The position numbers and the translations under genes are program-made. 64,000 bases of DNA from Rhizopus arrhizus (lineage: Eukaryota > Mucoromycota > Mucoromycetes > Mucorales > Rhizopodaceae), in the NCBI GenBank assembly GCA_024220505.1, contig JAKZZE010000035.1:310001-374000 (forward strand), written 5' to 3'. Below, piece by piece: positions 1 through 64,000 of the stretch; the first letter of the stretch is position 1; each line of letters opens with the position of its first letter. The notes under the pieces are model-generated. The model saw only the letters and a list, made by a program, of their open reading frames with translations. It was not told where the DNA came from and did not search any database.

Positions 1-1307
1 TTATCAAAAATGCATTGAAGGTCCAAGAAGTTTTTTCTCTTGTAAGCATATGACGATCTTATTTGAGATGGTACAGTTGATACAATATTCTTGTTCATCC
101 TTCCAGTTGTAGGATTGACTACATCGCTTTGTCTCAAGTTGTTCCTTCCTTTGGTTGAAACCACAAATCTGTTAGCCGAAGCAATGTTTCGTTTTTCAAT
201 TAAGTCTAACATGAAAAAAAGAAAAGAGGGATCTCTGGCAAACCTTCTATCTTGGATGAGCAAGCGTCTTTTTACATAGCCTGAAAGGCTTTCCGAATTC
301 ATTGTTGCCCGGGAAACGCCACCTTGATTTTCGGGAATGCCATAAATCCCAGAGCGAGTTTGAAAATCCTCGGTGTTTTGGGGAACCAGTGAATAATGGC
401 CAGTACAAGTAGTAAATATGTAAGGAAAGACTAAAGCCAGAAGGCTAGGATGAGAGTATCTAATCATTTTTCCAACGTTGTCTTTCCCAATTATTAGGTC
501 CTTGAACTCCACGTCAGCTGCCTGAGGGTTTACATCCTCATTAGCAAAAAGAGCATTGTTCAACCAGCCTTTATCAATACTGACATGCTTTTTGTTTTCG
601 GAAACGTGGTAATTTACCAAGGAAAATGTTAGCTCGGGCATGTCGTAGCGAGATAGCAAAGGATGCATTCTTTGTAAAGCTCTATAAGCTTCCTCCACTT
701 TTTGTTTTCTGATCATGACAGGGTCACCTCGAACAAAGAAAAGGCTCAGAGTACCTCCATAGGCCATCTCGGCAAACTCATAGTTGTGCGTCGTGTACAT
801 AGGACCTTTGAGTTCAAAATGCCCAATTCTTCCGTGAGACAATGTCGACTTTCTTGTTATCTGAGACATAAGCTTTATGGGAGACAGAACCAACCTTTCT
901 CTGTAGTTCAAGTCCTTAGTTTCAGGTATAAGGTCACCTATTTATGAAATTTACATTTAGCAATGCATAATATGATGGTCGCAAATATAGGTTTTAGTAC
1001 CTGGATAAACCATGGATAAATTGGAAAATCCACTTTCTGCAGTAACGAGATGAGCTTTACAAACCATTTTCATAGTTTCATCGTCAGCTTTACATATAGG
1101 CTGCAATTTCCACTCGGTACAAGGCAAACCAGCAACATTACTAATGCTTCTAAAAAATTGATCTTCAGGATAAAGCACCTTAAGACAAACACAACAAAAG
1201 CCATCAGGTTTTTGCATAACAAAGTCTTTAAAAGCAAGGACTTGCTTTTTCTGAGCCCGGGTAAAAGAAGAAAGGTTATTATCAGTTAAGCGAAAAGCGA
1301 AGAACAT
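1..1307 (-). CDS. Helitron Rep/helicase, N-terminal part, runs off left edge
   Basis: Two exons are visible: 1307-1001 (ATG at 1307) and 937 to the edge, joined across a 63-nt GT-AG intron (donor GTAC, acceptor ATAG) that keeps the frame through the peptide MVYPGDLIPE. Exon 1 has a cysteine cluster (CCVCLKVLY) and exon 2 reads RLVLSPIKLMSQI, the pattern of the DUF6570-type region that precedes Helitron proteins. Further on, LLALVFPYIFTTCTGHYS and RRFARDPSFLFFMLDLIE match the Helitron-helicase-like N-terminal domain. About 415 codons are present without a stop; the Rep HUH motif and the SF1 helicase would lie beyond the edge. In the family, the protein nicks and unwinds DNA for rolling-circle transposition. 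Identification is by motif recall, with good but not complete certainty. Confidence 0.75.
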
Positions 1308-1572
1308 TGAAAAAAAAAATTATAAAAATAAATTTGAACCTTCCAAAAACTAAAATTGAAGCTCTTTTATATTCATAAAATAATTTACTTAAAGGATCAT
1401 GTTATTGTTTTGCTTGATTAATACTATGAGCCACATGGTAATAACATTATTTGTTTTTTTAATCGAAGTCTCGTTCATTACTTATTAAAGTAAAATATAT
1501 AAATAACATTCAAAACTTAAACAATCATTGTACCACCCTTTATTTGTGAAAAAAAAAAAAAAAAAAAAAAAA

Positions 1573-2481
1573 CTAATCGTCCATTGTTGAAGAATGAGGG
1601 CTGCCCGTATCATTATTGTCACCATGTGAATCATTTTGAAATACAGCCGAATCAAAAGAGGACGAATCGTTAATGAGAGCATTGTATCTAAAAGATGGAT
1701 GATCCCATAAACGGTCCATTTTATTTACAGCAGTGTTGAAGCTGTAAATAGTTTTCATAACCCGAGGTACTGGTCTGTTTGTGTTTGGATCATTTTGAGG
1801 TCGAGTGATTCGTTCTTCTACAAAAACAGGATTTAGCCCTGAATCAATCAACTGTCTTCCAACTATCAAAATATCCAAAACAGTCAGTAAAAATATGCAG
1901 TTGTATAAAAGATATTGCATAACAGTTTAAGTACCTAAATCTTCATACATATCACTTAGATGAAGCGCAAAAGCCTCCACGTTTAAGCCCCTATTAAATA
2001 CTATATCGCTATCATGTATGTTCTCCCATACATACTTGTAGACAATAAATTTCATCTTTAAAAAATTAAGGGTTTTTGGGAAATCTCGAGATCTGATTTT
2101 TTTGGCTTGAGTAGTGATAACCAATCCATCATCGTCAACTTGAAGAATTGGACGTACATCAGTTACACTTAATCTTATGTTGGCAAAAGCTTTAGTGCTG
2201 TCATCGAAAGTATATGCTGAAACATTTAACGAGCCTACAATAGAAAACTGATTAGCCATGCAAATTGATGTACAAGACAAAGGTTTTTTACCAGCAAAGC
2301 TGTGGCGAGTGCCTGTGTCAGCAAATCTTATAAAGTAATACATCAGGGCAGGATGGGAAGTATAGAGTTTTACTCTTGAGCCAGAATCAATGCACTTAGA
2401 TTCAAGAGATACGGATCTGGAATTGATGCGGAACAGAGGTGAACTAGTAATAATCGCATCGGTTACTTCACCCAGAATCAT
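1573..2481 (-). CDS. Two-exon hypothetical protein upstream of the Helitron gene
   Basis: Exon 1 is 2481-1935 and exon 2 is 1862-1573, joined by a 72-nt GT-AG intron (donor GTACTT, acceptor TTGATAG); the spliced product is 278 residues, starting MILGEVTDAII and ending SSTMDD. I recognise no domain. The N-terminal half is rich in beta-prone segments (IRLSVTDVRPILQVDDDGL) and the C-terminal tail is acidic and Ser/Asp/Asn-rich. It lies 265 bp upstream of the Helitron Rep gene on the same strand, so it may be an accessory gene of the same element; an ssDNA-binding role would be the obvious guess but nothing in the sequence proves it. A run of about 24 A on the plus strand directly follows the stop codon. 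Confidence 0.55.
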
Positions 2482-4088
2482 TTTTTTTTCAATACTAAAT
2501 ACAAAATAGCGCCAAAGTCAATATTTCTTGCTATATTTATACTAATAACAACAAAAAGTTTATGTTTCAAGCCGCGTCGTTGATCAAGTATTTGTGATCA
2601 GTGATTAAGAGTCGATTTCGATAAGGATTGAAAAAGGAATTGGAGAACGGGGATGTTTGAACACCCAAATAAACAATATCTTTTATATATCAATTTGCTG
2701 TTTTTTATTATGATTACTTTTATGTTTTAAAATGGCTTCTGATCAAATAAATCAGTAAAGCTTTTTTTAACCATGATGAGAAAAGTTTCTGATATTGTTT
2801 TCTAGCGGTATAAGTTTGACTAGTTAGAACACAATACAATCCTATCCTTAACAGTTTGAACGAAAAAGGGAAAAATAAGCCTTTGTTTATGGCTGTGTTT
2901 ATGGCTGTGTTGGGTTTTACAAACTTAGTCTAGTTGTTACATAAAGACCAGCTTAAAACGATATGCATGTAACAAAGAACATCTAAAAGAAAAAACCAGT
3001 TTTTATACACAACAACAATACAAATTTTTCTGGTTACATTTAAGCTACTATTTAGGCAGAAATAGAGGTCTGTGATCCAGTTTATAAGTAATGATTTTTA
3101 AATACAAAAGAAATGTGCAAGATAATGTCAATAATTTTTTAGATAAACAACAACAAAAGCCTCAAATTAATACTATTAATTGACTTATGGAATGCAAAAA
3201 CTATCAAACTCATTGTTTTATATCAGAAAGCAATCAGTCTGACAAAAACTCGAGCAGCCGTAGCGAAAAATAATATTTCAATTTTCAATCATTTCACCTA
3301 TTTTCCTTTTGAGTGTATCACTTATAAAATAGGTCCTTCGGTGTTTGGCTATAGGTGAATTCAAAGTAATTGATAGGGATGGGATGAACAAACATGGTTG
3401 ATTATGATGTATTTACGTTTATTGATTCCCAATTTATTTCAATAATTCACGGTTAAGAAAAGGAAAGATGACATAGTAGCACTATAAAGGTACCACCATA
3501 TTTAGGTTCAAAGCCTCTCTCCCCACCACCCTTCGAAAACAAAAATCTTGATATTAACAGGTCTGCCCTACATATTTTTTGATTGAATTCTTTTTAGCAT
3601 TGAATATGAAATGAAAAAGTATCTATTTATGTAAGAAAACCCATTTTTTCTTAGCATATTATAAAATTACAAACCTCTTAGTCAGTCAGCTTTGTAAATA
3701 GCAAAAAAAAGGTTTCGCCACTTTTGTCATTGTCCTAACACAAATTCTCGTATAAAATATATTAGTTAGAAATATTAAATATCACACTTAATTAATTATA
3801 TCAGCCTTTTTGTGGTACTGTTTCAAGAGTAAAGCTCTCAAACTACCTCATAGATTGTAGTACATTTGCGCCACAAAAAAAAATGTTTATTTATATTGAT
3901 CAGTTTACGCAAATAAAAAAATGCTTACGTTCTTACTAAGAGAGTAGGATAAGAAAAAATATAGTCCATCATAAGCTTGTTCATTCAACATATATTATTT
4001 CTTTTTTTTTAGCGCATTTAGAATATAAATCCTATATTGAAAAAGTTAAAGACACCATTACAATTAACATTTAAAGAAACACAAAAAA
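2482..4088. other. AT-rich spacer between divergent genes
   Basis: No open frame with coding character and no repeat shared with the rest of the window was seen. It separates the minus-strand Helitron-side genes from the plus-strand gene at 4089 and must hold both promoters if the genes are real. Confidence 0.4.
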
Positions 4089-7000
4089 ATGCAATCTGTT
4101 ATAACTTCTACATTTGTCGGTGTATTTTTCCCTCATTCAATTGAGTTTGATCGAAATAATGATAAAGGATATTTCTTACTTTACGAACCTTATAAGGCGT
4201 AGGTTAAATGAAAGTTGTTTATGGGATAAATTAATTCAGATTGAATCAATAAATCTCGGTTGTTTCCAAGAAGCTCACAAAAGATTTCTTTATAGCAACT
4301 ATAGTGTAAAAGTCATTGCTAATGTGAATTTAGTTCAAGAGATGATTTGTGGATATGATAGCGAATGGGATATCTCTAGAACAAGTGAAAGAAAAGATCC
4401 CTTAATACTATTTGCAACAGGCGTAATGAAGCAGCAGCCAACCGTAAGAGCGTTTTTGGGTAGGGTTGTGGAAGAAAAATTCCATATGCAGGCACTTGCT
4501 TTGACAATCATACCAGGTATCTCACTTGTTCCAGAAAGATTAAAAGATTTGGTCCATCCTCAAGTTGCCCCTCTTCAACTAAATGAGGGTGTTAAAGAGG
4601 GATATTTTTATGTAAACCTATCGATGAATCAAGAATTCTCAAATGGACCTGAATTTTACGAAAACACCACAAATAGGGAAGAGCTTGGTAAGATCAAATT
4701 TATTTATTGAAAAAAGTGCTATATCCGCATTTTTAAATATATTACTACTATCTACTAGATGATTATGAAAGAGAAATTTTAGAAGGCCGAAGAAGAAATC
4801 AGGAAGCTCGTGGTAACGATGTCGAAATTCCAAATTTCGCTGGCAACAACGAAGAACGACAATATAATCAGTATTTTACTGATGAAGATGAGCCCTATGT
4901 GCCTCCAGAAAACCTATTGTATGTTAGGCGTATGTCTGATTCAAGTGAAAACTCGCAAAGAAATGATAGACATTCAAGTGAAAACTCGCATATAAATGAA
5001 AGACATACCCATCAGAGAAACAATTTTCCTGAAGACATTTTGAGAAGCAACCATGAGGATCTGAGTCAGTTAGAAGATCAATGGGGAGCAAAACAGACAA
5101 GAGATAGTGAAGTTTTTACTCATAATAATTTATCAGAGTTTGATGGTATGTTTCTAAAAAGCCTTTACAATATGCATAAATAGCCAAACCAGACAATAAA
5201 ATCTCCAAACATGAATTGATTATTTTGTTATCTCTTTAGAAGCTAGTAGAAGTGGATCAGAAGATACTATTAAAGAATCAAAGGGGCAGGGAATGACCAT
5301 CCCATCATCCAAAAGGGCATCAAATCCTTCAAATAGTACAAATTCGGAACAAACTAGACATAACTCAAGCAATTACAATGGTAAGAAACATAATTGCGAG
5401 CGCATTCAAAGCAAATTTTTCGTATATCTCACAACAAAAAAAAAGATTTTCTTCAGAAAATAGTACGAAATGGTCAAAACAGCCGCTTCAATGAAGACGA
5501 TCCTATGGAAGAAGGCAGTAGAAGTACAGTGTTGTCTGTTCAAGGCAATAGAAGTCATTCATTTACATCTGATGCGTCTCTTGCTGACTCGGAAGCATCG
5601 TTGACAAAAGATTTTGGAAACTTGTTTAACTTTTCATTTGCAAACAATTTTAATCGTGAGTGTTTACTTTTAAATGAACCCTTGCTTCTTTATGTAGTTT
5701 TAAGCTATTGTCGTATATTCATAGATGAAAGAACTTTTGAAAAAGTGAGCCAGCCCAAACGCAATGAGAGTGGACCTCTTTTGAAACGTAAGAGAAATGC
5801 TTTGAAGGTACATACAGTAGCGGACAAAACTGGTGCACAAAAATTAAAATCAACATTGTATCTCCGCCATATGTCTGCGACTTTTGTGGCATATACCATC
5901 TGAAAGACAGTCCAAAATATACATTATGTTATGTAAACCGGAACTGTGCCGGACATCCCCCAGGCATAAGGTCATTTTTAGTGATTTTTCGCATATTTCA
6001 ATTTTCGCCAAAAATGTAGTGCTTGTCTAGCCTTCTTTCAATTTTCCCCATATCTCTCCCGTTTGCTTTCAGATTTCACAGCATATTAGTGAATTTTAGT
6101 AGCTCTTAAGAAATAGATAAAACTGTACTTATTTTGTATTTCCCATTGAGTCCCCCCTTTTGTTTTTACCCTATTCACTATAACAAAGTACTAGCCTTAT
6201 ATGTTTAAGAAAATAAGCAACTGTAAAAACGAAACTCTGAGATCTCGAACACGCCTAGTTCGTACGACAGCAGATATTTCTAGAGTAACAAGGATCTCTA
6301 AATGGACAATCAACAGGAGAAAGAGGGAAGAAAGAAACTTAATGTCTTGTGATCATGAAGGTCTCCCGCTTTTAGTCTGAAAAGTTACTAGCTCAATCAC
6401 CAACCTAAAGCTTGGACAAGGTCCGTTACACACAGTTTCTGATGCTCAGCACATTTTGAGGACCTTAAGTTACAGTATTAGCAAATTGTCAGTCTGAAGG
6501 CACTGTAGGAAGCTAGATTTTGAGTCTGGAAGTAAGGAATCGAAGAATTTCATCAGCTGTATTAGCCGGAAAAAGCGATGAATGTGGTATCACGACAAGC
6601 CATTGTATACAATAGAGGGCTGGAAGTCTGCTATCTTTAGCAATGAAACAAATATGAACATTATGGATGCAGATAGCATACACTAATATTGAAAGCAAGT
6701 CGAGCAACCTGAGCGATTTTTTCACGATGATCAAACAATGAAGCATGCTGGCTGCTCTGTTATGTTTTAAGGCTGTATTAGATATTGAGGACCGGAATAT
6801 GTGTGTCAAGTATATGATGGTATAATGAACTCATAAATATACACATATATTTCGCTTACTTCATACCACAAAAGCCTAGTGTATAGTGGTCTAAAACGTC
6901 GTAATCTCTCGTTTCAGTATGACAATGACACAAGGCACAAGTCGACGCATGTCACAAACTCAATATTTGATAACAGCGCTTCTGTGCTACAAGTTTAGCC

Positions 7001-7547
7001 GCCACTAATCCCGGCCTAAGTCCGCTTAAGCATGCCAGGTGGCAATTGATGGCAAAGGTATGATGATACGACACTAGATCAAAAAGGGTCGATGATCTTT
7101 GGAAAAGAGTAGTTAAAGAGCCGGGTTCTTTTATTGAAAATGATATACACGCATATTATTAGCATATGCAAAGAAGAACATCCGATGATATCAAGAGATG
7201 AGATGATTATATAAAGTCTAAGGTTTTAGCCACTTTTGCGGTTTTTAGAAAATATAAGATTTTATAAATTCAAAGCACGCTTATCGCTCAGTTTTAACAA
7301 TGTCATGCTTAGAACATACATAGATTACAATGACTAGTATATCCTCCTTCTAGTACAGTTTCATGGCTATTGCAATTACCATGAGCAGGTAATGGTAGTT
7401 AAAAGCTGAAAAAAAGTTTTGTGCACCAGTTTTGTCCGCTACTGTATATGATTTCCACTTTTTTTTTTTTTTTTTGCTTTTCAATAAAAATGGACATCTC
7501 AGTATAACAACTTTAAAAATACGAAAAAAAGCTTAAAAAATACCTAA
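4089..7547 (+). CDS. Seven-exon gene of unknown function, Tc1 copy in last intron
   Basis: Proposed exons: 4089-4196, 4240-4687, 4759-5145, 5240-5380, 5446-5655, 5725-5807 and 7503-7547, giving 473 residues. The start is the ATG at 4089 (MQSVITSTFVGVFF); the longer open frame from 4114 begins with TTG. The first intron needs a GC-AG pair (AAG|GCGTAG, 43 nt); the third-last acceptor is also weak (AAAAAAG|ATTTT), so these two junctions are uncertain. Other introns are clean GT-AG of about 70-95 nt. The protein starts with a compact region (YFLLYEPYK, LILFATGVMKQQPTVRAF) and continues in a long polar, Ser/Asn/Glu-rich, probably disordered part ending in a basic stretch (LLKRKRNALK). No domain recognised. 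The last intron is interrupted by element A1; removing it leaves a 63-nt intron with a long T tract before the acceptor. Its position opposite the Helitron gene allows, but does not show, that it is Helitron cargo. Confidence 0.5.
5815..7444 (+). mobile_element. Tc1/mariner element A, copy 1 (non-autonomous)
   Basis: The ends are CAGTAGCGGACAAAACTGG and its inverse, flanked by TA on both sides (5813-5814 and 7445-7446). The 1630-bp interior carries a ruined Tc1 transposase: around 6740-6830 the plus strand still reads like KHAGCSVMF then stop then GCIRY, matching the KHGGGSVMVWGC block of the family, and 6918-7030 echoes the QDNDPKH and PPxxPDLNP blocks with several stops. Copies A2 (19758-21388) and A3 (46140-47769) are almost the same sequence. 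No usable transposase remains, so movement must have depended on another element. Confidence 0.9.
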
Positions 7548-8195
7548 TGGTAAAGGAAAATCAAGAGAGCTCCACTAAAAGAGACGTATTGTCCAATTTC
7601 TTGAAATTTTGAGGATACTGAAGAAATAAACGCTTTATCATTGTCCTTAGTTACGAAATAAGGAATTGCAGTCGTAATATAAATATTGAAATAACGAGGT
7701 AAGTGGGAAAAGAGCGTATTTATATTTAAGAATTAGTACAGGCAGACCTGACTTGACAAAAGTAAGATATTATTACATTTATGTACTTTCTTAGATTCAT
7801 ATGACAGGTAAGCAACACCGACCTATTAGTAAGCAGGATATTGGCCAATAGCGATTTTTTTTACTATTTTTTGGCTGTGATTACTTTATATGGAGTCAAA
7901 GTCCAAATCTGGTAATCACTTTTGTAAAATACGTTAAAAAAATATGCGAAGGAAACATAGCTATTTTTCTATGTAGTTATAATATTTGACATATTTTTTA
8001 TACTGATATCCAACGACACGTATTTTGAACTGTAAGAATGCCATGATAAAAAAATATGTAAAAAATACCTCTGAAATTTGAATAAAAATATTATTTTTTC
8101 GAGAATTTTTACGAATATGGTAGGTGATTGTTACTAAAAAATCTAAAAAAGGCGATTTTTTTGGCTTGTTTTGAAAAATAACTAACAATATGTAA
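7548..8195. other. AT-rich spacer
   Basis: No gene, tRNA or shared repeat recognised. The reading frame at 7961-8206 on the minus strand is low-complexity and looks accidental. Confidence 0.4.
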
Positions 8196-10546
8196 AAAAC
8201 ATACAAGTTCAGTACTCATAATGAAAAAATTCTTATTTTGATTAGCATATTGGATATAAGGCTATAAATCCCTTTAACAATAACGTAACACTGTAGAGAT
8301 AATGGAAGGTGTCAAATAACATATCATTTTGCAGTGCAACTTGTTAACAGATACAAAACCTGAAGCTTTGTTTAAAAACTCTTAAAACGATTTTTTTTAT
8401 TACAGCTACAAAACGTATAAAAATAGTTTCTTGTAAAAGGTTTTAAGCATAGAAACATATGCATAGAATTTATTTGGATTATAGTCGAAGAGTGATTTAC
8501 GTGAATACAGCAATACATAAGAGAAGATTAGATATATATTTTGGATGGAGTTTTGATGGTAATTAAAAAAAAAAAGGAACATGGAAAAAGAAGTTATTAA
8601 ATCATAGACATAGGCATAAAAGCATAAAAAAATAAAAAAAAAGAAGGCTACATATATGAAATGAAGAAAAAGGCATTAAAGATCGGAAAGCATACCATTA
8701 TGCCTACCACCCGTTCTGCCACTCGTCCTACTTCTCGTCGTCAAAATAAAAAGAGAAGAATAGAATTGTTTGTTTTTCCTTTTATTGTTTTATCTTTGTT
8801 AAATAAATTCTACTATTGTTTGTTAAATGTCGTTTAGAATTGTCTTGTCATGACTAGATCTCCATGATGGTAATGTTGGTACTTTTTTATATAGCTTAGT
8901 TATTATTCTTCAATGCCATTGGTCCTATGACGTTAATTGTATGAAATAAACTTGCATGGATTTTAAAGCATTATTTTATTTTTTTATTTTTTTTATGGCT
9001 CTTTTCTTTTTTTTTTTCGTATATTCATTATTACTCTACTTTGTTAACAGTTTTTGATACTTTTACTTATTGCTGATATGCACCATGTTTTGAAAACAAA
9101 ATAGCTAAAACTAAATCAGCTCAAAAAGTTTACGCATTACAAACGAAAAAAAAGTTATGTTGCATGGGTATAAAGTTGTTGAATGTTGTATTCCTTTTAA
9201 CCATTTCTTTTTATCTTTGCTTATAGTAAGCTCTAGTATTCTTTTACTTCAAATATTGCGAGAGCTTTAGTCAAACAAGATGTTTTTAACGAATGGTTCA
9301 CTAATTAAAAGAAAACTTATTTATAGCTACATTACAACATGCAACAACCCTTGCTCTTCTTTATATCATTATTTGTATTCCTTTCCGCTACTTACCTTGA
9401 CACCTTACTGACTCTATCTGTAGTGTGCAACCTAGCTGTATAATGAATACTCTATCATGCTGTAGACCGGTTTGTCGCAACTATTCATCCTCTGCTTTTG
9501 TATACTATGCTTGGTGTGTTGTTTCATATTGTGTATGCTGTTGATATTAGGTAAAGTTATACTCTATGCTGCTTCAGATAGATTGAACCTTAACCAACAA
9601 CATATTGTATAGATAGTATGTTTAAACAAGACAAAAGGTATAATTTGTTTGCTTGTTATTTTTTCTTAACTGATGTTTTTATTTATTAGATTTTAATACT
9701 TTGTTTTATTTTGCAATGTGGATTTTGTATGAAGCGACTGTGATGATATTAACGATAACAGCAATGATGATAGAGTATTATGAAACCCAATAAAGCATAG
9801 GCGCACGGACTTGAGGAAAAGTAACAATGGTTGTATAAGACAATTATCCATCACATGATAAAAAAAAAAAGAAAAACAATTTTGGTAAATAGAAATAAAA
9901 TTGCATGTGTTTAAATATTAATCATCCTGTTGAATGTAGATTACAATGTAGATTGTTGAAAGTGATTAAATCTGCTAAATGGGTTGCATTGAATATTGTC
10001 GAGGACAGGTAAGTAATGACGTACGATTATATTGGATCTGTTCATTCTGCATTCCTTTTTTTTTTTTATTATTCCTTTTCTTTTATTATTCCTTTTCATT
10101 TGTTATTATTTTTTTTGTTATTACTTTTTTTTTTATTCAAATGTATATTAAATGAATAATATAATAAAATAAATAAAGCATCGTATTATTAAATCATTTA
10201 AATTTGTCCATTTATACTGCCCTATACAATAATAAACCTACCCATTTTACTGGACATAATTGATTAAACGTAGCCATACTCTGCTTATATACAGAATAGC
10301 TAATGTCTGCCTCGTCCAATTAAATTGTTATATTCTACACCAATTTTACTCCATTTTACTCCAACTTTGCCTCATCCAATTAAATTGTTATGTGAAAGCG
10401 TATGAGAGTTCATGTAGCATCATGTTTTACTCCAATGTTATTCCAATTTTATTCTAAATTATGCTAAATTCGACATTTTTAGCATCTTTATTTTACTAAT
10501 CCGCGCCTACAATGAGTGTTATGCGGAGGTTTTTTGCGCCGTAGTG
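8196..10546 (-). mobile_element. Element X, copy 1, internally deleted
   Basis: This stretch is the inverted counterpart of X2: 8700-10546 matches 34905 to about 36690 reversed, and 8196-8560 matches about 39690-40073 reversed. The roughly 3 kb between those blocks in X2, including most of its gene, is missing here. The right end is the X terminus: minus-strand CACTACGGCGCAAAAAACCT starting at 10546. A relic of the X gene's last exon survives on the plus strand near 8700 (TRPTSRRQNKKRR). The left end was not found in inverted form, so the copy is truncated or rearranged there. It is inserted in the transposase of a D-family Tc1 element. Confidence 0.7.
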
Positions 10547-11058
10547 GCGATCAGGATCAACTTGCTTTTTCATGAGAATAACTAGGGCTCTAGACACTCC
10601 AGTGGCTCGTACAATATTTGTAGTACCCTTTCCGGCCTTAATTAATGAAATGACGTTATTGCGTGTGTCGTTGCTGAGTTTATAAGGCATTACAAAGAAA
10701 TAGTTGTCAAGTGTAGAAGTAGAGATGTGATGGGGGAAATGAAGAGAAAAGTGTCGCTTTTTTATACATTTTTAGCTTCTCTACGTCATGATGATACGTT
10801 ATGTACGTTATCATTGCATCATGTACGCCAAAATAGGGTTTAAAGTACATTTAATCATACTTACATCATTTTCCATTTAACCCAAAATCAATTTTTCTTG
10901 ATTTAGATCTTTGTGTAACAAGCTAGAATTACATCATTCTTTTCTTCTTATACTATGACGTATGGGCTATCTAATGGTTTTTATTTCGTAGTTCTGACGT
11001 AATTATAACACTGTGCAGGCCATTTTATGGTTTTGTTAGGCAGTTGACAGTAGGACTG
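10547..11058 (-). pseudogene. Right-hand fragment of a D-family Tc1 element, cut by X1
   Basis: The sequence matches the 5' part of element D (45585-46096) almost base for base: MPYKLSNDTRNNVISLIKAG down to QVDPDR at 10690-10547, then the 5' leader and the inverted repeat ending CAGTAGGACTG at 11058, followed by TA. The remaining two thirds of the transposase are absent on the left of X1, so X1 insertion was followed by loss or rearrangement. Confidence 0.85.
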
Positions 11059-11400
11059 TAATAGAGTAAAGTTTGCTTGTGAAGCTTGATTGTAAGGTTA
11101 AGATAGCCTTGTAAGTTGTTGTTTTATATAGAATTTAAGCGGATGCTTGTTAAGTAGTGACCACCAAATCTTATGTGTAAGATCAATACGATGTTTCTTG
11201 ATAAAAGTTAAAGTAGAGTAAAAAGTTGTAGTGAACAGGGACTTTCTTGTTAAAGTTTGTTAATTATTGAGTAAAAATATATGATTTATTTAAACTGACT
11301 GACAATTTCTTCACAAAAAGATGGGATATATATATGAATAATATTTTTTTTTTCTTTTTTAGCTTTTCTTATTTTTTTAGCATTTCTTATTTTTGCGACT
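11059..11400 (-). repeat. Solo-LTR-like repeat S1 (right limit approximate)
   Basis: It carries the shared U5-like block GTGACCACCA on the plus strand at about 11162, followed by a variant of the GATC...GATC hairpin. In the minus direction it ends CTCTATTACA at the junction with the D-family fragment, whose TA target lies inside that terminal motif. The far end could not be fixed. Confidence 0.5.
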
Positions 11401-11549
11401 ATGATTATTTCTTTGACAATGGTTGTTAAAATAACTTAAATTATTTTAACAATCCATGTCGGAGTTGGTTTGCGTTTCATCCAAAAAGCGATCATTCTCA
11501 CAACAAAGCGCAATCATCATAACTTGCTTCGTCACAATGGTCACAATGT

Positions 11550-12100
11550 TGTAATTTTTTGTTGCTTCAATGGCTTGTAAGAGTTAACGGTTTTGAAATA
11601 AAGTAAAGTTGATGAAAATGGATAAAAAAAAATAAGAGTTGGGTAGAGTATTGATATTAGGTTCGCTTATAAGTGACCACCAGATCTTGTTAAGTAGATC
11701 AAACTTGTTTGTAATAAAGTAACTTGATAAGAGTTTTAAGAATGTTTACAATGAAGATAATTGACTTCAAGGGACTTGTCTTGCTTGTGTTTTAAGAGTG
11801 TTATACCAAAAGATTCAGGGATAAAGATACTTGATTTATTGGATAAAATATATTTAAGTAAAGAGAAGTTAAAATATATAAGTCAAGAGAAGTAAGTCAA
11901 GATAAGTGAAGTAAAATAAAAAGTAAAAACTTGTCTATTTTATAGACAAAGAAAAATAAAGTTTCATTTCGATATAAGGTTTGATTTCGATATAAGGTTT
12001 GATTTTGATATAAAGTTTGATTTTTGAAATAAAGTTCAAAAAGGAATAAGGTTCAAAATTAAAAAATCACAAACCGCAGCCATTGCTGGTGTTAATGTTG
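11550..12100 (-). repeat. Solo-LTR-like repeat S2
   Basis: Read on the minus strand it has CTATAAAATAG near 11945, a CAATAAATCAAG block near 11845, a conserved AAGTCCCTTGAAG...CTTCATTGTAAAC block near 11760, the GATCTGGTGGTCACT block near 11675, and the 3' end AAAATTACA at 11550. The same order of motifs recurs in the repeat at 43853-44400, which is nearly identical over most of its length. The 5' limit is approximate. Confidence 0.6.
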
Positions 12101-12109
12101 TTGTTATTT

Positions 12110-12587
12110 TATAGGTACTTGTGATTTGAGTATAAGGTTATAGAGTAGATTTGATGTATTTAGTTGTTGTTTGAAGTGTTTCGTAAGAGAAACTTGTTAT
12201 TCTTGATATAAAGTTTAAGCGAAAGCTTGATATAGGTAGTGACCACCAGATCTTGTTTGTTAAGATCGATAAAAAGTGTGTTGTAAAATAAAAAGATAAT
12301 GTAAAAAGGGGTTCAAAGAGCTCAATGAAGAGTCTGAATATGAGATATAAGTGATTCTTTTATTGATATTGATCAGAATAAGAATAAAAATAAAAAAGGG
12401 TTTGTTGGATATTTATATAACATTTGTTGCCTTGATTCTCCTTGTTGGATTAATTTTTCCTTTAACCGAAAGTTTTCGGTCTAACGACTCAAGTCATTTT
12501 GTTGACTCAAGTCGCCAAAACGACTTGCATCGGAAGGGATTTGTACGACCCGATTGCCGTTTTCGTCACATTGTAATCTTTGTTACA
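12110..12587 (-). repeat. Solo-LTR-like repeat S3, 77 bp from tRNA-Ser
   Basis: The minus-strand 5' end is TGTAACAAAG at 12587 and the GATCTGGTGGTCACT block is at about 12245. The 3' limit is approximate. It is the repeat nearest the tRNA-Ser gene and has the same orientation as the tRNA. Confidence 0.55.
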
Positions 12588-12664
12588 ATGTGACAAAACA
12601 ATGTTGAGCAAAAATATCGCAAAACGAAAAGTATTAACAGTTCAAATGAATATTAACTAACTAT

Positions 12665-12746
12665 CGTCACCAACAGGATTTGAACCTGTGCGGGCAGAGC
12701 CCATATGATTTCTAGTCATACTCCTTAACCACTCGGACATAGTGAC
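12665..12746 (-). tRNA. tRNA-Ser(AGA)
   Basis: The 82-nt minus-strand sequence starts GTCACTATGTCCGAGTGG and folds into a 7-bp acceptor stem (GTCACTA with TGGTGAC, discriminator G). It has an anticodon loop CTAGAAA with anticodon AGA, a long class II variable arm (GGGCTCTGCCC) and a T arm with GGTTTGAATCC. Box A (TGTCCGAGTGG) and box B are intact. No CCA is encoded, as expected for a nuclear gene. The gene's own upstream flank has been pushed 5.6 kb away by the LINE that begins at its first nucleotide. Confidence 0.95.
12732..12746. repeat. Target duplication, left copy (tRNA-Ser nt 1-15)
   Basis: CTCGGACATAGTGAC is the first 15 nt of the tRNA gene in reverse complement and recurs exactly at 18342-18356; the bases on either side differ. 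Confidence 0.9.
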
Positions 12747-13103
12747 ACGTTCTTTCGTGTTTCTGATTGTTACACCAACTTTTGTCTGGCTAAACAATCA
12801 CCCGCATACACTTCTTTAAAGAAAACCTATCAATCCGTCATTAGTTCAATACATCCATCAAGAAACAACATTACTCCACTTACACCACCTTCTTCAACTC
12901 AAAACTCATCAAATAATACAGTTTCAAAGATTCAAGAAGAAACTACAATCCACAGCAAAACCAGTAACCAGGAACCTATTTCCTCCTCCTCCTACACCGC
13001 CCCTACTAAGCGCACCCTCTCCGACCGCTCACCACAACTTCAACCCTTTGATCAAGTGAGCCGTCCCAATCGCAAGGTAAAGTCACATAATATCGACTTT
13101 ATC

Positions 13104-14141
13104 ATGAATCCTAATGCTACTCTTGACTTTGGGCCCACCCAACAGCCTACTCACCAGTCTCCAGTGCTCACAGTGGACCAACCACTTGACTTTGGATTGC
13201 CTTCTTCCGTCCCGGATTGGTTCCGGCCCTTCCAAGCCAGGCTTCTTCACGTGGAGTCTTTGGTCCAAGAGAACCAACGCCTTCGAGAGGAGCTCAAGGT
13301 AGCTCAGACCCGTATTGCTGAACTTGAGGCCCCTCAAGCCCAACCACCACAACAACAGCCCAAGCCCCGCGCTGGCACTGAGGCATCAAAGTGGAAATCG
13401 ACTCCTCCTCCTCCTCAACCCACTGCTACTCCTGCCCCCTATAAGGCAGCTGCTTTAAAGGGAAAGAAAAACGCCCCTCCTGCGCACAAGCCTCCCACCA
13501 CTCGCCCTCGCAAGGTGTTGTCCACCAGACAACTTCAAGTGGTGGCACGTACATTCACTCCGGTATCCGGTACCCATGGGTACCAATACATATACCTCCC
13601 CTGCCGCTTCCGTGAGTCCATTGGTAATGCCCGTGCTAAGCTAGCCAAGCTACGCCTTGAGAACTCCCGAATTCTCCACTTGTATTACCCTACCAGCCGT
13701 GTAGTCGCCATCTTGGTTCACAATGACTACGTAGACCAGGCTTTGACTACACTCAACAAGGCAGGCATCAAGCCTCTGGAAGAGTTCAACCCTCGCGATG
13801 CTGCTAATCTTCGAGATTCCAAGTTTGCTGATCTCACAAATGACGAACGACATCTCAAGATGTGTGAGATTCACACCGCCTCTCTCCTTCGTGCCTTGGA
13901 TCGCGTACGCGTTGAAGTGCGTTCCTCAGTTGCACGTTCCTTTTTCAACAAGTCTTGGATCACCCAGGAGCAATACCAAGACTTCTTAAACAAGTCCCGC
14001 CCTCCACGTCAAGCCATCACCAAGGTCAAAACATCCTTCCTGGATGTTATTATGAATGAAGTTGATCCTCAAGACCCTCTTCCACCTATTCAAGATCAAC
14101 CTTCTCCTACTGGTGCTGGTGAACCAGCTGAAGAGATCTAA
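13104..14141 (+). CDS. LINE-Ser ORF1 protein
   Basis: The first in-frame ATG is at 13104 (MNPNATLDFG), giving 345 residues; the frame is open without any ATG from 12819. A coiled coil is visible (LLHVESLVQENQRLREELKV...IAELEA, about residues 47-76), then a Pro/Gln/Ala-rich linker. The conserved globular part that follows (YQYIYLPCRFRESIGNARAK ... RVVAILVHNDYVDQALTTLN) looks like an RNA-binding fold similar in layout to the RRM-like region of other LINE ORF1 proteins. There is no CCHC knuckle. In the family ORF1p coats the element RNA. The stop codon TAA shares its last base with the ORF2 ATG. Confidence 0.85.
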   Translation: MNPNATLDFGPTQQPTHQSPVLTVDQPLDFGLPSSVPDWFRPFQARLLHVESLVQENQRLREELKVAQTRIAELEAPQAQPPQQQPKPRAGTEASKWKSTPPPPQPTATPAPYKAAALKGKKNAPPAHKPPTTRPRKVLSTRQLQVVARTFTPVSGTHGYQYIYLPCRFRESIGNARAKLAKLRLENSRILHLYYPTSRVVAILVHNDYVDQALTTLNKAGIKPLEEFNPRDAANLRDSKFADLTNDERHLKMCEIHTASLLRALDRVRVEVRSSVARSFFNKSWITQEQYQDFLNKSRPPRQAITKVKTSFLDVIMNEVDPQDPLPPIQDQPSPTGAGEPAEEI

Positions 14142-17100
14142 TGAGTCAGGTAAATAATAATAATCATAATTTATACCCCCCTTCCTCTCCTTCGTCTATG
14201 CCAAATAATATCCTCTCTATTACCCTATGGAACACTAATGGTTGTGCTCGTCACACCATTGATGCCATTACTAACTCCATTCCTTTTACCCATCTACTGT
14301 TTCTTACCGAGACGTGGCTCTTGTCACCGTTGAGGTTTCTCACCAATTGGAAACAGTACCATACGTATGCAATACCAGTAGACAACACCTACCGTGGTGA
14401 AATGGGAATCAGTCTCTTGGTCCACCCTGATTGCCCATATGAAGTCACTCATTTTCCATCCACCTCTCCTTACGTCCTCACCTGTCAAGTCTCCAACATG
14501 CTGATTCACTGTGTTTACCTGCCACCAGCACTATCAGTCGATGAAGCTATGGAAATACTTGACAATTTACCCGTACAAACCCACCCATCACAACAAAACA
14601 CCATCATCTGCGGCGACTTTAACGCTCGACACCGTGAGATGCTTGGTGATAACCGCACCACCCGTCGTGGCACTGCTCTGAACAACTGGATCGTCGAGAA
14701 TGGTTTACGCTGTTGGAATTCTGAACTTGCGTTTGGAATACCCACGTATAATTCGCACACACGATTCAGCTCCATGACAGGCCGACATTTCCATAGTGTT
14801 ATTGACCTTTTCCTTAGCACGCAGGACCTCCACAACGCACAATTAAGAGTCCATGACGATCTTGCTCTCGGGTCTGATCATAGTCCTCTGTCTCTTTCTT
14901 GTCTTGTGCCTCCCCCTCCTCCTCCTTCAAGTCACCCTCGTCTGCTCTGGAACCTAAGTAGATTATCCGAACATGATTGTACCTATGTGCAATTAGTCAA
15001 GGATAAGCTACGACCGTTCCTTCAGTTGCTTCAAGAATATACCTCTGCAGATGGTGTCTACACCTCTGTACGTCCCGATCTTGATGCACTGACTCTTCAA
15101 TTCAATGAGATTATCCAGTCTAGTTTGGATCAGTCCATCGGTCGCAAGAGCCCTCACAGTCGCCACCATGCTTGGTTCTGGACAGCCGACCTGCAGGCCG
15201 CGTTCGACCATCGCGAGTCCTGTAGACGTGCTTGGAAAAGAGCCTCTGGTCCTAGCAAAGCTGCAAGATGGACCGACTATACTTTGGCATGCTTGCGGTA
15301 CAAGTCTGAACTTCGTCGTCGACGTCGCTTCACTTGGAAACAGTTTTGTCACAAGTTGTCATATGGTCCTCTTGCTGATACTAACTCCATTGTCAGTAGG
15401 ATTAAGCGCAATCGGGTAGTTCAACCACAATTCTCTCATCCCGAGGGTTCCCGTGTTGCTGCTTCTGTCATGGCAAGACACCTCCAACAGGTGTTCTCTG
15501 GTGTAAACCTGCCTGACACTCGTTACCCTGCCCCACTCATTCCCAATGGTCCTCATCCCATAGATGAAGCCAGCTGTCCCATAACGACCAGTACAGTACA
15601 CCATGCTTTGTTGAAACGTCTTTCGAGACGCAAAGCCCCTGGTGTCGATCACCTCCGTACTGAAATGCTGTTGCCGATCGCGGATGAGGTCATTCCAGTG
15701 ATTACTCTCCTTTTTCAACTTTGTTGGAAGTGGTCATCGGTCCCCTCGGCCTGGTGTACTGCTCAAGTAGTCCCTATCTACAAGAAAGGAGATGCCTTAG
15801 ACCCAGGTAACTATAGACCAATCTCACTCACCTCGATCATGCCCAAGCTATTCGAGTTGTGCCTGCAGCAGGAGCTGGAATCCACTGCCCCACCACTTGA
15901 TCCTGTCCAAGGTGGGTTTCGACATCATCGTAGTGCGCTCGATCAAGCCTTATGCTTGCATGAGCTGTGCCGACAACACACTATCGACCACTCCGGTGAA
16001 CCACCTGTCCTTGCCTTCTTGGACATCAAGTCGGCCTATGACACTGTTGACCGTGCTATTGTATGGCGTGCTCTTGAGACACATGTCTCTGAGCCCATGC
16101 TTGGCATCCTTCAGTGTCTATTCGATCAGGTAAGTATAGAGGTATTACTTGCTGGACACTCTTCACCTTCGTTCTGGCCTCGTACTGGTGTACTGCAAGG
16201 TTCAATCCTCTCTCCCTTCCTGTACTCTGTGTACATCAACTCTCTTCCTGCTGTCCTTCGGGATATTCGCTTGCCTGTCTCTGCACGATATTACAGTACC
16301 ATGCCCCAACGCGAGTTCGGTGGCCTCTGGATAAATTGTTTGCTGTATGCTGATGATGTCGTTTTGATTGCTGCTCCTGAGGTTATGCCAAAGTTGCTCA
16401 AGAAAGCAGAAGAACACTCTCAGTCACTCGGTTATCGGTGGAATCCTGCCAAGTGTGTCGTGCTTAACTGCCCTAGTGACCATGGAGGACGTCGAATGAA
16501 GCTCTACGGGTCACCCATACCCAAGGAATCTTCGTTCACTTATCTTGGCGTTCCTTTCAGTCCACAGGGTAAGATTGCCACTGACCATCTTATTCGTAGG
16601 AACTCAGCCTCTGCTATCTCTGCCATGCGTGCGACTCTGTTGCCAATTGGTATTAGATCAGCAAGCTTCTCTCGACTCATGGCCAGCCGTCTCTATGCTA
16701 CCTTTATTAGGCCCAAGTTTGAGTACGGTCTGTGTATATGTACCTTCCTGGTCAAGCAGTTGGCTCTATTAGAAAAGGCTCAAGACCAGTGTCTCCGTAT
16801 GGCTTTTGGTGGTCATCGTACATCATCCACCACTGTCTACAAGCATTTGGTCAACCTTCCATCCATGAAAGAACGTGCCAATATCTTGGTCTTCAAGTTC
16901 ATCCTCCGAGTCCACTTCCTCCCTGAAGATACCCTCCTCTCTCTCCTTCTGCGCTTTGTACAAGAGGCTCCTGCTCGTAGTCGTTTTCGTTGGCCGGCCT
17001 TAGTAGCGTCAAACCCACTATGGTCCAACCCAGCGTTAAATGGTGGTCATGCTTCAACAGCTAACCGCATTGCTCACTTTACCTGCGTCGCTCATGTTCG

Positions 17101-17632
17101 TCTGTGTACTGAGACTTATCGCGAGCTCAATCTAGCAGCGATATATCAAAAACCAAAGCCTCCAGTCCTTCTCTCTGCTTGCCGTCCGTACCATTGTGTA
17201 GACCCAATCCTTACATTACCGATGAGCGTCTACGATCGTAGTCGTCTTCTTAGGTGGCGTATGGGTTGGCTACCAGGTCGTCCTATCGCCTGTCGCTGTG
17301 GTCACCCACATGCATCTAGAGCACATCTGTTGAGCTGCCTTCGGGTGGCGATACGCTTAAAAGTTGCTCTCAACACTCGCCCTAATCCGCTGGATTATGT
17401 GCTGAATCAGTTGCCCCGCAAGCTTCCCGCTCGTCATTCTCCTCCTCTTCTCTCTCGCTGGTCCGCTTGGTGGCCGGTTGTTTGTACCATCTTGTTTGAA
17501 ATAGAACAAATCTGTCAACCTGATGAAGAATTTTCCCCTACAGCATCCGATACATCAGGCTCATTACTCCTAGACAAACTCAAGCCAGCTACAACTGCGC
17601 ATCTCTCCACTTTACTGTCAACTGCTGAATAA
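14141..17632 (+). CDS. LINE-Ser ORF2: endonuclease and reverse transcriptase
   Basis: The 1163-residue frame is uninterrupted. Residues about 25-250 form an apurinic-like EEP endonuclease (LWNTNG, LTETWL, IICGDFNARH near 155, GSDHSPLS near 244). The reverse transcriptase follows: RRKAPGVDHLRTEML, VVPIYKKGD, NYRPISLTS, QGGFRHHRSALDQ, AFLDIKSAYDTVD (motif A) and LLYADDVVLI (YADD at about 736-739). A C-terminal zinc motif C-x-C-x8-H-x3-C starts at about residue 1051. I see no RNase H domain. The endonuclease would make the first nick in tRNA box A and the RT would copy the RNA from that end. All key residues are present, so it could be active. Confidence 0.93.
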   Translation: MSQVNNNNHNLYPPSSPSSMPNNILSITLWNTNGCARHTIDAITNSIPFTHLLFLTETWLLSPLRFLTNWKQYHTYAIPVDNTYRGEMGISLLVHPDCPYEVTHFPSTSPYVLTCQVSNMLIHCVYLPPALSVDEAMEILDNLPVQTHPSQQNTIICGDFNARHREMLGDNRTTRRGTALNNWIVENGLRCWNSELAFGIPTYNSHTRFSSMTGRHFHSVIDLFLSTQDLHNAQLRVHDDLALGSDHSPLSLSCLVPPPPPPSSHPRLLWNLSRLSEHDCTYVQLVKDKLRPFLQLLQEYTSADGVYTSVRPDLDALTLQFNEIIQSSLDQSIGRKSPHSRHHAWFWTADLQAAFDHRESCRRAWKRASGPSKAARWTDYTLACLRYKSELRRRRRFTWKQFCHKLSYGPLADTNSIVSRIKRNRVVQPQFSHPEGSRVAASVMARHLQQVFSGVNLPDTRYPAPLIPNGPHPIDEASCPITTSTVHHALLKRLSRRKAPGVDHLRTEMLLPIADEVIPVITLLFQLCWKWSSVPSAWCTAQVVPIYKKGDALDPGNYRPISLTSIMPKLFELCLQQELESTAPPLDPVQGGFRHHRSALDQALCLHELCRQHTIDHSGEPPVLAFLDIKSAYDTVDRAIVWRALETHVSEPMLGILQCLFDQVSIEVLLAGHSSPSFWPRTGVLQGSILSPFLYSVYINSLPAVLRDIRLPVSARYYSTMPQREFGGLWINCLLYADDVVLIAAPEVMPKLLKKAEEHSQSLGYRWNPAKCVVLNCPSDHGGRRMKLYGSPIPKESSFTYLGVPFSPQGKIATDHLIRRNSASAISAMRATLLPIGIRSASFSRLMASRLYATFIRPKFEYGLCICTFLVKQLALLEKAQDQCLRMAFGGHRTSSTTVYKHLVNLPSMKERANILVFKFILRVHFLPEDTLLSLLLRFVQEAPARSRFRWPALVASNPLWSNPALNGGHASTANRIAHFTCVAHVRLCTETYRELNLAAIYQKPKPPVLLSACRPYHCVDPILTLPMSVYDRSRLLRWRMGWLPGRPIACRCGHPHASRAHLLSCLRVAIRLKVALNTRPNPLDYVLNQLPRKLPARHSPPLLSRWSAWWPVVCTILFEIEQICQPDEEFSPTASDTSGSLLLDKLKPATTAHLSTLLSTAE

Positions 17633-17659
17633 TTCCTTGCTGTTTACTTATAGACTACA

Positions 17660-17690
<31 letters not shown>

Positions 17691-18341
17691 ACAAAACAAA
17701 AACTAAAAAAAAAAAAAAAAAAAAAACAAACAAAAAAAACAAAAACTAGAAAAGAAAAACATAGCTTTTACTACCTCACGCCATTTGGCTTTCTTTAACT
17801 CCGCCCAGTCCCTGACTGTTGGCTCTACTTTTACCTGTTCAAAATAGAAAAAAAAAAAAAAAAAAAAAAAACATTCTTTATATATTATCTAATTCTCTGT
17901 ACACACAATTGTAGCTATTAACCTCCTATTTAATAGCTCTCAAAATCTACTTTACCAGCTGCTATAGCATTCTTGCTCCTTTTGGACATCCATCTTGGCC
18001 TTTGTGCCTCCATATATCTTTCTTTACTGGTTTCGGCCCTACCAATTGATCTATCATCTGCCAGTACCATCTGTGCCCCTCAATCCAACCTCCTATCGCG
18101 CTTTGTCGCACTTCACTCTTGCTCTCTTGGTCTCTGTTGCCCCCTCCACCTCTTGTCATACAAGCTATCCATGTCGATCACCTCTTTCAAGATCCGATTC
18201 CTGCGAACCTCTTACACCTTTTTTCAGTTCTACTGTTTTTTATTACAATTTCATATTACACATGTAATAACCACTCCAAGGCGAGGCACTATGCTCACAC
18301 TAGCGACGCCTCCATGCCTTTTAATAAAGAAAATCTTTTAT

Positions 18342-18356
18342 CTCGGACATAGTGAC
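18342..18356. repeat. Target duplication, right copy (orphan tRNA-Ser head)
   Basis: CTCGGACATAGTGAC repeats 12732-12746 exactly. What follows (GCTTTCTTTCTGTC) is presumably the original upstream flank of the tRNA-Ser gene. Confidence 0.9.
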
Positions 18357-19227
18357 GCTTTCTTTCTGTCAAGACTTTTCGAGATGAAACCCAACCAACC
18401 AGCGGGATGTCAAATCATCTAATAGAAGTTGAATATAACCTTCCGTTCAGACACCGACGGAACAAGCGAAAGTTCAAACCAACAATACCAAATCGGGAAA
18501 GGAAAAAGGCTCGTCTGTATCAACTGTACCTTAGGCATAAGCAAAGAATGCAAAAATTAAAGAATGAACTATATCCCTTAGACAATATTTGAATATCCAT
18601 GTGTATAAATAGCATTCACACTTTCATTAAATAAAGAATCATCTTTTAATAATTTTATTATTTTTGTGATTAAGTCAAAGTCTTGAAGAATTAGTTGACT
18701 TACCTTATACCTATCCTCGTCTACATTTGTCTGTTGGTGCTCTACACATTTCTTGATATGTGCTATGTTGGCCAGGGCCGCCTCTTTTTCTCAAATGAAA
18801 CACTGAAACGTCCGGGTGACGTAGACCGGAATAGACTTGGGTATGGGTCGGACAGTTATTTGACCCTGAGTGCTGGTCGTGCTGAGACTGAAATGATGGT
18901 GGAAGTTAAGGGTTCTCAAAAGGGTCCTTATCCTAATGCTTGATCAATCGATATTCAAGATGTTAATGGTGGCCTTATGTATTTTTTGAATAATAATGGT
19001 GGTCCCATTTAAATTGTAGAAGTATAACGGAGTGGCTAGCAGCCAATGAAAAGTATAAAAGGACTACAAGCTTTTATTGAATAAACAAGATACAGTCTTC
19101 TCTTTATTTTTTTACTTTATTCTTTTTACACTTTACGCCTTTAAAGTCAATACTAGTTCTCTTTTTCCTGGTCACTGTTTTAAATTTCAAGCTATTCAAG
19201 GTAAAGCATAATCAGGGGAAAAGCATA
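18357..19227 (+). other. Original tRNA-Ser upstream flank with retroelement debris
   Basis: A short very basic frame at 18407-18592 (starting MSNHLIEVEY, with RHRRNKRKFKPTIPNRERKK) looks like a C-terminal tail of a larger protein. It is followed by TATAAATAG and AATAAAG signals near 18605-18640. A second fragment at about 18770-18943 reads GRLFFSNETLKRPGD and ends at TGA. Near 19059 TATAAAAGG and, 30 bp on, AATAAAC suggest an LTR. I read this as degraded LTR-retrotransposon sequence; none of it is a complete gene. Confidence 0.3.
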
Positions 19228-19630
19228 TACAGTGGGTCAAAAAACTGCACCAACCTAACCTAATTGTTCGGAAATAAGAGCATAGGTCTGTCAGTTTTAC
19301 AGCAAACATTATGAAACTTGAACCAAACAAAGTTAATACTATTATGATTTATTGACAAAAATTTCAAAGTCAGAAGCTGAGTATACACTTAAAGCGAGCC
19401 CAGAAAAAAGCGGAGGTCGGTTGGTGCAGTTTTTTGACTTTTAAAATAAAAGTGGGTTTGACACTATATGCCCGAACTGAGGCCATTCCGGCAGATATAA
19501 ATTAGTCTGTGAAGTATGTAGTCACACTGGGGATCTTAAAATAAACTTTTTTGCAATTATTTTCCTTTTTTTTTCTTTCCTACTTTACCCAAACGCATCA
19601 TACATCGCCAGTGTCTATCCATCATTAGAA

Positions 19631-22286
19631 ATGCCCAAAACGGTTCCATTCGATGTTCAAAACAGTATCAAACCACTATTGGAAGATAGCGTTGACCCCA
19701 CAGTCATTGGGAAACGAGTTTGAGTGCATAGAAATACCATTAATAGGTATGCAAATACAGTAGCGGACAAAACTGGTGCACAAAAATTAAAAACAACATT
19801 GTATCTCCGCCATATGTCTGCGACTTTTGTGGCATATACCATCTGAAAGACAGTCCAAAATATACATTATGTTATGTAAACCGGAACTGTACCGGACATC
19901 CCCCAGGCATAAGGTCATTTTTAGTGATTTTTTGCATATTTCAATTTTCGCCAAAAATGTGGTGCTTGTCTAGCCTTCTTTCAATTTTCCCCATATCTTT
20001 CCCGTTTGCTTTCAGATTTCACCGCATATTAGTGAATTTTAGTAGCTCTTAAAAAATATATAAAACCATAGTTATTTTGTATTTCCCATTGAATCCCCCC
20101 TTTTGTTTTTACCATATTCACTATAACAAAGTACTAGCCTTATATGTTTAAGAAAATAAGCAACTGTAAAAACGAAACTCTGAGATCTCGAATACACTTA
20201 GTTCGTACGACAACAGATATTTCTAGAATAACAAGAATCTCTAAATGGACAATCAACAGGAGAAAGAGGGAAGAAAGAAACTTAATGTCTTGTGATCATG
20301 AAGGTCTCCCGCTTTTAGTCTGAAAAGTTACTAGCTCAATCACCAACCTAAAGCTTGGACAAGGTCCGTTACACACAGTTTCTGATGCTCAGCACATTTT
20401 GAGGACCTTAAGTTACAGTATTAGCAAATTGTCAGTCTGAAGGCACTGTAGGAAGCTAGATTTTGAGTCTGGAAGTAAGGAATCGAAGAATTTCATCAGC
20501 TGTATTAGCCGGAAAAAGCGATGAATGTGGTATCACGACAAGCCATTGTATACAATAGAGGGCTGGAAGTCTGCTATCTTTAGCAATGAAACAAATATGA
20601 ACATTATGGATGCAGATAGCATACACTAATATTGAAAGCAAGTCGAGCAACCTGAGCGATTTTTTCACGATGATCAAACAATGAAGCATGCTGGCTGCTC
20701 TGTTATGTTTTAAGGCTGTATTAGATATTGAGGACCGGAATATGTGTGTCAAGTATACGATGGTATAATGAACTCATAAATATACACATATATTTCGCTT
20801 ACTTCATACCACAAAGGCCTAGTGTATAGTGGTCTAAAACGTCGTAATCTCTCGTTTCAGTATGACAATGACACAAGGCACAAGTCGACGCATGTCACAA
20901 ACTCAATATTTGATAACAGCGCTTCTGTGCTACAAGTTTAGCCGCCACTAATCCCGGCCTAAGTCCGCTTAAGCATGCCAGGTGGCAATTGATGGCAAAG
21001 GTATGATGATACGACACTAGATCAAAAAGGGTCGATGATCTTTGGAAAAGAGTAGTTAAAGAGTCCGGGTTCTTTTATTGAAAATGATATACACGCATAT
21101 TATTAGCATATGCAAAGAAGAACATCCGATGATATCAAGAGATGAGATGATTATATAAAGTCTAAGGTCTTAGCCACTTTTGCGGTTTTTAGAAAATATA
21201 AAATTTTATAAATTTAAAGCACGCTTATCGCTCAGTTTTAACAATGTCATGCTTAGAACATACATAAATTACAATGACTAGTATATCCTCCTTCTAGTAC
21301 AGTTTCATGACTATTGCAATTACCATGAGCAGGTAATGGTAGTTAAAAGCTGAAAAAAAGTTTTGTGCACCAGTTTTGTCCGCTACTGTAACTGGATACA
21401 TAATAGAACACGTAAAAGCGGAGATAAATCGAGCATTGTGGCAAAATCAACGCGTCGATACATCAAGAGACAAGTACTCACGGGTTACTGGAAGACTGCC
21501 AAGGATGTTCAAATGAAGTTGGAGGAGCTTGGACACCCTATGTCGTATCAATCGGCCATTAATGTTTTACATTCAGTTGAAATTTATGCTGAGATCAAAA
21601 AGAAGAAGCCATTATTGACTGAAAAGCATAAGAAGGCTCGATTGACATGGGCAAAAAAGCATCAATACTGGACAGTACATGATTGGCGACGTGTGATATT
21701 TTCTGGTGAGACCAAAATTAACATTTGGGGCTCTGATGGTTGCAAATATTATTGGAAGAAAAAATGCGATCGTTTATAGCCCCACCATATCGACGTTACT
21801 GTGAAGCATGGAGGCGGCGGTCTCATGTTATGGGGTTGTATAACCAGCGCAGGACCTGGATACGCATGTCAGGTCTATGATGGTACCATGAATTCAGAGC
21901 TATACCAAGAAATTCTTGCTACAAGTCTGAAGGACACCATGAAGTACTATGGTCTGAATTGGAAACCATCGGTATTTCAGCACGAAAATGATCGTAAACA
22001 TCGATCAAAGTTCACAACGCAATGAATGAAAGATAGGGGCATGGTTTACATTGACGATTGACCATCACAAAGTCCAGATCTTAATCCTGTTGAACATGTA
22101 TGGCATCATTTGAAGTTAAAGCTGAGCATGTATGATAATAGGGCGACCAGCATCCATGAACTGCGGGAAAGAGTCGAAAATGAATGGAATTCGTTTACTA
22201 AGAAACAATGCATCAAATATATAGACAATTTGCCCGCCAGAATACAAGCAGTATTAGCAGAAAAGGGTGGATCCACTCGATTTTAA
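19631..22286 (+). pseudogene. Element E transposase, decayed and split by A2
   Basis: The frame begins MPKTVPFDVQNSIKPLLEDS at 19631, meets a stop in GKRV*VHRNT, and is cut at 19757 by A2. It resumes at 21391 with the HTH/linker part (RRYIKRQVLTGYWKTAKDVQ) and the catalytic core. There are further stops at about 21777, 22024 and 22061. The first catalytic aspartate is changed (IFSGETK instead of SDETK), and the second block reads QHENDRKH instead of QQDNDPKH. The third block SPDLNPVEHVW is kept. The protein cannot work. Confidence 0.9.
19758..21388 (+). mobile_element. Tc1/mariner element A, copy 2, inside element E
   Basis: The ends and TA flanks (19756-19757, 21389-21390) are as in A1. The 1631-bp body matches A1 and A3 with scattered substitutions and carries the same wrecked transposase. 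It is inserted in the transposase frame of E. Confidence 0.92.
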
Positions 22287-22501
22287 GAAAGTCAAAAAAC
22301 TGCACCAACCGACCTCCGCTTTTTTCTGGGCTCGCTTTAAGTGTATACTCAGCTTCTGACTTTGAAATTTTTGTCAATAAATCATAATAGTATTAACTTT
22401 GTTTGGTTCAAGTTTCATAATGTTTGCTATAAAACTGACAGACCTATGCTCTTATTTCCGAACAATTAGGTTAGGTTGGTGCAGTTTTTTGACTCACTGT
22501 A

Positions 22502-22690
22502 TCATTCTGACAAAGTCGGATTTTGGTCGATAATCGCCTTTGATACCTTTTTGATTTTTAAAGCTTATTTTGTATTTAAAGATGCTCCTTTGCATGGCAA
22601 TTCGAATGGTATACTTTTCGGTGTGGTTGGATAACTCTAGCAGACGTTATTGAAGAAAATGTAGAAGAAAATAAGGGGAAAGGAAAATAA
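22502..22690 (+). pseudogene. C-terminal exon remnant of an unidentified gene
   Basis: Downstream of E the plus strand reads SDKVGFWSIIAFDTFLIFKA in a frame that, after one missing base near 22630, continues TLADVIEENVEENKGKGK to a TAA at 22688. It has a hydrophobic segment followed by an acidic then basic tail. E inserted at or near its 5' side. No family recognised. Confidence 0.3.
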
Positions 22691-23626
22691 TCAGCTTCAC
22701 CGCATCGGGAATTGAAAAGACACACGTCACAATTGGCCAACATTATTTTTCTTACCTATTATTTTCTATCCCTCATAGGATACATCAAGAAGACGATCTC
22801 TGGACGCATTATTCACCCAATGTGCCAGCACACTAAACAGAAAAGAACACCATAAAAATCAACATGAAGACGAATATTCAATTGATACATCATTTACTTT
22901 ATTTATCAAAAATCACCATCATTCTCTTTATAATTGTATATTTTCCTCAATTACCTTATATTAATATGTTATTCCAAAGCATCTATTGTTGTAAAGTAAT
23001 AAAGAAAAGGCTTTCTTCCCGCTAAAATTAATTTTGGGTGCCGAGTAAATTCTTTTTGCACGTTCAAGCAATTGAAGTCAAGAACTAGTTATTATTGTTA
23101 ACCTTGTTGTTATTGTACATTAATAGTCTTTTACAGTCTTCTATTAATTGGTTTCTGTTATCACTTCACCGTATAGCGAAACTAGACATAACAAACATAT
23201 TAGCAACTGTCATTTCTGAGAAGTGGTTTAGTAGGTGGAGTGCGGCTTTGCGTAGATGCTGCCGACGTCATCAAAAAGCTGAGTAGAAGAGGTGTGCTTA
23301 TAAGTGTGCTGAATTGAGGATTGATGGAAAAGAACTTTTTTTATCTTAAGCTTTATTCTTAAAACTTTAATTTTATAAAACAAAACCTTAATTCCATTTT
23401 TGGGTTATTGTAACAAACAAATACTTATTGTCTCAATCCTTTGTGTTCACGTTCATTTAAATTTATATATAATCTTTATTGTATATTTTAACTGAACAAT
23501 TCCTAAATACTACGTTTATTCTATTACGACTCGTGAAGAATCTGTTGACTTAATCTGAAGGAAGAGATTATTTTTGACGAATATACTACAATAATATACT
23601 CAGAAGGAATTAATGAAATTATTGCT
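22691..23626. other. AT-rich spacer
   Basis: AATAAAG signals occur near 23000. No gene, tRNA or shared repeat was recognised, and the frame at 23095-23286 looks accidental. Confidence 0.35.
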
Positions 23627-23628
23627 AC

Positions 23629-25297
23629 AGTGGCCAGCAAAACCGTTCGCACAAAACGCATTTTTTTCTTTCTGCGCCTTTTACGACATATTACTCTTAC
23701 TAAATGCTACCTATAATACATATTGCCTAAAAGTACAAACTCTTGGCGTTCTGATGACGTATGATATGTCGCCCTACGCGCACCCTAATCAGTACTACGG
23801 ACAATTAAAACTCAAAGGTACATTCGAACGGTTTTGCGGCCGTATGTTTCGAAATCAAAATGTGTTAAAATAAGTTTATTTAATATCCAATATAAAGCCC
23901 ATCAGCCTCAATAACTGCACGGCATCGCTCTGGCATACTTTTAATAAACTTTTGGCATTCTTCAGCAGTGATTTGGTACCAAGTGTGTCCTATACGGTCC
24001 CATAGCTCATGCATACCACATGGAGGAGAGTCATAGTTTCTAAACAACCGTCTTTTACGTAATTGCCACATGTTTTCGATTGGGTTTAAGTCCGGTGATT
24101 GTGGTGGCCATTCCATTACATGAAACTCTTGCTCATTTAGCCATTTTGATACGACTTTTGCTGTATGTTTGGGGTCGTTGTCCTGCATAAAGATGAACTG
24201 ATTGGTAAATTTTCCACTTTCTTCCATATACCAAGCCAAAGACTTCATCAAATCATCTTGTAAAACCTCCAAATAGACGTCCTTTGTCATGCACTTGCCC
24301 ACATCCACAATATAGCCTGGGCCATACCAGCTAATACAGCTCCATACCATTATACAACCTCCTCCATGCTTCACTGTCTCACGAACCTGATGCTTTTTTA
24401 ACGGTTTGCCTGGCACTTTCCATGCACAAGACTTTCCGTCGGATCCAAAACGGTTGACTTTGGTTTCGTCAGACCATATGACGTTCATCCAATCGTTTAC
24501 TGTCCAGTCAATGTGCTGACGTGCCCATTGGAGCCTCCTCATTCTATTTCTTTCATTAATTAAAGATTTCTTTGGCTTGACGAATGAGACCAAACCAGCA
24601 TCTTTTAATGCCCTACGTACAGTATCTACAGAAACTGACTTGCCCAGGTTCTGCTCCAATGACTGCTGTGCTTGTACAGCGTTTTCGAGTCCATCTGCTG
24701 TTATAGCGCGAACGAGATGCTGCTGTTCCCGCTTAGTGAGCGCTTTTGGTCTGCCACCCTTGTCATTTCTAGCAGGCAAACCTAATTCTAAGCGAACCTT
24801 ATGAACAGTAGATGACGATACTTTGACTATCTTTGCAATTTTGTGATAAGAAAAGCCTTGACGAAGGTAAAGCTCAATTGTGTTCTTGCGATCTTGTGTC
24901 AATGGTTGCATGTTAAGTAATTACTTGGTAGATGTCGAGATGTCGAAATGAGAATGTATGAATGACAAAAGAAAAAAAGTAGAAAAATAATGCGCAGTGA
25001 TGAATTAGTAAGCAGCGAAAGTTCTGGAAGGATTGGAGAGCGCAGTGACTGCGTTTATCGCAATCGACTAACTCCTAAAACGTGGCTGCAAAACCGTTCG
25101 AATGTACCTTTGAGTTTTAATTGTCCGTAGTACTGATTAGGGTGCGCGTAGGGCGACATATCATACGTCATCAGAACGCCAAGAGTTTGTACTTTTAGGC
25201 AATATGTATTATAGGTAGCATTTAGTAAGAGTAATATGTCGTAAAAGGCGCAGAAAGAAAAAAATGCGTTTTGTGCGAACGGTTTTGCTGGCCACTG
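23629..25297 (-). mobile_element. Tc1/mariner element B, intact, 210-bp inverted repeats
   Basis: The ends are CAGTGGCCAGCAAAACCG and its inverse with TA on both sides (23627-23628, 25298-25299). The inverted repeats run 23629 to about 23838 and 25088-25297 and look nearly perfect. The 1669-bp element holds one complete transposase gene. Perfect TIRs and an open gene suggest recent insertion. Confidence 0.95.
23880..24911 (-). CDS. Element B transposase (Tc1/mariner, DD34E)
   Basis: This is a complete 343-residue frame from an ATG at 24911. An N-terminal helix-turn-helix (YLRQGFSYHKIAKIVKVSSS) and a second DNA-binding part (KRLREQ-like region ending GLVSFVKPKKSLI) precede the DDE core: WSDETKVNRFG, VKHGGGCIMVWSCIS, QDNDPKH and SPDLNPIENMW. 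Thirty-four residues separate the second Asp from the Glu. All catalytic residues are present and there is no stop. The protein would bind the terminal repeats and cut and paste the element into TA sites. Confidence 0.95.
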   Translation of the reverse strand: MQPLTQDRKNTIELYLRQGFSYHKIAKIVKVSSSTVHKVRLELGLPARNDKGGRPKALTKREQQHLVRAITADGLENAVQAQQSLEQNLGKSVSVDTVRRALKDAGLVSFVKPKKSLINERNRMRRLQWARQHIDWTVNDWMNVIWSDETKVNRFGSDGKSCAWKVPGKPLKKHQVRETVKHGGGCIMVWSCISWYGPGYIVDVGKCMTKDVYLEVLQDDLMKSLAWYMEESGKFTNQFIFMQDNDPKHTAKVVSKWLNEQEFHVMEWPPQSPDLNPIENMWQLRKRRLFRNYDSPPCGMHELWDRIGHTWYQITAEECQKFIKSMPERCRAVIEADGLYIGY

Positions 25298-25362
25298 TAT
25301 ATTCAAATCAATCACTACGTGTAGCAGTAGAGCAACAATTATATACATCGAAACCAGTAATA

Positions 25363-26965
25363 CAGTAAGGGACAAAATCAGTCCGTTTTTTGGTTTTTTC
25401 GCAATGCCTCGCCGGGAATTAAACTTAGGGCTTCGCATTGCTGACGAAACATTTGCACGCAAGCTAGACAAAATTATTGGTGTAACCTAATTGCTTCTAC
25501 CACCATTTTCTCTGTAGTTATGGCGGAAAAAGTGATTTTCCGTGATTGTTGCTAACGCCCGATTTTGCATTAGACACCATATCTCCAGAAACAGCCACTG
25601 GACTGACTTGAGATTTAGTTTGGTACGTCTTATGACGTCAGTGAACGCTAACGTGTTCTCATATTTTAGCTTCTTTTATTTTTTTACATTTTTTCTTTTT
25701 CCTCATTTACCTCATCTCAGATTAGCCAAACACGCCATGACAGCAAAGAATGCCGACAAACATGCCCAAATTGAAAACATGTTGAACCACTCCATTCCAT
25801 GGGATGTAATTAAAAAAAAAGTAGGCTGTGGAAAGTCCATGATTCGAAGAATTTCAAGGAAAACCAAGTTGCAGTCAAAAAATAGCGCGGGTAGACATCG
25901 TTTACTCACACCTAGGGAGGAAACCAAAGCAGCTAGAGACATAAGACTTGGCTTATCTAAAAGCGCAGCCGATGCTTCCTTTGGCGTTAAAAAACCAGAT
26001 CAAATGGTCAATCCAAAAACAATTGCTCGTACTTTGAAACGCAAAGGTCTAAAATCGACTAAGAAAAAGACGGTACTTCCACTTAATAATGACAAGCAAA
26101 AGGCACGATATGATTGGGCAAAGGCTCATAAAGACTGGTCCGAGACTGATTGGGAACGCGTTGTCTTTTCTGATGAGACAAAGATCCAAAAAAGAGGGTC
26201 TAATGGCCTAGAATACGCTTGGAAAGAGGATAATGCACCTTATCGAGACCATCACTACAAAAAGAAACATGCTTATGGAGGAGGCGGGATCATGCTTTGG
26301 AGTTGCATAACTATACATGGAGGGGGCTACATGTCCTGGCTACAAAGTAATGTAAATGGTGAGCTATACACGTCAGTACTTGAGGAGGAATACAAGGAGA
26401 CATTGAAGTATTATGGCCTGCAAAGTAAGGACATGATCTTTCAACAAGATAATGCAAGCATCCATTGTGCTTCAGCTCCTTCAAAATGGTTCCAAAAGAA
26501 CAAGATTAAGCTCCTGAGTTGGCCAGCATACTCCCCTGACCTTAACCCAATTGAAAATGCATGGGCCATGCTTAAAAAGAAGGAACAGATGACAAGACCA
26601 CCTTCTTCTGTGGTTGAGACTGACCAAGCATTTTTTGACCGGGTTTCGAAGCTTTGGTATGACCTAGCAACTCCAGAGTACTGTAGAAACCTTATTCACT
26701 CTATGCCCCGTCGAGTTCGGGACGTAATCCAGCGTAAGGGCCGCGATACCAAGTACTAATCGAAATTCAAAAAAATAAAAATACATTATTTTCAATATAT
26801 CTTCTTATAACATGGCGGAAAATAAAAAATACCATTTCCGACAAATATTGTCAACTTTGTTGAAGGAAGAGACAAATCTTTCGTCAGCAAAGCAGAGCTC
26901 TAAGCTTAATTCCCGGCGAGGCATTGCGAAAAAACCAAAAAACGGACTGATTTTGTCCCTTACTG
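25363..26965 (+). mobile_element. Tc1/mariner element C, inserted in a LINE fragment
   Basis: The ends are CAGTAAGGGACAAAATCAGT and its inverse, with TA at 25361-25362 and 26966-26967. About 60 bp of the inverted repeat is perfect and a weaker match extends to about 130 bp. The element is 1603 bp. Its right side abuts a truncated LINE ORF2; its left side is 64 bp from element B. Confidence 0.95.
25737..26759 (+). CDS. Element C transposase (Tc1/mariner, DD34E)
   Basis: The 340-residue frame starts at the first ATG, 25737 (MTAKNADKHAQIENM); the longer open frame upstream has only a GTG. An HTH region (WDVIKKKVGCGKSMIRRISR) and linker (KRKGLKSTKKKTVLPLNN) precede the core FSDETKIQKRG, GGGGIMLWSCIT, QDNASIH and SPDLNPIENAW, with 34 residues between the second Asp and the Glu. 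There are no stops and all catalytic residues are present. It is clearly different from the transposases of B and D. Confidence 0.95.
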   Translation: MTAKNADKHAQIENMLNHSIPWDVIKKKVGCGKSMIRRISRKTKLQSKNSAGRHRLLTPREETKAARDIRLGLSKSAADASFGVKKPDQMVNPKTIARTLKRKGLKSTKKKTVLPLNNDKQKARYDWAKAHKDWSETDWERVVFSDETKIQKRGSNGLEYAWKEDNAPYRDHHYKKKHAYGGGGIMLWSCITIHGGGYMSWLQSNVNGELYTSVLEEEYKETLKYYGLQSKDMIFQQDNASIHCASAPSKWFQKNKIKLLSWPAYSPDLNPIENAWAMLKKKEQMTRPPSSVVETDQAFFDRVSKLWYDLATPEYCRNLIHSMPRRVRDVIQRKGRDTKY

Positions 26966-27445
26966 TAGGACAGTAACAGTAACGGGTGCGAATAGGTGAG
27001 AAATGTGTGTAATGGTAGTAGTAATAACTCGTCCACACACGCTGATTGACGAGTTTTCAAATGAAATATGTTTTGAAAAGCTTACCAAACCACAGTGGGG
27101 TGACCAAAGGCTATCATTGGCTTGAAACTGGGTATGAAAGAGGTTTTGCAATTCAGGAGTCTTGGCATGGGTCTCTTGGAGGGCGAGAACATCCAGAGGC
27201 TGAGAGCGAAGATACCGTATGAAATGGTTGCGAACAGAAGGATTGGCGGATTTTACCAAGCCTCGACAGTTGAGTGTACCAAACGTGAGGCGAGGAGCGG
27301 AATTAGTGGTAGTGTTATATGAATTATTAGTTGTCGTAGTAGTAGGTGAAGTATTAGGTGTAGTAAGTAAAGGTGTTTGTGATGAGAATGATGGTTGTTG
27401 GGAAGCACCATCATTTTTGTAACCGATAGGGTCGTATAAATTCAT
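26966..27445 (-). pseudogene. LINE ORF2 fragment, endonuclease N-terminus only
   Basis: It starts MNLYDPIGYKNDG at 27445, 10 bp after the ORF1 stop at 27456. After a Thr/Ser/Asn-rich lead comes the EEP start LTFGTLNCRGLVKSANPSVR, LDVLALQETHAK and CGLVSFSKHISF. The frame ends at the TA target of element C; no reverse transcriptase part is found on the other side, so the 3' two thirds of the element are lost. Confidence 0.85.
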
Positions 27446-27455
27446 TTAAAAAAAA

Positions 27456-28991
27456 TTACTGAGAAGACAAGAGAAGATGAGACTTCTCTTGCTGGAGGTC
27501 GGACATTGGCACGTCCTCACCGGTTGCTGTGATTTCTGTAGTTGGCTGAGACGAAGCAGGATCAGCAGAGGACTGGTCCGTTTCCTCGGGAGTCTGCGCA
27601 TCGACGTCCATGCCATCATGATTAGATGCAGAAGCAGTACCGGCTAGTGCCTCGATCAACTTAAGGTTTTGCAAACAGGACCTATGAGTCGTTTTGACAT
27701 GTCCCTCAAGACCACAATGCTTACAAATCTTGATCTTCCCAGGGGTCGACTTGGTCAAATCAGTAGGTTCTACGCCGGAGGAAGCAGTGGACTTGGCACG
27801 AGTTTGTGGGCCTCCAGGTGCATACTTGGAAACCGCTTTTGTCATTGCAATGGCGGAAGAAGGGCCTTCTGCAGTGTGAGTAGGTGCAGAGGTGGACTCA
27901 GTGGCGACGGGACGCTCAATAGTGGGGACTTCACTGGGACTAAGAACCGTTGTAGGCAAAAAGTCCTTCACCATAGGTTTAGCAAGAGGAACACTGGACG
28001 ACGAGCTCGGCATTGCGGACACTTCCCCAGGAACAGTCTCAGACACAGAGTTACTAGCAGGAAGGGGAGAGGAAGGAACCTTCCTAGCTCGCTTATGAGT
28101 GGTGTTTGGAGCCCCAGAAGACGAACGGTTTTTGCGGGGACAATCTCTCGCGATGTGTCCGAAGCCATTGCAGTGAAAACAGATCGTGGCTTTCTTTTTG
28201 TCCTCACAGCCAACGATAACATGGTCTTGGCTGTGACAGTAACGACAATAGGCCTTCATGGAATTCCAAGTAGCATACACAACTGCCTCGTTTGGAATAT
28301 CACTTTTCTCAGATGCTCCCAGGTGACAAGCGGCCGCCATGTATTGCCAATTGAGGATGTGAGGTACAGTAGAAGCTGGACGTCCATCATTGGTAGAGTT
28401 ATCTCCTTGACTCTTCTTGGATATTGTCTCCAGGTACACATACCCTTTACCACCAAAGGTTCCAGCTACACTCCAGGCTAAGCCACAGTCAACAACGGTA
28501 CCATATCGTTGAAGGTTGCTGGTGGTGTCCTGCTTCAACTGTTCAAGTCCTCCTGTTTCACGCCCATATTCACGAGGAAGACCAGATAAGGAAATTTTGA
28601 GGATTTCAACGTCAGGTGAAATCGAGGGATATCCAATAAAGACGCTGGGGAAAGATGGGAGATCGACACCCGTCGTACGAATCGTCTCATGCATTTCTGG
28701 TGATACTGTTATTTCGACATAGATCGATTGCAAATCCTTCTTAAGTCGTTCTTCAACACCCCACAGGTGTTTTCTACCGTCGCAAACATCAAAGAGCTCC
28801 TTGATGAACAACGAATGGTTGTCTATAGCCGTAATATTGAGGAAGAGAGAACCAACAGTGGTGCCCTTGAGGAAAGGTCGAGTATCAGGGACTGTTTCAA
28901 ATGTTCTGTTTTCATTCGAATCCAAAGTAGTATTAGAGGAAGCACGAGCCTGAGTTGAAGAGTTGTAACTGGAAGACACGCTGCCTTTCAT
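27456..28991 (-). CDS. LINE ORF1 (gag-like) with three zinc knuckles
   Basis: The ATG at 28991 (MKGSVSSSYNSSTQ) gives 511 residues; the frame extends upstream but only from a GTG. The middle is an RNA-binding-like domain, followed by knuckles CRYCHSQDHVIVGC, CFHCNGFGHIARDC and, near the C-terminus, CKHCGLEGHVKTTHRSC. A long Ser/Pro/Thr-rich linker separates the second and third knuckle. This gag-type ORF1 differs from the knuckle-free coiled-coil ORF1 of the tRNA-associated LINEs, so a second LINE lineage is present. The ORF itself is unbroken although its partner ORF2 is truncated. Confidence 0.88.
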   Translation of the reverse strand: MKGSVSSSYNSSTQARASSNTTLDSNENRTFETVPDTRPFLKGTTVGSLFLNITAIDNHSLFIKELFDVCDGRKHLWGVEERLKKDLQSIYVEITVSPEMHETIRTTGVDLPSFPSVFIGYPSISPDVEILKISLSGLPREYGRETGGLEQLKQDTTSNLQRYGTVVDCGLAWSVAGTFGGKGYVYLETISKKSQGDNSTNDGRPASTVPHILNWQYMAAACHLGASEKSDIPNEAVVYATWNSMKAYCRYCHSQDHVIVGCEDKKKATICFHCNGFGHIARDCPRKNRSSSGAPNTTHKRARKVPSSPLPASNSVSETVPGEVSAMPSSSSSVPLAKPMVKDFLPTTVLSPSEVPTIERPVATESTSAPTHTAEGPSSAIAMTKAVSKYAPGGPQTRAKSTASSGVEPTDLTKSTPGKIKICKHCGLEGHVKTTHRSCLQNLKLIEALAGTASASNHDGMDVDAQTPEETDQSSADPASSQPTTEITATGEDVPMSDLQQEKSHLLLSSQ

Positions 28992-29836
28992 GAGCACATT
29001 CACCCATGATTGCTTAGATTGGTGAAAATTTTGAGGTTTAGGCCAACAATTGCCTTATTAGGCACTAAAATTTTTTTAGCGGGAAGAGCCATGAATATAA
29101 ATAGCCTTGAAATCTTTCTTTAATAAAAGTATTCGACTTGAGAACTATTGTTCGGTCTCGTTAATTCTTCTTTGTCCTGTTCTTATACGTAAAACACTTC
29201 AGAACTTGTGGCTCCTACAGTCGAGAATGATTCGAATAACAATGATATATATATTTTAAAGAGAGACATACAGTTAGGCTTAGACTCTACGCTATTTAAA
29301 AAGAAGTATTAATGCAATCAGCGACTATGAATTCTTGATAGATATTAGCAAGGCACTTAAAGCTATTAGAGATGACATAGGTTCTCGTGATAGATCTAGA
29401 AGAATGGAAACTCAGATATCAAGCAATCAAAGTTAAATAATTAACGTACTTTACAACTGATAAGTTAATTTATAGGGGCCATTATGACTTAACTCTAATT
29501 TTTGCTTATGCACCACTATTGGAAACTGCAATAACTATGGACTCAATACAAAGTGGTGTCTGTTATAACAGCTGTAGGGCTTTATATATACAAACAAAAA
29601 AATTATCAAAATTTATCGCGGCCCATTTTGCGCTATATCTGCGTAAATTATGCATATGAAGCAAAATATAACTGTAATAGTTTATAGCTACTAAAAATTT
29701 GTAGAAATACTTGAATTGATTAAGTCCTATTTGTTTGTATATGTTTTTTTAAATTTTACAGAATTAAACATATAATGACGTACAAATTTATACAAGGGCG
29801 TATATTTCCCGTTGTGTGCGGCAAACGTATATAATA
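28992..29836. other. Leader of the truncated LINE and LTR-like debris
   Basis: Around 29089-29140 there are TATAAATAG and AATAAAAG signals about 30 bp apart, as in a solo LTR, ending near CTCCTACA at 29220. The rest is AT-rich with no gene seen. Confidence 0.3.
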
Positions 29837-30237
29837 GCTGACAAACTTTTGTCCGTTTTTAGTTATCATTACTTGCTTACGTTAACAGTATTAACTATGA
29901 AACTGTATCAGAAAGAAGATATACTAATCACTTTAACTTAAGCGTATACTTAGCGTGATATTGTTAAAATTGAGCGAGGAGCATGCTTTTTACTTATAAA
30001 AATCAATATTTTTTAAAAATCGTAAGTGGCGAAAATCTAAGTCTTTGCATACGTCTTTAACATGTGTGTGTGTGTGTGTGTGTGTGTGTATCACTTTTAG
30101 TAAAAGAACCCTACTCATTAACTATTCTTTTCCAATGATTATATACCTTTCACTAGGGTTTTGTGATATATAGTAAGCAAAATATGTTCGTATACTTATG
30201 AATTCATTATGTCACCGCATACTTGACAAGCATATAT
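29837..30237 (-). mobile_element. Old, internally deleted copy of element A (A4)
   Basis: Reverse-complement blocks match A: GACAAACTTTTGTCCG for the terminus, TATGAAACTGTATCAGAAAG, the AGTAAAAGAACCCTACTC block, and the stretch before 30237 that matches the A region around 6790-6870. Divergence and deletion are much greater than among A1-A3. A (TG)n run of about 26 bp lies at 30063-30089. Confidence 0.6.
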
Positions 30238-31790
30238 CACAACGGTGCAAAAAATCTCCGCATAGCGCTTATTTCAGCCATCCATAAGCAAAGTAAAAAT
30301 ACTATATGAGCTCTCAAACGCTTTCACATAACAATTTAATTGGATGAGGCAAATTTTAGCTGTTCTGTATATCAGCAGAGTACAGTTAGCGCAACACTAA
30401 AGGGCGGTCTCTTCGATCCTCAGTAGATATTTTTTACAGTTGTTTGTGACACTTTATTAGATAGGATTGCCTTTTAAGAATCTTCAAATATGTTTACCGA
30501 ATGTTGTACAAATGCTCGAAGATGTTCTGGAGGAACATTATTGCAAGCCTCAGTTATTCTTGTTAATAAATCCTCTTTAGTTTGAAATTGACTACGTTTG
30601 ACCTTATTTTTAACTATGGACCAAAATTGCTCAATAGGATTAAGTTCAGGCGAGTAAGGAGGGAGATAAATGCACTTATATCCTCTCTCTGTCACCATAG
30701 TATCTATCTCGTTAGATGTATGGATTGGTGCATTATCCATAACTATATAATATCCTTTCATTTCCGGAATGCAATCCATTTCATCCATTGTTTTCTGAAT
30801 AAAATTCATATAATGGCCAGTGACAGTTCCTTTGGAGGCAGGCTTCTTTGGTTTTGATGGTGCTTTTCTTTTGCGATTACCAGAATCGATTTTTAGCCTT
30901 TCGAATGTGTGTTCCTGAGGATTTCGAAGCTCCATTGACACGACATGCTTCGCCGAGATTGCACCCAAAACTGTGTGTGATACTGCTCTGGTGGTAGGTG
31001 TGATTACAATAGCTGGTGTGCCCTTAATAGACCATCCTCCTGGAGGTCTCATATTGATATCGAAAGCTGATTCATCAACAAAAACACAATTTTCAAGGTA
31101 ATCCATATCTGTTTTGCTCCACTTCTTAACCTACGCTATGCGGTTTGCAATTTTGGTTGAATCGTTTCTGGGAGCTGGATGACGAGTGATTTTTTTGAAT
31201 GAAAGGTTGCATTCTGTTTTGAGGAAACTTCTCACACTTGATTCTTTCAGTGTGAATGATTCGAATTTTTCAGTAAGTGAACAAACTGCATCCACAACCC
31301 TGTCTTGAGGATTACTGTCATAAAAATTTAAAAAGTGAATCTTATGCTTCTCATCAAGCTGGCCTGCTGATTTACTGATTTTATTGGTTTGTTTTTCGAA
31401 GATATTCCAATCTTTATCCTCTTTCAATCTCCTAGCCCATTTCTGTGCAGTTCTTTCAGCAACACCGCCTGCTAATCTACCAGATTTGGCAGCATTGAAC
31501 AATTTAATTCTATTGTAGTAGACAAAAAGCAGTTTCTGATCATTGGTATAGTTGTTATAACTCCTACCACTATTGATCTTTACGTTGGTGACAATCTCCT
31601 CCATCTCAGCATCTAAGGCTTCCATCTCAGTGTCCTTCTGCTCTGTATTTTGCTTCTCGCAGTAAAGTCGAAGACGAGTTAATGTTTTTAGATGGAAGGG
31701 GTTAATCTCTTCTTCGCATTCCATCGCATCGCGCCCATTTTCATCACAAATGTTTCCCTGGCCATCTTCATAAAAAAAAGTATGTACTCA
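30238..31790 (-). mobile_element. Element X-like fragment with transposase (X3)
   Basis: The terminus CACAACGGTGCAAAAAATCT at 30238 and the subterminal block CACATAACAATTTAATTGGA are shared with X2. This end lies 236 bp beyond the stop codon of a DDE transposase. The opposite end with the inverse terminus was not found. It is inserted in, or adjacent to, the A4 remnant. Confidence 0.5.
30474..31724 (-). pseudogene. IS630/DDE_3-type transposase with one stop codon
   Basis: One frame from ATG 31724 (MECEEEINPF) to the stop at 30474 encodes about 416 codons, broken only by TAG at 31131-31133 between KIANRIA and VKKWSKTDMDYLE. The open frame also extends upstream of 31724. The catalytic part reads VFVDESAFD, IVMDNAPIH and SPELNPIEQFW, with 34 residues between the second Asp and the Glu. 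That is the DDE_3 / IS630 signature, distinct from the Tc1 transposases here. A Lys-rich insert (RKRKAPSKPKKP) sits in the core. A single stop codon means the loss was recent or the codon is bypassed. Confidence 0.85.
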
Positions 31791-31796
31791 TTTAAC

Positions 31797-31827
<31 letters not shown>

Positions 31828-32685
31828 GAATATACTGCCCTACAATTTGAAAAATCCGCCTTTTGAGAAAAATGGGACTCTTACAGTCACGTACAGTGCT
31901 TCCACTCTCAATTTACCGAATGCTTGAAAACTCTGGTTACTTTTTTGAATTATTTTGGATAATTGTGCGAGGATAAATTGTCCAGAAAAATGAAACTAAT
32001 TTGATCAAGTATTCGAAGCTAATTTGCCCTGCTTTTTGAAAATAAATTGCTTACTTTTTGTTGTATCCACACAACTAGTAAAGTGAACATTCATGGATAA
32101 ACGAGAAATCTCCGCAATAGCTAACTTTGCCCTGTTGTCTCTATCGGTGTTCCCACGACTATATCGGAACCTGATTACAACAACGGCAGTTCAATCCAAC
32201 CTTATTCGATAATTATCGTTAGATCAATAATTTATCTACTTCATTGTCCCTTGATTCGTCAAGAAGACAGCAGCTATTGCTTATCTACTATCTTTCCTTT
32301 ATCTTCCCATCCTTCCCACATTATTCTTTTAACCGATCAATTGAAATAGCGGTAAAGATCTAGATATCCAAAAAGTATAAATAGTCTCAAATGTTTTTAT
32401 TAATAAAGCAACATATAATCTTTAGTTTCACAACTATTGTCTTTTTTAGTTTTTGTCTCTTATTTTAATACTTGGCGAAACACTTTTTACAATAAGATTA
32501 CCAACCTTGGTCTTTGACCAGTCTTCGTTACTATAAAGTCCAATTTTCGCTTTTCTACTATCCAAAATTCGTTTTAGTAAAGACTCAGTTTTTGCTTTTG
32601 CTTTCACCAGTGTTTGCTTTAGTATTACTCAATTGTTGTGTTTTGTTTAACTTTTATTTTCACAGCAACCAAATGAATAGCAGTT

Positions 32686-32716
<31 letters not shown>

Positions 32717-33588
32717 CAAAGACGGATAAAATAGGATTTTATAGATGAGCAAGGAAACGAGGAAGAGGAAATCGATTCTTACAATCTTGGCATTTTGTTG
32801 ACTTTATCACAGTACTTACCGAGCTTTTCAAATTCGTTTTCCTACAAAGGAACATAGAGGAACTTGAAAACTTTTGATCGATTGTCAAAGGTACTGTTAA
32901 CTGAAGGGTTAAAGAACTAGAGTTACTGAAGTTAGCGAAAGCAAAAGCAAAAAAGCTCTTCGTAATATTGCCCGACACTCAATCAATAGTTTTCCATAAA
33001 TGCTTCAACGAAAGTAACCAAAGTAACCAAAGCAACGAAAGTAACGAAAGTAACTGGCCAATCATTTTTCACTAAATTTGCTTATTTTTGTTGATACGTA
33101 AATCCGGGCTCAGATTCAGAAAAAGGGTAAATCGAAATAATGTTTTGATCTGTACTTAATGTGATCGTTACTTATTGATATAAAGGTAGTTGTTTTGTAA
33201 GTTGATAAGCATTGGTTTTAAGCTGATTAACGTACAAGGAGTGAGCATCACATTGGTTTGATAATGTAAGTTATATGATTATAAAATATAGCATCCAAGT
33301 TACGATCTTGAGTATAAAGGTTATATAAAAGTATATAGAGAGCTGTCAATTAAAGTATGTTGATATTTGTTTTATGTACGTCTAAATATAGGTTTGTCTT
33401 ATGTAATTGAGGGAACAAACTAATATTATATAGTGATATTCAGTTATGGATCGGTTAAGCTATGAAGTAAAAAGACCAAAGTTTATTTAGTTCGAGTTAT
33501 TTAAAAACGATAAAAGTCACGTGACATTGTTAATAGATAAACGTTGGTTGACAATAGTAAAGGAGGGTATTCGTTTCACAATGTTAAC
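31791..33588. other. AT-rich region with a probable solo LTR
   Basis: About 32133-32480 begins TGTTGTCTC, contains TATAAATAG at 32378 and AATAAAG at about 32402, and ends near TTTTTACA, the layout of a plus-strand solo LTR of another family. Long homopolymers occur at 31803-31827 (A) and 32689-32716 (T). No gene is supported. Confidence 0.35.
33008..33055. repeat. Short tandem repeat, about 9-bp unit
   Basis: The block is built of AAAGTAACC/AAAGTAACG units in five or so consecutive copies. Confidence 0.7.
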
Positions 33589-34622
33589 TCAAAGCGTGTG
33601 GCGATGAAAGGCCATTTTTAGTGTTGAATAGGATGCAAATCTACCAAACAGACCTTTCTCGATTCCCTTGTCATAACAAGGTGACCATTTCATTTTGCCT
33701 TGGTTTTGTTTCATGAACTCCTTTACAAATATAAGGTTCTTGAATTCAGTGGTTTGAATAGGTGTTACACAGACGGACTCTCCTTCCCTTATACAACGTC
33801 GTTTAGAGTTTTCCATAAAGATGACACCATCCTCTGCGTATTTTTCAATACGTTTCCGTGAGATTTCATCGTTCAAAGTGTTATTATGAATAACTTTTTT
33901 AAATTGAGATGCAACAGCATCACAAAAGGATTCAATCTCAATATCTCGAATTACTTTGCTGTTCGATTCACAGGTAAAGATTTGAAAACTATTCTGTAAG
34001 TTTTTTGAAGAGTTGAATCCATGTATTCATCCAAGGCAACAATATGTTTTTCTTGCTGTGTTAGAAAGTGAATTAACGCAATCATTTTTGGCATTGGTAC
34101 TTGTATTAGCGATGCGATCGAATCAGCATTGTAAATATGAACTTGTTTTGCCCAAAGCGAACTGGAAAGTATATAGTACGGCTCATTATCGCGTTTGGTA
34201 AAGTTTTCCTCGCGAAAATGTTTGCATGAGAACCCATCGATATTGATGACTATAACAAGTGGGAGAATCTTTGTTTGACCAAATACATTCAACGAATATT
34301 GCATTAATCGTACAATAAACTCATGTGTCACCTTCTTCTGAATCTCTACTATGACAGACGCAAGATTCTTGGTTTTATCTTGGGGATAATATGCTATGTC
34401 AGTCCTTTTGTTGTCGTTTTGTTCAGTTGGTCCGTTATAATATGCAGAGCCGCAAATACCACCGTCAACAACGGAACTAATTTTAATATCCTTTATATAA
34501 TCTGTACGAAGCAATGCTTTACTGCAAGAATCTCTTCCTGGTATAACTGGTAAGGACAACGTATACAAACCTTCGGTGTCAAGGGCGTTGCATAATGCAT
34601 TGTCACGCGTAAAGACTGTCAT
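33589..34622 (-). pseudogene. PD-(D/E)XK nuclease-like protein, frameshifted
   Basis: From ATG 34622 the first frame (223 codons, MTVFTRDNALCNALD) contains NDNKRTDIAYYPQD and VIVEIQKKVTHEFIVRLMQY, the D...ExQ core of the PD-(D/E)XK nuclease / Rpn-like transposase-nuclease fold. The natural continuation (NSFQIFTCESNSKVIRDIEI, then LNDEISRKRIEKYAEDG to 33589) is in another frame. The switch can be explained by one base in the six-T run at 34001-34006. With that single base the product would be about 344 residues. Whether this is a real mutation or a homopolymer error cannot be decided here. Family function: DNA cleavage, often linked to mobile elements. Confidence 0.6.
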
Positions 34623-34904
34623 TGCTGTAAGTGTGAAAGGAAAAAGAAAAGGAAACAGCTAATAAAAATTAAGAATTTTTTAAAAAATAAAAAATCATAT
34701 GATGTGAATCTTTGAAAGAGAGAGCTGTTATGTTCTGGTAAAGTAGTTAAGGAATAAAAATAAAACCAAAGAATACTTTTTGAGACTGAACTTTATTTAA
34801 GACAATCTTCCTTCTTAAAAAAGAAATCATTACAAAGTCTACTATTTATATTCTTCTATCAGTCGGCGGGTAAATGAGTAGTTATGAGCGTAGATCCAAT
34901 AGCT
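34623..34904. other. Spacer with possible LTR signals
   Basis: On the minus strand TATAAATAG at about 34850 is followed 60 bp later by AATAAAG, again LTR-like. Too short and diverged to classify. Confidence 0.25.
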
Positions 34905-37900
34905 CACTACGGCGCAAAAAATCTCCGCATAACACTCATTGCAGGCGCGGATTAGTAAAATAACAATGCTAAAAATGTCGAATTTAGCATAATTTGGAAT
35001 AAAATTGGAATAAAATTGGAGTAAAACATGATGCTACATGACCTCTCATACGCTTTCACATAACAATTTAATTGGATGAGGCAAATTGGAGTAAAATAGA
35101 GTAAAATTGGTGTAAAATATAACAATTTAATTGGACGAGGCAGACATTAGCTGTTCTGTATATAAGCAGAGTATGGCTATCTTTAATCAATTATGTCCAG
35201 TAAAATGGGTAGGTTTATTATTGTATAGGGCAGTATAAATGGACAAATTTAAATGATTTAATAATACGATGCTTTATTTATTTTATTATATTATTCATTT
35301 AATATGCATTTGAATAAAAAAAAAAGGAATAATAAAAGAAAAGAAATAACAAAAGAAAAGGAATACAGAATGAACAGATCCAATATAATCGTACGTCATT
35401 ACTTACCTGTCCTCGACAATATTCAATGCAACCCATTTAGCAGATTTAATTACTTTCAACAATTTACATTGCAATCCACATTCAACAGGATGATTAATAT
35501 TTAAACACATGCAATTTTATTTCTACTTACCAAAATTGTTTTCCTTTTTTTATCACATGATGGATAATTGTCTTATACAACCATTGTTACTTTTCCTCAA
35601 GTCCGTGCGCCTATGCTTTATTGGGTTTCATAATACTCTATCATCATTGCTGTTATCGTTAATATCATCACAGTCGCTTCATACAAATCCCCATTGCAAA
35701 ATAAAACAAAGTATTAAAATCTAATAAATAAGAAACATCAGTTAAGAAAAAATAACAAGCAAACAAATTATACCATTTGTCTTGTTCAAACATACTATCT
35801 ATACAATATGTTGTTGGTTAAGGTTCAATCTATCTGAAGCAGCATAGAGTATAATTTTACCTAATATCAACAGCATACACAATATGAAACAACACACCAA
35901 GCATAGTATACAAAAGCAGAGGATGAATAGTTGCGACAAACTGGTCTACAGCATGATAGAGTATTGATTATACAGCTAGGTTGCACACTACAGATAGAGT
36001 CAGTAAAGTGTCAAGGTAAGGAGCGGAAAGAAATACAAATAAAGATATAAAGAAGAGCAAGGATTGTTGCATGTTGTAATGTAGCCATAACTAACTTTTC
36101 TTTAATTAGTGAACCATTGGTTAAAAAAATCTTGTTTGACTAAAGCTCTCGCAATATTTGAAGTAAAAGAATACTAGAGCTTACTATAAGCAAAGATAAA
36201 AAGAAATAGTTAAAAGGAATACAACATTCAACAACTTTATACCCATGCAACATAACTTTTTTTTTTTCATTTGTAATGCGTTGACTGTTTGAGCTGATTT
36301 AGTTTTAGCTATTTTGTTTTCAAAACATGGTGCATATCAGCAATAGCTAAAAGTATCAAAAACTGTTAACAAAGTAGAGTAATAATGAATATACGAAAAA
36401 AAAAGAAAAGAGCCATAAAAAAAAATAAAATAAAATAATGCTTTAAAATCCATGCAAGTTTATTTCATATAATTAACGTCATAGGACCAATGGCATTGAA
36501 GAATAATAACTAAGCTATATAAAAAAGTACCAACATTACCATCATGGAGATCTAGTCATGACAAGGCAATTCTAAACGACATTTAACAAAAGATAAAACA
36601 ATAAAAAGAAAAAGAAACAATTATATTTTTCTCTTTTTATTTTGACGACGAGAAGTAGGACGAGTGCCAGAACGGGTACGACCAGAGGGAGAAGGAGGGA
36701 GAGGAGAAACAGCAGAGGACGAGAAGGTAGTTGCGGAAGTTGTACTAAAGTTAATAAAACTTAATCATTACAATGATAGAGTATGTTTGTTTTTAAAATT
36801 AAATATACATGCTAACTTCATTGCTATTTCCTTGTTCTAAGTCGTTGGAGGCATCAAGATCAGGGAGTAGTTCAAGATCAAAATTTTCCTCAGGATGTGT
36901 ATCTGTTACGTAGGTGTTTGGCTCTACTACGTTATTTGCAGCGTCTGGTTGTTGATTTTTTAACTAATATAAACATAATGATTAATCAAATGAACGGTTT
37001 TGTATAAAAAGAATGCCTTTTTGTTGTAATAATTATTGTATGACTTTGCTAACAAAACTTGAGCTCCCCAGCTGTTATTGCATCTATTTAAAGGGATATT
37101 TGCTCGTAAGGCAAGTTCTTCAAGCTCTGTGTATGCTGAATTTTTATAAACAGCAGGAATATCCTTCCATGATAGCTTGTTTTTATCGATATGAGCATCG
37201 GCAAGAAGCTTATTGCTTAAGCTCGTACAAACAACTTGCGTGAACCTATTTAGTTGGGAGTGGTATCCTTTCGTTAAAAATGCTTTTTGGTCCAATGTTT
37301 CATCGGAATCCTCTGGCTTATCTACGAGATCCATTGTTTCTCTTAGGAGCGCGTCTATGCAGGCTGCGTTGCCATGTCGCCCATCACCCAAGCTTGTTGG
37401 GAACCTTGGAACATCTCTACGAACGATGTCAAATGCTGGTAGATTTAATTGTGGAAGTTGGGGTCGGTAAATAGCTGCTGTAATGTGTTTTAAGTAAAAA
37501 ATATCCCAATTAACCCACTTCCTTTTTTTTTTCTTTTTTTCTTTACCTTGTGAAGCAGGATAGCTTGTAGGAGCGTTTCGCTCTATCATCAGCTTCAACT
37601 CGGCCATTTGTTGCCGAACTTCATCTTTCCAGGCTTCGATTTCGCTTCTGATTTCGCTTTTGAAAGCTTCAACTGTTCTTCGATAGTTTCGGATTTCGTA
37701 AACAATTTGATCAACGTTGTAAGGCATAGCAAGAAGATGTAAAATTTAAAAAATATTAGTTTGATGGAATCAAAATAAACAATGATTATATAACTGCCTA
37801 GAGTTTATATACTTTTCATTGTCTATGCATTAACGAATGTACCGCGGAATGCTGACTAAATGTTACGCGGTATTTTGTTCTTGCCCCTTAATCATTTGTT

Positions 37901-40900
37901 CAACTAGCCAAGGGATATCCACATTTCTACTGATAAAATTGTTTAATGTAAACAATGTGCTGTGCTACTCTTTGATTGCATTTGCAGCAAGGCACATGGT
38001 AACAAAGAGAAAGATGCTACGACTATACTCCAAAAATAAAAGATGTAGACTGTCGTATCCCAACATACTATAAACATGATTCATATTCAATTTATAAGAA
38101 ATCAGAGTAGTGAATGTTTTACAAAGATTTATTACAGTCTTTTCTCTATTATTTAGTCACAACTAACTCCACTCCTTTAACTCAATACAAGTTGTTTTAA
38201 TATAGCTCCTGATGCAATGAGACATAAATGAAAAATAGATCTATTTAAATAATTATAAACAGTCCACTTGCATAACCAGGAATAGGTCTTCCTACTAAAA
38301 TTTTTTCATGCTAGATCTGCAGCTATAATTAATTAAAATATTTTGAAAAGGACTTAATTGAAAATTCATGAAAAGGATGTAGATACCAGATACAATAATA
38401 TTAAATAAAAATATAATTTTTTTAAGTCTCGTTGAATTTTATAGTCTTTTTATTCTTACGAGATAACACATAGACTGATATTAATAAAACCAATAAAATA
38501 CGCTTTAATACTTTGTGAGCTTGCTGTTATCTATATGACTTCTATAAACCCTATTATTAATTGAAGAAAAGTATATTCTGTAGCTATAGTCAATTGAAAT
38601 GTGTTGTGTATGGTATCTTTAATCAATTACTGTATTAAGGAGAAGTTACCTTTTTAGTTTGTAGTATGATTGATAAAAAATATCACCATTCCGTGCAAGA
38701 TATTCATAAGAAATATCGCTTACAGATATTTTATACTATAATAGAAATTTGAAAAGAACATTCAAAAACCATTTACATGATAATTTTAAAAGAAACATAA
38801 TACTATGACATGTTCTTCTTAAAGTTGTAATCATTACATTGTGCATAAGCGGTCAATAGTCAAAGAGAAGAAACTACAGTATGTAATTTTCTCAAGAGAT
38901 AAGATTTAATGTTCTAACCTCATTTGTTTTATTGTTTTTATATCGAATTTAAATGACATATTATAAACTACTTTAATCATTTCTAAGCTACAAGATGTCT
39001 AGGCGAACTTTGTTATTAATCTTAGATCTCAGAATGTTCATTTACATTGTAATATTTATTATCGGTACTCATGTTAAGAATTTAAGGAGTAGATATTTGT
39101 ATATATTACTACATCAGACTATACACAGCAGTTTTAGGTGACAAATACTAACAGATTTATTATTGTTTTTTATTTTTTTAAAAAAAATATAGCGAAATAA
39201 AAGAAAAATGAGCTTTTTACTTAACTCTAGCCTAGATAGCAATTGTCTCTGATACCAACAATTCTATATTAACCTCTGCTTTTTCTGTAAGTACTTGTAT
39301 TCTAGTATTATATTTTCTATACTAAAGGCTATCTGCTATTTACATTTGTAAATTGTAAGATATTAACCAACGTTTGTTTACGCCCTATATTAATTTCCAC
39401 ATTTTGTTTTTAGTTATTTTTTTTTGGTTTTTACCTACTATGTTCCAAAAATAGCAATGCACATGTATTAGATATACGGGCCATCTCTAATAATCAGCAA
39501 TACCCCATACAGAACCATTGACTAATTAGGTAGATATAGTCAACTAAAGCCAGATAGGCATCCTCAGGAACCATAATCTTCATCTGATTTCTACAATAAA
39601 TACGTCGTACTCTTATTAATTTCGATTTAAACAATAGTACACTGAGAAGTATAGATACCTTTAATTATTATCATCTGCTCTTCATCTCTCTCTCTCTTTT
39701 TTTTTTTTAATTACCATCAAAACTCCATCCAAAATATATATCTAATCTTCTCTTATGTATTGCTGTATTCACGTAAATCACTCTTCGACTATAGCCCAAA
39801 CAAATTCTATGCATATGTTTCTATGCTTAAAACCTTTTACAAGAAACCGTTTTTATACCTTTTGTAGCTGTAATAAAAAAGAATCGTTTTAAGAGTTTTT
39901 AAACAAAGCTTCAGGTTTTGTATCTGTTAACAAGTTGCACTGCAAAATGATATGTTATTTGACACCTTCCATTATTTCTACAGTGTTACGTTGTTGTTAA
40001 AGGAATTTATAACCTTATATCCAATATGCTAATCAAAATAAGGTTTTTTTTCATTATGAGTACTGAACTTGTATGTTTTTTTTTTTTTTTTCCTACCAAA
40101 TAAAGCCTTTTTTCTACTAAATATTTCATAAAGCATAGGACTAAACAGAATGTAGCTCATATTCTGTTAACATACATTAGACATAGTGTATATCAACAAA
40201 CGATCACTATTTACCTTAAAAAAAAAGCTAATTCTTGTTAAATAATTGTAAAAGTATGTTGTTCAAGTGTCTTCTATAAATTATTAGAATCAAAGGTAAA
40301 CGGATTTTTCTTTACCACAACTATTTACTTTTACACTTTCACGGAGCCATGTATTAATCGACCATGGTATAGTTATAATTCAGGATAAAAGAACAATTTT
40401 GATGCAAAGGGGCAAATAACTAGATTAAGGTACAAGATAAATAATAACAGTTTAATTGTTAGAAAGTGTTTAGAATAGTAAAAATAATTATGAGCCGTAA
40501 GAATTTCGTAGCAGGATTACATGAAGAAAGAAAAGAAGTACAATTGGAAGTTTCTTGTACTTTTTGAAACACTTGTAAGTTATAACGACGTCATCCCAGA
40601 GCATTTGCAAACTCGTTTTTTTTTTCTTTTTTTATTATTATTATTTTTGAAATTCGGTTTATTTTAATTCATGATTACAACAATTATTAGTAGTCAAACA
40701 GATTGAATTCCTTTGGCTTCAGTTAAACTGAATATAACAGAGAAAAAGTATAACAACAAAGGACAACCTACTCAAATCAATATTTTTACCCAATGAAGAA
40801 GTAATTTATAAACAAATTAGTTTATTGTATATGGTCTGAATTTGATAATAGTTTATACAACTCTTTTTTATATCTATTACGCATTTATATTCTTTAGTTT

Positions 40901-41605
40901 ATTTCTCCATATTTAATACAAAAAAATAAAGATTCACAACTATGACAAATCACTCTCAGTTTAATTAACATAAAATGTTTGTAATGTAACTTGACTAGTA
41001 AAAGTATAATGAAGCAGTACTACAATTGGATACAAAAAAAAGTTACAGCAATCAAAAAATATCTTGTTTAAATTTGCTAAAATAAATAGAACTAACGGTA
41101 CAGGTGCATTACTGACTTTTTGCCATAATGTTTACATGTCTTCTTTTTTACATTTTAAGTTTCCATTAAAAACATATCAGCTAGAGCACAAGATGTGGAA
41201 GTGGTTTAAGATACGACAATTGACAGAGGCATAAAAAACGTAAGCTTTGTTCTTTTTTTTTACATTTTTGGCAGTAATGGAGCTATAAGTTGTCTCTTTT
41301 TTTGTTGTTGCAAATTATCAATTATAAAAACAACCACAAAATATAGTTCAAGATAGAAACAAAAAAGAGAGTCGCTGAATGTTTTTTTTTAAAAAAATAA
41401 AAAATTGTACATAATCTACTTTCTTTGTAATTGCTTAAAAAAACCAATGAAAAGGAATCTTTTTTACGACCATTACAATCATAATGCAGAAAAATGCAAG
41501 TTGTATAATATCGGTTCGTTACGTCTTTTAACAGCAAAACTCAGGTTTTATATAGTTTAAAAAGTGATTTTGCCAAGTAGATCCAGCCCATTTCAATATT
41601 TACCT

Positions 41606-41638
<33 letters not shown>

Positions 41639-41782
41639 GGAGCAATAAAAATGAATGGAGCATTTTAAAAAAAAATGCGGAGAACAACCAAAAAATAAAC
41701 TCAAAAATACACCAGAAGCGCTGTAAAAAAATGCTGCAACGAGTATTCGTATCCTTCTACAAGCATTCTTTGCGCCGTAGTG
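34905..41782 (-). mobile_element. Element X, copy 2, about 6.9 kb
   Basis: The left end is CACTACGGCGCAAAAAATCT (34905) and the right end is the inverse TTTGCGCCGTAGTG (to 41782); about 14 bp match. The left subterminal region has repeated GGAGTAAAAT motifs and two copies of AACAATTTAATTGGA. The element carries one minus-strand gene (36650-37727); the other roughly 4 kb is AT-rich with no gene seen, including an A30 run at 41607-41636. Flanks do not show a clear target duplication. I cannot assign a superfamily. It lies 15 bp inside the intron of a Tnp2-type gene remnant. Confidence 0.6.
36650..37727 (-). CDS. Element X gene, unknown function
   Basis: It starts at ATG 37727 (MPYNVDQIVYEIRNYRRTVE) with a charged helical N-terminus likely to form a coiled coil (about residues 10-50), then a Lys-rich stretch. 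A conserved-looking globular part follows (PQLPQLNLPAFDIVRRDVPR, ACIDALLRETMDLVD, LNRFTQVVCTSLSNKLLADA, NNSWGAQVLLAKSYNNYYNKK). The frame then seems to splice by a 53-nt GC-AG intron to an acidic exon (LKNQQPDAANNV ... ASNDLEQGNSNE). A last exon near 36745-36650 may end GTRPTSRRQNKKRK, a basic tail also left in X1; that last junction does not keep phase cleanly. No domain recognised. It may be the X transposition protein or a passenger. Confidence 0.5.
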
Positions 41783-41796
41783 CAATAACAATAGAC

Positions 41797-41955
41797 TTAC
41801 CTGTATGAAGGACTTAAATTCATCACCAAGCAACGGATGATTGTTAATGTGCTTCCTGTTTGAATCTTTGGCTGAAATCCATCGACAAACAAGGTGATCC
41901 CAATGTCACTATCATCCTGAAAAATTTGCTGCTGATTGGAGAGAAAGTCTTGATA
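41797..41955 (-). pseudogene. Exon of a Tnp2-type (CACTA/Plavaka-like) transposase
   Basis: The minus strand reads QDFLSNQQQIFQDDSDIGIT then LFVDGFQPKIQTGSTLTIIR and VMNLSPSYR, followed by a GTAAGT donor. The DGFQ...VMNLSP pattern is typical of the core of Tnp2-family transposases of fungi. Its 5' side is cut by Tc1 copy F at 41956 and its intron by X2 at 41782; no following exon is found beyond X2. Confidence 0.5.
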
Positions 41956-41957
41956 TA

Positions 41958-43595
41958 CAGTACGTGAAAAAATATGAGCAACCTCTGTTCGATTTGTCTT
42001 GCTATCTTTTTATTTTAAGGTATACATTCGTCAGAGCTTTGATATCACATAAGCTAATTAAGAAAGCAAAAGTGCATATAATAAGTTATAGAGATTGACA
42101 GTACTTGAAGTATAAGCTTTTTAAAAAGGGAAAGACAGTCATAAAAAAGCCAATGATGATTTATCAAAATTGGCTATGCTTATTTAATATGTTCTATATC
42201 TTCCCTTTGCTTTAAATAGTACTTCTACTTTGGCTGGCATACTATTGATGTACCTCTTGCAAGCATTTGCATTGAGTTTATTTCGCTCTACATCCACAAA
42301 TTGCTAAAGCTTTCTGACACCTCTTTTTTCGACTTCATGTAGTGTCAGATTAAGTTTGAGCTAATGCCAAACATGCTTTATATGATTTAAATCCAGACTT
42401 TGAGCATACCAATAATTTATATACGTTACACTGATACTGCGTATCTATACAGCTATGAGTTTTAATTTATACTTTACGCCGCTATCACTCAGAAGATATA
42501 CATCAGATGCCTTCAAATGGTGATACTCTAACGTATTCATGTAAATAATACTAAGTATATGCAGACAAGTCGTTGAGTTTATGTTACCACCATAAAGCTG
42601 ACATGTCTAAACTGGTCCCTGAGTAGCTATGTGACAGCACATGCTCATCCTACCGCTGCTGTGCTTTACTGTAATGTCGATGTGATGAGGGAGCAAAATG
42701 TCATTTTATACTACTCTATACTACTTTACTCCATCTGATCACTAGATGCTAATCTTTGCTGCAGCTGAGAACGCTACTGGTCGTCACTATTGACTTGACC
42801 AGTTGCGATGCCTTTTTGCTCAGATCATCTGCTTTTTTCAATGATCCTTTTTTAAAAATGCCTTCTTTTTTTTTAGCTCTCGGTGGTAGTTTATGGATCT
42901 CAACGCGTTTACTCCTGAACGATACATCAACAAGTAACCAAACTTACCCAATTCCCTGAATAACTCTTTTGCTATTGTCGGATGACCAGTAATGATACGT
43001 AACTCGATATAGTGCTTCATGGCATAAGAGACAATAGCATGTCTTCCAGCAGACAGGTGTGAATTTCATGGAAAAAGCTTCCTAGTATACCTTTTAACTG
43101 TGCGAGAATGAACGTAATATTTATCTGCGATATCCTCTAGCTTCATACTATTTAGTGATATATCTTTTATTTCTGGATTGCTTTTCCATTGGTATAGATT
43201 TAGACATGATGATGAGAAGTAGTGAGAGAAATTGAGTAAAAAAAAAGAAATCAAGGGCTCTTGAAGTCGCACTTGCTTTTATATCAATACAATAAGGAAC
43301 ACTCACAGTTCCATACAAGTACGCTATATAGTCTTCCGATATGTTCTTTGTTGATTTAAATGTAAACATATGAATACGGTACATAATTTAAGTTGGCTGC
43401 AAGTCAAATTTTTAAATTCGGATTCTCATTCCTCTCTCAATTTCCAGCATTACTACATGATACGTTTACTCTTTCAAGTCACATGACTCCGAAAATATAC
43501 CACAGGAGCCCCAAGCCGGTAGTTGGCATGCACCTTTTGATAAAGCGAAAAAAGTCGATTTTGCCAAAAGATTGCTCATATTTTTTCACCTACTG
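41958..43595 (-). mobile_element. Tc1/mariner element F, copy 1
   Basis: The ends are CAGTACGTGAAAAAATATGA and CAGTAGGTGAAAAAATATGA (inverse), with TA at 41956-41957 and 43596-43597; 1638 bp. A decayed transposase on the minus strand begins MSKSIPMEKQSRNKRYITK at 43207 and is full of stops; fragments such as YYVHSRTVKRYTRKLFP (HTH part) and YINSMPAKVE (C-terminus) remain. Copy 2 at 48120-49756 is inverted relative to this one and shares the same lesions. Confidence 0.9.
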
Positions 43596-43678
43596 TATTT
43601 ATATAAAAATAATAGAGTAAAGAAAAGGAAATAAGGTTGATATTTTTACTTGAGTCGATGTTGTGTATTTCAGTTAAA

Positions 43679-43840
43679 TTACTGAAGTAAGTCGATTTCA
43701 AAGTCAGTTGTACCGTCCAAAATTTTATAGATGTCTTCAACATCCTCGTTACAATATGATTGTGATTTTTTTTTATCTTCAGGGACTGATGTCCCTCCTA
43801 TGACTGAGTCCCTTCTTCCGCAAAACTTACACCAACTGCG
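43679..43840 (-). pseudogene. N-terminal exon remnant, probably of the same Tnp2-type gene
   Basis: The minus strand encodes RSWCKFCGRRDSVIGGTSVP followed by an acidic stretch (NEDVEDIYKILDGTTDFEID) to a TAA. A C-x2-C zinc-finger-like start and an acidic linker are common at the N-terminus of Tnp2-type proteins, and the remnant lies directly upstream of the DGFQ exon once F is removed. The link between the two pieces is inference. Confidence 0.35.
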
Positions 43841-43852
43841 TCACAACACTAC

Positions 43853-44400
43853 TGTAATTTTAGGTTTGCTTCAATGGCTTGTAAGAGTTAACGGTTTTGA
43901 AATAAAGTAAAGTTGATGAAAATGGATAAAAAAAAAATAAGAGTTGGGTAGAGTATTGATATTAGGTTCGCTTGTAAGTGACCACCAGATATTGTTAAGT
44001 TGATCAGACTTGTTTGTAATAAAGTAACTTGATAAGAGCTTTGAGAATGTTTACAATGAAGATAATTGGCTTCAAGGGACTCGTCTTGCTTGTATTTTAA
44101 GAGCGTTATATCAAAAGATTCAGGGATAAGGATACTTGATTTATTGGATAATATATATTTATCCAATAAATCAAGTAAAGTAAAGTCAAGATAAGTAAAG
44201 TTTTGTCAAAAGAATAAAAAGCTAGGCTTTTTTTTTATAGGCAAAAATATAAAGTTCAATTTTTACAAAATGTAAAAATATTGGCAAAGGTTAAAAAGTT
44301 TGAAGTGGTTAAAAAAAAATATCAAAAAGTAAAAAATATATCAAATGGTTAAAAATTTGTTAAATAGAAAAAATAATGACAATTTGTAAAGTGATTTACA
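43853..44400 (-). repeat. Solo-LTR-like repeat, LTR5
   Basis: Read on the minus strand it runs TGTAAATCAC (44400) to AAAATTACA (43853). It contains CTATAAAAAAAAAG near 44235, an AATAAATCAAG block, CAGTCCCTTGAAGCC-like and CTTCATTGTAAAC blocks near 44050-44075, and the GGTGGTCACTTACAAGCGAACC block near 43975. It matches S2 closely. Confidence 0.65.
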
Positions 44401-44406
44401 AAACGT

Positions 44407-44462
44407 TGTAAATTTTTCTTTTTATATATGCTTGCTTGTTTGCGGGTTTACTTTTGTAAGTA
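44407..44462 (-). repeat. LTR4, 3' piece, left of element H
   Basis: It begins TGTAAATTTTT on the plus strand and stops at the TA target of H (44461-44462). The remainder of this LTR resumes at 53027. Confidence 0.6.
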
Positions 44463-44503
44463 CAGTTGTTGGAATAAGTGTTCGGATGTTTTGCAATTTT
44501 ATA

Positions 44504-46096
44504 CAGTCCTGCTGTTAACTGCCTAACAAAAATAAAATTTAAGATAATTCCCGCAAAAATAAAGCTAAACTTTTTAAATTTTAATGGGACAGTGCTAAAA
44601 CAACATATTTTATTGAACAAATTTTTATAGCACACTAATTAGTAAAATGTGGCGGAATTTTAAAAAAATGAAAAATGACTATAAAATCAATCTGACAGGA
44701 AATCTTTAACGCTTTGTATATCCACCTTTAGCCTTGATAACCTCTTCAATTCTTTTTGGCATACTCTCGTAATACTTCTTCATGTCCTCTTTAGTGAATT
44801 TGTTCCACTCTGCATCAAATCTATCCCACAATTCATCCATATTTTTGGGCTTGGTGTCATATGCATCTAATTTCAACTTAACATGATGCCAGAGGTGTTC
44901 AATTGGGTTTAGGTCGGGACTATTTGCTGGCCAGTCTTGAATATAGTTAATTCCGTTTTCTGCAAGCCATTTTTTAGTGAGTTTCGATGTGTGTTTTGTA
45001 TCTCCGTCCTGTTGAAAGATGACTTCCTCATTGCTGAGACTGAAGTGCTCGAGTGTATCCTTATAGGAAGTATCCAAGATATGGGTGTACAGCTCTGATT
45101 TCATAGGATACTCAATAATACGGCATGCGTAACCTACTCCTGATGATGTCATGCATCCCCAAACCATCATTGAGCCTCCGCCGCCTTTTAATTGAGTCTG
45201 ATAATTATGTGGTCGAAGTGGGTCGTCCTTATGTTTCCATGTAATTTGAGCTCCATCTGATCCCCATCTGTTGATTTTGGTTTCGTCGGAGAATATGACC
45301 TTGTTCCAGTCCTCTACAGTCCAGTCACGGTGTTTTTTGGCCCATTCCAATCGCTTTTTCTGGTTAGTTCTCTTGATTAAAGGCTTCTTTTTCTTATACA
45401 GAGTTTTAAGGCCGAGGGATCTCATTAGTTGTGTCGTAGATGAGTACTGCAATTTGTAACCAAGAGACCACAGATATCTTTGAACATCCTTTGCTGATAA
45501 TAAGAAGCATTTTCGGACTTTAAAAGCTATGGCTTGCTTTGTAAAATCGGGAACGGTGCTGACTCTACCACCACGGGGTTTGACGCGATCAGGATCAACT
45601 TGCTTTTTCATGAGAATAACTAGGGCTCTAGACACTCCAGTGGCTTGTACAATATTTTTAGTACCCTTTCCAGCCTTAATTAATGAAATGACGTTATTGC
45701 GTGTGTCGTTGCTGAGTTTATAAGGCATTACAAAGAAGTAGTTGTCAAGTGTAGAAGTAGAGATGTGATGGGGTAAATGAAGAGAAAAGTGTCGCTTTTT
45801 TATACATTTTTAGCTTCTCTACGTCATGATGATACGTTATGTACGTTATCATTGCATCATGTACGCCAAAGTAGGGTTTAAAGTACATTTAATCATACTT
45901 ACATCATTTTCCATGTAACCCAAAATCAATTTTTCTTGATTTAGATCTTTGTGTAACAAGCAATAATTACACCATTCTTTTCTTCTTATACTATGACGTA
46001 TAGGCTATCTAATGGGTTTTATCTCGTAGTTCTGACGTAATTATAGCACTGTGCAGGCCATTTTATGGTTTTGTTAGGCAGTTGACAGTAGGACTG
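44504..46096 (-). mobile_element. Tc1/mariner element D, inside left repeat of H
   Basis: The ends CAGTCCTGCTGTTAACTGCC and CAGTCCTACTGTCAACTGCC (inverse) are flanked by TA (44502-44503, 46097-46098). Short inverted repeats of about 28 bp with two mismatches. A complete transposase gene lies inside. A broken relative lies at 10547-11058. Confidence 0.95.
44706..45728 (-). CDS. Element D transposase (Tc1/mariner, DD35E)
   Basis: The complete 340-residue frame from ATG 45728 begins MPYKLSNDTRNNVISLIKAG, with an N-terminal HTH (NIVQATGVSRALVILMKKQ). The core has FSDETKINRWG, GGGGSMMVWGCMT, QDGDTKHTSK and SPDLNPIEHLW, with 35 residues between the second Asp and the Glu. It has no stops. It is the only gene without damage among the five elements of the H nest and is therefore the youngest or best preserved of them. 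Confidence 0.95.
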   Translation of the reverse strand: MPYKLSNDTRNNVISLIKAGKGTKNIVQATGVSRALVILMKKQVDPDRVKPRGGRVSTVPDFTKQAIAFKVRKCFLLSAKDVQRYLWSLGYKLQYSSTTQLMRSLGLKTLYKKKKPLIKRTNQKKRLEWAKKHRDWTVEDWNKVIFSDETKINRWGSDGAQITWKHKDDPLRPHNYQTQLKGGGGSMMVWGCMTSSGVGYACRIIEYPMKSELYTHILDTSYKDTLEHFSLSNEEVIFQQDGDTKHTSKLTKKWLAENGINYIQDWPANSPDLNPIEHLWHHVKLKLDAYDTKPKNMDELWDRFDAEWNKFTKEDMKKYYESMPKRIEEVIKAKGGYTKR

Positions 46097-46139
46097 TACG
46101 TTTTGCTTTGTATCTCTGCAGTCAGATAGGATAGAGCTA

Positions 46140-47769
46140 CAGTAGCGGACAAAACTGGTGCACAAAAATTAAAATCAACATTGTATCTCCGCCATATGTC
46201 TGCGACTTTTGTGGCATATACCATCTGAAAGACAGTCCAAAATATACATTATGTTATGTAAACCGGAACTGTACCGGACATCCCCCAGGCCTAAGGTCAT
46301 TTTTAGTGATTTTTTGCATATTTCAATTTTCGCCAAAAATGTGGTGCTTGTCTAGCCTTCTTTCGATTTTCTCCATATCTCTCCCGTTTGCTTTCAGATT
46401 TCACCGCATATTAGTGAATTTTAGTAGCTCTTAAAAAATATATAAAACTGTAGTTATTTTGTATTTCCCATTGAATCCCCCCTTTTGTTTTTACCCTATT
46501 CACTATAACAAAGTACTAGCCTTATATGTTTAAGAAAATAAGCAACTGTAAAAACGAAACTCTGAGATCTCGAATACACTTAGTTCGTACGACAACAGAT
46601 ATTTCTAGAATAACAAGAATCTCTAAATGGACAATCAACAGGAGAAAGAGGGAAGAAAGAAACTTAATGTCTTGTGATCATGAAGGTATTCCGCTATTAG
46701 CCTGAAAAGTTATTAGTTCAGTCATCAACCTAGAGCTTGGACAAGGTCCGCTACACACAGTTCCTGATGCTCAGCACATTTTGAGGACCTTAAGATACAG
46801 TGTTAGCAGACTGTCAGTCTAAAGGCACAGTAGGAAGCTAGATTTTGAGTCTGGAAGTAAGGAATCGAAGAATTTCATCAGCTGTATAAGTCGGAAAAAG
46901 CGATGAATGTGGTATCACGACAAGCCATTGTATACTATAGAGGGCTGGAAGTCTGCTATCTTTAGAAATGAAACAAATATGAACATTATGGATGCAGATA
47001 GTATACACTAATATTGAAAGCAAGTCAAGCAACCTTAGCGATTTTTTCACGGTGATCAAACAATGAAGCATGCTGGCTGCTCCGTTATGTTTTAAGGCTG
47101 TATTAGATATTGAGGACCAGAATATGTGTGTCAGGTATACGATGGTATAATGAACTCATAAATATACACATATATTTCGCTTACTTCATACCACAAAAGC
47201 CTAGCGTATAGTGGTCTAAAACGTCGTAATCTCTCGTTTCAGTATGACAATGACACAAGGCACAAGTCGACGCATGTCACAAACTCAATATTTGATAACA
47301 GCGCTTCTGTGCTACAAGTTTAGCCGTCACTAATCCCGGCCTAAGTCCGCTTAAGCATGCTAGGTGGCAATTGATGGCAAAGGTATGATGATACGACACT
47401 AGATCAAAAAGGGTCGATGATCTTTGGAAAAAAGTAGTTAAAGAGTCGGGTTCTTTTATTGAAAATGATATACACGCATATTATTAGCATATGCAAAGAA
47501 GAACATCCGATGATATCAAGAGATGAGATGATTATATAAAGTCTAAGGTCTTAGCCACTTTTGCGGTTTTTAGAAAATATAAAATTTTATAAATTTAAAG
47601 CACGCTTATCGCTCAGTTTTAACAATGTCATGCTTAGAACATACATAAATTACAATGACTAGTATATCCTCCTTCTAGTACAGTTTCATGGCTATTGCAA
47701 TTACCATGAGCAGGTAATGGTAGTTAAAAGCTGAAAAAAAGTTTTGTGCACCAGTTTTGTCCGCTACTG
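46140..47769 (+). mobile_element. Tc1/mariner element A, copy 3, inside left repeat of H
   Basis: The ends and TA flanks (46138-46139, 47770-47771) are as in A1 and A2; 1630 bp. It carries the same ruined transposase. A 41-bp piece of the H inverted repeat separates it from element D. Confidence 0.92.
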
Positions 47770-48119
47770 TACGTGCAATACCTCATTAGAAAGCGACAGC
47801 TGTCATGTATAACATATAAAACGTTAAGATTATGAGATTACTTCCATATAGAGTAAGGTCAAATTGCGTCAAGCATGTGCATTCGAACAATTTTTCCAAC
47901 TGAATGATCTTTTATTTAATATGTGATATTTAGGGTTTATAATATAAAAAAGTACTAAGTCAATCAACAAATATAAAAATAAGTGAGACTCAAAGTAGAT
48001 TGTCCTTTATTCAAGTTAAAAACATGAGGGTATTTATACTTTTCTATCCACGGCTAAATAATAGTATTCACAGTATATGATTATTGATTATTAATCGATA
48101 TTAGACGATGCGTTAATTA

Positions 48120-49756
48120 CAGTAGGTGAAAAAATACGAGCAACCTTTTGGCAAAATCGACTTTTTTCGCTATACTAAAAGGTGCATGCCAACTATTGGC
48201 TTGAGACTCCTATGGTATATTTTCGGGGTCATGTGTCTTGAAACAGTAAAGGTCTCATGTAGCAATACTGGAAATTGAGAGAGGAATGAGAATCCGAATT
48301 TAAAAATTTGACTTGCAGCCAACTTAAATTATGTACCGTATTCATATGTTTACATTTAAATCAACAAAGAACATATCGGAAGACTATATAGCGTACTTGT
48401 ATGGAACTGTGAGTGTTCCTTATTGTATTGATATAAAAGCAAGTGCGACTTCAAGAGCCCTTGATTTCTTTTTTTTTACTCAATTTCTCTCACTACTTCT
48501 CATCATCATGTCTAAATCTATACCAATGGAAAAGCAATCCAGAAATAAAAGATATATCACTAAATAGTATGAAGCTAGAGGATATCGCAGATAAATATTA
48601 CGTTCATTCTCGCACAGTTAAAAGGTATACTAGGAAGCTTTTTCCATGAAATTCACACCTGTCTGCTGGAAGACATGCTATTGTCTCTTATGCCATGAAG
48701 CACTATATCGAGTTACGTATCATTACTGGTCATCCGACAATAGCAAAAGAGTTATTCAGGGAATTGGGTAAGTTTGGTTACTTGTTGATGTATCGTTCAG
48801 GAGTAAACGCGTTGAGATCCATAAACTACCACCGAGAGCTAAAAAAAAGAAGGCATTTTTAAAAAAGGATCATTGAAAAAAGCAGATGATCTGAGCAAAA
48901 AGGCATCGCAACTGGTCAAGTCAACAGTGACGACCAGTAGCGTTCTCAGCTGCAGCAAAGATTAGCATCTAGTGATCAGATGGAGTAAAATACTATGGGG
49001 TAGTATCAAATGACATTTTGCTCCCTCATCACATCGACATTACAGTAAAGCACAGCAGCCGTAGGACCAACATATGCGGTCACATAGCTACTCCGGGACC
49101 AGCTTAGACATGTCAGCTTTATGGTGGTAACATAAACTCAACGGCTTGTCTGCATATACTTAGCATTATTTACATGTATACGTTAGAGTACTATTATTTG
49201 AAGACGTCCGATGTATACCTTCAGAGTGATAGCGGCGTAAAGCATAAATTAAAATTCATAACTCTATAGGTACGCGGTATCAGTGTAAGGTATATAAATT
49301 ATTGGTATGCTCAAAGTCTGGATTTAAATCATATAAAGCATGTTTAGCATCAGCTCAAACTTAATCTGACACCACATGAAGTCGGAGAAAGAGGTGTCAG
49401 AAAGCTTTAGCCATTTGTGGATGTAGAACGAAATAAACTCAATGCAAATACTTGCAAGAGGTACATCAATAGTATGCCAGCCAAAGTAGAAGCACTTATT
49501 AAAGCAAAGGGAAGATATAGAAAATATTACAGAAGCATAGCGAATTTTAAAAAATCATCATTGGCTTTTTTCTGACTGTCTTTCCCTTTTTAAAAAGCTT
49601 GTACTTCAAGTAGAGTCAATCTCTTTAGTGTATTGTATGTATCTTTGTTGTCTTAATTAGTTTGTGTGATATCAAAGCTCTGGCGAATGTATACACGAAA
49701 ATAAAAAGATATGAAGACAAATCGAACAGAGGTTGCTCGTATTTTTTCACCTACTG
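48120..49756 (+). mobile_element. Tc1/mariner element F, copy 2, inside H
   Basis: The ends CAGTAGGTGAAAAAATACGA and its inverse have TA at 48118-48119 and 49757-49758; 1637 bp. It is the inverted partner of 41958-43595. The transposase remnant starts at 48508 and is riddled with stops at the same sites as copy 1. Confidence 0.9.
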
Positions 49757-49958
49757 TATATGATTGGTATTGTTTAACATCTTTTATCAAGAAGTAATTA
49801 TTAATCCTGATCCAGGAACTTGTTAGAATATTCTGGAGTGGATCGGGATATAATTTTATTTGACGTGGCATAATACAATGTCCGATATTCCTAATTTGGA
49901 TGATCATTGTTCATAGTAACTTACATTATTACTTTATTACATGTGTAAATACCACATA

Positions 49959-51604
49959 CACTAGGTGAAAAAATAGGGACAACCTTTTCGAAAATTTCAT
50001 TTCATGCAGCATGTAGCATTAAGAGAAGGTCGCCTCATGACGCTAGCAATATGTTAAAACGAGGTTAATGAGTAAAGTATTTCATCAAAATATGATGAGC
50101 CAAGTATGGAAAATGAGGGAGTAATGCATGTATAATTGGTAGAATTTTAGATACTCCACAGCTCAGTTTTAGACCGTATTTCGTACTCTTCTAATTTGAC
50201 CTGGAATATCAGCTACAATTAAAATGCAAACCAATTCTAATTTTAGCTATGCACATTCCTATAATTAATAATATAAAATGGGTGCTGCTTTCCTTCATTC
50301 ATACATTCTTTTTTTTCATTATATTCATCTTACTTCCTGAGAAATTTCTCTTACTGATGCCTCGCGCTTTACCTCAAGACACGCAAGACAGCATCAAGTC
50401 TGCACTGATGTGCAATAGAAGCCCAAAGGATATTGCTGGTGAGCTTGGTGTCCATCCCAAGACAGTTAGGAGATATAGAAACAAGCTATTTGGGCCAATG
50501 GTACCCGCAACACGTGGTAGGCATACACTTGTGTCATCTGCTACGAAGGAATATATCATGGTATTACTGATTAAAGGAGCCCAAAAGACAGCCAAGGATG
50601 TACATCGGATGCTCATACAGCTTGGGTATTCTATGACTTACCGTTCAGCAATAAACGTCCTTGTATCAATGGATTTTTATGCTAGGCGTAAAAAGAAGCA
50701 GCCTCTTTTAACTAATAACCACCGCAAGCAGAGGTTAGGATGGGCAAAAAAGTATCAAAGTTGGTGTATGCAATAGTGGCATCAAGTAGTGTTCTCCGAT
50801 GAAACGAAGATCAACATTTGGGATCTAATGACTGCAGATACTATTGGACCCAGCCTGATGATGTCCTTCGTCCACACCACATAGATTTTTCAGTGAAGCA
50901 TGGTGGCGGCAAATTGATCATGTGGGGATGTATAACCAGTGAGTGATCAGGATATGCGTGCCAGGTATACGATGGTACTATGGACTCCTTGGTGTACCAG
51001 CATATTCTTGGAACAACTTACATGGAAACGTTAAAGTACTATGGTATGAACAAGCGCACTATTTACTTTTAACAAGATAACGACCCAAAGCACAAGTCGA
51101 AATCAACAATGTCATGGCTCCAACAAAACAAGGTCCAGTACATTAACGATTGGCCACCTAATAGTCCGGATCTGAATCCTATAGAGCATGTGTGGCATTT
51201 GCTGAAACTTAGATTAAGCCTTTATGAACGAAAGGCCAGAAACATCGATGAGCTATGGGAACGAGTGGACGTTGAATGGAACAAGCTAGATAAAGATGTT
51301 TGTAGAAGTTACATTGATAACATACCTGATCGCATAGCAGCGGTAATCAAATTAAAAGGGAGATTTACTCGTTATTAAATAAATACTACCCATTTTATAA
51401 TATAACACTTATAAAATTATTGCAACTATTTCCTCTTTTCTTCCGCCATATGTTATCCTGATCAGTTTTATATGCAGGAAACGTAATAGTCACTACCTAA
51501 GGTTACGCTCTATAGGCATGGCTTGGATGTCGTACGGAGTGGAAGAGAAAAAAAAAAGTTAAAAATTATTTTAGGGTAGGTTGTCCCTATTTTTTCACCT
51601 AGTG
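49959..51604 (+). mobile_element. Tc1/mariner element G, inside H
   Basis: The ends CACTAGGTGAAAAAATAGGG and its inverse are flanked by TA (49957-49958, 51605-51606); 1646 bp. The terminal sequence is related to that of F (AGGTGAAAAAATA). It landed at the last codons of the H transposase gene. Confidence 0.92.
50357..51378 (+). pseudogene. Element G transposase with several lesions
   Basis: From ATG 50357 (MPRALPQDTQDSIKSALMCN) the frame has an HTH (KDIAGELGVHPKTVRRYRNK) and linker, then a TAG at 50774-50776. A one-base loss follows after FSDETKIN, then a TGA near 50945 and a TAA at 51070. Catalytic blocks are still legible (SDETK, QDNDPKH, SPDLNPIEHVW, 35 residues between second Asp and Glu), and the C-terminal 89 codons are open. 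Non-functional. Confidence 0.92.
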
Positions 51605-51606
51605 TA

Positions 51607-52635
51607 ATATCGTGTATAACCGCCTTTAGCTTTAATGACTGCTCTACAACAAGCTGGCATACTCTTGATATATGCTTGACATTGCTCTTTAGTAAAAGAG
51701 TTCCATTATTTCTCGATTCTAGACCAGAGATCATGCACTCCTTTAGCCCTACCTTCATACAAACTCAGCCTCAACTTCAAATGGTGCCAGAGATGCTCTA
51801 TAGGATTCAAATCAGGACTTTGAGCAGGCCAATTGAAGGTGTGCTCTTCTTTAAACCCATTTTCTTTAAACCAAGCACGAGCAAGCTTCGATGTGTGTTT
51901 AGGATCGTTATCTTGTTGAAAATAGATAGCCTCCTGCTTGTAGCCATAGTAGTTCAGGCTGTCCATTAGTGTAGTTGACAGGATATGAACATAATCTGAT
52001 GCTTTCATAGTACCGTCCTCAATTGCGCAGGCATATCCAGGACCATCCCATGTCATACAACCCCAAAGCATCACACTGCCAGCTCCTCCTTTGATTGTAA
52101 GGTCAAGATGATGAGGCTGCAATTTATCACCAGGTCTTCTCCAAAAGTATTTACAACCATCCGAGCCCCAAACATTAATCTTGGTCTCATCAGAAAACAC
52201 CATACGCCTCCAGTCATCTTCTGTCCAATTTTTGTGAGCTTTAGCCCATTTTAGTCTAGCTTCCATGTGTGATTTTTTGAGGAGAGGCTTTTTCTTCTTA
52301 ATTTGGGTACTGAGACCCATGTTGTGAAGCATTTTTACTGTACCAAAATAGCCTATCTTATAGCCAATACTGTTTAAATATGACCATACGCTCTTTGCAG
52401 TCTGAAGTGAGCCATTTATAAGCTCTCTCTTCAAGTAATTCTTTGTCGTTGAGCTTATAGTAGTCTTTCTACCAGCATGACCTCGAGTACGTTTAGGTGC
52501 ATACAAGTTCTTGTACTTGCTCAAATTTGACCTTGATACTCCTGGAACACGTCTCATGATTTCTGAGTATGATAAGCCCTTTTTCAACAATGACCGGATG
52601 CTTTCTTGCTTGCTACGAGATAAAGGGTGTACCAT
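51607..52635 (-). pseudogene. Element H transposase, one stop codon and 3' insertion
   Basis: From ATG 52635 (MVHPLSRSKQESIRSLLKKG) the frame is open for 309 codons through HTH, linker and core (FSDETKINVWG, QDNDPKHTSK, SPDLNPIEHLW). A TAA at 51706-51708 then replaces the Glu expected before WNSFTKEQCQAYIKSMPA. The final TRY codons are cut by element G. The spacing between the second Asp and the Glu is 37 residues because of a small insert (KEEHTF). The catalytic domain is otherwise whole. Confidence 0.92.
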
Positions 52636-53026
52636 GATATAAAGAAGTATAGGCTGTACGAGATAGAAGGGAAACACTGCAAAATCAAGCCTTATTTATA
52701 TATTTCAAGATCTGACTAAAAGCAAAAGCGCTATTTCATTATTACGTCATTTTGTAATGCTGTATTTGTGACGTCAGAAACGTCAATGATATCATCATTA
52801 TAGAATGCATTGAGTTGGAAAAATTGTTCGAATGCACATGCTTGACGCAATTTGACCTTATTATATATGGAAGTAATCCCATAACCTTAACTTTTTATAT
52901 GTTATACGTGACAGTTGTCGCTTTCTAATGAGGTATTGTACGTAGCTCTATACTATCTGACTGCAGGGATACAAAGCAAAACGTATAACATTGCAAAACA
53001 TCCGAACAATTATTCCAACAACTGTA

Positions 53027-53399
53027 AGTAAGTATTGTCGGTAGTGACCACCAGATCTTGTTAAGTAGATCAAACTTGTTAAAATAGGCTAAGCTCTTGA
53101 GGTTTAGGAATAGGTTTACAATGAAGTTGATTTAGCTTCAAGGGACTTCAGTATTTTGAATAGAACACAGACCAAAGGGTTTCAATTGAACGCTTGATGG
53201 TTTTATTGGTTTATAAAATAAAGAAAAGATAAAAAGAATATAATATTCTGTAGTAAAGAAACGTAAAGTAAAGTGAAGTGAAGTCAAAATAGGGATAAGA
53301 TATGAGGGGAATTTATATGTTTTTTTGGTTTTATGATTTTGTGTTGTTTTTGGTTTTCAAGCAAAAGAGTTGATACTCCGTTTTCAAATAGATTGTTAC
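53027..53399 (-). repeat. LTR4, main piece, right of element H
   Basis: In minus direction it starts GTAACAATC at 53399. It has a TATAAATTCCCC box near 53310, AATAAAACCATCAAG near 53200, the AAGTCCCTTGAAGC and CTTCATTGTAAACC blocks near 53120-53145, and GATCTGGTGGTCACTACC near 53050. It is cut by H at 53025. Together with 44407-44462 it makes one LTR of about 430 bp. Confidence 0.65.
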
Positions 53400-53907
53400 T
53401 GTAACTTGTTAGTACTCAGGATTTGGATTGTATTAAAGTGTTGTAGATTTGTTTAATAAGAGGTTAGAAGCCTTGAATGACTTGAGTTTGATTAACTTGA
53501 CTGAACGTTTAACAGTTCTTTTGATATAGTAATTTGGTTTTAAGTAGTGACCACCAGATCTTTATAGATCAATAATGTTAAGTGTGAGATTGTTTTATAA
53601 AAGAAAAAAATAAAATGGGTCTTTCTTGATTCGTGATAGTTCAGGTATCAGATCAGAAAGACTAAGTAAAATAAAAAGAAAAGAAAAGGTAATTGTGACC
53701 CAATAAGAAGAGATTGCTTTTTAAGCCCAAGAAGATATGATTTATTGGATGTCTGTTATTTTGTTCAAAATATTCATCTCATTTATATAAAAAAATATGG
53801 GGTGTCTTTTGTCTCTTGTCCTGAACTGTAAATTAAAGTTCATGTACTTCATCCAAACTGTAATTGTACATGTCTGTATCGGGGATTAAATCATTGTTCG
53901 TGTTACA
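53400..53907 (-). repeat. Solo-LTR-like repeat, LTR3
   Basis: In minus direction TGTAACACGAAC (53907) to AAGTTACA (53400), with a GATCTGGTGGTCACTAC block near 53550 and AATAAATCATATC near 53735. It abuts LTR4 directly. Confidence 0.65.
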
Positions 53908-54272
53908 TTACGCAGAAGTTCATTTTCTAACTGGCGTGGTACAAAAAATATATATTTACTGTTTGTCTTCTTTTAACGTCAAAAATTAAAGCTTGAAAGA
54001 AGTTCCGGAGTGTCGTATATTTTATTCTCATTTTGGATAGTATTACAAATATTCCTTTTTTGATACTTCTACCTACAGTTGTCATCCGCAGTATAGTCGC
54101 AGCATAGTCGCAGCAATGTCGCATTACTTTCAATATTAACATTATAACAATATACAACAACATCACCACCGCAGCAAATGTAAAATAGTATAAATAGACA
54201 TTATCTTTATTAAATAAAATCTATCAATCTTTTACTACTTAATAAGTTATCGGTACCTTTGTTAATTACTAT
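53908..54272 (+). repeat. Plus-strand LTR-like sequence of another family
   Basis: It has TATAAATAG at 54190 with AATAAAA about 30 bp later, and short direct repeats (CAGTATAGTCGCAGCATAG) near 54090. It sits between LTR3 and LTR2 in the opposite orientation. Confidence 0.3.
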
Positions 54273-54867
54273 TGTAATAAATTTTTACTAGTTCGCTTGA
54301 GTGTGTTGAGTTGAGGTTTAAATAAACAGATTTAAGTTGTAATTGGTATAATAATTGCTTTTATATGAGTTGGATTGGCTTGATTCGCTTGTTATAGTGA
54401 CCACCAGATCTTATAAAGTAGATCAAACTGTTTTAGTTAAGGTAGAATAAAAATAAAAGATAAAGTAAAATAAAAAAGGGGATTTACAATGAAGTATAAT
54501 AGCTTCAAGGGACTTCTTGTTCTTGATGTTAAATAAAATAAGAGATAGTTTGCCTCTTTAAAAGAATATTTATTTGATAAAAAGAAAAAGTAAAAATAAA
54601 ATAAGAGAGAAGTTAGGAAGTTAGAAGTGAAGTTAAGAAGTTAAGAAGTTGTTAAGAAGTTAGAAGTGAAGTATTTTTTGAGATTATTATTTGGGGTTAT
54701 TTATATGTTTTTGGATTTTATGTTTTGTTCTGTTTTTGGTATTTTGAATGGTTGTTATAACATAAGAGGCGGTTGTTGTATAGTGTAAGGTGGTTATTGT
54801 AAACTGCAAGGCGTTCGTTATAAACTACAACGATTTAAATTCCGCCGTTTTATTCTTGTGTGTTACA
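54273..54867 (-). repeat. Solo-LTR-like repeat, LTR2
   Basis: In minus direction TGTAACACACAAG (54867) to AATTTATTACA (54273), with CATATAAATAACCCC near 54700, AATAAATATTC near 54570, AAGTCCCTTGAAGC and CTTCATTGTAAATC near 54490-54515 and GATCTGGTGGTCACTAT near 54400. Confidence 0.7.
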
Positions 54868-54868
54868 C

Positions 54869-55329
54869 TGTAATAGCTTGTTTTCTATTTAGGCCTTGTG
54901 TATTTATTGAGAGTTTAGAGTGATTTTGAATATAAAGTAAAGTTATATTTGGGTATTTTCTTGATAGGAGTGACCACCAGATCTTGTTTTTAAAGTAGAT
55001 CAGTCTTGATGTAAAGATAATAATAGCTTGATGTGTGATTTAATAGAGTTACAATGAAGATATTTGGCTTCAAGGGACTTGACTTATTCTTGATATTTAG
55101 TAAAATAATAATAATAAAAGAGATTTGCTTTAATGATATTTATTTCAGAATAAAAAGTAGTAAAGTATGTCAGAAGTAAATAAAATAACTGTTTTTATAG
55201 TTTTTATGAATTTTTAATATGCTTTAAATTTAAAGCATGCCTTGATTTTAATGCACCTTTCAATTTTCAACCTTGCATTAATTTTTATGTACCTTCGGGT
55301 CAAAAATTAAAGTCTGCATCTTTACAACA
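54869..55329 (-). repeat. Solo-LTR-like repeat, LTR1, 105 bp from tRNA-Pro
   Basis: In minus direction TGTTGTAAAG (55329) to AAGCTATTACA (54869), with CTATAAAAACAG near 55205, AAATAAATATC near 55140, the AAGTCCCTTGAAGCC block near 55075 and GATCTGGTGGTCACTCC near 54970. Confidence 0.7.
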
Positions 55330-55434
55330 CTATAAAAAGACTATTCGTGATCAAACACGACAGGAGTTCATATCTTCAAAAAAAAAAGAACATTCCTAGA
55401 ATGTACAACATCTAGGCGAACAACAGTTCCTTCT

Positions 55435-55506
55435 GGGCTTCTCCGGGAATCGAACCCGGGACCTCTCGCACCCTAAGCGAGAATTATACCACTAAACCAA
55501 GAAGCC
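55435..55506 (-). tRNA. tRNA-Pro(AGG)
   Basis: The 72-nt minus-strand sequence begins GGCTTCTTGGTTTAGTGG. Acceptor GGCTTCT pairs with AGAAGCC (discriminator C); the anticodon stem CTCGC/GCGAG carries loop TTAGGGT with anticodon AGG; the T arm has GGTTCGATTCC. Box A is TGGTTTAGTGG. No encoded CCA. A T9 run about 50 nt downstream could serve as terminator. The LINE at 55507 starts at the base next to its first nucleotide. Confidence 0.96.
55492..55506. repeat. Target duplication, left copy (tRNA-Pro nt 1-15)
   Basis: CTAAACCAAGAAGCC recurs exactly at 60520-60534; the preceding bases differ (A versus T). Confidence 0.92.
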
Positions 55507-55701
55507 ACTTTTCTTTCGCTTTTGGTTAAAAAGGTAAACTTGACTCTTTTTTGGAAAGCCGATATCTCTGTCAAATCTATCCATCCATCAACAATTTTTA
55601 CATCAATCGACTCCTTTTGATCTATACTTTTATTTGGTTCAACTCTTATTCTGATATCTTTACTGCTTGTTGCTTAATCGTTGCTGAAAGTTTGCATCCA
55701 A

Positions 55702-56688
55702 ATGTCATCAACAAGAAATACTAGAGGATCCAAAATCCTGAATGCCGCCGCCGGACCCAATTCGTCCGAGCTCGAAGTCACAGTTCAGAATCTAAGTCAC
55801 GCACTGGAAGCTGTCACTGCTCGTCTCTCTGCTTTAGAGCAGCTCAAGCTAGAGCTTGAAACTCTGCGAGGTGAGAACGCTCGCCTTACCGAAACAAACC
55901 TGTCTCAGGCCAATGAGATTGCTTCCTTGCGGTCCCAACTGGCCGCACAAACTGCCGGGGTCCCTACAAGCACCCCTAATTCAACTACCGCTGTTTCTTC
56001 TGCTGCCGCTCATAATGGTGCTAAAGAGTCCGTTCCTTCGCCCTCCTTGGGTACTGCTGCCTCTTCTTGGGCTACTGTTGTTTCTCGTTCTGCCAAGAAC
56101 AAACTCCGTCGTCGTGCCGCTGCTGCTCGTGGTTTCCAGCCTGTAACTGGTGAACAAGGCTTCGAGTATGTTTACATACCTCGCTCTCGTAGGATGACCT
56201 ACACCGAAGCTCGTCGTCGTCTCTCTCGTCTTGGTGTGGATAGCTGGCGCATCTTGGATGTGTGCTATCCTGCTCACTCTGTTGTCGGTCTGCTCGTACA
56301 TCTGCAGTACAAGCCTGCTCTTCTGTCCTTGCTCGAAAAGGCCAAGATCCCCACCTTGGATACTTTCGATCCACTTGACCCTGCCAACCTGGCCGATCCC
56401 AAGTTTGACTCTGTTTCTGTCGAGGAGCGTAGCCATGCTATCTCACTGATTAATGATGATCGTTCTCGCAAGGCTTTAGAGCGCTTGCGCTATCCTGTTG
56501 CTGTCTCTGTCTCTCGTTACTTGTTGGCGCAAGCCCTTGTCTCTGATGAGACAGTATCTGAAGTTCTGTCTGCTAAGGAAGATCGACCCAAGACTGCCCG
56601 CCATTACGATGATATGGCTGAAGACATGGCTCTTGATGACTATGAGCATCACCGTCCTGCCTCTCGCTCTAGCTTTGGATCATTATAA
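55702..56688 (+). CDS. LINE copy A ORF1 protein
   Basis: The first ATG, 55702 (MSSTRNTRGSKILNAAAGPN), gives 328 residues; the frame upstream is closed by TAA at 55675. A clear coiled coil covers about residues 25-84 (LEVTVQNLSHALEAVTARLS ... NEIASLRSQLAAQ). After a Ser/Thr-rich linker comes the RNA-binding-like region (FEYVYIPRSRRMTYTEARRR, DVCYPAHSVVGLLVHLQYK, LEKAKIPTLDTFDPLDPANL). This region is clearly homologous to LINE-Ser ORF1. The stop codon overlaps the ORF2 start. Confidence 0.9.
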   Translation: MSSTRNTRGSKILNAAAGPNSSELEVTVQNLSHALEAVTARLSALEQLKLELETLRGENARLTETNLSQANEIASLRSQLAAQTAGVPTSTPNSTTAVSSAAAHNGAKESVPSPSLGTAASSWATVVSRSAKNKLRRRAAAARGFQPVTGEQGFEYVYIPRSRRMTYTEARRRLSRLGVDSWRILDVCYPAHSVVGLLVHLQYKPALLSLLEKAKIPTLDTFDPLDPANLADPKFDSVSVEERSHAISLINDDRSRKALERLRYPVAVSVSRYLLAQALVSDETVSEVLSAKEDRPKTARHYDDMAEDMALDDYEHHRPASRSSFGSL

Positions 56689-59600
56689 TGATGAGTAGTA
56701 ATACTTGTCATTATAATGCATCCTTGGTCTCTACATCTGGTATGGTCCCAGATCAGTCAACTCCTTCCTCTCCTTTGGTTTCCTCTGGTTCTCATGGCTC
56801 CCATGGTCCATCCTCTCCTTCGTCATCGTCATCAACTTCTTCTATTCCGCTCACAATCGGCTTGTGGAATGCCAATGGGCTTCAAGAATCCACAGCCGAG
56901 GATCTCCTCCGTCACTGCCAGTCGTTCTCTTTGGTCTTCATCACTGAAACCTGGTTGCTTCCGCCTCACAGGATCCGTACCTCTTGGACCCAGTTCAACC
57001 TGTATGGCTCTCCTGTGATCAACAGCTATCGTGGCTCTCAAGGTGTCTCTGCTCTGGTGTCTCCTCGGTGTCCGATGGCTGTGGTACAGTTCCCGGTTCA
57101 TACCAAGTATGCTCTGGGTCTGCGGTTGGGTCGCTCCTTGCGTCTCATCTGCCTGTATTTGCCTCCTTCCTTGTCCAACGACGAGGTCTCTTCTGTGTTG
57201 GTTTCGTTGCCCTTGACAGACGACACGATCATCTGTGGTGATCTGAACGCGCGTCTTGGTGCACTAACGGGTGATTCCGTTGCCAATGCTCGAGGTTCGG
57301 TGCTGCTTCGCTGGTGTGAAGAACATGGTCTTTCTGTTCTGAACTCGACTCTCGCTCCTGGGGTACCTACTTTCTTGTCCTTTCGTGGTGGTCAAGTCAA
57401 GCAAAGTATGATCGACTACTTCTTGACCAACACGACCTCTGTCCTTCGGTCCCCTCGGATGCAAGTCTACAGTGATCTCTCTCTTGGCTCTGACCACAAA
57501 CTGTTGTCCTTGTCCTTTGACTATGCAGTCCCTGATGGTTATCCATCGCAGCCCGTTCTCTCTTCTTCTTCTTCTGCCCGTCGGCTATGGAACCTCTCTC
57601 GGTTGAAGGAACCCGATGTCTGTAGTCTGTACGTGGCCACATTCCAGTCCTTGGTCTCTCCATTGGTTGATCAGCTCAAAGCTCTGAAGTCAAGTCCTCC
57701 TTCTGCTGCTCCGCCTATAGACGCTCTCAATGACACTCTGAATGAGGCGATCTATAGTGCACTCGACAAGTCGGTTGGCTCTCGCTCTTCTCGACCTTCC
57801 CAATGGAAGCCATTCTGGAATGCGCACTTGCAAGAACTCGCCGATGTTCGTGAACACCACTACCGCAAGTGGCGTCGTGCCATTGGCATCGACAAGGCCT
57901 TGTGGTGGGATCGACATCAGGCTGCTCAAGCCCGGTTCCGCTCTGCTCTCAAGTCTGCTAAGCGTCTCTCTTGGCGTGCTTTCTGTGACTCTCTGGCCCG
58001 TGGCGAACTTGCTCGTGCGATGTCGAAGGTGAAGGTGATTCGGAACCGACGACGTCAACAGGTTGGGTTTACTCATCCTGACGGCCCTGCTGCAGGTGCG
58101 AACGCGATGCGTCAACACCTTGCCTCGGTCTACTCTGGTGACGGTCTTCCGTCAAGGCGTCCTGACCCTCTGCCCTCTGTCTCTGGTATGGTGCCTTTTG
58201 ACCTCGATAGTCAAGACCCTGGTATGCCCTCGTTCTCTGCTGACAGTGTGGGTTCACTGATGCGACGTCTCCCTCTGCGTAAAGCTCCTGGTCCTGACCA
58301 CTTGCGTACGGAGATGCTTCTCCCCATCAAGTCTGTTCTGGCCCCACTGCTCTCTTTGCTTTTCAGTATCTGCTACCAGTGGTCATATACCCCTTCTCTC
58401 TGGCGTCAAGCTCAGGTGGTCCCCATCCACAAAAAGGGTGATCCTACCTCGCCAGGGAACTATCGTCCAATCTCCTTGACCTCCATCGTCCGCAAGCTCT
58501 TTGAGATGTGTCTCTTTCCCTCTGTTGAAGATGTCTCTCCTCCGCTCGATGTAGTTCAAGGTGGTTTCCGTCACCAGCGTAGTGCATTGGATCAAGCTCT
58601 CTGTCTCCATGATCTGATGCACGCTTACCGACGCCGACACAATCATTATCCTGTGGTCGCTTTCCTGGACATCAAGTCAGCCTATGATACAGTCGATCGT
58701 CGTATCATATGGCAATCGATGCTCGCCTCTTCTGCTCCTCTGTCCTTGGTGTCCTTGTTGGCCAACATGTTTGATGATGTCTCGGTGTCTGTGTTGTTGC
58801 AGAACAATGTCTCTGATCCGTTTGTGCCGAGTACAGGTGTCCTTCAGGGCTCTGTCTTGAGTCCTCACCTGTATTCTATCTATGTCAACACATTGCCAGC
58901 TCTGCTTCGTTCTGCTGCTTCTGCAACAACCACCTCGGTGCTATCCGTGTCTCCTTCTGGTCCTCCTTGTCCTGGTGCTCTGGTCTCCGATGGTCTTCCC
59001 TTTGGTCCTTTGGTTGGTACTGCTGCTTTGTCTTCCTCGTCTCTGTCGCCCACACCCATCAACAGTCTGTTGTATGCGGATGATGTGGCGCTGGTTGGGT
59101 CTGCTAGCGAAGTTCGGCATATGCTGGACCTAGCGCAGATCCACTCCTTGACTCTTGGTTACAAGTGGAGTCCACCAAAGTGTGCCGTCCTTAATGCACC
59201 TACTGCCACCTCAAGTCGGTATGTTCGAATGTCATTATATGATCAAGACCTTCCCTCTGTTGAGGAGTTTACTTATCTTGGTGTGCCCTTTGATGGTAAG
59301 GGTATTTCTGTCTCTGCTCTGATAAAGCATCGCGCTTCTGGTACTTTTGCTGCCATGGCTCAGCTCCATTCGATGGGACTCAACCGTCAAGGCTTTACTC
59401 TGCTGCTCTCTTCTCGTCTGTTCGCTGCGTTCATACGTCCTAAGCTTGAGTATGGCCTAGCCATTGCTCAACTTACAAGAAAGGACTATGACGAACTCAA
59501 TCGCGCGCAAGACCGATGTCTAAGGATGCTTGTCGGTGGTCATCGAACTGCTTCAACTGTAGTATTTCGGCATATTACCAATCTACCGTCAATGTCTTTC

Positions 59601-60257
59601 CGTGCTGACACTTTGGTGCTCAAGTTCTGCCGTCGTTCTGAGGGTCTACCTGATGATTGTCTCTTGTCTTTGCTGTCTCAATCTGTGCCAGTATCTCTTC
59701 TGTCTCGACTCCGTAAGCGGCGTATCGTACTCGACTACCCTTCGGATGCTCCTCTTTCGTCTTCTCGTCTTGCTTCTTGGTTGCGAAGGTATCGTCAAGA
59801 CCAGTTTCATAGCTTCTTACAGTCCACCCCACAAGTTCTGATCCGCGCTTGTCGTCCTGTTCTTCGGGTGGATCCCATCCTGTACTTGCCTGCCTCCCGT
59901 GCTGACCGGTCTCGTCTTGTTAGATGGCGCATGGGTTGGATCCCAGGCAAGCCTGCTCCCTGTTCCTGTGGTCTTGGCGATACTTCTCGCTCGCATCTTA
60001 TGGTCTGTACCTTGGTTCCTTCTGCTCTTTGGTGCTGCTTACCTGTTCCGCCGACTGGTTATGTGGGTCATCACATAGACTATGTCTTGAACTTGCTTCC
60101 TGTCTCTGCTTCTGCTCGGTGTCCGCCCTTTTGGTCCGCTCTTTGTCAGATCCTCTGTCACTTTGACAAGATCTGTCATCCTGACATCGAGTACAACTCG
60201 TCTTCTGCTCCAGGTCAAGTCTGGATTGACAAGTCCTCTGCTGCTGCTGTTCCATAA
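56688..60257 (+). CDS. LINE copy A ORF2: endonuclease and reverse transcriptase
   Basis: The 1189-residue frame is uninterrupted. EEP endonuclease: LWNANGLQES, FITETWLLPP, IICGDLNARL (about 180), LGSDHKLLSLS (about 267). Reverse transcriptase: RKAPGPDHLRTEMLLP, VVPIHKKGD, NYRPISLTSIVRK, QGGFRHQRSALDQ, AFLDIKSAYDTVD, then LLYADDVALVG with YADD at about 796-799. The C-terminal zinc motif CSCGLGDTSRSHLMVC (C-x-C-x8-H-x3-C) begins near 1092. Compared with LINE-Ser ORF2 there is a longer Ser/Pro-rich insert before the YADD block. No RNase H domain was seen. All catalytic motifs are present. Confidence 0.95.
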   Translation: MMSSNTCHYNASLVSTSGMVPDQSTPSSPLVSSGSHGSHGPSSPSSSSSTSSIPLTIGLWNANGLQESTAEDLLRHCQSFSLVFITETWLLPPHRIRTSWTQFNLYGSPVINSYRGSQGVSALVSPRCPMAVVQFPVHTKYALGLRLGRSLRLICLYLPPSLSNDEVSSVLVSLPLTDDTIICGDLNARLGALTGDSVANARGSVLLRWCEEHGLSVLNSTLAPGVPTFLSFRGGQVKQSMIDYFLTNTTSVLRSPRMQVYSDLSLGSDHKLLSLSFDYAVPDGYPSQPVLSSSSSARRLWNLSRLKEPDVCSLYVATFQSLVSPLVDQLKALKSSPPSAAPPIDALNDTLNEAIYSALDKSVGSRSSRPSQWKPFWNAHLQELADVREHHYRKWRRAIGIDKALWWDRHQAAQARFRSALKSAKRLSWRAFCDSLARGELARAMSKVKVIRNRRRQQVGFTHPDGPAAGANAMRQHLASVYSGDGLPSRRPDPLPSVSGMVPFDLDSQDPGMPSFSADSVGSLMRRLPLRKAPGPDHLRTEMLLPIKSVLAPLLSLLFSICYQWSYTPSLWRQAQVVPIHKKGDPTSPGNYRPISLTSIVRKLFEMCLFPSVEDVSPPLDVVQGGFRHQRSALDQALCLHDLMHAYRRRHNHYPVVAFLDIKSAYDTVDRRIIWQSMLASSAPLSLVSLLANMFDDVSVSVLLQNNVSDPFVPSTGVLQGSVLSPHLYSIYVNTLPALLRSAASATTTSVLSVSPSGPPCPGALVSDGLPFGPLVGTAALSSSSLSPTPINSLLYADDVALVGSASEVRHMLDLAQIHSLTLGYKWSPPKCAVLNAPTATSSRYVRMSLYDQDLPSVEEFTYLGVPFDGKGISVSALIKHRASGTFAAMAQLHSMGLNRQGFTLLLSSRLFAAFIRPKLEYGLAIAQLTRKDYDELNRAQDRCLRMLVGGHRTASTVVFRHITNLPSMSFRADTLVLKFCRRSEGLPDDCLLSLLSQSVPVSLLSRLRKRRIVLDYPSDAPLSSSRLASWLRRYRQDQFHSFLQSTPQVLIRACRPVLRVDPILYLPASRADRSRLVRWRMGWIPGKPAPCSCGLGDTSRSHLMVCTLVPSALWCCLPVPPTGYVGHHIDYVLNLLPVSASARCPPFWSALCQILCHFDKICHPDIEYNSSSAPGQVWIDKSSAAAVP

Positions 60258-60519
60258 TGACAAGCGCTCCGATCCACCCTCTGGCTTCTACCTCCCACTG
60301 CCAAACCATTTTAGTGCACGATGCGGAGGAGACCATGGTGTTGACGAGTTGCTCGGTAGTTAGCGTATCCATTGGCCTTTTCTCCTTCCTTTTTTTCACT
60401 TTTGTGTGCTCTGCGAGTGTTTTTTGTTTCTTGTCTTTTCTTTTTGTTCTTGAGTATGACTATCATGATATTTATCGCCTGTCAATATACTCATTATATA
60501 TATTAATAAAAATTTTCGT

Positions 60520-60534
60520 CTAAACCAAGAAGCC
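60520..60534. repeat. Target duplication between LINE copies A and B
   Basis: CTAAACCAAGAAGCC is an isolated 15-nt head of the tRNA-Pro gene. It is shared as right duplication of copy A and left duplication of copy B. Confidence 0.92.
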
Positions 60535-60729
60535 ACTTTTCTTTCGCTTTTGGTTAAAAAGGTAAATTCGACTCTTTTTTGGAAAGCCGATATCTCTGTC
60601 AAATCTATCCATCCGTCAACAATTTTTACATCAACCGACTCCTTTTGATCTATAGTTTTATTTGGTTCAACTCTTATTCTGATATCTTTGCTACTTGTTG
60701 TTTAATCGTTGCTGAAAGTTTGCATCCAA

Positions 60730-61716
60730 ATGTCAACAACAAGAAATACTAGAGGATCTAAAATCCTGAATGCCGCCGCCGGACCCAATTCGTCCGATCT
60801 CGAAGTCACTGTCCAGAATCTAAGTCACGCACTAGAAGCCGTTACTGCTCGTCTCTCTGCTCTAGAACAGCTTAAGCTAGAGCTTGAAACCTTACGAGGT
60901 GAGAATGCTCGCCTTGCCGAAACCAATGAATCTCTATCCAATGAGGTTGCTTCTCTGCGTGCTCAATTAGCCGCACAATCTGCCGGGGTCCCTACAAGCA
61001 CCCCAAGTTCAAATGCCGCTCTTTCTTCTGCTGCTCCTTTTAATGGTGCTAAAGAGTCCGTTCCTTCGCCCTCCTTGGGTACTGCTGCCTCGTCTTGGGC
61101 TACCGTTGTCTCTCGTTCTGCCAAGAACAAACTCCGTCGCCGTGCTGCCGCTGCTCGTGGATTCCAGCCTGTGTCTGGTGAACAAGGCTTTGAGTATGTT
61201 TACATACCTCGCTCTCGTAGGATGACCTACACTGAAGCTCGTCGTCGTCTCTCTCGCCTTGGTGTGGATAGCTGGCGCATCTTAGATGTGTGCTATCCTG
61301 CTCACTCTGTTGTCGGTCTTCTTGTACACCTTCAGTACAAGCCCGCTCTTCTGTCCTTGTTGGAAAAGGCCAAGATTCCCACCTTGGATACCTTTGATCC
61401 TCTTGACCCTGCAAACCTTGCTGATCCCAAGTTTGACTCTGTTTCTGCTGAAGAGCGTAGTCATGCTATCTCGCTGATCAACGATGACCGCTCTCGCAAG
61501 GCTTTAGAGCGCTTGCGCTATCCTGTTGCTGTCTCCGTCTCTCGCTACCTATTAGCACAAGCCTTGGTCTCAGATGAGACAGTATCCGAAGTTCTGTCTA
61601 CCAAACAAGATCGACCCAAGACTGTCCGCCATTACGATGATATGGATGAAGACATGGCTCTTGATGACTATGAGCATCACCGTCCTGCCTCTCGTTCAAG
61701 CTTTGGATCATTATAA
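60730..61716 (+). CDS. LINE copy B ORF1 protein
   Basis: ATG at 60730 (MSTTRNTRGSKILNAAAGPN), 328 residues, intact. Same layout as copy A: coiled coil at about 25-84, then the RNA-binding-like region. Most differences from copy A fall in the coil and linker (for example NESLSNEVASLRAQLAAQSA). It ends in the TAATG overlap at 61714-61718. Confidence 0.9.
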   Translation: MSTTRNTRGSKILNAAAGPNSSDLEVTVQNLSHALEAVTARLSALEQLKLELETLRGENARLAETNESLSNEVASLRAQLAAQSAGVPTSTPSSNAALSSAAPFNGAKESVPSPSLGTAASSWATVVSRSAKNKLRRRAAAARGFQPVSGEQGFEYVYIPRSRRMTYTEARRRLSRLGVDSWRILDVCYPAHSVVGLLVHLQYKPALLSLLEKAKIPTLDTFDPLDPANLADPKFDSVSAEERSHAISLINDDRSRKALERLRYPVAVSVSRYLLAQALVSDETVSEVLSTKQDRPKTVRHYDDMDEDMALDDYEHHRPASRSSFGSL

Positions 61717-64000
61717 TGATGAGTAGTAATACTTGTCGTTATAATGCATCCTCGGTCTCTACTACTGGTATGGTCCCAGTCCCTTCCTCTCCTTTGGTTT
61801 CCTCTGGTTCTCATGGCTCCCATGGTCCATCCTCTCCTTCATTCTCATCATCTTCTATCCCGCTCACAATCGGCTTGTGGAATGCCAATGGGCTTCAAGA
61901 ATCCACAGCCGAGGATCTCCTCCGTCACTGCCAGTCGTTCTCTTTGGTCTTCATCACTGAAACCTGGTTGCTTCCGCCTCACAGGATCCGTACCTCTTGG
62001 ACCCAGTTCAATCTGTATGGCTCTCCTGTGATCAACAGCTATCGTGGCTCTCAAGGTGTCTCTGCTCTGGTGTCTCCTCGGTGTCCGATGGCTGTGGTAC
62101 AGTTCCCGGTTCATACCAAGTATGCTCTGGGTCTGCGGTTGGGTCGCTCCTTGCGTCTCATCTGCCTGTATTTGCCCCCTTCCTTGTCCAACGACGAGGT
62201 CTCTTCTGTATTGGTTTCGTTGCCCTTGACAGACGACACGATCATCTGTGGTGATCTGAACGCGCGTCTTGGTGCACTAACGGGTGATTCCGTTGCCAAT
62301 ACTCGAGGTTCGGTGCTGCTTCGCTGGTGTGAAGAACATGGTCTTTCTGTTCTGAACTCGACTCTCGCTCCTGGGGTGCCTACTTTCTTGTCCTTTCGTG
62401 GTGGTCAAGTCAAGCAAAGTATGATCGACTACTTCTTGACCAACATGACCTCTGTCCTTCGGTCCCCTCAGATGCAAGTCTATAGTGATCTCTCTCTTGG
62501 CTCTGACCACAAACTGTTGTCCTTGTCCTTTGACTATGCAGTCCCTGATGGTTATCCATCGCAGCCCGTTCTCTCTTCTTCTTCTTCTGCCCGTCGGCTA
62601 TGGAACCTCTCTCGGTTGAAGGAACCCGATGTCTGTAGTCTGTACGTGGCCTCATTCCAGTCCTTGGTCTCTCCATTGGTTGATCAGCTCAAAGCTCTGA
62701 AGTCAAGTCCTCCTTCTGCTGCTCCGCCTATAGACGCTCTCAATGACACTCTGAATGAGGCGATCTATAGTGCACTCGACAAGTCGGTTGGCTCTCGCTC
62801 TTCTCGACCTTCCCAATGGAAGCCATTCTGGAATGCGCACTTGCAAGAACTCGCCGATGTTCGTGAACACCATTACCGCAAGTGGCGTCGAGCCATTGGC
62901 ATTGACAAGGCCTTGTGGTGGGATCGACATCAGGTTGCTCAAGCCCGTTTCCGTAGTGCTCTCAAGTCTGCCAAACGTCTCTCTTGGCGTGCTTTCTGTG
63001 ACTCTCTGGCCCGTGGCGAACTTGCTCGTGCGATGTCGAAGGTGAAGGTGATTCGGAACCGACGACGTCAACAGGTTGAATTTACTCATCCTGACGGCCC
63101 TGCTGCAGGTGCGAACGCGATGCGTCAACACCTTGCCTCGGTCTACTCTGGTGACGGTCTTCCGTCAAGGCGTCCTGACCCTCTGCCCTCTGTCTCTGGT
63201 ATGGTGCCTTTTGACCTCGATAGTCAAGACCCTGGTATGCCCTCGTTCTCTGCTGACAGTGTGGGTTCACTGATGCGACGTCTCCCTCTGCGTAAGGCTC
63301 CTGGTCCTGACCACTTGCGTACGGAGATGCTCCTCCCCATCAAGTCTGTTCTGGCCCCACTGCTCTCTTTGCTTTTCAGTATCTGCTACCAGTGGTCATA
63401 TACCCCTTCTCTCTGGCGTCAAGCACAGGTGGTCCCCATTCACAAAAAGGGTGATCCTACCTCGCCAGGGAACTATCGTCCAATCTCCTTGACCTCCATC
63501 GTCCGCAAGCTCTTTGAGATGTGTCTCTTTCCCTTTGTTGAAGATGTCTCTCCTCCGCTCGATGTAGTTCAAGGTGGTTTCCGTCACCAGCGTAGTGCAT
63601 TGGATCAAGCTCTCTGTCTCCATGATCTGATGCACTCTTACCGACGCCGACACAATCATTATCCTGTGGTCGCTTTCCTGGACATCAAGTCAGCCTATGA
63701 TACAGTCGATCGTCGTATCATATGGCAATCGATGCTCGCCTCTTCTGCTCCTCTGTCCTTGGTGTCCTTGTTGGCCAACATGTTTGATGATGTCTCGGTG
63801 TCTGTGTTGTTGCAGAACAATGTCTCTGATCCGTTTGTGCCGAGTACAGGTGTCCTTCAGGGCTCTGTCTTGAGTCCTCACCTGTACTCTATCTATGTCA
63901 ACACATTGCCAGCTCTGCTTCGTTCTGCTGCTTCTGCAACAACCACCTCGGTGTTATCGGTGTCTCCTTCTGGTCCTCCTGGTCCTGGTGCTCTGGTCTC
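61716..64000 (+). CDS. LINE copy B ORF2, partial
   Basis: It starts at the ATG overlapping the ORF1 stop and stays open to the window edge (about 761 codons). Endonuclease and reverse transcriptase motifs up to the block before YADD are as in copy A (LWNANGLQES, FITETWL, RKAPGPDHLRTEML, FLDIKSAYDTVD, GVLQGSVLSP). The YADD motif and C-terminal zinc motif lie beyond the edge. Whether the copy is intact to its end cannot be seen. Confidence 0.9.
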   Translation, partial: MMSSNTCRYNASSVSTTGMVPVPSSPLVSSGSHGSHGPSSPSFSSSSIPLTIGLWNANGLQESTAEDLLRHCQSFSLVFITETWLLPPHRIRTSWTQFNLYGSPVINSYRGSQGVSALVSPRCPMAVVQFPVHTKYALGLRLGRSLRLICLYLPPSLSNDEVSSVLVSLPLTDDTIICGDLNARLGALTGDSVANTRGSVLLRWCEEHGLSVLNSTLAPGVPTFLSFRGGQVKQSMIDYFLTNMTSVLRSPQMQVYSDLSLGSDHKLLSLSFDYAVPDGYPSQPVLSSSSSARRLWNLSRLKEPDVCSLYVASFQSLVSPLVDQLKALKSSPPSAAPPIDALNDTLNEAIYSALDKSVGSRSSRPSQWKPFWNAHLQELADVREHHYRKWRRAIGIDKALWWDRHQVAQARFRSALKSAKRLSWRAFCDSLARGELARAMSKVKVIRNRRRQQVEFTHPDGPAAGANAMRQHLASVYSGDGLPSRRPDPLPSVSGMVPFDLDSQDPGMPSFSADSVGSLMRRLPLRKAPGPDHLRTEMLLPIKSVLAPLLSLLFSICYQWSYTPSLWRQAQVVPIHKKGDPTSPGNYRPISLTSIVRKLFEMCLFPFVEDVSPPLDVVQGGFRHQRSALDQALCLHDLMHSYRRRHNHYPVVAFLDIKSAYDTVDRRIIWQSMLASSAPLSLVSLLANMFDDVSVSVLLQNNVSDPFVPSTGVLQGSVLSPHLYSIYVNTLPALLRSAASATTTSVLSVSPSGPPGPGALV

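Follow-up and report, generated by a model that had tools for sequence, protein, structure and literature searches.

The LINE that abuts a tRNA-Ser gene in the window analysed here (the whole 64,000-nt stretch of Rhizopus arrhizus DNA) very probably represents, on the sequence evidence, a site-specific non-LTR retrotransposon that targets the 5′ part of tRNA genes and leaves the gene whole, and that is assigned to the APE type (L1-group-like) on the basis of an APE-like endonuclease plus reverse transcriptase (RT) in ORF2 and of a target-site duplication of variable length. The same arrangement recurs across eight related LINE families of this genome.

Results

A LINE at the start of a tRNA-Ser gene

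The sequence CTCGGACATAGTGAC, antisense to tRNA-Ser nt 1-15, occurs exactly twice in the window, once inside the tRNA gene and once on the far side of the LINE (Table 1), and two matches, with one mismatch allowed, were obtained in 0 of 100 shuffles. The exact repeat of the tRNA start was anticipated in the original prediction, as were the complete LINE between the two copies, whose two ORFs are both open, and the integrity of the tRNA gene after insertion, which both ARAGORN and Rfam report as complete. Displacement of the upstream flank by 5.6 kb had also been proposed; this agrees with the length of the intervening LINE, with the refinement that the displaced flank has itself been invaded, since an LTR-like start (TGTCAAGAC...) is found at 18367, 10 bp past the second repeat.

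The start codon of ORF2 overlaps the ORF1 stop (TAATG). ORF2 matches the Pfam families Exo_endo_phos_2 (E 1.6e-16), Exo_endo_phos (E 3.9e-10) and RVT_1 (E 3.4e-27), and its RT part matches LINE-1 ORF2p in the PDB (E 7.6e-16). For ORF1, low-confidence modelling gives a coiled-coil helix (38-74) and, near 155-228, an RRM-like domain of the ferredoxin type. Hairpin folds similar to that of the 3′ UTR were found in families B to E (one copy of each). Poly(A) is absent at the 3′ junction itself (18341/18342), and the opening few bases at the 5′ junction differ from copy to copy.

Table 1. Features of the tRNA-Ser and tRNA-Pro loci in the window
Feature	Position	Strand	Remarks
tRNA-Ser(AGA) gene, complete	12665..12746	-	Target rebuilt by duplication; Rfam 12665-12746, ARAGORN 12664-12747
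Target-site duplication, 5′ copy	12732..12746	-	15 bp, tRNA-Ser nt 1-15
Full-length LINE, family A	12747..18341	+	5,595 bp; other copies in genome
Family A ORF1	13104..14141	+	345 aa
Family A ORF2	14141..17632	+	1163 aa; APE-like endonuclease and RT
3′ UTR hairpin	18278..18320	+	GGCGAGGC...GCCTCCATGCC
AATAAA	18323..18328	+	Just 5′ of 3′ junction
Target-site duplication, 3′ copy	18342..18356	-	tRNA-Ser nt 15-1
tRNA-Pro(AGG) gene	55435..55506	-	Second target in window; ARAGORN, Rfam
Duplication, 5′ copy	55493..55506	-	TAAACCAAGAAGCC, tRNA-Pro nt 14-1
LINE, family K	55507..60520	+	
Family K ORF1	55702..56688	+	
Family K ORF2	56688..60257	+	
Spacer between tandem K copies	60521..60534	-	TAAACCAAGAAGCC again, 14 nt
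Second tandem LINE, family K	60535..64000	+	Extends past window end

LINE junctions across the genome

Fourteen insertions of family A were found, three interior fragments, two tRNA-only hits and one merged hit having been left out of 20 hits. Seven lie directly at tRNA-Ser genes (AGA, CGA, TGA), four are in tandem on a tRNA-Ser remnant, one has an LTR-like insert before tRNA-Ser and one adjoins tRNA-like sequence. A majority of copies located away from tRNA genes had been named beforehand as an outcome that would speak against targeting, and it was not observed.

Among 76 LINE 5′ junctions from the eight families, which are partly non-independent (tRNA-Asn copies at contig ends, two Glu(TTC) loci with similar flanks, near-identical array copies), 41 directly abut a tRNA gene in antisense, and the direct junctions read are within about 15 nt of tRNA +1. 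Tandem copies on a tRNA remnant account for 14 further junctions, an LTR-like insert with a tRNA beyond it for four, and adjoining tRNA-like sequence for one. No adjoining tRNA was detected at the other 16 (A 1, B 9, C 2, E 1, F 3); ten of these have their flank in common with the junction of another LINE copy, and three carry tRNA bases on the 3′ side (14 nt in L055, 8 nt each in L016 and L021). The outgroup LINE family G, used as a control, has a tRNA at 0 of 7 5′ junctions. Chance placement at tRNA genes was rejected, with about 0.01-0.06 direct junctions expected.

Left out of the 76 were five interior fragments, family C copy C6:2452, the distant hit C4:1244587 and eight hits that again represent family A, all from a 40-hit search, as well as three of 18 main family D hits and 10 of the 40 listed hits (80 candidates) of family J; two C33 hits were merged.

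Family E, whose RT part is 63% identical to that of family A, was found at Met, Lys, Phe, Thr and Gly tRNA genes. For three of its copies behind an LTR-like insert, the predicted tRNA gene, with a LINE-start-like stub after it, is present beyond the insert (the C41 stub being imperfect), and the tRNA-Met bases predicted for the 3′ flank at C2:1890462 are present. Genes for tRNA-Ser, -Lys, -Phe and -Gln without a LINE also occur.

Target-site duplication and position of the nick

In 19 pairs of LINE 5′ and 3′ junctions, 12-18 nt are in common with the tRNA or its start, a duplication of variable length as in APE-type elements; the set consists of 24 presumed pairs minus four rows of the C12 array, where the wrong tail was compared, and one unparsed pair that is present in the nick table, and several pairs 7-30 kb apart on a contig were presumed to be one insertion each. 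One family B copy (L015) has a 3′ flank that matches none of the tRNA starts compared.

The inferred nick, uncertain by 2-3 bases because sites within a family have their first 2-3 bases in common, falls after tRNA nt 14 or 15, in box A, at 19 of 26 sites, at nt 5-8 at six (families B and C) and just upstream of the gene at one (the tRNA-Gly copy of family E). These sites comprise a table of 22 rows (18 at nt 14 or 15, and four of family B at nt 5-8) extended with family C and the tRNA-Gly copy. At the tRNA-Ser gene, a nick on the sense strand after nt 15 (after GTCCGAG), as originally proposed, would be the simplest reading, nt 12 and nt 15 being inseparable by sequence, with CTC at the nick common to all family A sites. 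The motif at the putative nick is CCGAG in family A, GCTCA in E, GTGTA in F and CTT in B, and family C would be cut after CTCA both at tRNA-Thr nt 14 and at tRNA-Glu nt 6, thereby tracking the motif and not the position.

Tandem arrays

A tRNA gene that is left whole can be targeted again, which would lead to LINE arrays with 14-15-nt tRNA spacers such as that of the family K pair. The C12 array consists of four copies that are 99.9% identical, and such near-identical copies suggest recent activity. Others are mixed: family C stands beside a 5′-truncated E at L023, with a separate tRNA-Thr repeat for each, E stands beside a J-like LINE at a tRNA-Phe gene, and two D types are arrayed on contig C4. 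Unequal recombination between LINE copies, instead of repeated insertion, could generate arrays as uniform as C12, but it fits poorly with the mixed arrays and with the K copies, which are just 95.5% identical over about 3.5 kb, and we consider it a rather unlikely origin.

Discussion

Mechanism of insertion and target recognition

We infer that insertion proceeds by target-primed reverse transcription. A nick made by the endonuclease in the sense strand of the tRNA gene, located within box A beside A14/R15 in most families, would free a 3′ end (GTCCGAG-3′ in tRNA-Ser). From this primer the LINE RNA would be reverse-transcribed, the primer probably annealing to 2-3 nt at the 3′ end of that RNA. 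Cleavage of the opposite strand about 12-16 bp off, at tRNA +1 or slightly upstream of it, would then yield a complete tRNA gene, an antisense LINE and tRNA nt 15-1. The enzyme might be guided by the nick motif, by bound Pol III factors or by both.

More broadly, the junctions may reflect a LINE radiation that uses tRNA genes as renewable docking sites, a reading to which we give an even chance. Most families would cut the same box A position by the invariant A14, each reading its own 4-6-nt motif (CCGAG for Ser; GTGTA for Gln and probably Val; GCACAG for Thr; GCTCA for Met, Lys, Phe and Thr; GTTTA for Pro; GCTCAG for Ile and Ala), and B and C would be led by CTT and CTCA even as far as nt 5-8. 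The families would thus partition the tRNA repertoire, with the target restored and older copies moved outward.

Alternatively, an endonuclease with little sequence preference could be brought to tRNA genes by protein contact with the Pol III factors bound there (TFIIIB/TFIIIC), a route put forward for TRE5-A, whose ORF1 protein interacts with TFIIIB proteins according to excerpts of PMC5911963. The nick position, constant relative to the tRNA in most families despite sequence differences, the antisense orientation reported also for TRE5, and the LTR-like elements occupying the same upstream zone would all fit this explanation. However, the short nick motifs common within families and the motif-following of family C speak against it, and led us to lower its standing from somewhat short of even to a tentative possibility.

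The 15-bp repeat might also belong to the 3′ end of the LINE itself, as a tail derived from a tRNA that resembles the neighbouring one by coincidence, and family A 3′ flanks, which mostly begin CTCGG, could pass for element sequence. This is refuted by family E copies with an identical tail, in which the tail is followed by antisense sequence of a Met, Lys, Phe or Thr gene, or by a Gly flank, matching the tRNA on the copy's own 5′ side. Since the 3′ flank varies with the tRNA, the repeat is a target-site duplication and not element sequence, contrary to the second outcome that would have counted against the original prediction; we regard the tail explanation as very improbable. LINE machineries are able to make chimeras with small RNAs, so that a template switch by the RT from LINE RNA to a tRNA, the adjoining tRNA being a retro-copy, might be imagined. 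Such a jump would leave the tRNA in sense orientation, attached by its 3′ end, whereas the observed tRNA runs antisense and meets the LINE 5′ end with its own 5′ end, and tRNA bases are also present in the 3′ flank; this appears the least credible explanation of all.

Comparison with known elements

NeSL-related elements carry a restriction-like endonuclease (RLE). Grouped with them in excerpts of PMC4640811 are NeSL-1_TV (tRNA-Pro), LIN15_SM (tRNA-Arg) and LIN25_SM (tRNA-Glu), non-LTR elements specific for tRNA genes as the Rhizopus LINEs are. Unlike NeSL/R2-type (RLE) elements, the Rhizopus LINEs have an APE-like domain upstream of the RT, and no RLE family was found by Pfam. Two ORFs and an APE endonuclease with RT are features in common with dictyostelid TRE5/TRE3 and NLTR-A, which are non-LTR elements located near tRNA genes. 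TRE5 also lies upstream in antisense, but at about 44-54 bp in the descriptions compared, and TRE3 is described at 40-150 bp downstream of tRNA genes, in contrast to the Rhizopus direct junctions read. NLTR-A, placed 2-6 bp upstream of tRNA genes in excerpts of PMC5006619, comes close to the 5′ ends of the Rhizopus families but has an RNase H domain, none being found here by Pfam. Excerpts of PMC5006619 and PMC5911963 describe no duplication of tRNA nt 1-15 for TRE elements or NLTR-A.

Dada DNA transposons likewise choose differing tRNA genes family by family, some targeting TAGCTC in box A (excerpts of PMC3706591), but have a DDE transposase and 6-7-bp duplications, whereas the Rhizopus ORF2 has endonuclease and RT domains only. 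The zebrafish non-LTR element Dewa, also at tRNA loci, is said in the same excerpts to sit in the spacer of tRNA-Leu and not in the gene. Grem-LINE1 of Mucor, compared by description alone, is likewise L1-like with two ORFs and from Mucoromycotina; it is described from pericentric regions, and excerpts of that description (PMC7377519) contain no tRNA link. What is new here is an APE-type fungal LINE radiation that regenerates its tRNA target, and the original claim of novelty is to be tempered, tRNA-specific non-LTR elements themselves being already known.

Biological significance

Transfer RNA genes are essential, and a LINE that would cut their internal promoter yet spares the gene clearly exemplifies a harmless niche, in which LINEs can stack in rows beside a tRNA gene without breaking it. 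With at least eight LINE families at tRNA 5′ parts in one fungus, differing in isotype range, the series offers a natural test of whether the endonuclease reads its target through DNA sequence, Pol III factors or RNA-DNA annealing. Interest in site-specific LINE enzymes also extends to their use as tools for gene insertion.

LINEs at the two tRNA genes of the window

The original prediction was that an exact 15-nt repeat of the tRNA-Ser start encloses a complete LINE, and both copies of this repeat (CTCGGACATAGTGAC, the antisense of tRNA-Ser(AGA) nt 1-15) were found, with a two-ORF element (family A) between them. No further CTCGGACATAGTGAC site lies in the window, and two matches occurred in 0 of 100 shuffles with one mismatch permitted. 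The open ORF1 (345 aa) and ORF2 (1163 aa) overlap at TAATG; ORF2 gives Pfam hits to APE-like endonuclease models and to RVT_1, and resembles LINE-1 ORF2p in a search of solved structures. Just one more tRNA gene was called in the window. This gene, tRNA-Pro(AGG), shows an arrangement like that of the tRNA-Ser locus. That is, it is followed by a family K LINE, whose ORF2 has the same domains as that of family A at 42.8% identity, and then, behind the tRNA remnant TAAACCAAGAAGCC, by a second family K copy that is 95.5% identical to the first and extends past the window end.

Coordinates of tRNA genes, LINEs and tRNA repeats in the window
Feature	Position	Strand	Remark
tRNA-Ser(AGA) gene	12664-12747; 12665-12746	minus	ARAGORN; Rfam
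CTCGGACATAGTGAC	12732-12746; 18342-18356		tRNA-Ser nt 1-15, antisense
Family A LINE	12747-18341		between both CTCGGACATAGTGAC copies; two open ORFs
tRNA-Pro(AGG) gene	55435-55506		ARAGORN and Rfam
Family K LINE	55507-60520		next after tRNA-Pro
Family K ORF1	55702-56688
Family K ORF2	56688-60257
TAAACCAAGAAGCC	60521-60534		tRNA-Pro nt 14-1; between tandem family K copies

Genome survey and 5′ junctions

The genome (50.26 Mb, 41 contigs) contains many relatives of the family A element, surveyed by protein search with the C-terminal portion of its ORF2. Among the 80 of 995 candidates that were scored, identities fell into classes of ~98, 81, 78, 67, 63-65 and 45-50%, after which the families were named A (98%, the element at tRNA-Ser), B (81%), C (78%), D (67%), E and F (63-65%) and J (46%), in addition to K. 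Fetched full copies and short junction pieces were then compared.

The comparison of LINE copies with tRNA genes proposed along with the original prediction was carried out: 41 of 76 5′ junctions, which are partly dependent (contig-end duplicates of tRNA-Asn, two similar Glu loci, near-identical array copies), lay directly at an antisense tRNA gene whose 5′ end faces the LINE (A 7, B 10, C 3, D 1, E 11, F 3, J 5, K 1), and a further 14 were tandem copies that begin on a tRNA remnant, with another element before it (A 4, B 1, D 2, E 1, J 5, K 1). By chance, 0.01 to 0.06 direct matches per 76 junctions would be expected, given 40-bp windows and 239 to 1000 tRNA genes, 239 being the R. oryzae count (PMC2699053). 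The genes concerned were those of tRNA-Ser (AGA, CGA, TGA), Thr (TGT, AGT, CGT), Met, Lys, Phe, Gly, Gln, Val, Asn, Glu, Pro, Ile, Ala and one CAT-anticodon type; one direct junction (copy L102) involved a longer, probably intron-bearing tRNA. At four junctions (A 1, E 3) an LTR-like insert separated the LINE from the tRNA, with the tRNA and a LINE-start-like stub beyond it; one (L031) adjoined tRNA-like sequence only, and 16 fell in none of these classes. As for related LINEs, tRNA genes were found at 0 of 7 junctions of the control family G and at none of the H, I1 and I2 junctions, read from one piece per family.

Two contig ends, C37 near 2396500-2401978 and C40 near 1-6101, share a tRNA-Asn plus family B arrangement, probably through subtelomeric duplication or assembly overlap.

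3′ junctions and position of the nick

From 24 presumed 5′/3′ pairs, 23 were parsed and 19 usable, with 12-18 nt common to the two sides. In 18 of 22 tabulated rows, three of which (Ser-TGA, Thr-TGT, Ile) combine sides from different copies, the inferred nick directly follows tRNA nt 14 or 15: GTCCGAG^TGG (Ser), GACCGAG^AGG (Ser-CGA), TAGCACAG^TGG (Thr), GGCTCA^GTTGG and similar (Met, Lys, Phe, Thr), ATAGTGTA^ATGG (Gln), TAGCTCAG^TTGG (Ile) and TTGGTTTA^GTGG (Pro). The other four rows, all of family B, would be cut after nt 5-8, always behind CTT, and the duplication extends upstream of the gene. Family C would be cut behind CTCA at nt 14 of tRNA-Thr(AGT), with a 14-nt match, and at two sites behind CTCA at nt 6 of an apparent tRNA-Glu, with a 6-nt match only. 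One family E copy has a 12-nt duplication just upstream of tRNA-Gly. Over 26 sites, the inferred nick thus falls at nt 14/15 in 19, at nt 5-8 in six and upstream in one. The 3′ flank of L015 (family B) matched no tRNA start compared, and those of L022 and L132 matched just 6 nt of one.

The sites read for a given family have the first 2-3 repeat bases in common (CTC in A, AAG in B, TG in E, TAC in F), which may reflect either a preference of the endonuclease or base pairing to the 3′ end of the RNA. Owing to these common bases, the nick position is uncertain by 2-3 nt. The Ser rows agree, within that range, with the predicted nick after nt 15 in box A.

Arrays

Contig C12 carries four family A copies, mutually 99.9% identical, after a tRNA-Ser(CGA), with the tRNA remnant between copies. 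For family J there are 80 candidate copies, of which 40 were scored, and many lie at ~4.9 kb spacing; five of its ten 5′ junctions read start at tRNA-Ile or tRNA-Ala and five on a remnant of those genes. Some arrays are mixed: family C lies ahead of a 5′-truncated E, with TGAGCCAAGAAGGC of tRNA-Thr after each (L023), E stands beside a J-like 5′ end at tRNA-Phe, and two D types are stacked on contig C4. Re-insertion into the regenerated tRNA gene explains the mixed arrays, and recombination may be an added source of identical array copies.

In L138, L141, L142 and L069, a short sequence ending like AATAAAAACATAAATTTTCGA (~165 bp in L138 and L142) precedes a 15-nt remnant of tRNA-Ile (Thr in L069) and then a LINE; it could be a truncated LINE or a SINE at the same site.

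LINE copies seemingly away from tRNA genes

Ten of the 16 junctions without a shown tRNA adjoin a few recurring CA-ended sequences, common to other LINE copies, often of another family. We read these as putative ends of LTR elements inserted within the first LINE bases. Family E copies with an LTR-like sequence of this kind at the 5′ end lie at C2:1890462, C6:1116679, C41:437370 and C17:291848; for the first three, a tRNA gene (Met, Phe and Met) lies 1.2, 8.6 and 13 kb upstream, followed by ~10 nt resembling the LINE start and then a TG... start. The expected tRNA-Met bases are present in the 3′ flank of the C2 copy. The C41 stub matches the LINE start imperfectly, and a stub could alternatively belong to a different family that shares this start. 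Ty3 elements frequently co-localise with tRNA genes in the R. oryzae genome, and the passages of that genome account considered here make no mention of LINEs at tRNA genes (PMC2699053).

From window position 18367 on, and in L037, L053 and L110, an LTR-like start (TGTCAAGAC...) lies ~10 bp upstream of tRNA +1 or its remnant. Several types of CA-ended LTR-like sequence recur at this place beside LINE 5′ ends. In L005, L006, L029, L030, L031, L036, L096 and L104, LINE 5′ stubs are interrupted tens of bp from the tRNA by an element with the recurring end CACTGCA(AATAAT), whose inverse, ATTATTTGCAGTG, occurs elsewhere; no CACTGCA(AATAAT)-type end is present in the window. This element is perhaps a DNA transposon favouring tRNA upstream regions.

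Element features and phylogeny

In the family tails read, AATAAA stands close to the 3′ junction, and no poly(A) occurs at the junction itself; tails are AAAATCTTTTA- or AAAATCTTTAAC-like in A to F and J, and AATTTTCGTC in K. In each of families A to E, one copy folds into a hairpin, GGC-GAGRC...GYCTC-NNN(N)-GCC. The ORF1 model, which has low confidence, combines a coiled coil with an RRM-like domain and a helical end, a predicted layout resembling that of L1 ORF1p. Between ORF1 stop and ORF2 start, the overlap is 1 nt in A and K (window 14141 and 56688) and 4 nt in B, C and D (L020, L024, L028); in SART1, a stop/start overlap signal serves coupled translation.

An unrooted RT tree of 86 rows places A to F together in a group of 18 rows (SH-aLRT 99) and J and K within another deep group; G, H, I1 and I2, without a tRNA at the sampled site and with only G sampled at several sites, form part of a third. 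The tree fits one gain or one loss of the tRNA habit.

Relation to known systems and target recognition

TRE5 inserts 44-54 bp upstream of tRNA genes and is oppositely oriented; TFIIIB proteins are interaction partners of its ORF1 protein (PMC5911963). NLTR-A inserts 2-6 bp upstream (PMC5006619). NeSL-1_TV, LIN15_SM and LIN25_SM are tRNA-gene-specific (PMC4640811), and box A serves as the target for some Dada DNA transposons (PMC3706591). Titles and abstract openings of the open-licence literature showed no tRNA-targeted LINE in Mucorales among the matches listed, which is weak evidence of absence.

The present comparison establishes the position at tRNA genes, the orientation, the duplication, the tRNA-dependence and the tandem growth of these LINEs. 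Following established target-primed reverse transcription, the tRNA sense strand would be nicked first, and the second nick would come near tRNA +1. By this geometry, the tRNA gene survives because the tRNA-proximal side retains nt 1 through the end. As to what guides the enzyme, the position beside A14/R15, constant in most families, points to the Pol III complex or the tRNA scaffold as a possible guide, and the family motifs, together with family C tracking CTCA to nt 6, point to possible direct reading or annealing. We favour motif reading inside a zone set by the tRNA gene.
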